The notes beneath the pieces were generated by a model that was given only the letters and a program-made list of their open reading frames with translations, searched no databases and was not told the origin of the DNA. A stretch of 35,233 bases of DNA. Source: a virus. Of the stretch, positions 1 through 35,233 are shown one piece after another. The stretch is from positions 1 through 35,233 of the IMG/VR virus record IMGVR_UViG_3300033153_013016. One strand, written 5' to 3'. How positions within the stretch are numbered: the first letter of the stretch is position 1; every line of letters starts with the position of its first letter. A program made the position numbers and the translations under genes.

Positions 1-2
1 AA

Positions 3-479
3 TATATAAAAGTATCGTTTGCCAATATTTTAAAAGAAGAATCCGCATTTATGTATGATTATCCCGATGAATGGAATTATTCAAAAGAAGGGAAATTACA
101 AATTGTAAATCATAAAAAACTCCCAAGAGAAAATATGATGGTAAGAGAGATTTTACAATGGCATGGCACGGATTTTAGACGGAAGCAAGATCCGAATTAT
201 TGGACAAAACGTATGAGAAAATTTATATCAATATACCCATTATTTGTAATAATAGACGATGTCAGATTTAAAAACGAAGCCGATTTTGTAAAAGATCATG
301 ATGGGCGATTGATACGGATTAATCCATTTCGAGAATGGAAACCGGGGCCATTTGCAAGTCATAAAAGCGAAACGGATTTGGATAGTTATAGGGAATTTGA
401 TTTAATTTTGACACCAAAATTTGGGCAATTAAAATTATGCTTACCATCAATAGAAGAATTAATAAATAAGGAGAAATAA
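3..479 (+). CDS. Deoxynucleoside monophosphate kinase (T4 gp1-like), 5' end outside window
   Basis: The frame is open from the left edge, so the gene starts before the window; the ATG at 51 is internal. The extra residues before it read YIKVSFANILKEE, which resembles the 'VSFAxPLKE' stretch after the P-loop in phage dNMP kinases. Downstream, FVIIDDVRFKNEADFV and SHKSETDLDSYREFD match the conserved 'D-V-R-F-x-N-E-A' and 'H-x-S-E' signatures of that family. Such kinases convert dNMPs to dNDPs to feed phage DNA synthesis in the cytoplasm. The P-loop itself is outside the window. It sits 3 nt upstream of the clamp loader gene, so the two are probably co-transcribed. Family assignment comes from motif recognition only. 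Confidence 0.75.
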   Translation, partial: YIKVSFANILKEESAFMYDYPDEWNYSKEGKLQIVNHKKLPRENMMVREILQWHGTDFRRKQDPNYWTKRMRKFISIYPLFVIIDDVRFKNEADFVKDHDGRLIRINPFREWKPGPFASHKSETDLDSYREFDLILTPKFGQLKLCLPSIEELINKEK

Positions 480-482
480 AAT

Positions 483-1397
483 ATGCCTTTGCATCTGGAT
501 TATCGCCCTAAAGAATTCTCTGAGATAATTGGGAATGAAGCCACTGTTAAAACTATTCAAAATAAAATATCCGGCGATGATCCGCCACATTCAATTATTT
601 TACATGGGCCAAGCGGCTGTGGGAAAACAACACTTGCCAGAATTATCGCCAATGAATTAGGCTGTAAAATTAATTCTAACGATTTCGCTGAACTCGACAT
701 TGCGCAGCTCACGGGGGTGGATACTGCCAGGGAAATTAGACAAAATATGAATTTCTTGCCGATGGAATCAAAATGCAGAATTTGGTTACTTGATGAATTT
801 CATAAAGCAAGCAATTCTTTTCAAAATGCTATGCTTAAAGCCTTGGAGGATACCCCGAAACACGTTTACTTCATTTTATGTACCACTGAACCTAATAAAA
901 TAATCAAAACCGTTCAGACGAGATGTCAGAAATACAAGGTAGAATCACTTACAGATATTCAAATCGAAAAACTTCTTCAATGGGTTTTGAATGGCGAGGA
1001 ATTTGATATTCCAAAAGATGTAATTGAAGAAATCATTGCGGCCAGTGACGGATGTCCGAGAGAAGCACTCGTAATTCTCGATCAGATAATCGATCTTGAT
1101 GCCGATAAAATGATTGATGCGATCCAACAAACAGAGGCAAATCGCGAAGTGAAAGAGCTCTGTCAAGCGATGTTAAAAGGGGCTGATTGGAATAAATTAA
1201 GAAAGATATTAAAAGGATTAAAAGGAACAGAACCAGAACGAGGCAGACAAGCGGTTATACACTATATGAAAGCAGTGGCACTAAACAATCCCGATGCTGG
1301 ACAGGCTGCTTTGGTTTTTGATTGTTTTAGAGAAAATGTATTTTATACCGGCATGGCCGGAATCGTATTTGCTGCATATAATACAACACTTGATTAA
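483..1397 (+). CDS. AAA+ clamp loader subunit (DnaX/RFC small subunit/gp44-like)
   Basis: A 304-residue AAA+ ATPase that likely loads a sliding clamp onto primed DNA. The N-terminus LDYRPKEFSEIIGNE is typical of RFC/DnaX proteins. Walker A is HGPSGCGKTT (residues 41-50), Walker B is IWLLDEFHKA (about 100-109), sensor 1 lies in CTTEPNK (about 133-139), and the TRC of VQTRCQKY (about 144-151) corresponds to the SRC box. The Walker B end DEFH differs from the usual DEAH or DECH. The C-terminal third has the helical look of a clamp-loader collar. Length fits T4 gp44 (about 320 aa). I see no second clamp-loader subunit or clamp in the window. Confidence 0.88.
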   Translation: MPLHLDYRPKEFSEIIGNEATVKTIQNKISGDDPPHSIILHGPSGCGKTTLARIIANELGCKINSNDFAELDIAQLTGVDTAREIRQNMNFLPMESKCRIWLLDEFHKASNSFQNAMLKALEDTPKHVYFILCTTEPNKIIKTVQTRCQKYKVESLTDIQIEKLLQWVLNGEEFDIPKDVIEEIIAASDGCPREALVILDQIIDLDADKMIDAIQQTEANREVKELCQAMLKGADWNKLRKILKGLKGTEPERGRQAVIHYMKAVALNNPDAGQAALVFDCFRENVFYTGMAGIVFAAYNTTLD

Positions 1398-1407
1398 AAA
1401 TATTTAA

Positions 1408-1431
1408 AAACTTTTAAATTTTCTTATAATA
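1408..1431 (+). promoter_or_regulatory. Recurrent 24-bp promoter-like element, copy 1
   Basis: The 24-mer AAACTTTTAAATTTTCTTATAATA, spanning 1408-1431, ends in a perfect TATAAT at 1425-1430. It lies in the 53-nt gap after the clamp loader, about 20 nt before the start of the next gene. Two further copies of the same length occur at 8350 and 15333. The shared shape is AAACtTtgAAAaaatCTTATAATA. There is no standard -35 box at 17 bp; the ACTTT block is about 11 bp upstream of TATAAT, which is closer to an activator-box layout. The promoter role is inferred from position and repetition. Confidence 0.55.
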
Positions 1432-1450
1432 TAATAAAGGAAAATAAATT

Positions 1451-1939
1451 ATGCCGGAATTAGATTTTATGAACGATATTGCAATTGATTTAGACAATTT
1501 ACATGAAGAATGGAGAACCCATGCTGCGAATCGAAAAAAATATGCAGATGAAATTTCTTATCTTGACAAGGTTGTTAAAAAAGCACATGAAAAAGTCAAA
1601 GTCACTCGTTCAAGATTAATCAAAGAAGCCAAAGAATTAAAATTATCAAGTGCCGATTTAAGAGAGGCGCATTACAGAGAACATAAAGACCATAAAAATG
1701 CCAAAAATGAACAGATCGACGCGGAATATAACCTATCAATGGCCTGGAACGCCCTCAACGCTATGGACGATCGTAAATATGCTTTGCAAGATGAAGTCAA
1801 GTTATGGATAAGAAATTACTTTGCAACCCCCAGAGAAGAAAGGATGGTTGAATCCGGCAAAACAATATCAAAAGAAATAGAGGGCAAAAAAGTCGATACC
1901 CATAGAACAGAAATAAATCAAAGGCGAAGGCGAAAATAA
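1451..1939 (+). CDS. Coiled-coil protein, possible UvsY-like recombination mediator
   Basis: A 162-residue, highly charged, mostly helical protein with long heptad-like stretches (about residues 10-55 and 65-115) and a basic C-terminus ending RRRRK. I recognise no catalytic motif. Its position immediately before a gp32-like ssDNA-binding protein and close to a UvsX-like recombinase is the setting in which T4-like phages carry UvsY-type mediators, which help load UvsX on gp32-coated DNA. The size is close to UvsY (about 137 aa). The mediator role is therefore inferred from context, not from sequence identity. A promoter-like element precedes it and the start codon follows the purine-rich AAAGGAAAATAAATT. 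Confidence 0.4.
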   Translation: MPELDFMNDIAIDLDNLHEEWRTHAANRKKYADEISYLDKVVKKAHEKVKVTRSRLIKEAKELKLSSADLREAHYREHKDHKNAKNEQIDAEYNLSMAWNALNAMDDRKYALQDEVKLWIRNYFATPREERMVESGKTISKEIEGKKVDTHRTEINQRRRRK

Positions 1940-1949
1940 TGGTGAGCAA

Positions 1950-3125
1950 ATGAATGGATTTTATAATTTTGCTGAAAGTGCAATGATTTTATTAATCAGT
2001 ATTCTTACAGTTGTTATTGTATTTTTAGTAATAGCAATATTATTCAGGATACTTTCTAAAATAGTAATAAAAACATATTTCCAAGAAAAGGAGAAGAATA
2101 ATGGCAAAAAGCATGGCGGAAATTCGCAGAGAGAAACTCGTGATCAAAAAGGATTGGGAAGAAAATCGGTATTGGATTGGAGTAGACTTGTCGGCAAAAA
2201 ACCTATGGCATTCGAAGTTCAATCAGGCAAAAATCTAAATCTAATTGATTTTCTTCCTTGGGTTGTTACTCAGGAATGGTATAAAGATCTGCGTACATTT
2301 TCTGGCTTGACAACCAATCTTGATGTAGGCGATTGGGATTGTCTCCGCTTGGCTTTTGGACAGAAATGTCCAAGATGCGAGGAGATGTTCGAAGAATATG
2401 AAAAAAAAGAGCCAAGTGATAAAAAAATTCAAGAATTAAAACCCTCATGGAGATGCTGGTATAATATTTATGATTATAACGAAGAAGAAAATCCCGACGG
2501 AGTAAATTCAATTTGGGAAGATGCCAGTTATCATCTTTTTGAAAAAGAAATTCTTTCCGAGGCAGATGAAGGGGAAGAAACCGTTTTATATTCTGATATT
2601 GAAATGGGCAAATCAGTCGAGATCAAGGGCAAAGAAAAACAACTGGGTAAAAATAAATTCATCGAGGCTGGAAATGTTGAGTTCAAAGATCGTGATCCTT
2701 ATAAAGAAAGCATTGTTGAGGAAACGGTTTCATTTGATGCGTTGGTCAAAATTTGTACATATGAGGAATTTAACAGGGCCCACCTTGGGTTAGATGATGA
2801 ATCTGAAAACGGGAAACCGGAAGAATCTAAAGTCGATGATCCGCCAGAACAATCTGGCCGAAGATCAAGGCGAAGATCTACTCCAGAAAAAGAAGAATCG
2901 AAAGATGAAAATCCGCGGGAAGATGCCGATGGTTGCCCGAATGGTTTAGCATTTGGAAGCCCGGATCTTGATTCCAAAGAGTGTAAAAATTGCCCCGATG
3001 ATGTTTTTGATGCTTGTGCAGCTGTCGGTGATCAAACCGAAATGGATAAAAAGGCAGAAGAAACTGCGACCAGAGATAAAGAGGAAGAAACTCCACCCAC
3101 CCGCCGAAGGCGGAGACAGAGGTAA
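1950..3125 (+). CDS. gp32-like ssDNA-binding protein, read in frame with an upstream membrane-helix ORF
   Basis: As written this frame is 391 codons, but it looks like two genes joined. Residues 1-51 form a short protein with one hydrophobic helix (about 11-33) and its own GGTGAG ribosome site. From about residue 85 (ATG at 2205) the protein reads as a phage ssDNA-binding protein: GKNLNLIDFLPW, a CPRC pair near residue 140, YNIYDYNEEEN, then an acidic and low-complexity tail. Near the C-terminus CPNGLAFGSPDLDSKECKNC looks like a Cys motif seen in some phage SSBs. A cytosolic SSB anchored by a membrane helix is unlikely. The true SSB start is probably the strong site at 2101 in another frame (see that entry). 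gp32 proteins coat ssDNA and recruit recombination factors. Confidence 0.6.
   Translation: MNGFYNFAESAMILLISILTVVIVFLVIAILFRILSKIVIKTYFQEKEKNNGKKHGGNSQRETRDQKGLGRKSVLDWSRLVGKKPMAFEVQSGKNLNLIDFLPWVVTQEWYKDLRTFSGLTTNLDVGDWDCLRLAFGQKCPRCEEMFEEYEKKEPSDKKIQELKPSWRCWYNIYDYNEEENPDGVNSIWEDASYHLFEKEILSEADEGEETVLYSDIEMGKSVEIKGKEKQLGKNKFIEAGNVEFKDRDPYKESIVEETVSFDALVKICTYEEFNRAHLGLDDESENGKPEESKVDDPPEQSGRRSRRRSTPEKEESKDENPREDADGCPNGLAFGSPDLDSKECKNCPDDVFDACAAVGDQTEMDKKAEETATRDKEEETPPTRRRRRQR
2101..2238 (+). CDS. Probable true N-terminus of the gp32-like protein, in the other frame
   Basis: An ATG at 2101 follows a near-ideal AAGGAG (2088-2093) with 7-nt spacing. It opens 45 codons beginning MAKSMAEIRREKL and stops at 2236-2238. 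The body of the ssDNA-binding protein continues in the frame one base back. A canonical -1 slippery heptamer, A AAA AAC, lies in register at 2196-2202; slipping there would join residue 34 to PMAFEVQSGKN. Alternatively one A is missing from the run at 2146-2150; restoring it gives a continuous SSB from 2101 and also ends the upstream membrane ORF at a TAG (2183-2185). I favour an indel or assembly error, but programmed frameshifting cannot be excluded from sequence alone. Confidence 0.55.
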   Translation: MAKSMAEIRREKLVIKKDWEENRYWIGVDLSAKNLWHSKFNQAKI

Positions 3126-3131
3126 ATTAAT

Positions 3132-4127
3132 ATGAAAAAACAATTAAAAGCCATAAGAAAAGTACTCAAAAATCATCGTGCCCAACTTCTTAATCGAGCA
3201 AATATTGTTGCAGTGGGAATAGGGTATAAAATTACCAATGGTAAAAAAACATCAACCTTGGGGATTGTTTGTTCGGTATCCAAAAAGATTCAGTCATGGC
3301 AATTATCTAATATAGATCGAGTGCCTACAAATTTAAATGGGATATTAACAGATGTAATCGAAACTGGAATTATTCATGCCTTGCGATCTCCTACCGAAAG
3401 GCATCGACCGGCCCCTGGTGGGGTGAGCGTCGGCCATAGAAATATCACCGCCGGAACTTTAGGTTGTCTGGTAAAAAAGGAAGGCAAATCCCTTATCTTA
3501 TCAAATAATCATATACTGGCCAATAGCAATGATGCTAAAATTGGCGATCCCATTTTACAGCCGGGGCCTCATGACGGCGGTCACTATCCTGAAGACCACA
3601 TCGCCAATTTAGAAGAATTTATTCATATTAACATCATTGACGATCCAAGTGATTGCCCAATTGCAACAAATATAGTAAATTTTCTTAATAAAGTAGCAAA
3701 AATTTTTAAAAGAAACAGTAAATTACAAGCCATTAGTCAAGCGGGGATAAATTTAGTAGATGCTGCCATAGCACGTCCACTTAATCCAGAAGATGTCGAA
3801 AACTGGATTTTACGAATTGGTGCTATACAAGGAATAGCCGAAGGAGAATTAGGAATGGCTATTCAAAAAAGTGGTAGAACTACTGGTTTAACCGCGGGAA
3901 AAATTCAACAGATAGATGTAACAGTCAATGTACAATATGGGGAAGGAAAAATTGCCCAATTTACCGATCAATTAATGGCTGGGGCAATAAGTCAAGGGGG
4001 AGATAGTGGATCGGCAATATTAGATGAAAACAATAACTTAGTGGGGCTTTTGTTTGCTGGAAGTGACACCAGTACTATTATGAATCGAATCCAAAATGTT
4101 TTTAATGCATTGGATGTTTCATTATAA
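3132..4127 (+). CDS. Trypsin-like (S1-fold) serine protease
   Basis: A 331-residue protein with a plausible chymotrypsin-type triad: His127 in LILSNNHILA, Asp210 in NLVDAAIARP and Ser292 in QGGDSGSAI, the last being the classic GDSGS nucleophile motif. A 90-residue N-terminal region with ANIVAVGIGYK precedes the protease fold, as in a group of bacterial proteins related to Nal1-type peptidases. There is no signal peptide, so it probably acts in the cytoplasm. It sits between the ssDNA-binding protein and the UvsX-like recombinase, 6 nt after the former. That placement is odd: phage proteases usually lie with capsid genes. Its target is unknown; candidates are a host defence protein or a phage precursor. 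Confidence 0.75.
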   Translation: MKKQLKAIRKVLKNHRAQLLNRANIVAVGIGYKITNGKKTSTLGIVCSVSKKIQSWQLSNIDRVPTNLNGILTDVIETGIIHALRSPTERHRPAPGGVSVGHRNITAGTLGCLVKKEGKSLILSNNHILANSNDAKIGDPILQPGPHDGGHYPEDHIANLEEFIHINIIDDPSDCPIATNIVNFLNKVAKIFKRNSKLQAISQAGINLVDAAIARPLNPEDVENWILRIGAIQGIAEGELGMAIQKSGRTTGLTAGKIQQIDVTVNVQYGEGKIAQFTDQLMAGAISQGGDSGSAILDENNNLVGLLFAGSDTSTIMNRIQNVFNALDVSL

Positions 4128-4152
4128 TATATAATTAAGGAAATTTTTAATA

Positions 4153-5271
4153 ATGATGCGAAAAAGAAAAACCCTGACAGAACAAGTTGAAGAGTCAGCA
4201 GAAAAAAAGATTGAAAGAAAAGCCCCGATTGATACAAGTATATTAATACCATCAGGAAGTACTTTGGTTAATTGCGCCTGTAGTGACAATCCATATGGGG
4301 CATTTGCTCTTGGCCGAATTGTTACTTTACCGGGCGGCTCAGTTGGCGGCAAAACAATGTTGGCCTTAACTATGATGGCCGAATGTGCCTCAGATCCAAG
4401 ATTTGACGAATATGATCTCATTTATGACGACGGAGAAGAAGCGGCAGACCATATAGATGTGTCATATTTATTTGGACAAAAAGTTAAGGAAAGAATTCAA
4501 CCGCCAACAATAGATGAAGATGGAGAGCCGATTTATTCTGAAACGATACAGGATTTTAAGGCCAACATTCTTACGCGATGTATAGATTCGGCTAAGCCAT
4601 TTATTTATGTCTTGGATTCGCTGGATTCTTTAACATCTGATGAGGAATTAGCCAAAGAATATAAAAAGGCAATTGCCAAGGCCACGAGTCCAGAAGCAGT
4701 TAAAGAATTAAAAGGATCATATAAAACAGAAAAAGCCAAACATCTGGGCGAAGCAATTCGGATGATAAATGGAAAATTAAAGAAAACAAAATCTGCCCTT
4801 TTTCTTATACAACAAATACGAGCCAATATCGGAGTAACATTTGGAAAGCAAACAACGACCTCTGGAGGTCATGCACCTTTCTTTTATTCCACCCATCAAG
4901 TGTGGTTTACAAAAATAGCGACTCATTCCAGAACTGTTAATAAACTTAAAAGAAAAATTGGTTCGCACACAAAAGCCGAAATTACTAAAAATAAAATCAC
5001 TGGGAAAGAAAGAGATGTTGAATTTGATATTTATTATGATTACGGAATTGATGATATTGCCAGTTGTATTGATTTTTTAGTCAACGCCGGACATTGGAAA
5101 AAGGAAAAAGAAACAATCATTGCTCATGATTTAGATTTAAAAGCTGGACGATCAGGATTAATTGAGAAAATCGAAGATGCCCGATTAGAAAAAGAATTAC
5201 AAAAAATTACTGGTAAGATTTGGAATGAAGTTGAGAATTCTTTATTACTTAATAGAAGCCGAAGATTTTAA
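4153..5271 (+). CDS. UvsX/RecA-like recombinase
   Basis: A 372-residue RecA-fold ATPase. Walker A is GGSVGGKT (about 61-68) after the typical PYGAFALGRIVTLPG lead-in, and Walker B is FIYVLDSLDSL (about 150-160). The segment ALFLIQQIRANIGVTFG followed by TTTSGGHAPFFYSTHQVW matches the region around the DNA-binding loops of UvsX and RecA, where filament and ssDNA contacts occur. It would carry out strand exchange for recombination-dependent replication and repair. The partners gp32-like and possible UvsY-like proteins lie just upstream, and gp46/47-like nuclease genes downstream. The last roughly 40 residues are charged. The start ATG at 4153 follows AAGGA (4137-4141). Confidence 0.85.
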   Translation: MMRKRKTLTEQVEESAEKKIERKAPIDTSILIPSGSTLVNCACSDNPYGAFALGRIVTLPGGSVGGKTMLALTMMAECASDPRFDEYDLIYDDGEEAADHIDVSYLFGQKVKERIQPPTIDEDGEPIYSETIQDFKANILTRCIDSAKPFIYVLDSLDSLTSDEELAKEYKKAIAKATSPEAVKELKGSYKTEKAKHLGEAIRMINGKLKKTKSALFLIQQIRANIGVTFGKQTTTSGGHAPFFYSTHQVWFTKIATHSRTVNKLKRKIGSHTKAEITKNKITGKERDVEFDIYYDYGIDDIASCIDFLVNAGHWKKEKETIIAHDLDLKAGRSGLIEKIEDARLEKELQKITGKIWNEVENSLLLNRSRRF

Positions 5272-5280
5272 AATTAAAAA

Positions 5281-5802
5281 ATGCCCAAACTAAAAGAAAT
5301 AACATATAAAGAGTTCAAAGAACTCCGATATACACAATGGAAACAACAATGGTGTTTATGTCCTATATTAAAACAAAAAATTGATTATAAAGATGCCGCT
5401 TTCGATCACAAGCATAAAACCAAAACTGAAAAGATCGGGGAAGACGGAAAAGGATTATTACGAGGGGTCATTCATTTCCAGGCCAATATAATGGAGGGTA
5501 AAATTGTTAGAATATATAAAAGATATGGATTGAATAAATTTATACCATTACCACAATTACTTAGAAATATCGCTGACTATATCGAAAACCCCCCGATGAA
5601 GCCTGAATATATCCACCCTAACGAACGAGAGTTTAAAAAATTAGGCAAACGGGATTTTAATAGAATTTGCAAGTATTATTTTCAAATGTATCCAAGACGA
5701 AGAAAATTGCCTGAGTATCCCAAAAGTGGAAAACTCAATAAAGAATTTGAGATTATGTTGAAAAAAGCAAACAGATTATATGGAGAAAAAAATGAAACTT
5801 GA
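5281..5802 (+). CDS. Endonuclease VII-like His-Me finger nuclease
   Basis: A 173-residue protein whose N-terminal part, WCLCPIL then FDHKHKTKT, GLLRGVIHFQAN and MEGKI (residues about 24-75), follows the T4 endonuclease VII pattern: Cys pair, D-H-x-H, RGxL, then a second site before N and G. Family members usually have a second Cys pair after RGLL; here His65 and Ala68 stand in those positions, so the structural zinc site may be altered or lost while catalytic Asp42, His43, His45 and Asn69 remain. Endo VII resolves Holliday junctions and branched DNA before packaging, which suits the recombination cluster. The C-terminal half is basic and not recognised. It starts 9 nt after the recombinase gene. 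Confidence 0.65.
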   Translation: MPKLKEITYKEFKELRYTQWKQQWCLCPILKQKIDYKDAAFDHKHKTKTEKIGEDGKGLLRGVIHFQANIMEGKIVRIYKRYGLNKFIPLPQLLRNIADYIENPPMKPEYIHPNEREFKKLGKRDFNRICKYYFQMYPRRRKLPEYPKSGKLNKEFEIMLKKANRLYGEKNET

Positions 5803-5989
5803 TTTATTCTGGATAGATTTTTGGCCACAAGATAAATTATTTGGATTTGGTTTATTTTGTATTAAAAGAGAAGAAATTGTAAGGAATTTGTTTTCTATTT
5901 ATTGGAACGATAGAGATTTAATGATTGATTTGTTTTGGATTAGAATTTTAACACATACTGTTTTAATCGGCTATAAAGATAATGAATGA
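5792..5989 (+). CDS. Small hypothetical protein, aromatic-rich
   Basis: I place the start at ATG 5792 because GGAG (5782-5785) is well spaced from it; an in-frame ATG at 5780 is possible. The product is about 65 residues, rich in Trp, Phe and Ile (LDLFWIDFWPQDKLFGFG), with two similar patches: LDLFWIDF near the start and IDLFWIRIL later, suggesting an internal duplication. It overlaps the nuclease gene by 11 nt and the SbcC-like gene by 8 nt, so it is embedded in the operon. No family recognised and no function inferred. Confidence 0.55.
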   Translation: MKLDLFWIDFWPQDKLFGFGLFCIKREEIVRNLFSIYWNDRDLMIDLFWIRILTHTVLIGYKDNE

Positions 5990-7187
5990 CCAAATAATAA
6001 AATCGATATCAATAAAAAACTTCAGATCTTATAAAGACACCTTCATTGAATTTCATCCGGGAATAAATGCAATTATAGGCGAAAATGATGCAGGCAAATC
6101 AAATATTCGTCGCGCCTTTGACTGGGTAATTAATAATAATCCCGCTGGAGATGATATTTTCCCTTTATATTGGGAAGGAAATCCAGAAGTAGAAATTGAT
6201 ATTGGAAATAAATTGGTCACTCGTTTCAGATCCAAATCAGAAAATTTATATACATTAACCCACACCGATGGAGATAAAGAAGTTTTTAAATCCTTTGGAA
6301 GAGGGGTTCCACAAATCATAAAAGATCATCTAAATATATCATCTTTAAATATGAGCAGCCAATGGGATACTTTCTTTTTGCTGGATAAAAGCGCTGCCGA
6401 TGTGGCAAAACATTATAATGAACTTGTTAATCTAACTGTAATTGACAAAACTATATCTAATATAGCATCTACATTAAGAAAAGAAAAAGGAACGTTAAAA
6501 GTTGAACAGGGATTACAAACTAAAAAAACAGAAGAACTAAAAGAATTTGATTGGTTGCCAGAGGCGGAAAAAGAGTTAATTGCATTAGAAAAGTTAAATA
6601 ATTATTTAAAAAAATTGAATTCCGATTGGTCAGATCTGAGTGGATTGATTAAACGACTTGAAGAGCTTAAAAAATCAAATCAAGAATTGTCTGAAATTAC
6701 AAAATATGAAGCCCACATAAATATTCTTTTGGGCAAAAAAGAAAAAATTAATGGCATTAAAAAGGATTGCGATGAATTACAGATATTAATTACAAATATC
6801 AAATCTCTTGTAAACGAAGATAAAAAATTAAACAATATTATCCAATATCAAGATGAAGTTAATTCTCTTATTGAAAAATCAAATCAAATTGAAGAAATTA
6901 TAAAAACTGAAAATGAATTATCAAAATATATTGATCGGCTCAAACATTATCAAGAAGCCGAAAAACGATATAAGAGTATCGTTAAATATGCCGATAAAAC
7001 TAAAGCATTGCTTGTTTTAGACGGGGAGATTGAGAAAGATATATCGGTATATAACTCTTTACAAGAAAGCCTTGAAAAACGGCTTAAATTAGGCCAAGAA
7101 CATATGGATTGGGAATATAAATTAAAAAAATTAGAGAGCGAGTTTATAAAATTAATGCCAGATCAGTGTCCGCTTTGTGGGAAATAA
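5982..7187 (+). CDS. SbcC/Rad50/gp46-like ATPase, N-terminal half ending at the zinc hook
   Basis: A 401-residue protein with an SMC-type ATPase N-lobe: KSISIKNFRSYKD, Walker A GENDAGKS (33-40), and a Q-loop-like SSQWDTFFLLD (about 122-132). Residues about 170-395 are a long ascending coiled coil. The protein ends CPLCGK, which is the Rad50 zinc-hook CxxC at the very C-terminus. Full Rad50/SbcC would continue with a descending coiled coil and a C-lobe carrying the signature motif and Walker B; these are absent here. The missing lobe is encoded at 9300-9956. With the Mre11-like product of 7411-8340 it should form a DNA end-processing exonuclease complex. Confidence 0.85.
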   Translation: MNDQIIKSISIKNFRSYKDTFIEFHPGINAIIGENDAGKSNIRRAFDWVINNNPAGDDIFPLYWEGNPEVEIDIGNKLVTRFRSKSENLYTLTHTDGDKEVFKSFGRGVPQIIKDHLNISSLNMSSQWDTFFLLDKSAADVAKHYNELVNLTVIDKTISNIASTLRKEKGTLKVEQGLQTKKTEELKEFDWLPEAEKELIALEKLNNYLKKLNSDWSDLSGLIKRLEELKKSNQELSEITKYEAHINILLGKKEKINGIKKDCDELQILITNIKSLVNEDKKLNNIIQYQDEVNSLIEKSNQIEEIIKTENELSKYIDRLKHYQEAEKRYKSIVKYADKTKALLVLDGEIEKDISVYNSLQESLEKRLKLGQEHMDWEYKLKKLESEFIKLMPDQCPLCGK

Positions 7188-7199
7188 GGAAAAAATAAA

Positions 7200-7418
7200 A
7201 TGAATATAATTAAGACAACAGTTGAAGGAAAAGCTAAAATTGGAAAATCAACAATTATGGAAATTATTCAAAATGTTTTAAATTATGATTTTTATGTAGA
7301 ATCAAGTTCTATATTTGATGAAGATTTTCCGCCTAAAAGTCCATTATTTAAAAGAATCGATGCCTTAAAAAAGAAGGAAATAAAAATAATTATTAAAGAA
7401 AAAATAAACAATGACTAA
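7200..7418 (+). CDS. Tiny P-loop protein
   Basis: A 72-residue protein starting MNIIKTTVEGKAKIGKSTI, where GKAKIGKST fits a Walker A loop (GxxxxGKS/T). The rest is too short for a complete ATPase domain: there is no obvious Walker B or second lobe, only a basic Lys/Ile-rich tail. Small phage proteins with a lone P-loop occur in other phages, but no function follows from that. The start has a good AAGGAAAAAATAAA leader. It lies between the two subunits of the gp46/47-like nuclease and overlaps the Mre11-like gene by 8 nt, suggesting translational coupling. Confidence 0.6.
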   Translation: MNIIKTTVEGKAKIGKSTIMEIIQNVLNYDFYVESSSIFDEDFPPKSPLFKRIDALKKKEIKIIIKEKINND

Positions 7419-8340
7419 ATTCCAAAGAAAATCAAAAACAAAAGCCGATGCGATTTTATCCGCTGATTGGCATATTAGAACAGACACTCCAATTTGCCGC
7501 ACCGATGATTTTTTTGTCGCTATGGAAAAGAAAATAGATTTCATTCTTGATTTATCAGAAGAACATGATTGCCCAATTTTAATTGCTGGAGATATTGGGC
7601 ACAAACCACAATGGCAAAACTGGCTTTTAGAATGGGCAATAAATAAATTTGAAGACAGTAATATAATTTGTATTCCCGGTCAACATGATCTGCCAAATCA
7701 CAGGGTTGATTTATTTGAAAAATCAGGAATGGGGGTATTAACCGCGGCGGGGGTTATTGATTCAAGGGTTAAAACATTTATAACACTTGAAGATACATTC
7801 AATTTAATCTCGTTTCCATATTCGGCTGAATTTAATAGTATTAAAATCAATCGTGAAAAAGGAAATTATCCCAAGGTTGCAATGACTCATCAGATGATAA
7901 TTGAAAATAAACCCCTATGGCCGGGACAGGAAGCCCCGAAAGGAAATTCGTTACTAAAAAAATTCCCATGTTATGATTTAATTCTTTCAGGCGACAATCA
8001 CAACCCATTTGTTGCTGAATATCAAGGGAGAAAATTAGTAAACCCGGGATCATTAATGCGCACCACGGCCGATCAGGAAAATCACAGGCCCCGTGTATAT
8101 TTATGGTATGCCGAAAACAACGAGGTTGAGCCAATATATTTGCCGATAGAAAAAAATGTAATTAGCAGAGCCCATATCGATGTAGCCAAAGAAAGGGATA
8201 ATAGAAATCAAGCATTCATTGAACGTGTGAATAATGACGTGGAAATTGAATTATCATATGAGAATAATCTTGAGGCATATTTCAATAAATATCGGACGCA
8301 GCAATCAATTAAGGATAAAGTTTGGGTGGCTGTTGAATAA
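7411..8340 (+). CDS. SbcD/Mre11/gp47-like nuclease
   Basis: A 309-residue calcineurin-type metallophosphoesterase. Metal motifs in order: D19-x-H21 in LSADWHIRTD, D61 in LIAGDIGHK, PGQHD (Q91, H92, D93; the usual box is GNHD), H160 in VAMTHQMI, and SGDNH (about 193-197) in place of GHxH. The GQHD and GDNH variants are ones I associate with phage gp47 relatives, so activity is likely. It is the nuclease subunit that trims DNA ends with a Rad50-like ATPase. The ATPase halves are encoded on either side (5982-7187 and 9300-9956). Confidence 0.85.
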   Translation: MTKFQRKSKTKADAILSADWHIRTDTPICRTDDFFVAMEKKIDFILDLSEEHDCPILIAGDIGHKPQWQNWLLEWAINKFEDSNIICIPGQHDLPNHRVDLFEKSGMGVLTAAGVIDSRVKTFITLEDTFNLISFPYSAEFNSIKINREKGNYPKVAMTHQMIIENKPLWPGQEAPKGNSLLKKFPCYDLILSGDNHNPFVAEYQGRKLVNPGSLMRTTADQENHRPRVYLWYAENNEVEPIYLPIEKNVISRAHIDVAKERDNRNQAFIERVNNDVEIELSYENNLEAYFNKYRTQQSIKDKVWVAVE

Positions 8341-8349
8341 AAAATATTA

Positions 8350-8373
8350 AAACTTTGAAAAAATCTTATAATA
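8350..8373 (+). promoter_or_regulatory. Recurrent 24-bp promoter-like element, copy 2
   Basis: The second copy of the element reads AAACTTTG, then seven bases AAAAAAT, then CTTATAATA, with TATAAT at 8367-8372. It fills the only sizeable gap (51 nt) in this part of the operon and sits 18 nt before the ATG at 8392, with the AAGGAG ribosome site in between. It differs from copy 1 mainly in the middle A/T stretch. A new transcript probably starts here to express the second half of the split ATPase gene set. Confidence 0.55.
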
Positions 8374-8391
8374 AGATAAAGGAGAAAAATC

Positions 8392-8748
8392 ATGCAACCA
8401 GGAATGATAGAAGAAAACGAAATAGAATCTGCAAATCATCAACTTGCCAAGGAGGTTTTTATAGAAACTTTTATACCCGAGCCTAAAATTCCCATCATAT
8501 TAGAAATCGAATTTTATCAAACCCAAAACGCGACAGAAACTATTGCTGTAATCAAGGATTCCGATGGTTCGATTTCAATCGGTATTGCCCGTGCTGGCCG
8601 ACAAGATATCGAAAACAGAAAAGTAACCCCTAAAAGCGGAATGGAAATTGCTGAAGGTCGAGCTCAAAAAGCAAGAGAATTAAAATGCCCATTGATTCAA
8701 AAAAATTATTTACGTGGAATTTATGCATCAAGGATTGAAAATGTATAA
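8392..8748 (+). CDS. Conserved-looking hypothetical protein
   Basis: A 118-residue soluble protein. After an acidic N-terminus it has a beta-rich middle (TETIAVIKDSDGSISIGIA) and then ARAGRQDIENRKVTPKSGMEIAEGRA. The pattern 'G-x-A-R-x-x-R-x-D', followed by G-M-x-I-A-E-G-R-A, resembles small phage and plasmid proteins of unknown function. No catalytic motif is evident. It is the first gene after the second promoter-like element and overlaps the next small gene by 8 nt. Strong AAGGAG upstream supports the start. Confidence 0.6.
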   Translation: MQPGMIEENEIESANHQLAKEVFIETFIPEPKIPIILEIEFYQTQNATETIAVIKDSDGSISIGIARAGRQDIENRKVTPKSGMEIAEGRAQKARELKCPLIQKNYLRGIYASRIENV

Positions 8749-8884
8749 AGTTATTGAAAAGAAAGAATGCAAAAATTGTAATCTTAATATTGAACAATTT
8801 TGCACATGGGGAAAGAGCAAAAAGAAAAAGAAAATAATAATGGCTCTGTATAAAAAGAAAAATTGCAAGTTAATAATTAAATGA
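8741..8884 (+). CDS. Small Cys-containing basic protein (47 aa)
   Basis: An ATG at 8741 inside the end of the previous gene opens 47 codons: four cysteines including CKNC, and a run of lysines. The stop TGA at 8882-8884 overlaps the next ATG (8881) as ATGA, so the three small genes look translationally coupled. A zinc-binding role is possible from the CxxC but not shown. It is supported by gene packing rather than by a recognised family. Confidence 0.4.
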   Translation: MYKVIEKKECKNCNLNIEQFCTWGKSKKKKKIIMALYKKKNCKLIIK

Positions 8885-9066
8885 CCAAAAAAATATATTG
8901 TAAGGGGTGCGGAAAATATCTTGGCGAAATTAGAGATGCTACATTGCATAAAAAAATAATTTATCTTTGTAATAATTGCGAAACAAAGAGATTGGCGTCC
9001 GATATGAAAAATAAAACAGAACCAAAGCCCCCATATGAAGATTTATTTGGAGGAATATTTAAATGA
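8881..9066 (+). CDS. Small zinc-ribbon protein
   Basis: A 61-residue protein with CKGCG near residue 7 and CNNC near residue 30, a four-cysteine zinc ribbon spaced like Com-type or other phage zinc-finger proteins. It begins at ATGA shared with the previous gene and ends at ATGA shared with the next. It may bind nucleic acid or act as an adaptor. Because it lies between the halves of the split Rad50-like ATPase, a structural role with that complex is conceivable, but nothing in the sequence shows it. Confidence 0.6.
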   Translation: MTKKIYCKGCGKYLGEIRDATLHKKIIYLCNNCETKRLASDMKNKTEPKPPYEDLFGGIFK

Positions 9067-9299
9067 GTACAAAACGATTAATGGAAATTAAAGGCCAAAT
9101 TGATGAGGCAAAAAATAAACTATCTGAGGTATCCGGCCAAATTAAAAGTGAAACAGATCGAATGGAACAACGATTTGATATTGGAACTCTAAAAAGCGCA
9201 GAAAAGAAATTGAAAGAAATTGAAGGCGATTTGGACGAAAAAGAAACCGAGTTCAAGAAAGGAATGTCAGAAATTGAAGAGAGTTACGAGTGGGATTAA
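9063..9299 (+). CDS. Short coiled-coil protein
   Basis: A 78-residue, almost wholly helical, charged protein with heptad spacing through LMEIKGQIDEAKNKL and AEKKLKEIEGDLDEKE. It has no other domain. Its stop (9297-9299) directly abuts the start of the SbcC C-lobe gene. It could supply part of the descending coiled coil missing from the split Rad50-like ATPase. This is an inference from position and coiled-coil content. Confidence 0.55.
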   Translation: MSTKRLMEIKGQIDEAKNKLSEVSGQIKSETDRMEQRFDIGTLKSAEKKLKEIEGDLDEKETEFKKGMSEIEESYEWD

Positions 9300-9956
9300 A
9301 TGAACCTTCAAAACTTACGAAATAAATTCGAGAGAAAAAAGGGTCAGCAAAATCAAATTCAATCCGATTTGAATCGAGCTGTTTCTAATTGCAAATCAAT
9401 TGAAAAAGAAATTTCCTATTCTGAAAAGGCCCAAACTATTATTCAAACTGTAGCCGCCGCAACTCAAAAAGAATTGGAATATAGAATAACTGAGCCTGTA
9501 TCCTTGGCCCTTGCCTCTATATATGATAATCCATACAAAATGGCTGCTAATTTTGATATAACAGGAAGGGGAACCACAGAATGCCATCTTGGCTTCGGGC
9601 GAAATGGAAACATTATAAAGCCATTGAATGCAAGTGGCGGTGGCCCAATAGATATTGCTTCGTTTAGCCTTCGCATTGGCTCATGGTCATTAGCACAGCC
9701 AAGATCCAGGCCGGTAATAATATCGGACGAACCTTTTAAATGGGTTGATAAGAAAAAAATACAGGAAGATGGGATAACCACAATGCATTTGGCAGGACAG
9801 ATGTTAAAGGATATTGCTCGATCACCCCCGGATGGTTTAGGGCTTCAAGTTATTATGATTAGCCATATAGATGAGCTCATCAATTGTGCAGATCGGATTA
9901 TTGATGTATCTATTAAGAAGGGAATAAGTGAAATAGAAATAAAAGGAAAAAAATAA
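9300..9956 (+). CDS. SbcC/Rad50/gp46-like ATPase, C-terminal half
   Basis: A 218-residue protein: a short coiled coil (about 1-60), then the C-lobe of an SMC-type ATPase. The ABC signature is NASGGGPIDIASFSLR (about 110-125, equivalent to LSGGQ), Walker B is VIISDEPFKWVD (139-150) with Asp143 and catalytic Glu144, and the H-loop is MISHIDEL (about 186-193). There is no Walker A. That lobe is supplied by the 5982-7187 product, so an active ATPase needs both proteins. Ten residues of DEPFKWVDKK match the D-loop position. The long descending coiled coil of normal SbcC is mostly absent. Confidence 0.85.
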   Translation: MNLQNLRNKFERKKGQQNQIQSDLNRAVSNCKSIEKEISYSEKAQTIIQTVAAATQKELEYRITEPVSLALASIYDNPYKMAANFDITGRGTTECHLGFGRNGNIIKPLNASGGGPIDIASFSLRIGSWSLAQPRSRPVIISDEPFKWVDKKKIQEDGITTMHLAGQMLKDIARSPPDGLGLQVIMISHIDELINCADRIIDVSIKKGISEIEIKGKK

Positions 9957-9959
9957 AAA

Positions 9960-10203
9960 ATGAAATCAAAAAATAAAATCAAAAAATAAATCAAATCAAA
10001 TAAATGTAACTATTCAAACAGAGAATCGATTAAAAGCGATAAATAATTTAGCTATTGCAATAAGCAATCTTTCTGATGCTTTGCTTATTGCTCCCAAAGT
10101 TGAAATCGATGTTGATGAGATAAGCAATTGCGAAACGGGTATTTTAATTGCCACGGCTGAAAAAGTTACCGAAACAAAGATAATGGAAATTCCAACAAAA
10201 TAA
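9960..10203 (+). pseudogene. Small gene frameshifted by a 13-bp tandem duplication
   Basis: The ATG at 9960 reads nine codons (MKSKNKIKK) and stops. A second frame, open from 9964 to the stop at 10201-10203, carries a clear coding sequence (NVTIQTENRLKAINNLAIAI ...) but no start codon. The two frames are separated by a perfect 13-bp tandem repeat at 9965-9990. Removing one copy gives a continuous 76-residue protein beginning MKSKNKSNQINVTIQ. The product is unrecognised, with a helical, Ile/Ala-rich centre. The gene is therefore either switched off by slippage or mis-assembled here. Confidence 0.65.
9965..9990 (+). repeat. Perfect 13-bp tandem duplication
   Basis: Two adjacent copies of ATCAAAAAATAAA occupy 9965-9977 and 9978-9990. 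Being 13 bp, the extra copy shifts the frame of the small gene at 9960. A/T-rich short repeats of this kind arise and revert by replication slippage. Confidence 0.9.
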
Positions 10204-10206
10204 AAG

Positions 10207-10482
10207 ATGGTCAAAAATAATGTTCCTAAAAAAAGTTGGAAAACAGCCGAAGAAGAATGGAGGATATGTATATGCCCAAGTTGCGAAAAAAAATATGAAA
10301 AAAGGGTATTTTATACCGGCCCAGCGAAATTTCCTCCATTTAGGTGTGATGAATGCAAATCCAAGGAAGAACCATTGTTATCCGGGGCATCAGAATATGA
10401 ACATAATATTCCAGAAGATATATTGATAGGTGAAACAAAGAGATTTATAATAAAAAAATGTAAGGGATTTATAAACAAGTAA
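10207..10482 (+). CDS. Small zinc-ribbon protein
   Basis: A 91-residue protein with two Cys pairs, ICPSCEKKY (about 24-32) and RCDECKSK (about 46-53), consistent with a zinc ribbon, followed by an acidic and then basic tail. It starts 3 nt after the broken gene, with little ribosome-site signal (AAAAG), so it may depend on upstream translation. It is the last gene of the DNA-metabolism block. No specific family recognised. Confidence 0.6.
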   Translation: MVKNNVPKKSWKTAEEEWRICICPSCEKKYEKRVFYTGPAKFPPFRCDECKSKEEPLLSGASEYEHNIPEDILIGETKRFIIKKCKGFINK

Positions 10483-10498
10483 AACAAAGGAGATGATC

Positions 10499-11278
10499 AT
10501 GAAAAAAACACTACTGGCAATTTTATTTTCTTTGGCATTGGTTTGGGCTTCGACCTTGCCGGGATTAGCTTGCGATTTAACTACCGACGAAGCGAGTAAA
10601 ATGGAAGAAACTATCGCAAAAGAGACAACATCTATTTGTCCAAAAACAAAGATGGATGATGATTGTATGCGATGCCATTCGGTTCCAGACTGGACATTAA
10701 AAGAAAAGAAACCGGGAGCTAATAGAGAACTTCCATATATTTCAGATATGCAGATTATAGATAATGGGAAAACAGCTATTATTTTAATTGAAGATATCAC
10801 ATCAAACCGTATATTTGATTTTTTTGATTACGTCAGTTGGCACCCAGAAATAGAAAAATGTATATTCGAAATACATTCTCCTGGTGGATCGTTGTTTGAA
10901 GCATGGCGAATTATCGGGGTAATGGAAACATGGAAATCAAAAGGGATGATCATCGAAACAAGATGTCATGGGTTTGCTTTCAGCGCTGGCTTTATTATAT
11001 TCGTTAATGGTTCTCCGGGACATCGATTAGCCTCGGCAACTTCGGAATTAATGTGGCATGAACTCTATACTTTTGCGATGTTTAAGGTTAGCCGCCCATC
11101 AGATACCATGGATGAGGCCATAGTTTTAAGGCATTTGCAAGATACAGCGAGCAATTTTTTATCCGAAAGATCAAATTTAAGTAAAAAAGAATGGGATGCA
11201 AAAGTTCACAAGAAAGAATTCTGGTGCAACGGTGCACAAGCAACAAAATTGGGGCTTTCTGACGGGTATCCAAAATAA
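10499..11278 (+). CDS. Exported ClpP/crotonase-fold serine protease-like protein with a CxxCH motif
   Basis: The start at 10499 is chosen because AAAGGAG (10486-10492) is 6 nt away; the ATG at 10493 touches that site. Residues 1-25 are a signal peptide (MKKTLLAILFSLALVWAS). CMRCH (56-60) matches a c-type haem attachment site. The rest is ClpP/SppA-like: oxyanion motif IHSPGGSLFEAW (about 125-136), nucleophile-region CHGFAFSAGF with Ser162, and His187 in LMWHELYTF in the position of ClpP 'HQP'. A periplasmic ClpP-fold protein encoded by a phage is unusual. It opens the host-surface block. The substrate is unknown, and haem binding is only suggested by the motif. Confidence 0.7.
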   Translation: MKKTLLAILFSLALVWASTLPGLACDLTTDEASKMEETIAKETTSICPKTKMDDDCMRCHSVPDWTLKEKKPGANRELPYISDMQIIDNGKTAIILIEDITSNRIFDFFDYVSWHPEIEKCIFEIHSPGGSLFEAWRIIGVMETWKSKGMIIETRCHGFAFSAGFIIFVNGSPGHRLASATSELMWHELYTFAMFKVSRPSDTMDEAIVLRHLQDTASNFLSERSNLSKKEWDAKVHKKEFWCNGAQATKLGLSDGYPK

Positions 11279-11285
11279 AAGGGAA

Positions 11286-11414
11286 ATGAAAAAATTTCGC
11301 AAATTATTGAAAGAGGCTTTCTTCACAATACTTTTGATACCCCTTTGTCTAATTGGCTGCATATTTTTAATCGCAACAAGGATATGCCAATGGTGGGAAA
11401 AAATCACAGAATAG
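11286..11414 (+). CDS. Single-helix membrane microprotein (42 aa)
   Basis: An ATG at 11286 opens 42 codons with a basic N-terminus (MKKFRKLLKEAF) and one hydrophobic helix (about residues 12-32, including LIPLCLIGCIFLIA), then a short charged tail. The first GGG-type ribosome signal is close to the ATG, so initiation may rely on coupling with the upstream gene, whose stop is 7 nt before. It overlaps the start of the next gene by 25 nt in another frame. A role cannot be assigned; membrane insertion is likely. Confidence 0.5.
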   Translation: MKKFRKLLKEAFFTILLIPLCLIGCIFLIATRICQWWEKITE

Positions 11415-12145
11415 TAGCAATTATTCAAGCCCGAATGGCTTCAAGTCGATTACCTGGAAAAGTATTATTACCATTAGGGCCAAATAATAAATCGGTTTTA
11501 TGGTGGATGCTAAAGCGGGCCTCGTTAGCTAAATTGGTTGATGAGGCGGTGATCGCAACTGTTCTAAGTGATTCAAATCGTCTTATTCGAGAGGCATTTC
11601 CGCAACAAACTTGGAGTTGGGCAGGAAATGAAAATGATGTAATGGGTCGAGTTCTTTGGGTTGCTAAACAAACAAATGCAGATATCATTGTGGATTTGAG
11701 TGCAGATTGCCCAATAGTTGATCCAAGGCATATTGATTATCTTATTAAAAATTTATTAAATATTAATTTTAATTATGAATATGTATCTAATTGTGCCCCA
11801 ATTAGATCATGGCCAGATGGACTAGATATTCAAGTTTATTGGACAAAAACATTAAAAAAATGTAAAAATGTATTAAATCCTTCTCAACATTGTGGGTGGA
11901 ATATTGGGCAACATTCAGAAATTTTTAATATTTGGTGTAATATAGCAATGGGTTATATGCTTTGGCCAGAATTTGGATTGACTCTTGATACCCCAAGGGA
12001 TTATAAATTATTGAAAATTATATTTAATATATTTTGTCTTAATCCTGGTTTTCATGTTGAAGATGTAATATGTTTTTTAAGATCGCATCCAGAATTAGTT
12101 GAAATTAATAAATCAGTACGACGTAAAACGCCAGAAGAGGGATAG
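11390..12145 (+). CDS. SpsF-family nucleotidyltransferase (CMP-sugar/NDP-sugar synthesis)
   Basis: The start at ATG 11390 follows AAGGA (11378-11382) by 7 nt and places the hallmark IVAIIQARMASSRLPGK at residue 8, as expected for the family. The product is 251 residues. The motif is the nucleotide-binding N-terminus of SpsF and acylneuraminate cytidylyltransferases; VDLSADCPIVDPRHID is the second conserved block, and FGLTLDTPRDYKLL is the family's C-terminal block. Members attach CMP or a related nucleotide to sugars for surface polysaccharide or glycoprotein synthesis. With NeuB-, PseB-, PseC- and GNAT-like genes nearby, activation of a nonulosonic acid is the likely task, but the sugar is not determined. 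Confidence 0.75.
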   Translation: MVGKNHRIVAIIQARMASSRLPGKVLLPLGPNNKSVLWWMLKRASLAKLVDEAVIATVLSDSNRLIREAFPQQTWSWAGNENDVMGRVLWVAKQTNADIIVDLSADCPIVDPRHIDYLIKNLLNINFNYEYVSNCAPIRSWPDGLDIQVYWTKTLKKCKNVLNPSQHCGWNIGQHSEIFNIWCNIAMGYMLWPEFGLTLDTPRDYKLLKIIFNIFCLNPGFHVEDVICFLRSHPELVEINKSVRRKTPEEG

Positions 12146-12150
12146 GAAAA

Positions 12151-12618
12151 ATTTCAATAAGAAACAAAATAATAATTTTATTGATACTTTTGCCCCTCTC
12201 TATTGGCTGTGCTGGCCAGAAAATAAGGATAGGAAAGACAATCGATTTTCTTGGTCCTAAAACAGATATTTCTGTTTATTGGGTTGATATCGATATAAAA
12301 AATTATAAACCTTTTGAAATAAATATGCATACTTTTATTTTTGAAAATAAAATCAGGCCGGGAATTGGATGCAGACTTGGAATAGAAAAAGAAATAAATA
12401 ACTTTTCTATTTTATTTCATGGAGGGATATCGTTGATCCCAAACGGAGGAGATATTCCTGGCCTTGCCAAATCCCCCATTTATGGAACTTTACGGGCAGG
12501 GACAAGATATAAACCGTGGAAAATTGGAATATTTATAGACCATATTTCTTCTCCTTTTCATAGCGGAAAAGATGGAGATGATGGCAAAACACTATTTCTT
12601 TTAGAGAAAGAATTTTAA
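12151..12618 (+). CDS. Probable outer-membrane lipoprotein or small barrel, non-ATG start
   Basis: The frame is coding from about 12151 but contains no ATG near its beginning. The residues ISIRNKIIILLILLPLSIGCAG form a lipoprotein-like signal with Cys at the cleavage site, so the start is probably ATT 12151, ATA 12157 or TTG 12181; AGGA lies at 12144-12147. The mature part alternates hydrophobic and polar residues like beta strands (TFIFENKIRPGIGCRLGIE, then FSILFHGGISLIP) and ends in Phe. GIFIDHISSPFHSGKDGDDG vaguely recalls the His-Ser region of lipid A deacylase-like barrels; I rate that weakly. It likely sits in the host outer membrane. Confidence 0.5.
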   Translation: MSIRNKIIILLILLPLSIGCAGQKIRIGKTIDFLGPKTDISVYWVDIDIKNYKPFEINMHTFIFENKIRPGIGCRLGIEKEINNFSILFHGGISLIPNGGDIPGLAKSPIYGTLRAGTRYKPWKIGIFIDHISSPFHSGKDGDDGKTLFLLEKEF

Positions 12619-12620
12619 AA

Positions 12621-12821
12621 ATGAAAATAGCATACATAAATTCATTAATCAAGCAAATTGAAACAAGAAAAAAAAGAATAGTTCAAGCAAGGGATGAATT
12701 ACAAGTACTATCAGAAAATCTTGAAGAATGTGTTCATGATATGAATTGGGGAATTGGAGCTCTTGAAGATGGAATCAAAAACATAAAAGAGGCAATTGAA
12801 GAAATCAGCCAAACCCTATAA
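12621..12821 (+). CDS. Small coiled-coil protein (66 aa)
   Basis: A 66-residue, helix-forming protein (LIKQIETRKKRIVQARDELQ) with a heptad pattern and no recognised motif. It starts 2 nt after the lipoprotein gene stop, so it is probably in the same transcript. No function can be inferred. Confidence 0.5.
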   Translation: MKIAYINSLIKQIETRKKRIVQARDELQVLSENLEECVHDMNWGIGALEDGIKNIKEAIEEISQTL

Positions 12822-12831
12822 AGGATCAACT

Positions 12832-12942
12832 ATGAATAAAAGGCATAAAAACGAAACATATATTGATTTTAAAATACGAAGAAAAAAGTCAAATAAAAAT
12901 CGTCGAATTAGAGAAAAGAATAAGGCAAGGAGCATTAAATGA
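12832..12942 (+). CDS. Very basic 36-aa protein
   Basis: An ATG at 12832 preceded by AAGGATCAACT opens 36 codons rich in Lys and Arg (FKIRRKKSNKNRRIREKNK). The stop overlaps the next ATG as ATGA (12939-12942), the usual coupling in this genome. It may bind nucleic acid, but no family is recognised. Confidence 0.4.
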   Translation: MNKRHKNETYIDFKIRRKKSNKNRRIREKNKARSIK

Positions 12943-13964
12943 AAACCTATAATGTAGCAATAATTGGATGTGGAAGCATAGGGGCACTGAAACCGGATAA
13001 TATAGATTATCCGGGATCACCTAATATTTTAACACATGCAAATGCTGTAGATCGGCATCCGAGAACAGAATTATTAGCATTTATTGATACTGATCTTAAA
13101 CAATTACGTAAAGCCGCTGATAAATGGCAACCACAAATAGCCACGATATCACTTGATGAAATTAAAAATAAACGAATTGATATTACAATTATAGCAGTTC
13201 CAACCGAATATCATTATAAAATATTACATCAAATATATGTAAATAATGTTGGTAAAATGCCAAAACTTATAATTGCAGAAAAGCCTTTTTGTTCGGAGTC
13301 AGATCAAGCTCGATCAATTACAGAATCATATTCTGATTCAGGCATTCCAATTATGGTTGATTATATTCGTCGTTATGCACAAGGATATCAAGAAATCAAA
13401 AGACAAATTGATTCTGGGATATTTGGCAAGACTTTAAATTGTCGAGTTCTTTATACGAGAGGGCTTTTTCATGAAGGTTGTCATGCCATAGATTTAATGC
13501 GATATTTCTTTGGGGAATGTAATCGAATTGCTACTAATGAAATATTTGATTGTTTATTTACAGAAAAGGGAAGAGACCCTTTTGGAAAGGCGATTATTGA
13601 TAGAGATGAAAAAGACCCTACTGAATTTGAATGTTATGGATTTGAAAAATGTGATCATGTAGTATTTATGCCTTGTGATGGCCGTAAATATGGAATTTTT
13701 GAAGTTGACATTTGCTTTGAAAATTGCCGATTGAGATTTATTGATAATGGCCTCTATGTTGAAAAATATCCAATCAATGAAGAAAATGAATGGGGACACA
13801 AATCACTTGATTATAGGTTGACAAATGTTACCAGGCAAGAAACTGGATTAAATATCGCGCTATATAATCTGATAAACAATGCAGTAAATTTTCTTGATGG
13901 AAAAGAGGATTTAATTTGTATAGATAAAGACGCAATTAAAATTCATGAAATATTGGACATTTAA
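12939..13964 (+). CDS. Gfo/Idh/MocA-family oxidoreductase
   Basis: A 341-residue NAD(P)-dependent dehydrogenase. The N-terminal Rossmann motif is VAIIGCGSIGALK (about 6-18), a conserved family sequence IIAEKPFCSE (EKP motif) occurs near residue 110, and a C-terminal alpha/beta domain follows with LFHEGCHAIDLMRYFFG, the substrate-side His/Asp region. Such enzymes oxidise or reduce sugars and often sit in surface-glycan gene clusters. Here it lies between a sugar nucleotidyltransferase and an aminotransferase, so a step in the same sugar pathway is likely. The exact substrate is unknown. The structured RNA candidate follows it. Confidence 0.8.
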   Translation: MKTYNVAIIGCGSIGALKPDNIDYPGSPNILTHANAVDRHPRTELLAFIDTDLKQLRKAADKWQPQIATISLDEIKNKRIDITIIAVPTEYHYKILHQIYVNNVGKMPKLIIAEKPFCSESDQARSITESYSDSGIPIMVDYIRRYAQGYQEIKRQIDSGIFGKTLNCRVLYTRGLFHEGCHAIDLMRYFFGECNRIATNEIFDCLFTEKGRDPFGKAIIDRDEKDPTEFECYGFEKCDHVVFMPCDGRKYGIFEVDICFENCRLRFIDNGLYVEKYPINEENEWGHKSLDYRLTNVTRQETGLNIALYNLINNAVNFLDGKEDLICIDKDAIKIHEILDI

Positions 13965-13974
13965 AATAATAATT

Positions 13975-14146
13975 CCCACAACGGGTTGCTTCAGATTTTT
14001 CATTTTTACCGTGTAGTGTTCCGAGCGGTTCCCGATTATCTTTCTGAAGTGTAAAATGTATAGGGATAATCAGGAGACCTCCAAAGAAAGGAATCAACGG
14101 CCTGGCCCCACGCTACATCGGAACTAAGGGCCGTTGATTCAATTTT
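13975..14146 (+). ncRNA. Candidate structured RNA with terminator-like 3' hairpin
   Basis: The 197-nt gap after 13964 is not protein coding and is richer in G and C than its surroundings. It holds several matching segments: 13989-13995 with 14043-14049 (CTTCAGA/TCTGAAG); 14001-14009 with 14051-14058; 14034-14040 with 14065-14071 (GATTATC/GATAATC); a perfect 12-bp stem 14091-14102 with 14129-14140; and 14018-14024 (GTTCCGA) with 14118-14124 in that stem's loop. Some pairings cross, so pseudoknots or alternative folds are implied. A T-run follows the last stem. It does not look like a tRNA, and I cannot match it to a known class. Confidence 0.5.
14091..14146 (+). terminator. 12-bp perfect hairpin with T-run
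   Basis: GAATCAACGGCC at 14091-14102 pairs perfectly with GGCCGTTGATTC at 14129-14140 around a 26-nt loop, followed by AATTTTT. This may terminate the transcript ending after the Gfo/Idh gene or protect the 3' end of the upstream RNA. The loop is longer than in classical terminators and contains a segment complementary to 14018-14024. Confidence 0.5.
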
Positions 14147-14161
14147 TAAAAGGAAGAAATT

Positions 14162-14317
14162 ATGCCTTGGCAAATAATAGCAGTAATTTCTTTTGGGCTT
14201 GGATTTTATTTTGCCATTTATATTTTAGATATATATTATCGCAAAGCTATGAAAAATATAATTGATGAAATACATAAATGTTATTTGATAGCATTAAAAA
14301 ATAAGGAGAAACGATGA
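14162..14317 (+). CDS. Single-helix membrane microprotein (51 aa)
   Basis: An ATG at 14162 follows AAGGAAGAAATT and opens 51 codons. Residues about 4-24 are a hydrophobic helix (IIAVISFGLGFYFAIYIL) and the remainder is basic and amphipathic. The stop overlaps the next start as ATGA, tying it to the FN3 protein. It could be a membrane partner for exported products. No family recognised. Confidence 0.5.
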   Translation: MPWQIIAVISFGLGFYFAIYILDIYYRKAMKNIIDEIHKCYLIALKNKEKR

Positions 14318-15306
14318 AAAAACTCATTAAAGCATCTATGGTATTTGTTTATTTTATTATTTTTTTATTTATTAGTTCTATGGCTTATGCATCTGGGGTT
14401 ACATTAAAATGGGATGCAAATACAGAAAATGATTTAGCGGGATATAAGATTTATTATGGGTATAATTCAGGAATATATGACGGAATAAATATTAATCAAG
14501 GGGATTCTCCAATAGTCATAACAATATTAGATCAAAATGACCCCAATTATATGAACAATGAAAATCCAGAATTTAGTCTTTCTGGATTAGATTATGATAT
14601 GAATGATTATTATTTTGTTATCACTGCATATGATACTGAAATACCGGCTTTAGAATCTGGGTATTCCAATGAGGTAGATACAGTTGGGTTTAATTTGCCA
14701 ACAATACCACAAAATTTAACAGCATTAGTAATTGGTACGTATAGAATTGATTTGGATTGGGATATTTCAACAGATAATGTTAGTATAATAGGTTATAATA
14801 TTTATAGAAATGGAATTATAATTAATAATGTAATTGCAAATAATTACAGCGATGTTAATGTATTGCCAAATATAAATTATAATTACACAGTAACCGCCTT
14901 AGATGATGATGGGCATGAAAGTGGACATTCAAATACAGTGTCTGCTATGACCAGCGATGGTACTCCCCCAAGTACACCACAGAATTTAGAAGCATTAACG
15001 ATTTCATCGACCTCAATTGAATTAGAATGGGAAAAATCAACAGACAATATCGGAGTAATCGGATATGATGTTTATAGAGATTCTAATTATATTGCTTCGG
15101 TGATTGGTGAAATCTCTGATTTTATTTCTTATACTGATATTGGATTAGTTTCTTCTACATTATATGCCTACAGTGTTGTAGCGTGGGACGCCGCTAATAA
15201 TAGAAGTGGGCATTCGGATTTATTAAATGTCACAACTTTGGCAAATAATGCACCATCCTCTTCGGGTGGCAAGAAGGGTGGATGTTTTATTAATATTATT
15301 TTATAA
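14314..15306 (+). CDS. Secreted fibronectin type III protein with a GGCFI tail
   Basis: A 330-residue exported protein. Signal peptide at residues 1-26 (ending SSMAYA). Three fibronectin type III units follow: VTLKWDANTENDLAGYKIYYG, then the units starting near 'IPQNLTALVIG' and 'PSTPQNLEALTIS', each with the 'S-T-D-N-x-x-x-x-G-Y-x-x-Y-R' pattern. The C-terminus SSSGGKKGGCFINIIL resembles the GGCFI start of CFI-box C-terminal sorting signals, but it stops where those continue, so it looks truncated. The first FN3 unit is of a type common in environmental Deltaproteobacteria. Likely role: surface adhesion, or display on the infected cell. Confidence 0.75.
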   Translation: MKKLIKASMVFVYFIIFLFISSMAYASGVTLKWDANTENDLAGYKIYYGYNSGIYDGININQGDSPIVITILDQNDPNYMNNENPEFSLSGLDYDMNDYYFVITAYDTEIPALESGYSNEVDTVGFNLPTIPQNLTALVIGTYRIDLDWDISTDNVSIIGYNIYRNGIIINNVIANNYSDVNVLPNINYNYTVTALDDDGHESGHSNTVSAMTSDGTPPSTPQNLEALTISSTSIELEWEKSTDNIGVIGYDVYRDSNYIASVIGEISDFISYTDIGLVSSTLYAYSVVAWDAANNRSGHSDLLNVTTLANNAPSSSGGKKGGCFINIIL

Positions 15307-15332
15307 GGAAAGATAACATAAAAACTTTCAAA

Positions 15333-15356
15333 AAACTCTGAAAAAACCTTATAATA
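15333..15356 (+). promoter_or_regulatory. Recurrent 24-bp promoter-like element, copy 3
   Basis: The third copy reads AAACTCTG, then AAAAAAC, then CTTATAATA, with TATAAT at 15350-15355. It lies in the gap of 103 nt between the FN3 and barrel genes. A degenerate half copy (AAAACTTTCAAAAAA, 15321-15335) lies directly upstream, giving a tandem look. It presumably drives the second part of the surface-sugar block. Confidence 0.55.
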
Positions 15357-15409
15357 TATTAATAAAAACAAAAATTATAAACTAAATTCAAAAAATGGAG
15401 GAAAATAAA

Positions 15410-16129
15410 ATGGAAAAATTTTTAAAATGGTTGGTTTTAATATTAGCAATAATAATGCTATTTATTATTGTCGGCACAAAAGCTTATGCCGAAGATGAAA
15501 AAGATTGGAAATTATCAACAAGCTTTTATAAAACGATAGCATTAGACCAAGAATCAATTGTTCAAAGTGGCCATGGTGTTCAGCTATCATTGCATCGGAA
15601 AAGTTTATATTTATATCTGTCCAAGGACAAAAACCAAGTCCGTTTTGCTGGGCAGGGTGGGCCTGATATATGCCTATGGTCAGCCGGTATTGGTATGCAA
15701 CGTGACTTGGGTAACCATTTGACTTTATCTGTAGATATTGGATGGTATGAACCAAAATTTCCAGAAATGGGAGAACCACAAGAATATATGTCTTCACCTT
15801 TTGCAGAAGGTTTAGGACGTTATCTTAATAAATTTCTTATGCCCGATGCAGGCGGACAGACATTTTATCCAGCTTGGGATTATTACTCGCTGGAACATCA
15901 TGGAAGTATAGGTGGCAAAATCAATCTCGCTTTTGAATATCCGATAACGAAAAGAACCTCGTTTAATTTAATTGGTGGCTACAGATATTTAAAGCTGCTT
16001 GAAAATGTGAGGGGTGAAGATTATGATGGTGGATATGCGCGGTTAGGAGAGGCCGGATGCTGGACGATCAGATACGACAGAGACTTTTCTGCCTGGATGA
16101 TTGGTGGGGCATTTATTTTTGAATTTTAA
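15410..16129 (+). CDS. Exported beta-barrel-like outer-membrane protein
   Basis: The start at ATG 15410 is preferred over 15395 because GGAGG (15397-15401) lies 8 nt upstream of it. The 239-residue product has a signal peptide (FLKWLVLILAIIMLFIIVG ... KAYA, about 1-27), then alternating strands such as HLTLSVDIGWYEP, INLAFEYPI, FNLIGGYRYL and SAWMIGGAFIFEF, ending in Phe, as is usual for outer-membrane barrels recognised by the assembly machine. It may alter the host surface or exclude superinfecting phages. The specific family is not recognised. The aminotransferase gene follows after 12 nt. Confidence 0.6.
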   Translation: MEKFLKWLVLILAIIMLFIIVGTKAYAEDEKDWKLSTSFYKTIALDQESIVQSGHGVQLSLHRKSLYLYLSKDKNQVRFAGQGGPDICLWSAGIGMQRDLGNHLTLSVDIGWYEPKFPEMGEPQEYMSSPFAEGLGRYLNKFLMPDAGGQTFYPAWDYYSLEHHGSIGGKINLAFEYPITKRTSFNLIGGYRYLKLLENVRGEDYDGGYARLGEAGCWTIRYDRDFSAWMIGGAFIFEF

Positions 16130-16141
16130 AAGGGAGAGGTC

Positions 16142-17428
16142 ATGAAAAAACTTGCGATTAATGGAGGGCAAAAGGTAAGAACGGAATTATTTCCAAGCCA
16201 AGATACATTTGATTGGCACGAATATAATGCTGTCACTGATGTTATGTATAATGGCAGATTATCAAATTATAGAGCTAATTGGACAGAAGATTTTTATGGT
16301 GGACCAAAAATAAAGGAACTCGAAAAAGATTGGTCAAATAAATTTGGTTCAAAATTTTCCATTGCCATTAATTCAGCAACTTCTGGCCTTATTGCCGCCT
16401 GTGGGGCAATTGGGCTTCAGCCAGGCGATGAAGTTATTGTAACTCCTTATTCTATGACATGTAGTGCTACAGTGCCCTTGATTTTTGGAGTGTTGCCGGT
16501 ATTTGCTGATATTGAAGAAGATTATTTTTGCCTTGATCCCGAAGATGTTAAAAAGAAAATCACCAAAAAAACAAAGGCAATTATTGTTGTTTCCTTATTT
16601 GGTCAACCATATAATCAAGAGATAAATAATATTGCAAAAGAACATGGGATATATGTTATTGAAGATGCTGCCCAAGCCCCTGGAGCGATGTATAAAGAGA
16701 AATATACTGGCACACTTGCTGATATCGGGGTATTCTCTTTTAATTATGGCAAGCATATTAATGGCGGGGAAGGCGGGATTATAACCACAGATGATATTAA
16801 TCTTGAAATGAGATGCCGATTATTTATGAATCATGGAGAGGCTGTTATAAATGATGTTTTAGAATATGATAGGCCTCGTTTAAATTGGGAAAAATGCATT
16901 AATCATATTGTCGGTTTTAATTTCAGAATGACAGAACTTACTGCGGCGGTGGTAATTGAGCAACTTAAAAAGTTTGATGATCTTTTAAAACAGCGAGAAG
17001 AAAACATTCAATGCCTCGATAGTTACATGTTTGACACACCTATAAAATTTTTACCACCCAAGCAAGATTACACTCATACACATTATGTTCTGCCATATGT
17101 TTGGGACGATACCAAACTACACAGAGATAAATATATCGAAGCGGTCAAGGCAGAATTAATGCCAAGAAAAGATAGGGATACAGAAGGAGTGCCGATTGGT
17201 TGTGGATATATAAAGCCCATTTATTTAATGCCACTATTTCAAACCAGGACTCATTGGGCATTGAAAAAGGGCTTTTATTATAAGGGGCTTTGTCCTGTAG
17301 CAGAAGATCTGTGGAAAAACAAATTATTTTTGACTTTGCTTCATGCCCCTTGCAGTACACAAAATGATATGGACGATGTTGGGAAAGCATTTGTAAAGGT
17401 ATGGGAGAATAGAAATGAAATTCTTTGA
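16142..17428 (+). CDS. DegT/DnrJ/EryC1/StrS-family PLP aminotransferase (PseC-like)
   Basis: A 428-residue sugar aminotransferase. Family marks: NSATSGLIAACGAIGLQPGD (about 77-96), IEDAAQAPGA (Asp175, Gln178) for the pyridine ring, and the Schiff-base lysine Lys204 in FSFNYGKHINGGEGG. Enzymes of this family move an amino group to a keto-sugar nucleotide, for example PseC in pseudaminic acid and related steps in legionaminic acid synthesis. The PseB-like dehydratase at 20302 would supply the keto sugar. The product is somewhat longer than PseC (about 380 aa). Exact sugar and stereochemistry are not determinable here. Confidence 0.85.
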   Translation: MKKLAINGGQKVRTELFPSQDTFDWHEYNAVTDVMYNGRLSNYRANWTEDFYGGPKIKELEKDWSNKFGSKFSIAINSATSGLIAACGAIGLQPGDEVIVTPYSMTCSATVPLIFGVLPVFADIEEDYFCLDPEDVKKKITKKTKAIIVVSLFGQPYNQEINNIAKEHGIYVIEDAAQAPGAMYKEKYTGTLADIGVFSFNYGKHINGGEGGIITTDDINLEMRCRLFMNHGEAVINDVLEYDRPRLNWEKCINHIVGFNFRMTELTAAVVIEQLKKFDDLLKQREENIQCLDSYMFDTPIKFLPPKQDYTHTHYVLPYVWDDTKLHRDKYIEAVKAELMPRKDRDTEGVPIGCGYIKPIYLMPLFQTRTHWALKKGFYYKGLCPVAEDLWKNKLFLTLLHAPCSTQNDMDDVGKAFVKVWENRNEIL

Positions 17429-17504
17429 AGGAATAATATATACTATACCATTTTCTATAATTATATGGACAATGATTTTTGTCGCTTATAAATTAATTTT
17501 CTAA
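17415..17504 (+). CDS. Single-helix membrane microprotein (29 aa)
   Basis: An ATG at 17415 within the end of the aminotransferase gene opens 29 codons, nearly all hydrophobic (IIYTIPFSIIIWTMIFVAYK). GAGAAT lies upstream. The 14-nt overlap and occurrence of similar microproteins after other genes of this block suggest it is real, but the length makes it uncertain. Confidence 0.35.
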   Translation: MKFFEGIIYTIPFSIIIWTMIFVAYKLIF

Positions 17505-17518
17505 ATAGGAAAATAAAA

Positions 17519-18352
17519 ATGTCAATCAAATTCATCGCAGAAATAGGAAGTAATCATAATCGTGATATTGTTCGAACATTAAAATTAATTGGCGAGGCTA
17601 AAAAAATTGGGGCATGGGGAGTAAAGTTTCAGTTATTTAGGGCACATAAATTATATGCCCCAGAATTCAAAGCACAGATCAAAAAAATGAAAAAATGGGA
17701 ATTGCCAGTTAATTTTATTAATCATATTAAAATGCGATGCCAAACTAATAATCTTAAATTCATATGTACCCCTTTTGATCTTGATGCAGTGGATTTTTTA
17801 AAAAATCGTATTGATATTTTTAAAATTGGAAGTTATGAATTGCTCTACACGAACTTGATTAAAGCAGTAATTGAAACCGAACAACCCTGGATTATGTCTA
17901 CGGGAATGACAACATTTTCACAAATAGCGGAAATTGTAGAAAAAGAATTAAACAATCCCCCTTGTGCTCTCTTGGCCTGCAATAGTAATTATCCGGCGGA
18001 ACCAGAAAATTGTAATCTTGGGACAATCAGTAAACTAAAAAACTATTTCTTTCGTTGTCTCGTCGGCTGGAGTGATCATACAGTTAAGCCAGGGGTTATT
18101 TATAAAGCAATTGCTCTTGGTGCCAAAATAATTGAATTTCATTTTGATTTAGAAGATGGAAAAGGATTTGAAAGCAAAATCGGCCACTGCTGGAAACCAA
18201 GTCAGATTAAAGATGTAATACACAATATTAAGATTGGCGAAATTGCCGAGCAACATAATGATTCCAACGAAACAGAAGCTAAAAAATGGAGAACAGACCC
18301 GAAAGATGGAATGCGGCCATTGAGAGAATTTAGGAAGGAATTGTTAAAATGA
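17519..18352 (+). CDS. NeuB/PseI/LegI-like nonulosonic acid synthase, catalytic domain only
   Basis: A 277-residue protein matching the TIM-barrel domain of sialic acid-type synthases: FIAEIGSNHNRD (5-16), GVKFQLF (about 34-40), FICTPFDLDAVDFL, FKIGSYEL, MSTGMTTFSQI, LVGWSDHT and IIEFHFDLEDGKGF. The family condenses PEP with an N-acetylated aminohexose to make a nonulosonic acid. Normal NeuB/PseI proteins are about 340 aa and have a C-terminal SAF (antifreeze-like) domain that lids the active site; it is missing, and the protein ends soon after MRPLREFRKELLK. Whether it is active alone, or specific for another substrate, is unclear. It overlaps the next gene by 4 nt. Confidence 0.82.
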   Translation: MSIKFIAEIGSNHNRDIVRTLKLIGEAKKIGAWGVKFQLFRAHKLYAPEFKAQIKKMKKWELPVNFINHIKMRCQTNNLKFICTPFDLDAVDFLKNRIDIFKIGSYELLYTNLIKAVIETEQPWIMSTGMTTFSQIAEIVEKELNNPPCALLACNSNYPAEPENCNLGTISKLKNYFFRCLVGWSDHTVKPGVIYKAIALGAKIIEFHFDLEDGKGFESKIGHCWKPSQIKDVIHNIKIGEIAEQHNDSNETEAKKWRTDPKDGMRPLREFRKELLK

Positions 18353-18648
18353 TTTTAGATGAATTTGAAAAAAATTTAAAAACTATAGATAAAATTAAAA
18401 CGGATGACAATTTTGCAATAGATATATATCGATCTCTTTGCAATATGAGGTGGAAAAAAGTCGGGACAAATGAAGTATATAACTGTACATGGAGATATGC
18501 GGGTGAATTGGTTGCAAATATAAGAGATATAGGTGAAAATTATATGCATTTTTATTGTTCCGGGTATGAAGGGCAGGTTACAAAAGAAATAAATAAAATA
18601 TTCAATAGTTTTGGTTGGGCACAATATCCGTGGCCAGAGGATATATAA
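18349..18648 (+). CDS. Hypothetical protein (99 aa)
   Basis: A 99-residue soluble protein with helical N-terminus and a sequence of strands in the middle (EVYNCTWRYAGELVAN, NYMHFYCSGYEG). It starts at ATGA shared with the synthase and ends as TAATG with the sialidase-like gene, so all three are translationally coupled. No family recognised; a role linked to its neighbours is possible. Confidence 0.55.
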   Translation: MILDEFEKNLKTIDKIKTDDNFAIDIYRSLCNMRWKKVGTNEVYNCTWRYAGELVANIRDIGENYMHFYCSGYEGQVTKEINKIFNSFGWAQYPWPEDI

Positions 18649-19715
18649 TGAAACATTCAATAATTTATAAACAAAAAGATAAGTATGCCAGTTTTCCATT
18701 ATTGCAGAAACGAGAGGGCCGAATTTTAATTGGGTTTTTTAGTGCACCAAAACCAGATCATATGGGATTATTTGAATGGAAAATTTTAGAATCCATTGAC
18801 CAAGGAAATAGTTGGCATTCTTATAATAAGCCTCATTATCTTATACCATCAGTTTCTTCAAGAGAAATTTCAGATAGATTTGTATATCAATTAGATAAAG
18901 AAAAAATTATAACTGGATCATATGGATTTAGAGAACAATGGAATTCTGGTAAAGATGTAAAGGAAATTCATAAAAGCAAAAGTTTATTTATTCGTTCTTC
19001 TGATGATAATTGGAAAACCATGAATCACAGATTTTATGAAATCCCAAATGCCGATATTGTATGTACATTTCCAAGGCCATTAGAACCAAGAGAATACGAT
19101 CCCATAAGATTAATTCCTGCTTATGTCGTTTTAAAAAATGGATTAAATCGAGCATTAGCCTGGCAATCCGAAGATTTTGGCAAAACCTGGCGATTATATA
19201 ATATGTTTCCAAGTGAAATTAATGCCAATGAAGTAGCGTTTATCTGGGTCTCGGATAAGATTCTTGCCCATATACGCAGTGATAGACACCCTTATATTAT
19301 GGAAAGTTGGAGCGAAGATAATGGAAAAACCTGGACATATCCAACCAATGTATATATGGAGGATAATAATTTTAGAGGCAATGTGGTTGGTGGGCCCCCA
19401 CATCTATTGAGATTAGAAGATGGCAGAATTTTATGCACTTATGGATATCGCCAAAATAAGATGGGAATCCGGGCTGTTGTATCGGAAGATGAAGGGAATA
19501 CTTGGACAAGGCCGATTATTTTAAGGTCTGATGGTGGTTATAGAAGTAGCTTATATAAGAAGAAATGGTTTTGGCAACAAGAAATTCATCCCGGAAATGA
19601 CATAGGTTACCCCGTTTCGATTCAACTTGATAATGAAGAAATCTTGACCGCTTATTATATAACAACAAAAGATCAGATTACGGGGATCGAAACAACAAAA
19701 TGGAAGGTTAAATGA
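18648..19715 (+). CDS. Sialidase-like BNR/Asp-box beta-propeller
   Basis: The start ATG 18648 shares TAATG with the preceding stop and has GAGG just upstream. The product is 355 residues with repeated Asp boxes: SIDQGNSWHS, SSDDNWKTM, SEDFGKTWRLY, SEDNGKTWTYP and SEDEGNTWTRP, the mark of six-bladed sialidase-type propellers. Two late segments, GGYRSSLYKKK and DIGYPVSIQLDNEEILTAYY, resemble the region holding a catalytic Arg and Tyr in exo-sialidases, though I cannot assign the arginine triad with confidence. No signal peptide is present, so it may act in the cytoplasm, be released at lysis, or join the virion. Next to a synthase it could trim or recognise the same sugar. Confidence 0.72.
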   Translation: MKHSIIYKQKDKYASFPLLQKREGRILIGFFSAPKPDHMGLFEWKILESIDQGNSWHSYNKPHYLIPSVSSREISDRFVYQLDKEKIITGSYGFREQWNSGKDVKEIHKSKSLFIRSSDDNWKTMNHRFYEIPNADIVCTFPRPLEPREYDPIRLIPAYVVLKNGLNRALAWQSEDFGKTWRLYNMFPSEINANEVAFIWVSDKILAHIRSDRHPYIMESWSEDNGKTWTYPTNVYMEDNNFRGNVVGGPPHLLRLEDGRILCTYGYRQNKMGIRAVVSEDEGNTWTRPIILRSDGGYRSSLYKKKWFWQQEIHPGNDIGYPVSIQLDNEEILTAYYITTKDQITGIETTKWKVK

Positions 19716-19813
19716 AAGGATTTTTGATATGGTTGGCAATTATGATAGGATCATTTTGTTTGACTGTAATTGTATTTGCTACATTGGCAGAATTCAATAT
19801 AATATCATTATAG
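19712..19813 (+). CDS. Single-helix membrane microprotein (33 aa)
   Basis: An ATG at 19712 overlaps the previous stop as ATGA and opens 33 codons: a strongly hydrophobic helix (LIWLAIMIGSFCLTVIVFAT) with almost no polar tail. It is one of four such one-helix ORFs in this block. Function unknown. Confidence 0.42.
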   Translation: MKGFLIWLAIMIGSFCLTVIVFATLAEFNIISL

Positions 19814-19820
19814 GAATAAA

Positions 19821-20105
19821 ATGAGAAACAATACAGATAATTTACGAAAAAATAAATGGTTACAACGAGAAATAGATTATCTGATTGAAAATTACAATCA
19901 TAAAGGTAACAAAGAAATCGGGGAGGATATTAAAAAATCCAAAGATGCGGTGGCGGCAAAACTTTGCTCATTGGGTTTAACAAGAACAAATAAAAAATAT
20001 ATATCAGAAATAAGAAATACTCATGAAAATTCAATACAGAGAAAAAAATTATTTGCAGGATGGGATAAATTATTTGCTCCTCCTAAAATAGAGGAGGAAA
20101 TATGA
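19821..20105 (+). CDS. Homeodomain-like/Myb-type DNA-binding protein
   Basis: A 94-residue protein with the pattern KWLQREIDYLIENYNHKGN, then KEIGEDIKKSKDAVAAKL, then CSLGLTR. This is the three-helix layout of phage and plasmid SANT/Myb-like or GcrA-like DNA-binding domains, in which the third helix (DAVAAKLCSLGL) reads DNA. A basic tail follows. It may regulate the surrounding block. It starts 7 nt after the small membrane ORF and overlaps the next gene by 4 nt. Confidence 0.65.
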   Translation: MRNNTDNLRKNKWLQREIDYLIENYNHKGNKEIGEDIKKSKDAVAAKLCSLGLTRTNKKYISEIRNTHENSIQRKKLFAGWDKLFAPPKIEEEI

Positions 20106-20305
20106 AATATAAAGATTATAATGATTTAAAAAAAGAATTAAAAAATTTACCCATAACTTGGTATCCTACATTGATAATTGAAATGGCAAAAACGGCATAT
20201 AAACGAAAAGCATTTGTTGTGCCGGGTGGGGCATCAAGGCTTATTAAAGAATTGGAAGAAAAACATGGATGGCGATATGGTTTTAAAATAAAGGAGAAAG
20301 AATGA
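20102..20305 (+). CDS. Small hypothetical protein (67 aa)
   Basis: A 67-residue basic protein with no recognised motif (LPITWYPTLIIEMAKTAYK, then VVPGGASRLIKELEEKHGW). It has GAGGAAAT before the ATG and overlaps both neighbours by 4 nt. Function unknown. Confidence 0.55.
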   Translation: MKYKDYNDLKKELKNLPITWYPTLIIEMAKTAYKRKAFVVPGGASRLIKELEEKHGWRYGFKIKEKE

Positions 20306-21336
20306 AACATAAAGAAGTATTAATAACTGGCGGAACCGGTTCGCTTGGAAAAGAATTGATAAAGCAATTAATAAAACAAAAATGCACAAAGGGAATTCGA
20401 ATATTTTCAAGGGATGAATTGAAACAATGGGAATTAAGAAAAACATTTGATCCGGCTTGGCAAATTTCTTTTCTCATTGGTGATATCAGGGATTATGAAC
20501 GGCTAAAAATGGCCATGAAAGGGGTAGATATTGTCATTCATTGTGCTGCCCTCAAACAAGTTCCATCTTGTGAATATAATCCAATAGAAGCAATCAAGAC
20601 AAATATAACTGGTGCCGAAAATGTTGTTCGAGCAGCATTAGAAAACAATGTCGAAAAAGTGATGAATATTAGCACGGATAAAGCGGTTTACCCAATAAAT
20701 CTTTATGGGATGACAAAGGCGGTTGCCGAAAAACTATTTACACAGGCCAACATATACTCCGGCAACAGGCAAAAACCAATGTTTGCATCATGCAGATATG
20801 GTAATGTTATTGGTTCAAGAGGTAGTATATTTCCTTTATTTGCCAAACAAATTAAAAAACAAGGATTTATAACAATCACTCACAAGGATATGACAAGATT
20901 TTTTATACCGTTAGAACGGGTAGCTGAATTTGTTATTGATAGAATTGATGATATGAAACCCGGGGAAATATATATTCCAAAAATGCCCTCTGCTCATATT
21001 CAAATGATTGCAGAGGAATTTATAAGGCAAAGTGGAGGAGTTTTTATTACCCCATATTATCCAAGTCAAAAATATGAACAACTTAAAAAAAACGTAACCG
21101 ACAAAATGACAAAAGATAATATAAAAGAAATCGGCATCCGGCCAGGTGAAAAAATCCATGAAACATTAATAACTAAAGAAGAAGGAAAAAAAGTATTTCA
21201 TAACGGGATTTTTGGTCATTATACAATTACACAACAAGATAATATTAAACACCCTATTTTTGGATATCAAAGTGATACTAATCCCGAATGGTTATCGGCA
21301 AAAGATATAAAGGGAATTATTGATGAAACTATATGA
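20302..21336 (+). CDS. PseB-like UDP-GlcNAc 4,6-dehydratase (SDR)
   Basis: A 344-residue extended short-chain dehydrogenase. NAD motif VLITGGTGSLGKEL (about 6-19), then FSRDELKQWELRK, which matches the PseB/CapD-family 'SRDE-x-KQ' segment; GDIRDYERL, CAALKQVPSCEYNPIEAIKTN, the catalytic STDKAVYPINLYGMTK with the Tyr-x-x-x-Lys pair, and CRYGNVIGSRGS. PseB-type enzymes convert UDP-GlcNAc to a 4-keto-6-deoxy sugar and are the first step of pseudaminic acid (or similar amino-sugar) synthesis. The aminotransferase at 16142 and acetyltransferase at 21320 are the natural next steps. It overlaps the acetyltransferase gene by 17 nt. Confidence 0.87.
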   Translation: MKHKEVLITGGTGSLGKELIKQLIKQKCTKGIRIFSRDELKQWELRKTFDPAWQISFLIGDIRDYERLKMAMKGVDIVIHCAALKQVPSCEYNPIEAIKTNITGAENVVRAALENNVEKVMNISTDKAVYPINLYGMTKAVAEKLFTQANIYSGNRQKPMFASCRYGNVIGSRGSIFPLFAKQIKKQGFITITHKDMTRFFIPLERVAEFVIDRIDDMKPGEIYIPKMPSAHIQMIAEEFIRQSGGVFITPYYPSQKYEQLKKNVTDKMTKDNIKEIGIRPGEKIHETLITKEEGKKVFHNGIFGHYTITQQDNIKHPIFGYQSDTNPEWLSAKDIKGIIDETI

Positions 21337-21898
21337 AAATGATGATATTTATGTGAAGCCATTTACCAAAGATGATATGACAGAAACTTATTTAAGTTGG
21401 TTTTATGATTCAGAAGTAACAAAATTTAATTCACATGGTCTGTTTCCATATACCAGTAAACAAAAAAAAGATTTTATTCATTCTTTAGATATCAATATTG
21501 TATGGGCAATTATGGCAAAAAATAAAAATGTAATTGGAATTGGTAATTTTATTAAACCACCTGACTATTATGATGATACTCATATAGGCAACATATCTTT
21601 TCAATCAATTAATTGGGTAAATCGTTCTGCTGAATTTGCTGTAGTAATTGGAGATACTAATTACTGGAAAAAAGGAATATGCACAACAGTCGGACAATGG
21701 TTATTTGAACACGGGTTTAATAAACTCAATCTTCACAGAATATGGTCCGGAACCGCGGCAGTTAATACGGGAATGATAAAAGTATTTAAAAAACTCGGCA
21801 TGAAAGAGGAAGGTAGATTTAGAGAGGGAACATATCTTGCCGGTGATTATTATGATGTTGTTTGCTATGGGAAATTAAAAAATGAGCATAATAGATAA
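21320..21898 (+). CDS. GNAT-family N-acetyltransferase (PseH/RimJ-like)
   Basis: A 192-residue acetyl-CoA-dependent acyltransferase: IYVKPFTKDDMTETYLSWF at the start, VIGIGNFI and SAEFAVVIGDTNYWKKGICTTVGQWLFEHGF in the acetyl-CoA-binding centre, and LHRIWSGTAAVNTGMIKVFKKLGMKEEGRFRE, the typical C-terminal GNAT block. In nonulosonic acid pathways PseH-like enzymes acetylate the 4-amino sugar made by a PseC-like enzyme. RimJ/RimL-type protein acetylation is the alternative. The location directly after the PseB-like gene favours the sugar role. An ATG at 21323 is an equally possible start. Confidence 0.78.
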   Translation: MMKLYENDDIYVKPFTKDDMTETYLSWFYDSEVTKFNSHGLFPYTSKQKKDFIHSLDINIVWAIMAKNKNVIGIGNFIKPPDYYDDTHIGNISFQSINWVNRSAEFAVVIGDTNYWKKGICTTVGQWLFEHGFNKLNLHRIWSGTAAVNTGMIKVFKKLGMKEEGRFREGTYLAGDYYDVVCYGKLKNEHNR

Positions 21899-22085
21899 AA
21901 TATTTAAACAAAATAAACCAATAAATATAATAGATGAAATAGAAAAAATAAGATCAGAAAATAATAAAAATTGGATGAATTTGCTTCGGCTTGCCAAAAA
22001 ATACGCCCCAGAAGAAGCCAAAGAAATATTCAATAAAATTATCGAATGTGATATGAAAATTAGCAGATTAATGAAGGAGCTTTAA
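21882..22085 (+). CDS. Small helical hypothetical protein (67 aa)
   Basis: A 67-residue protein: IIDEIEKIRSENNKNWMNLL then RLAKKYAPEEAKEIFNKI and a helical end. The run 'IRxxNNxxWMxLLRLAxKxAPEEAKxI' looks conserved and resembles small proteins I have seen near nonulosonic acid genes, but I cannot name a family. It overlaps the acetyltransferase by 17 nt and the next gene by 1 nt (TAATG). Confidence 0.55.
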   Translation: MSIIDKIFKQNKPINIIDEIEKIRSENNKNWMNLLRLAKKYAPEEAKEIFNKIIECDMKISRLMKEL

Positions 22086-22327
22086 TGCTAATATTAAAAG
22101 AAAATTGTAAATGTGGTGCCCAATTTTATATATCCTCTTCTGAAGATAATTTTTGTTCAAGTCGCTATCGTGAATTTTTAGAGGCCCATAAAGTCTGTCG
22201 AGAAATGAAAAATAAACAAAACATTATGTTTAACAATAAAAGTTTTTGCCCTATACAGTGGCCTGTAATAGGAAATATGCCTGAAATAATAAATTGTCCA
22301 ATCTGCGGAACAATTTGCTATAGATAA
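22085..22327 (+). CDS. Small Cys-rich hypothetical protein
   Basis: An 80-residue protein with Cys pairs at the two ends (CKCG near residue 8 and CPICG near 73) plus other cysteines between, consistent with zinc binding. It begins at TAATG shared with the preceding gene. No family recognised. Confidence 0.52.
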   Translation: MLILKENCKCGAQFYISSSEDNFCSSRYREFLEAHKVCREMKNKQNIMFNNKSFCPIQWPVIGNMPEIINCPICGTICYR

Positions 22328-22359
22328 ATTAATTATTATAAATTAAATAAGGAGATTCA

Positions 22360-25212
22360 ATGCAAAAAACTCTACAAAAAAATATCGGAACCTTACAAAA
22401 AATAAATCCTGCTTTAACAGAATGGCTCAAAAAAGAAAAGCCATCTGACTGGATACAAAAAATAAAAAGTCAAAATGGAGATGATAATTTTCTTATTGAA
22501 TCAGGCAGCCAATTCACTCCCGCTTATTCAATGAAAAATCCAGTCAAAGAGGCTAAAAAAGCTGTCAAGAAAATGGATCTACATAAAGAAAATATTTCAA
22601 TTTTACTTGGGATAGGCCTCGGATATTTAGCCAACGAAATATTGATTAAGATGGAAAAAGGCCATAAACTAATTGTTATTGAGCCCGTAGCGGATATATT
22701 AAAAATTGCATTAGGCAAATTCAATTTCGTTAAGTATTTTGAGAATGGCTCATTACTTTTGGTTACTCCAGGAGGAAATGATTCCATACAAAATAAATTG
22801 GCTTTTGCTTTACATTTTTTAAGCAATCAATCTGTAATAGAAGCGTGGCCATTTACAATTGAACTCTATACTCAAAAAAGACCAGATGAATATAAGGATT
22901 TAACGAAACTTACTTCGGACGTTCTTAATCAAATTCTCTGTAATACTGGAACGATTGCGGGTGCCGCTGGCGGAATCATTGCCGATAATGATATGCGATG
23001 TATGCCATATTTAATTAGACATCGAGGGGTTGCCGAATTAAAAAATTTATACAAAGATAAACCGGCCATTTTAGTAAGCACCGGCCCTTCTCTTGCTAAA
23101 AATATTCATCATTTAATTAATATACAAGACAAGGTTATTATTATATGTGTTGGGCAAGCATTGAGAGTTTTGCTTGCGTATGATATTCGACCGGATTTTG
23201 CCTGTACGGTCGATTTTGGAGAAGTCAATTATGTTCATTTCAAAGGACTGATGGATTGTGGAATTCCGCTTGTAACAATAAATAGAACATATGCAAAACT
23301 GATAAAAGATTGGCAAGGTCCAAAATTCGTAGCAGCAACTCCGGTTCCGGGATTCGAAGATATGGCTACCGGAATATTAACAGATAAGGGATTCATCGAA
23401 GCCGGGGGGTCTGTCGCTCATCTCTGTTTTGGATTGGCTCAATTATTAGGATGCAACCCAATTACATTTATTGGTCAAGATTTAGCTCTCGGAAAAACCT
23501 CCCATATTGCACAAGCTGATGCAGGGGGAGAAGTTTTTGTTGATAAAAACGGATTGATAGGCTGGAAAGTTAAGGATCAACGATGTCATTTATTTGGCGA
23601 TAATTTACATGGAATGGGCTATGTTCAATATGTGTCAGGGTATTATGGGCAGGCAGTCATGACGAACGCAGGATTAATGAGTTTCAAAACAGTTTTTGAA
23701 AACATGATTGAGAGATGGGAAAAAGAAAATAATATAATAATCAACAGCACCGAAGGCGGCTGTCATATCAAAGGCTCAAAAAGAATATCTCTTAAAAATG
23801 TCATCAAAAAATACTGCCAAAATCCCATTGATAAATCAGTAATAACTCCGCTTTTATCTCATGCCGATAATGCCGATGAACTAATCAAAAAAGTCATCCC
23901 ATTACTTAAACAGGATATTGATAATTTAAACGAGATAATAATCAATAGTAGAAAGGGAATAGCAGTTAGTCATGGCATTAAAACCCTGATGAATCGCCCT
24001 GAGTATAACCGATTATTGCCTAAAAAGACAGAGAAGATGTTCAATAAGTTAAATCAAAAAGCTATACAAGAATCACAAGGAAATCAATTATTGGTAAATC
24101 AATTATTTTTTAAAATGGCAATCGATAAACTAAAAAAATGTAGACTCAAAACAATGATGATTATGTCAGAAAAAAACTTTATATTTTCCGAAAACGCCCA
24201 TATTGCTGCTGTTAAAAACCCCTTGGTTAATGTGGCTATATACGGGGCAACCAGACAAATTGCTACACGAGGATTAAAAGTCGACCCCACTATCAATCAT
24301 TTTTTAAAGAATAAAAAAGATGCAATAATTCGAACAGAACGCAATATGATTATTCTAAATGCGGCCAAAACTGCTTCTGAATCTCTAAAAAAATCATATA
24401 GAAAAACTCTAAAACTTCTAAAAAAATATGATAAAACAAAGGATGATAATTTATTAACGTCGTTTGAAAAAGAACCTATTAATCTAAAAGATGCCGAAGA
24501 TTATTTTAAGGCAGGCAACTGGGCACATCCTTTATTAGATGCAAAAAAATATATGAATCAAAAAGAATGTTGTGGCATTAAAAAATATGAAAGCGCAAAA
24601 AGGATATATTACAAAGCCATAGAAATGAAAGATAAGGCAATCTATAAAGCCAAAGAAGACGAAAAAGAACATCACGATAAGATGATCAAATTGGTTAAAT
24701 ATAATGAATTACTTGAAAATGCAAAAGATGCAGGCAGATTAGATAAAGATTTTGATCAGGCTTTAGAATTGATGAAAGAGGCAATTGAATTAATGCCCGA
24801 TGAACAGGAGGCAAGATGGGGATTAGCAACAGCATTGCATCATGCACAAAAAATAGAAGAATCAATCAAAGAATATAAAAAACTTATTGAAGATTTTCCC
24901 GACAATAATACATTCCGGTTTGAATACGGGCAGGTTTTACTTCTTGAAAATGATTTGAAAGAAGGACTTAAACAAATCGGAATAGTCATGGAAAAGACAG
25001 ATGAATTTGATAGTTTTTTATCCCGATTAGGAGAAATATATGAACATGCTGGAATGGATAAAGAAGCTCTTGTAGCTTATAGCGCTTATTTAAAAAAATA
25101 CCCATATGACTACAAAATATGGAATAAAAAAGGCGATTGCCTTACCGCATTAAATAGAAAAGCAACCGCCAAAAAAGCATATCAAAAAGCTCTTGATATT
25201 AAGCCTGATTAA
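22360..25212 (+). CDS. Maf/DUF115 glycosyltransferase (motility accessory factor-like) with TPR tail
   Basis: A 950-residue protein. The N-terminal part has SILLGIGLGYLANEIL and LIVIEPVADIL; the central part (about 230-430) carries the DUF115/MptE-like core KPAILVSTGPSLAKNI, then IRPDFACTVDFGEVN, and GGSVAHLCFGLAQLLGCNPITFIGQDLAL. In bacteria Maf proteins transfer pseudaminic or legionaminic acid to flagellin Ser/Thr. Residues about 790-950 form roughly four TPR units (e.g. DFDQALELMKEAIELMP, KKAYQKALDIKPD), a protein-binding tail. In this sugar-synthesis block it is the likely transferase that uses the made sugar. The acceptor (host flagellin or a virion protein) is unknown. AAGGAG sits before the ATG. 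The stop overlaps the opposite-strand tailspike stop. Confidence 0.85.
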   Translation: MQKTLQKNIGTLQKINPALTEWLKKEKPSDWIQKIKSQNGDDNFLIESGSQFTPAYSMKNPVKEAKKAVKKMDLHKENISILLGIGLGYLANEILIKMEKGHKLIVIEPVADILKIALGKFNFVKYFENGSLLLVTPGGNDSIQNKLAFALHFLSNQSVIEAWPFTIELYTQKRPDEYKDLTKLTSDVLNQILCNTGTIAGAAGGIIADNDMRCMPYLIRHRGVAELKNLYKDKPAILVSTGPSLAKNIHHLINIQDKVIIICVGQALRVLLAYDIRPDFACTVDFGEVNYVHFKGLMDCGIPLVTINRTYAKLIKDWQGPKFVAATPVPGFEDMATGILTDKGFIEAGGSVAHLCFGLAQLLGCNPITFIGQDLALGKTSHIAQADAGGEVFVDKNGLIGWKVKDQRCHLFGDNLHGMGYVQYVSGYYGQAVMTNAGLMSFKTVFENMIERWEKENNIIINSTEGGCHIKGSKRISLKNVIKKYCQNPIDKSVITPLLSHADNADELIKKVIPLLKQDIDNLNEIIINSRKGIAVSHGIKTLMNRPEYNRLLPKKTEKMFNKLNQKAIQESQGNQLLVNQLFFKMAIDKLKKCRLKTMMIMSEKNFIFSENAHIAAVKNPLVNVAIYGATRQIATRGLKVDPTINHFLKNKKDAIIRTERNMIILNAAKTASESLKKSYRKTLKLLKKYDKTKDDNLLTSFEKEPINLKDAEDYFKAGNWAHPLLDAKKYMNQKECCGIKKYESAKRIYYKAIEMKDKAIYKAKEDEKEHHDKMIKLVKYNELLENAKDAGRLDKDFDQALELMKEAIELMPDEQEARWGLATALHHAQKIEESIKEYKKLIEDFPDNNTFRFEYGQVLLLENDLKEGLKQIGIVMEKTDEFDSFLSRLGEIYEHAGMDKEALVAYSAYLKKYPYDYKIWNKKGDCLTALNRKATAKKAYQKALDIKPD

Positions 25213-26801
25213 GCTGCAATAGATCCAAAAACTTTCCATACTCCAGGCGCTCCAGTCGTAGTGCATACCCACCCCAAAGTTCCTGCGGCAGCCGGAACAG
25301 TGTTCCAACATATATCACCTATCCTCCATTTATTGGTTGTTGGGGCGACATCATCTGCAATCTCAGATCGGCCATTATCGTTTGTATATCCTAATATCGG
25401 GGTAATTGAATTCTGATTTGATTTTTGTCTAAAAATATTATAGCCCCCAGTATTAGTAACCTGATTCCAATCCATATAACAAAGTTCAAAAAGATTTTCT
25501 CTTGCCTCACGAGCTATTGAAATTAAAGCATATGCAGTGGTACTATAAGGAATAAGATTTCCATTTACTCTCAAAGTATTAGAATAAGTTTGTTCTCCAG
25601 ATACATAAAAACCAACATAATTAGGATAATGATGCATTTCAAGACCACGAATAGTTATTATATTACCAGTAATATTAACTGCATTAGGTTGATCTGATTC
25701 TAATGATACTGCAACCTTACAATAGGCCATATAATTAACATTAATTATATTTGATTCGATACCTGCATTTATCCCATCTGTTGTTCCAGATCGTAGGTAT
25801 ATCCCATGATCACACCCCAAAATTGTATCTACATCAATATTCCACATTCCTATATGTTTCTCATGAGTTGGGCCATAAGCCATAATCCCCATATTAAGGC
25901 CAAGCAAACTCCCAACTTTCATACGGCATCCGTCACCAGCAATAATACTGATCCCAACATTATAATGGGCCGTATCAACTTGTGCCTCCTTGCCAAGGAT
26001 AGTTCCAATTTCTACAACATTGGTTGGAGCACCCCATTCGGAAAAATCAAAAGCAAATATCACACCTCCAGTTATCACATTATCAATTACCGAAAAATAA
26101 GCATTAGGAGCTAAAAAATTTGTTTTTATAGTTGATACAGCCCCCTGAGTAACATAATATCTCCCTGGCCTGATTACGATATTGGCATCATCAATCCCAT
26201 TATGAGAACCAACCAAATCTGATGCAGCAATAGCTTTATTTAAAATTGTTGTATCGTTATAATCGTTTGGGAAGTCTCCCCACCATTCAGGATAGATATC
26301 TGTAACAGCGTTAATTCCAAAAAGGATAGTAATGCTGGTTCCGAATACTTGAGTTAACCCTAATTCGACATGCCCTAAAATAGTTAAAGTCCCGGTTCCG
26401 TCAATTAATGCCCCGGGTTCAATTTTAAAAACAATATTTTTAGGTATTGTTTCACTGGTATCAAGAGTATAGGTAGTTGTGGCTTCTTCACTATTATTCC
26501 TTAAATATATTGTAGCTAAATCAGATCCAATGGAATCAACAAGCGCTTTGATTGTTTTGCCTTCACCGGTTAATCCTTGATCTCCTCCAGTATAATCAAC
26601 GCCATAAAATGCCCCACTCAAAGCCGCCGTTAACTGATTTCGGGTATCCGTTGCTGCAATTTTTAAAGGCAAGCCCGCTCGTTCAATTATATGGGCTATT
26701 TCTTCTTGTATAGCATTAAGCCAATTTTGTTCGACCCTTGTTCCTGGCGGCCCATTTATGAACAAATTGGATTCATTGTATATTCCCTCAGTTCTATGCA
26801 T
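25209..26801 (-). CDS. Tailspike-like fibre with right-handed beta-helix body
   Basis: A 530-residue protein. Residues 1-60 (MHRTEGIYNESNLF, EQNWLNAIQEEIAHII) are an adaptor shared with the gene at 26822. From about residue 150 to 430 short strand repeats with many Asn, Gly and Thr (for example DIYPEWWGDFPNDYND, IVIRPGRYYV, IYLRSGTTDGIN) suggest a pectate-lyase-type beta-helix, as in depolymerase tailspikes. The end GDICWNTVPAAAGTLGWVC resembles a C-terminal segment common to phage tail proteins. It likely binds or degrades a surface glycan. It converges on the Maf gene with stops overlapping at 25209-25212. Confidence 0.72.
   Translation of the reverse strand: MHRTEGIYNESNLFINGPPGTRVEQNWLNAIQEEIAHIIERAGLPLKIAATDTRNQLTAALSGAFYGVDYTGGDQGLTGEGKTIKALVDSIGSDLATIYLRNNSEEATTTYTLDTSETIPKNIVFKIEPGALIDGTGTLTILGHVELGLTQVFGTSITILFGINAVTDIYPEWWGDFPNDYNDTTILNKAIAASDLVGSHNGIDDANIVIRPGRYYVTQGAVSTIKTNFLAPNAYFSVIDNVITGGVIFAFDFSEWGAPTNVVEIGTILGKEAQVDTAHYNVGISIIAGDGCRMKVGSLLGLNMGIMAYGPTHEKHIGMWNIDVDTILGCDHGIYLRSGTTDGINAGIESNIINVNYMAYCKVAVSLESDQPNAVNITGNIITIRGLEMHHYPNYVGFYVSGEQTYSNTLRVNGNLIPYSTTAYALISIAREARENLFELCYMDWNQVTNTGGYNIFRQKSNQNSITPILGYTNDNGRSEIADDVAPTTNKWRIGDICWNTVPAAAGTLGWVCTTTGAPGVWKVFGSIAA
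26694..26735. repeat. 42-bp perfect direct repeat, copy 1 (adaptor region)
   Basis: This 42-bp stretch inside the tailspike gene, from GGCTATTTCTTCTTGTATAG to ATTTTGTTCGAC, is identical to 27080-27121 in the neighbouring paralogue and encodes VEQNWLNAIQEEIA. The identity at DNA level exceeds what protein conservation requires, implying recent duplication, conversion or exchange. Confidence 0.85.
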
Positions 26802-26821
26802 AATATAACCCTTTATTCCTT

Positions 26822-27187
26822 CTAATCAAAAGCCCCATGAAGATTAATCCAATTTCCATTAATATATCCCTGAAATTGATTAACATCGCCATTATTAATA
26901 ATCCTGCCATTTATGGCCGGCAATCCATCTCTTATCGCTGTAGACATTTCGGTTAAAACTATACTATCGCGAGTTGAATGAGCAATAACAGCGGCAAGTA
27001 AATTAATAGCTAATTTTAATTGTGTCGAGGTTTCTGTATCTGCCGTTTCTAAGGTAAGCCCCGCTTGTTCAACTACATAGGCTATTTCTTCTTGTATAGC
27101 ATTAAGCCAATTTTGTTCGACGACGGTTGCAGGTGGATCATTTGAAAACAACCCAGAAACATGATTTGTCCCTTCTGTTCTATGCAT
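26822..27187 (-). CDS. Short tail-fibre adaptor protein, paralogue of the tailspike N-terminus
   Basis: A 121-residue protein whose first 60 residues (MHRTEGTNHVSGLF, EQNWLNAIQEEIAYVV) match the tailspike N-terminus, sharing 42 identical DNA bases. The C-terminus GYINGNWINLHGAFD is like a small fibre or collar tip. It may be a second, short fibre or a stand-alone base for fibre attachment. The gene lies 20 nt from the tailspike gene. Confidence 0.65.
   Translation of the reverse strand: MHRTEGTNHVSGLFSNDPPATVVEQNWLNAIQEEIAYVVEQAGLTLETADTETSTQLKLAINLLAAVIAHSTRDSIVLTEMSTAIRDGLPAINGRIINNGDVNQFQGYINGNWINLHGAFD
27080..27121. repeat. 42-bp perfect direct repeat, copy 2 (adaptor region)
   Basis: Second copy of the repeat at 26694-26735, inside the short adaptor gene. 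The translation-start regions of the two genes also share 17 identical bases around GTTCTATGCATAATATA. The pair could serve as sites of homologous exchange between fibre genes. Confidence 0.85.
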
Positions 27188-27199
27188 AATATACCCCCA

Positions 27200-27796
27200 T
27201 TAAGCAACCACTGTAACCCCCCAAGCATATGTAGGATCAAATCTCCAGATATTAGTGTCATTTTCAAGCCCAGTACTTTGTTCTGGCTCAACAAAGCCCA
27301 CAATCATAATACTTGTTTGCGATTCCGTTGTAATGCTTCCGGGTGAATCAGAATACAGATAGACTGGCCATCCTATTCTGTCATCTGCAAAAGAAGCACT
27401 AAAAGCAGATTTATAAACAAGCCCTTTTCTCAAAACATTACCAAAAGTGCTTATTGCATAGCTATCCCCAGCTACCCCCAAAACAACTGGTCTTTCTGAA
27501 TTTGAACCAACGATACCACTTGCTAAAGTCCATTGTCCTGAAGGGCCTCTTTCAAGAATATTGCCCATTGAACATGCTTCGGAAATCAATTGTGAATAAT
27601 CAACCCAGCCCTTTATACTATCGCCTGCTGAAAAATGTTGTGCATCTGGTCTTTTCCAAAAGTCGCCGGGATTAACAAATTCATCTCCCATCATCGTAAC
27701 TAAAAAATCTCTTAAATCCTGTGCAGAAATTTGCCCCGTTACATTATCTCCAAACAGAGCTAAAAGTGCTGTTCTTGTCCTTTGTGTATCGGCCAT
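27200..27796 (-). CDS. Tail-associated protein, probable fibre or collar component
   Basis: A 198-residue protein. The N-terminus TRTALLALFGDNVTGQISAQDLRDFLVT resembles the start of many phage tail-fibre-region proteins ('dN-x-t-x-q-I-s-x-q-d-l-R-D'). The remainder is beta-rich with repeated strands (VLGVAGDSYAISTFGNVLRKGL, IGWPVYLYSDSPG). It lies between the gp48-like gene and the fibre adaptor. Exact position on the virion is unknown. Confidence 0.55.
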   Translation of the reverse strand: MADTQRTRTALLALFGDNVTGQISAQDLRDFLVTMMGDEFVNPGDFWKRPDAQHFSAGDSIKGWVDYSQLISEACSMGNILERGPSGQWTLASGIVGSNSERPVVLGVAGDSYAISTFGNVLRKGLVYKSAFSASFADDRIGWPVYLYSDSPGSITTESQTSIMIVGFVEPEQSTGLENDTNIWRFDPTYAWGVTVVA

Positions 27797-27811
27797 GTTT
27801 CTTCTCCTTTT

Positions 27812-28660
27812 CTAAGGGGTATTAAATTCGTTATAATCAAATGTATCTTTATGAAATCCACCACCAACTAAAACATCAAAACTACGATGCATTTCACTAT
27901 ATAAAATGGCATCAAAATCAAGAGTAAATCCTTCTCCAAATGCCGCATCAACCTGTCTTTCAAAAAAATAACTGAAACTCTTATTAAATGCCCCTTGTAA
28001 ATATTCAGTGGCCTCATGTGATATTGAGTTAAATCCAAGACCACAAGATTCACTAAAAGCCGCTTCATAAGCAAAAATAATTTGAGTATGAGCCTGTTTA
28101 CGTTTATTAAGAAGGCATATGAGGGCAGCATAATTATCAGATACCCCAATTAATTGATCGTAACATCTACTTTCATGACAAGTAAAATATTCCCATTCGT
28201 ATCCATAATTGCAAGCTACTTTCCACCAAAAAATATTTTCTTTATCCCCACATGGATCTCCGCTAACTCCGACTCCACACCAAAAGGGTCTATATTGAGT
28301 AATTTTAATTATATAGCCGCCGGTGAATACCTCAATTAAATCAATAAAATGTTGTTTATTTTGTTTACCATATAGAGTTAATTTTGCATGGGCCCTTGTT
28401 CTTCTTAACTCAATCGTATCGGCAAGAAGAAAACATTCGGGTAACCCTAAATCATTTTCATGATCAGTAAGTAATTCATTTGTAGTTAATATGTTTTTTT
28501 CAGGAAAAAGGTCATCAGATCTTTTTTCTACACGAGCAAATTCTTCTGCTTCTCCATGTAAAAATTCTGTTAAAACAGAATCATCATCTCTTGCCCATGC
28601 TTTTCCATAAGGCAACAAAGATTGTAAAAGTCTTAAATATTCAAGCGCACTTCTGGCCAT
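27812..28660 (-). CDS. Mu gp48/YmfQ-like (DUF2313) tail assembly protein
   Basis: The start at 28660 is chosen because the ATG overlaps the previous gene's stop (TAATG) and GGAGAG lies upstream; a longer start at 28675 is possible. The 282-residue product begins with ALEYLRLLQSLLPYGKAWARD and later LGLPECFLLADTIELRRTRAHAKL, signatures of DUF2313 proteins, which sit at the baseplate edge next to gp47. The C-terminal part (about 180-282) is aromatic-rich with repeated patterns of Phe. Order matches Mu: gp47 then gp48, then fibres. Confidence 0.8.
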   Translation of the reverse strand: MARSALEYLRLLQSLLPYGKAWARDDDSVLTEFLHGEAEEFARVEKRSDDLFPEKNILTTNELLTDHENDLGLPECFLLADTIELRRTRAHAKLTLYGKQNKQHFIDLIEVFTGGYIIKITQYRPFWCGVGVSGDPCGDKENIFWWKVACNYGYEWEYFTCHESRCYDQLIGVSDNYAALICLLNKRKQAHTQIIFAYEAAFSESCGLGFNSISHEATEYLQGAFNKSFSYFFERQVDAAFGEGFTLDFDAILYSEMHRSFDVLVGGGFHKDTFDYNEFNTP

Positions 28661-29751
28661 TAATAATCTCTCCAAGTAATCGTGCCAAGGATATGAATTT
28701 GTATTTTAGATGCTATTACATTTATTATTGGAGAATTTAATCTATGATGTTTTTCTCCTTCAGCAAGAGATATAGCCTCTGCGATAGATGATATTGCCAT
28801 TGTTTCTCCAGGCCCTCCATCTCTTTCAAATAACCCCTGCAATTCAAGCTCGACCGCCGCCCGAACCGTATCAGTATTTGGATCAAGACTGATGTCTAAA
28901 TCTACGGCCAAAGCAGATAGTTCAATTATAAATAATCCTGGTTCAGCCGTTACGGGTATGCCGATTATCCCGCTCCATTCATGTTCGTGTTCAACTAAAT
29001 AATCATAAACCTCTTGACGTTTTTCCGCATTTGGTATTATTGAAATATCATTATCCCGAACAAAAGCAACCCCAACAGTTCCAGGCCCATGATATATTGG
29101 AAAAATCCAGGCCCTTGTAACCCCGGGATACTCTAAAGTCCAATTTAAAAAATCAGTCTCGGTACCCCCATAAGGGGGCTGTCTTTTTCGCAATAATATT
29201 CTATCTCGTAATTCATTGTCAAATTCTTCATCTTTCCCATTTACTAAACCATCAGAATTAACTACAGTAGAAGTATTGACTCCAACAATGGGGCTGATAA
29301 ATGTGAGTATAATTCCAGAATCATCATTGCTATCGCTACCTGGAACTGCGGCGGTGACACTTAAATCTGCTTGGCCATTTGATATTGTAACCTCCACATC
29401 AGTTATATAAACATTCTCAACGATGGATTGAAGTTCCGACCCGGCAGGAATGATTATTCCAGTTATCCCTGTGACTAATGTTATCCCAGTCGCCACGACC
29501 GCCGTCCTTCTTGACAATCCATATTCAAAAGCATGGGCATCTAATCCGGCCTCATCGGCCGTAGAGACAAATAATTGCCGTGCTTGATAATCTAAATATT
29601 CATATAACAAATGAAATGCCCCGGCATTAACTTTTGAAACAACATTTAATGTCGACCGCCTTAAAAGAGATGCCGCTCCCGTGATTCGGGTTTGAAAATC
29701 CGCAATTATACGATCAACAATAATTTGTAAAGAATCTCTTGAAAATGGCAT
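28660..29751 (-). CDS. Baseplate J-like protein (Mu gp47-like)
   Basis: A 363-residue protein of the gpJ/gp47 family that forms baseplate wedges in contractile tails. The N-terminus IIVDRIIADFQTRITGAASLLRRS, then LYEYLDYQARQLFVSTADEAGLDAHA, GTETDFLNWTLEYPGVTRAWIFP and ITWRDY at the C-terminus are family features. It lies between gp46-like and gp48-like genes, as in Mu. The domain content and length (Mu gp47 about 360 aa) agree. Confidence 0.88.
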   Translation of the reverse strand: MPFSRDSLQIIVDRIIADFQTRITGAASLLRRSTLNVVSKVNAGAFHLLYEYLDYQARQLFVSTADEAGLDAHAFEYGLSRRTAVVATGITLVTGITGIIIPAGSELQSIVENVYITDVEVTISNGQADLSVTAAVPGSDSNDDSGIILTFISPIVGVNTSTVVNSDGLVNGKDEEFDNELRDRILLRKRQPPYGGTETDFLNWTLEYPGVTRAWIFPIYHGPGTVGVAFVRDNDISIIPNAEKRQEVYDYLVEHEHEWSGIIGIPVTAEPGLFIIELSALAVDLDISLDPNTDTVRAAVELELQGLFERDGGPGETMAISSIAEAISLAEGEKHHRLNSPIINVIASKIQIHILGTITWRDY

Positions 29752-29754
29752 ATA

Positions 29755-30237
29755 TTACCTCAATTCTTGCGCAATCCATTGTGCTTCATATTGGAATGGA
29801 AATACCTTTCCATCTGGCTTATAAATTTGTACCAATAATGCCAATATATCCTGGCCAACCGACCCCAATCTTTCAACACTTACCTCAACCTTTGTGGCCA
29901 CGTCGTCCTCGATTAACCACATTAACGCTTCTTTTGCGTATTCTTTTGTCTTGATTAGAACACTTTCTAACGTCTTTTCTCTGTTTAATAACCATAATCT
30001 TGATCCTATTTGATCATTTTCTATGTCCGAAACTAAATCTCCCCACCAACCCCGCCTGTCTGGATTATTTGAGTCCGGCAAAATATCATCTGATTTTGCC
30101 CTGCGATCTGTAAATAAACTTATGATCACAGCCGTTTCTAATCCCGCATCGGATTTTAAATCTTGAATGGAGGCATCAAAAGAAAAGTCACCTTCCATCA
30201 AATCAGAATCCCAAATTATACGAATATCATTAGACAT
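29755..30237 (-). CDS. Mu gp46-like baseplate protein (GpW/GP46 family)
   Basis: A 160-residue protein with DRRGWWGDLVSDI, GSRLWLLNREKTLESV and EALMWLIEDDVATKVEV, the conserved blocks of the Mu gp46 family (gpW/gp25-like baseplate wedge). The gene ends 3 nt before gp47-like and abuts gp45-like by 1 nt. Role: tail baseplate assembly. Confidence 0.87.
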   Translation of the reverse strand: MSNDIRIIWDSDLMEGDFSFDASIQDLKSDAGLETAVIISLFTDRRAKSDDILPDSNNPDRRGWWGDLVSDIENDQIGSRLWLLNREKTLESVLIKTKEYAKEALMWLIEDDVATKVEVSVERLGSVGQDILALLVQIYKPDGKVFPFQYEAQWIAQELR

Positions 30238-30812
30238 TAATTTGCCTTTGTTTTAATTGTTGTATCGGTGTCTTCAACCATCAATGTATTTGGCACACCT
30301 GTCACTCCGGCAACCGGATCATTATGAGTATGCCCATTATAAATAATCATAGCTAATTTATTAAGAAGTTTTTCAAGAGCCCCTGTTGTATCTCCAATAT
30401 CTACAGTACTTCCATCAATTTTTATCGTTGTTCCTATTATTTCAAGTGTTCCTCCAGCCTTAAAATGAATTCTAAATGGCGAAGATTTATCGTCCTTATG
30501 ATAAATGGCCACTTCTCCTTCAACTAAATCGGTTGGGCGATAACGACTATCATGAATACATAGAGCGATTCCATGATCTCGATTCCCATTCAAAAAACCA
30601 ATAAAAACTTCCGCCCCTGCAAAAGGATAGCTTTCAAATCCATATTCTTGAAATCGCTCGATATCGCTTATTGTTTCATCGGCTAAAGCAAGAACTTGAA
30701 TTCTTTGGGTGCCGTTTGAATTCTCAATAGCCTTTAATACAGCCCTCCCCAATAATAGAAATATTTTATTCGATATCGGTCTAATTAACCTTTTAAAATC
30801 AAGAAAATTCAT
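30237..30812 (-). CDS. Mu gp45-like central spike protein
   Basis: A 191-residue protein. N-terminal NGTQRIQVLALADETISDIERFQEYGF belongs to the Mu gp45/spike family and the C-terminus carries NGHTHND, with a His-x-His like the metal-binding tip of contractile-tail spikes. A strand-rich repeat (GTLEIIGTTIKIDGSTVDIGD) precedes the tip. It punctures the outer membrane at tail contraction. Gene order gp44, gp45, gp46 agrees with Mu. Confidence 0.87.
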   Translation of the reverse strand: MNFLDFKRLIRPISNKIFLLLGRAVLKAIENSNGTQRIQVLALADETISDIERFQEYGFESYPFAGAEVFIGFLNGNRDHGIALCIHDSRYRPTDLVEGEVAIYHKDDKSSPFRIHFKAGGTLEIIGTTIKIDGSTVDIGDTTGALEKLLNKLAMIIYNGHTHNDPVAGVTGVPNTLMVEDTDTTIKTKAN

Positions 30813-30816
30813 AATA

Positions 30817-31908
30817 TTAATTTAATTTTGCCCAATCAAACCCCGTTGTCATTTCTTCCGTAGGATTTGTAGGTGGCAATTCAAATGTTTTCGGATGAAC
30901 CAAAGCTAATTTTGTTATTGTTCCAGATTCATTATTCATAGTAAAATTAACAGCAGCTATAAGCATGGCTGTATTAATTTGGAGAAAATGATCTTTTACC
31001 TTCACCAAAGCATTTAACGGCCAAACTTTTCCGTTTGATTGTACCCAATTTTGTACTTCATAATCAATACTTCTCGAATTCCCCGCCCGATTAACACATT
31101 CCCATTTTGCCAAATCCTGGCAATATTTAACGGTACAGGAAGATTCGGGCCAGATAACTATTTTACGAGCGGGCCGGGATTTCATGAGTACTAAATCATG
31201 ATATGCTCCTTTTGCATGTGCAGCATCTTCCACGGTGCCAAAGGGACTATTTTCCCCCTGTCCCTTTACAATATAAGTTGAAAATCGTTCCTTATCTGAT
31301 TGATTAATACTTCCTGATTTAACATTTTTTCCCAATTCAAGAATATCATTTGCCCACTGTGTTCCGGTTCCGGTTAAGACTAATTGTCCATCTCCATAAC
31401 TGACTGGCAAAATTCCCTTTGGCTTACACAATCTAAAAATAGCATCAAATACAGTTTCTCCTGGATTTATTTTAAACAAATCCTTTGGGGTTTTTTCATA
31501 GGTTTTTGCACTTACAGAATTATCAACATCAACCGAAATCCCAAATGGATTACATAATGCCTTAATTACTGTAATTATTTTTTGCCCTTTCCATTCCTGA
31601 TTAGTCTCTGCAAAAGAACAATCAACTAAATCTCCGGTTTTATCTCGGCCACTGATCTGAATATTGTGACTAACAGCATCATATGAAATTGGAATATCTT
31701 CAATATACCCCGTAATAATAATCTGGTCATCTATAAGAACTGTACATTCGTCACCTAATGCAAGTCCCCATTTTTCAGCATTGCCAGGAAATATATTGGT
31801 ACCAGCAAATCCAAAAGTACCAGTCATCTGATATAGAGATTTCTCAATACTGACACTTGTCCAGCCTTCAAATTTTTTACCTTTTACATTTAAAGATACT
31901 TCAGACAT
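30817..31908 (-). CDS. Mu gp44-like baseplate hub protein
   Basis: A 363-residue protein starting with VSLNVKGKKFEGWTSVSIEKSL, with ISGRDKTGDLVDCSF and KALCNPFGISVDVD, segments typical of gp44/gpD-type hub proteins that carry the spike and connect to the tube. Position between gp43-like and gp45-like genes agrees with Mu. It starts 8 nt into the end of the gp43-like gene. Confidence 0.87.
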   Translation of the reverse strand: MSEVSLNVKGKKFEGWTSVSIEKSLYQMTGTFGFAGTNIFPGNAEKWGLALGDECTVLIDDQIIITGYIEDIPISYDAVSHNIQISGRDKTGDLVDCSFAETNQEWKGQKIITVIKALCNPFGISVDVDNSVSAKTYEKTPKDLFKINPGETVFDAIFRLCKPKGILPVSYGDGQLVLTGTGTQWANDILELGKNVKSGSINQSDKERFSTYIVKGQGENSPFGTVEDAAHAKGAYHDLVLMKSRPARKIVIWPESSCTVKYCQDLAKWECVNRAGNSRSIDYEVQNWVQSNGKVWPLNALVKVKDHFLQINTAMLIAAVNFTMNNESGTITKLALVHPKTFELPPTNPTEEMTTGFDWAKLN

Positions 31909-33379
31909 TTAAAATTTCCAATACTTTCCCACCCGGCAAAAAGCCCGGATGTTTTACCAAATATATATTACGAGCAATGACTTCTTTTTCTCGACCTAAA
32001 TCCTCATATTTGTTATATGCAACTTCTAAAGAAGATGTTGTCTCGGGTGGCACTTTATATTCAATTATACTTGCTAAAGAAGCCCCTATCGCCAACATGG
32101 ATTTAATAAAAATTGGACGCAAAGATCTCAATGCTTGATAATTATCTGGATCGGTTGCAATAATATTAAAATCAGTACAATCAATATTAGCAGCATCATT
32201 GCCAAGCTTCAATAATTGTGCATCAATAGATTCAATAATTTCGTTCATTATTTCAATGACTGCATCATGACTTGAATAATCAATACGAATTGCTATCCGA
32301 GTAGCGGTTATTATACCGGATAATCTTGCTATATTGACAATCGCTTCTTGATTTACAGCAAATCGGGCTTTAGAAGGGGTTATTATCGGAACCGCTTCAA
32401 GTTCTCCTCCATATTGGCTTGGATCATTCCCACCGATATTTTCCCCGTATCGACTTATTGCAAGTGCAGCCCTTGTCGCCGTCTTGCCAAAATCTTCAGC
32501 TATTATTGCAGGGCTGGCCAGTGTACTGCCAATGAACCCCTCAGTTTTAGAGATAGTTAATTGCGCTCCAGACCAAGGCCCATTATTAATTCCACGTACC
32601 ATTGACCCGCAGGAACCAAATAATTGTTGAATTAATATGTCGCCATACATTCCGGATAAACTCAATAGCCCATTAAACATATTAACAATACTATTACCTA
32701 ATGAACAAATATCATTCATCATGCTTAAATTTATTTTAGCATATTTGTCTGACAATATAGACAGTGCCTTAGTTAATTGCGCTGGCCCTAATCCTTGAAT
32801 TGATGCCATAACAGATTTTAACATCGCATTTAATTTATCAATTGAATCTAATATTGAATTATCTACAAAATCAGGGTAATTGAAATCATTATAAATTTGT
32901 CCAAATCCATCAAGCCCTAAATCATATGCTTTTTCCGCTGCTTTATCTACCGCCCCTACATGATCAACAATCTCTTCTGGATATGGGGCCTTTGTTTCTT
33001 CCGCCCTAACAAAAGTCATTGAAAAGCGGGCAACCCCGCCTTCATTAAATGATTCTGATAATCGAACCTTGCCAATTAAACTGGCAGTTATTTCGCCTAA
33101 AAAGGGATGAATTAAAGTACCCGGGCCGGACTTTTTTAATTCTTCAATAAGAAGATCGCGCTCAGCAAAATAATCATATTCATTATCCTTGTGTTGAACA
33201 ATATATCCTTCTATTGAAAATTCATCTGTATCTAACCCCAGATCTTCAATATAAGGTTCATCACGAAGCGGATATTGATGAATAACATTTCTGCGGCCAA
33301 TACTTGTATTGGTAGAAATGACTTTAAAATTCGCAGACCTGAATGAGGCAGGCCATAAATTATCGCGCCAAGATGCCAT
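31901..33379 (-). CDS. DNA circularisation-domain protein (Mu gp43-like)
   Basis: A 492-residue protein with the DNA_circ_N-type N-terminus: WRDNLWPASFRSANFKVI, RNVIHQYPLRDEPYIEDLG, FSIEGYIVQHKDNEYDYF, then PFLGEITASLIGKVRLSESF (about 1-110). The Mu equivalent, gp43, is a tail protein between the tape measure and gp44, exactly as here. The long helical C-terminal part (about 145-490) has no other domain I recognise. The circularisation name in databases refers to the domain and does not demonstrate that activity. Confidence 0.83.
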   Translation of the reverse strand: MASWRDNLWPASFRSANFKVISTNTSIGRRNVIHQYPLRDEPYIEDLGLDTDEFSIEGYIVQHKDNEYDYFAERDLLIEELKKSGPGTLIHPFLGEITASLIGKVRLSESFNEGGVARFSMTFVRAEETKAPYPEEIVDHVGAVDKAAEKAYDLGLDGFGQIYNDFNYPDFVDNSILDSIDKLNAMLKSVMASIQGLGPAQLTKALSILSDKYAKINLSMMNDICSLGNSIVNMFNGLLSLSGMYGDILIQQLFGSCGSMVRGINNGPWSGAQLTISKTEGFIGSTLASPAIIAEDFGKTATRAALAISRYGENIGGNDPSQYGGELEAVPIITPSKARFAVNQEAIVNIARLSGIITATRIAIRIDYSSHDAVIEIMNEIIESIDAQLLKLGNDAANIDCTDFNIIATDPDNYQALRSLRPIFIKSMLAIGASLASIIEYKVPPETTSSLEVAYNKYEDLGREKEVIARNIYLVKHPGFLPGGKVLEILNV

Positions 33380-35077
33380 TTAATGTGCCCCTACATATCC
33401 AATTGATGCTACATTCACTGCTGAATCCCCTCTTGATTTCACCTTTTCAATGGTTGCCGCCGTACCAGAATCGGCAGTTAATTTTATATTTATATCTGTT
33501 TGGGATTTGCTATTTCCTACAGTAGCAGCAGATTGCCCACTTGATGCCGTTCCTTTTGATCTCTTCTTTCCAATGCCCATTGGATTCAATAAACCTTTTC
33601 CAACATCATAAATAAATTTAAGCCAATCCATCATTTTCATATCACTAAAATGAAATTTAAGATCTTTCCAATATCCAATAACCATTCCTATTGCGGTACC
33701 AAGGGCTAAAAATGCGGCAGATATTGCCGCAATTACAGCGACGGCAGGGGCACCAATTGCTATAATCGCACCGATTCCACTTGCAATGAATCCAATTGCT
33801 ATCAATAAAGGTCCGATGGCCGCAACTAATGCAGCTATAACAACAATTATCACTTTGGTTGCCGGGCTTAATTTTCCAAGCCAATCAACAATGGGTTCTA
33901 AAAATTTAATAACTTTTAATATTGCAGGAACTAAAATATTTCCAAAAGATACTGCCAAAAGAATTGCCCTATTTTTAGCCATCCGTAATTGAGATTCAGC
34001 AGTTTTATATCTAAGTTTTGCTTCTTTTGTTAGGGCTAAATTTTCCATCCATGCTTTAGATGCCCTATCTATCGCCCCTCGAAATTTATCTCCGGCGGCC
34101 GATGCTGCCAATAATGAACTTGCAACCCTTATTCCATCTAATCCTAATTGATCTAAAATTATATTTATATTAAGTCCTCTTTTTTCGGCCTTTTTTAAAC
34201 CTTCGGTAAATAAAAGTATTGCTTCAGCGGCATCTTCTTTCCATAACTTTTCAAATTCGCCTACACTTTTACCAGACACCGCAGCAAACCCTTGTATCTT
34301 TTTGCTACCTGTTCCAATTTCTTTACCAATTCTCATCATAACCTGAGAAAAGGCTGTACCCCCTGCTTCTGCATTAATTCCAACAGAAGTTAAAGCCGCC
34401 GAAAGTCCCATTATTTGATGAGCAGATAATCCAGCAAAAACCCCTGCTTTGGCTAATCTACCTCCCATCATAACAATTTCTTGTTCATTTGCCGCCATAT
34501 TATTACCAAGATCAACAATTACCGATCCAAGTTTGTCAAAGTCATTTGAAGATACCCCAACAACATTTGCAAATCTGGCAAGAGAAGTTGCCGCTTCTTC
34601 TGCAGACATATTAGTGGTTGCCCCCAAATCTGCCATAACTTTTGTAAACCTTAACATATCCTCTTGTTTAATACCTAATTGCCCAGCGGCTTCGGCGATT
34701 CCAAAAATTTCCGTGGTAGCAAGTGGTATTTTGAGAGATAAATCTTCTAAACTCTTTTTTAATTTTTGAAATTGTGGCTCTGTAGCCTCAACGGTTTTTC
34801 TAACCCCTGTAAATGCACTTTCAAATTGGATAGCCGATCTTGCGGCTAACCCCCCCAAAAGAGTAAGTGGCAAAGTCAATTTTAAAGCCATTGACTTACC
34901 AACATCTCTCATTTGCTTTCCAACTTTTTTCAAAGATTTGCCAAGTTCTTTAAAAGATCGAGTGGCCTTTTTTATAGGTTTTGCCAGTCCTTTTAAAGAA
35001 TTACCTATATTACGGATAGGTTTTGTGGCTTTATCAATAACTTTAAAAATTACCGAAAGATCAAACGTTTTTGCCAT
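33380..35077 (-). CDS. Tail tape measure protein
   Basis: A 565-residue protein. A basic helical N-terminus (about 1-75) precedes a TP901-type core: FESAFTGVRKTVEAT (about 90), DLGATTNMSAEEAATSLARFANVVGV, GGRLAKAGVFAGLSAHQIMGLSAALTSVGINAEAGGTAFSQVM. A hydrophobic stretch (about 400-470) follows, as in many tape measures that enter the membrane. It sets tail length and is short for the family, which suggests a short tail. The stop precedes the ATG of the gp43-like gene by 0 nt. Confidence 0.9.
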   Translation of the reverse strand: MAKTFDLSVIFKVIDKATKPIRNIGNSLKGLAKPIKKATRSFKELGKSLKKVGKQMRDVGKSMALKLTLPLTLLGGLAARSAIQFESAFTGVRKTVEATEPQFQKLKKSLEDLSLKIPLATTEIFGIAEAAGQLGIKQEDMLRFTKVMADLGATTNMSAEEAATSLARFANVVGVSSNDFDKLGSVIVDLGNNMAANEQEIVMMGGRLAKAGVFAGLSAHQIMGLSAALTSVGINAEAGGTAFSQVMMRIGKEIGTGSKKIQGFAAVSGKSVGEFEKLWKEDAAEAILLFTEGLKKAEKRGLNINIILDQLGLDGIRVASSLLAASAAGDKFRGAIDRASKAWMENLALTKEAKLRYKTAESQLRMAKNRAILLAVSFGNILVPAILKVIKFLEPIVDWLGKLSPATKVIIVVIAALVAAIGPLLIAIGFIASGIGAIIAIGAPAVAVIAAISAAFLALGTAIGMVIGYWKDLKFHFSDMKMMDWLKFIYDVGKGLLNPMGIGKKRSKGTASSGQSAATVGNSKSQTDINIKLTADSGTAATIEKVKSRGDSAVNVASIGYVGAH

Positions 35078-35233
35078 TTATTTTCCTGATCTCCACTTGG
35101 CTATTTGTTCCGCCCCTTGATTCCAAAAAATTAAATCATCCATATCCATATTCCAAATTGATTCTGAAGAAAATTTAAAAATATATCCAATTGTCCAAAC
35201 TATTTCTTTCCAGTCTCCGGGGATAGTGATTCC
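35078..35233 (-). CDS. Tail assembly chaperone C-terminal segment (gpE/E'-like), cut by window
   Basis: On the - strand the frame is open from the window edge to TAA at 35080-35078, directly before the tape measure ATG. The 51 visible residues contain FKFSSESIWNMDMDDLIFWNQGAEQIAKWRSGK, which resembles the second part of tail assembly chaperones ('ei-x-x-m-x-x-x-e-L-x-x-W-x-x-x-A'). In many phages this part is made by a -1 frameshift from the upstream gene. The upstream sequence needed to test that is outside the window. Confidence 0.55.
   Translation of the reverse strand, partial: GITIPGDWKEIVWTIGYIFKFSSESIWNMDMDDLIFWNQGAEQIAKWRSGK

Follow-up and report, generated by a model that had tools for sequence, protein, structure and literature searches.

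A phage gene cassette that may retailor a nonulosonic acid and attach it to protein through a Maf-type transferase

The window, the whole stretch of DNA analyzed here, is the 35,233-bp virus record IMGVR_UViG_3300033153_013016. It contains a block of sugar genes within positions 11345-25212, all on the + strand, with phage recombination genes on one side and contractile-tail genes on the other. Tail, baseplate and tape-measure genes occur on the same record, with tail-fibre proteins encoded at 25209-26801 and 26822-27187. Profile searches recognized seven families in the block (CTP transferase, Gfo/Idh, DegT, NeuB, PseB-like dehydratase, GNAT and Maf/MptE with TPR), and its genes are as follows.

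11384..12145, + strand: SpsF/NeuA-like cytidylyltransferase (CTP_transf_3), 253 aa from ATG or 266 aa from TTG at 11345
12939..13964, + strand: Gfo/Idh/MocA oxidoreductase, 341 aa (GFO_IDH_MocA, Pfam E 1e-10)
16142..17428, + strand: DegT-family PLP aminotransferase of the "DegT2" type, 428 aa, with invariant K204
17519..18352, + strand: NeuB-like nonulosonic acid synthase (Pfam NeuB), 277 aa, TIM barrel only
18651..19715, + strand: BNR/sialidase-like propeller protein, directly after NeuB
20302..21336, + strand: PseB-type UDP-GlcNAc 4,6-dehydratase, 344 aa (Polysacc_synt_2; D126-K127-Y135 conserved)
21323..21898, + strand: GNAT N-acyltransferase (Acetyltransf_3, Pfam E 1e-20)
21882..22085, + strand: 67-aa cassette protein, small and conserved, encoded upstream of Maf in most phages
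22360..25212, + strand: Maf-type glycosyltransferase, 950 aa, with an MptE-like/DUF115 domain at residues 219-378 and a C-terminal TPR domain

The propeller gene was seen only in the window, its sister contig L002 and L011/L012, and in L016 the gene for the 67-aa protein lies upstream of SpsF. An Rfam search of the window and L002 found no RNA.

The first-pass annotation had described a one-strand sugar block within a phage genome, and the families, the strand and the phage flanks were all borne out. Its NeuB, PseB and Maf assignments held in Pfam searches (NeuB, E 1e-50; a full Polysacc_synt_2 match, E 5e-94; MptE-like PF01973, 154 bits, E 5e-45). Its readings of DegT as PseC and of GNAT as PseH did not hold, as detailed below. 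All NCBIfam subfamily assignments of the window proteins fall under the equivalog cut-offs.

The cytidylyltransferase matches CTP_transf_3 (E 3e-19, Pfam) and 6oew_A (E 3e-26). It is not fused to PseG, and the NCBIfam PseF model TIGR03584 did not match it. No SAF domain was found in the 277 aa of the NeuB-like protein, and the NeuB of phage cassettes usually lacks this domain. Its NCBIfam scores are 162 bits for NeuB (cut-off 399.65) and 151 bits for PseI (cut-off 340.25). The invariant NeuB residues are K36, K102, S185-D186-H187, E206 and H208, the active-site residues are invariant across nine phage proteins, and the fold matches both NeuB 1xuu and the SAF-less 6ncs. The SAF-less NeuB ends in a conserved RxDPxDGxRP tail at its C-terminus. 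An apparent loss of NeuB in L014 and L019 was rejected, as the slot is filled by a shrunken NeuB-like protein of ~215 aa. The nearest bacterial SAF-less NeuBs (42-45% identity) are located in Pse operons, together with PseB and PseC, which both exceed the equivalog cut-offs in L053, and also PseG, which is fused to SpsF in L053 and L056.

The canonical route to pseudaminic acid runs PseB-PseC-PseH-PseG-PseI-PseF. By its sequence, the dehydratase qualifies as a putative PseB-type inverting 4,6-dehydratase: it carries the motif STDK...NLYG, has 2gn4 as its best PDB match and scores 363 bits against the NCBIfam PseB cut-off of 407.75. The aminotransferase (DegT_DnrJ_EryC1, Pfam E 4e-76) reaches only 199 bits against a PseC cut-off of 423.5. 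Phage DegT falls outside the PseC clade and clusters, each with 100% support, with a second bacterial aminotransferase (DegT2), so we rejected its identification as PseC. Bacterial DegT2 adjoins Gfo/Idh and PseF/SpsF, and two such loci have a separate PseC as well. The GNAT scores 34 bits against 93 for PseH. BLAST does not align it with the L067 PseH domain, L067 being a bacterial contig, but does match it to the extra GNAT of the L067 flagellin island (E 1e-20), and thus we also rejected PseH. Every fully observed phage cassette includes Gfo/Idh. Gene "X," which neighbors the Gfo-DegT2 branch in bacteria, occurs in none of the tested phage loci.

PseG was detected in none of 11 viral records at E 0.1, with matching controls, although these records may be incomplete. 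DegT and GNAT belong to an additional Gfo-DegT-GNAT branch, which leaves the canonical pathway without its three middle steps. The cassette thus appears to hold PseB, NeuB, a CTP transferase, Maf and this branch, and to be missing PseC, PseH and PseG. The earlier statement that only PseG is missing is therefore not supported, whereas that of a phage-borne nonulosonic acid cassette including a Maf-type transferase is. No complete route can be drawn from these genes, and the proposal that the phage makes and attaches the sugar unaided is not supported.

Given its MptE-like/DUF115 catalytic domain and modeled fold, the 950-aa protein is a predicted Maf. Foldseek placed Maf 5mu5 first for its predicted structure (E 2e-15), there is a weak Maf_flag10_N match (5e-6), and its PseD score is 115 bits (NCBIfam cut-off 670). 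It thus shares the catalytic domain, a trace of Maf_flag10_N and the overall fold with the Maf/PseD flagellin glycosyltransferases (5mu5, Magnetospirillum). It differs from them in its C-terminal TPR domain and in belonging to a clade of phage Mafs (100% support). The Maf gene of L002 has an insert that no Rfam intron model matches.

The same gene set, seven to eight genes in size, occurs in about ten further viral contigs, which removes the concern that no phage genomes might share the cluster. The cassette is collinear in a tail-sharing phage (49-58% identity) and in a 122.6-kb phage whose flanking genes differ (31-45% identity), where unrelated genes are interspersed between the module genes. 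Its genes are under purifying selection (dN/dS 0.08-0.26). The shared order in divergent phages, together with this selection, indicates that the block did not arise by chance. No isolate phage matched the Maf, and the cassette is apparently absent from sequenced isolate phages. In the open-access literature we found neither a phage-encoded Maf nor a complete nonulosonic acid (NulO) cassette. The marine virus AG-345-L05 (Kyanoviridae, MH319754) has SpsF-DegT-NeuB in the same order, but at 25-35% identity and with no Maf or Gfo/Idh match in the stretch examined.

In a bacterial comparison covering one phylum, Desulfobacterota, and reached via one poor match to a NeuB pair, the nearest relatives are located in pseudaminic acid/flagellin islands, in line with the proposed pathway. 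These islands share PseB, a NeuB-type synthase, a CTP transferase and Maf with the phage. L067 encodes PseB, PseC, a PseG-PseH-like protein, PseI, PseF, Gfo, DegT2, GNAT, a Maf+TPR gene and flagellin on one contig, and so additionally shares Gfo/Idh, DegT2, GNAT and Maf-TPR. Unlike the islands, the phage set lacks PseC, PseH, PseG, gene "X" and flagellin, and usually the SAF domain of NeuB.

In combination, the enzymes present and the three missing make it most likely that the phage cassette retailors host NulO and re-attaches it to protein, probably flagellin, a reading to which we give a probability of about 0.5. It draws on gene content, conservation, selection, homology and predicted folds. 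We infer the enzyme activities, step order, host supply, acceptor and purpose as follows. PseB would channel UDP-GlcNAc into a pseudaminic-type route, and the host would supply PseC, PseH and PseG. The SAF-less NeuB would join PEP to the resulting free 6-carbon amino sugar, and the SpsF-like enzyme would activate the NulO with CMP. Oxidation by Gfo/Idh, transamination by DegT2 and N-acylation by GNAT may add an extra acylamino group to the sugar or its precursor. Maf-TPR would then transfer the NulO from CMP-NulO, a known Maf donor (PMC11339370), to Ser/Thr of a protein. The acceptor would most likely be host flagellin captured by the TPR domain; in FlmG, another flagellin transferase, a TPR domain binds flagellins (PMC7591256). 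Flagellin is thus a plausible acceptor, and the purpose may be an altered surface or flagellar glycan as seen by competing phages, or altered motility. Neither flagellin nor an integrase turned up in the 11 viral records, so it is not obvious that host flagella would be lastingly affected.

A possible but less favored explanation keeps this chemistry and changes the acceptor to a virion protein, such as a tail fibre or another late protein, or to a host surface protein outside the flagellum, giving virion decoration or receptor masking. The lack of an encoded flagellin fits it, and in tail-sharing phages the cassette is convergent with tail-fibre and baseplate genes. However, homologous tail genes were not seen adjoining the L005/L021, L016 and L022 cassettes, the Maf+TPR relative in L067 adjoins flagellin, and, to our knowledge, all characterized Mafs act on flagellin.

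It is unlikely that the cassette is a self-contained variant in which DegT2 and GNAT take over from PseC and PseH in acting on the PseB product, Gfo/Idh adds a redox step and an unrecognized or host phosphohydrolase stands in for PseG. Each needed enzyme class except the hydrolase is present once, and DegT2 is the sole aminotransferase. Yet L067 and L058 carry DegT2 besides PseC and PseG, BLAST does not match the GNAT to the L067 PseH domain, and the L022 cassette has DegT2 and GNAT without PseB.

We consider it improbable that the product is another 3-deoxy-ulosonic acid, Kdo-like or 8-amino-Kdo-like, and not a nine-carbon NulO. The top NCBIfam scores of the CTP transferase, under equivalog cut-offs, are from KdsB models, the DegT matches include the 8-amino-Kdo transaminase 5k8b, and some Mafs also accept CMP-Kdo (PMC11339370). 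Against this, NeuB/PseI/SpsE rank well above KDO8P and DAHP synthases for the NeuB in both fold and sequence, PseB is present, and the bacterial context is Pse. Misassembly or chance transduction of a bacterial glycan island, suggested by the bacterial relatives of the cassette genes, was rejected as hardly credible, given phage genes on both flanks in the window, L002, L011, L014 and L017, the same arrangement in independent metagenomes, and single clades (100% support) for phage Maf and DegT.

Phages alter host surface sugars using one or two enzymes. In Acinetobacter baumannii prophages, for example, the two genes EpaA-EpaB alter host-made pseudaminic acid (PMC12053666). Like those predicted for the cassette, the enzymes of this precedent act on nonulosonic acid and are carried by phages, and they number oxidoreductases and a cytidylyltransferase of the CTP_transf_3 family among them. 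The EpaA-EpaB oxidoreductases are aldo/keto and SDR enzymes, whereas that of the window is Gfo/Idh, and EpaA-EpaB lacks a synthase, an aminotransferase/acyltransferase branch and a protein transferase, and targets capsule. Before the cassette described here, a set with predicted roles in synthesis, activation and protein transfer had been seen in phages only as small pieces.

More speculatively, the cassette could be a mobile, phage-specific switch of flagellar glycotype that passes between otherwise different phages. It would bring a SAF-less NulO synthase of its own, make an N-acylated NulO, as yet undescribed, through Gfo-DegT2-GNAT, and employ a dedicated 67-aa partner along with a Maf that is guided by its TPR domain and overwrites the host flagellin glycan during infection. 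Both the SAF-less NeuB and the Gfo-DegT2-GNAT branch suggest a nonulosonic acid that is so far undescribed. If the retailoring reading is true, phages would be able to take over a protein-glycosylation pathway, and it becomes testable whether they change flagellar glycans as a means of controlling motility or rival phages.

The 35,233-bp window is the complete IMG/VR record, with a G+C content of 34.6%. Its left part carries clamp-loader-like (AAA), RecA-like, SMC-like and Mre11-like genes, and its right part encodes contractile tail, baseplate and tape-measure proteins on the minus strand. In the middle, within 11345-25212, plus-strand genes match the Pfam families CTP_transf_3, GFO_IDH_MocA, DegT, NeuB, Polysacc_synt_2, Acetyltransf_3 and MptE-like plus TPR, thus confirming the gene families of the cassette (SpsF, Gfo/Idh, DegT, NeuB, PseB, GNAT and Maf) that the first-pass annotation had placed there. 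Its finer names are not secured at the equivalog level: PseB, PseC, NeuB/PseI and PseD scores are all below the curated cut-offs. Other features of the window are:

5982-7187: SMC-like ATPase, part of an SbcCD-like set
7411-8340: Mre11-like phosphoesterase, part of the same set
9300-9956: second SMC-like C-terminal piece, part of the same set
12181-12618: lipoprotein, exported or outer-membrane-like, among the cassette genes, also in the sister contig L002
14314-15306 and 15395-16129: fn3 protein and beta-barrel-like protein, exported or outer-membrane-like, among the cassette genes

The SbcCD-like set (5982-9956) consists of three separate genes, and the trio also precedes the cassette in viral contigs L014 and L019. 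Immediately upstream of the cassette is a ClpP-family protease (10493-11278; also in L002) whose N-terminal stretch resembles a signal peptide and which includes a CxxC region. The fn3 protein is inserted among the cassette genes in the window only; the lipoprotein and beta-barrel-like protein are common to the window and L002. The signal-peptide start of the lipoprotein-like ORF (12099-12618; lipobox ...GC-AGQ) is in a different frame relative to L002:3010-3528, suggesting a frameshift or another start codon in the window. The exported or outer-membrane-like proteins suggest a diderm host. A sialidase-like BNR propeller (18651-19715; best PDB match 5hx0_A), without an obvious signal peptide, lies directly 3′ of NeuB and is also found in L002 and L011/L012.

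The sister contig L002/L003 (IMGVR 3300033153_013843) shares both the module (74-92% identity) and the tail genes with the window. A Maf profile search and NeuB scans recovered about ten further viral contigs. All seven genes occur in L011/L012 (49-58% identity to the window for most enzymes), L016, L017, L020 and L005/L021. In L014 and L019 the set is present with NeuB reduced to a ~215-aa NeuB-like protein overlooked by BLAST (weak PseI match of 31 bits in L014), L022 has the whole set minus PseB, with two SpsF-like genes, and the cassettes of L015 and L018 are truncated by contig ends. The gene order is SpsF-Gfo-DegT-NeuB-PseB-GNAT-Maf; the exceptions are L020, where NeuB follows GNAT, and L022, where Gfo precedes SpsF. 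All seven genes are kept in L005 despite interspersed unrelated genes (HNH-like, RNA-ligase-like and others, judged by eye), which argues that they function together. A 67-aa protein is encoded upstream of Maf in most viral contigs (upstream of SpsF in L016) and was not detected in L015, L019 and L020. Between the window and L002, dN/dS is 0.08-0.26 for all module genes. The cassette is phage-borne and not a chance arrangement, and we regard it as virtually certain that it is real and selected.

Among isolate phage records, Maf had no match, NeuB matched three (29-32% identity) and Gfo had two weak matches; none of Maf, NeuB, SpsF and Gfo has a PHROG. SpsF-DegT-NeuB occurs in a marine virus of the Kyanoviridae, in which no Maf was detected. 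The viral contig L008 (7804-10735) encodes, at low identity, an MptE-like region, SpsF and NeuB, another and more distantly related type of viral nonulosonic acid (NulO)/Maf set. L022 encodes a 226-aa protein (7874-8554) within its PseB-less cassette, with no Pfam match and by eye resembling a sugar-isomerase-type TIM barrel, possibly an alternative first step. Its 795-aa portal-like protein (18449-20836) has an apparent intein-like insert (CLPYKTRISTPDG... to ...VHNSN).

The phage NeuB is very probably a NulO synthase. Nine phage proteins all retain K36, Q38, K102, S185-D186-H187, E206 and H208, and the AlphaFold model (pLDDT 88) resembles NeuB 1xuu, PseI 8h2c and the short protein 6ncs of Leptospira far more than KDO8P and DAHP synthases. 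The phage protein lacks the SAF domain, which is present in NeuB of L067, a Desulfobacterota contig. SAF-less bacterial NeuBs (42-45% identity to phage) share an RxDPxDGxRP-like C-terminal tail with most phage NeuBs. They are co-located with PseB, PseC (both over cut-offs in L053) and PseG (fused to an SpsF-like domain in L053 and L056), which ties SAF-less NeuB to pseudaminic-type pathways.

PseB retains the STDK...NLYG motif of 2gn4, with D126, K127 and Y135 invariant, and DegT keeps K204. The Maf model (pLDDT 87) has 5mu5, a Maf, as its top PDB match (E 2e-15) and C-terminal TPR repeats; the protein is likely a CMP-NulO:protein transferase. Ten phage Mafs form a single clade (100% SH-aLRT), joined by bacterial Mafs of the TPR type in a tree covering one bacterial phylum; across 395 genomes from the same phylum as L010, a MAG of Desulfuromusa, bacterial Mafs reach 224 bits and 25-28% identity to phage Maf. 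The window Maf gene is intact. That of L002 is interrupted past codon 455 by ~730 bp (13163-13892) carrying a separate 231-aa HNH-endonuclease-like ORF (13173-13868); no Rfam intron model matched the insert, a candidate intron or candidate disruptive insertion.

The first-pass annotation had read the nonulosonic acid pathway as near-complete, with only a PseG-type hydrolase missing from view. PseG-like matches were found in none of 11 viral records, which may be fragments, and in all six genomes with a bacterial SAF-less NeuB. PseC and PseH are absent too. The tree places phage DegT and bacterial DegT2 opposite PseC (100% support each), and DegT2 occurs alongside a PseC-clade aminotransferase in bacterial loci L067 and L058, ruling out phage DegT as PseC. 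Close relatives of phage DegT occur in only 4 of 395 bacterial genomes (one phylum), in each case adjoining Gfo/Idh and a PseF/SpsF gene, with protein "X" nearby:

L067:10370-11488, L068:7927-9006 and L069:1075-2160: protein "X", ~360 aa, GGxxxLLPV-like motif, weak TIGR04396

Protein "X" accompanies Gfo-DegT2 in bacteria and is absent from all the phage loci tested. On one contig, L067 encodes Pse genes (PseB 486, PseG 226, PseI 476 and PseF 318 bits, over cut-off; PseC 417, just under), followed by Gfo, X, DegT2, GNAT, a Maf-TPR gene and flagellin. It is this extra GNAT that the phage GNATs match (window, E 1e-20; best, E 7e-27); they do not match the L067 PseH-like domain, ruling out PseH. 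Judged from these sequences, the inventory is therefore PseB, NeuB, CTP transferase and Maf, without PseC, PseH and PseG, plus a predicted Gfo-DegT2-GNAT branch.

NMR of the prophage EpaA-EpaB system shows that host pseudaminic acid can be a substrate for phage gene products, here a CTP transferase and oxidoreductases (PMC12053666). Legionaminic acid transfer requires B. subtilis SpsF, a putative cytidylyltransferase (PMC7439481), and FlmG, a flagellin transferase, binds flagellins through its TPR domain (PMC7591256). We favor, at a probability of about 0.5, a reading in which the cassette enzymes would retailor a host NulO that would then be used for protein O-glycosylation. The host would, on balance, supply the middle steps, and flagellin is a somewhat favored acceptor.
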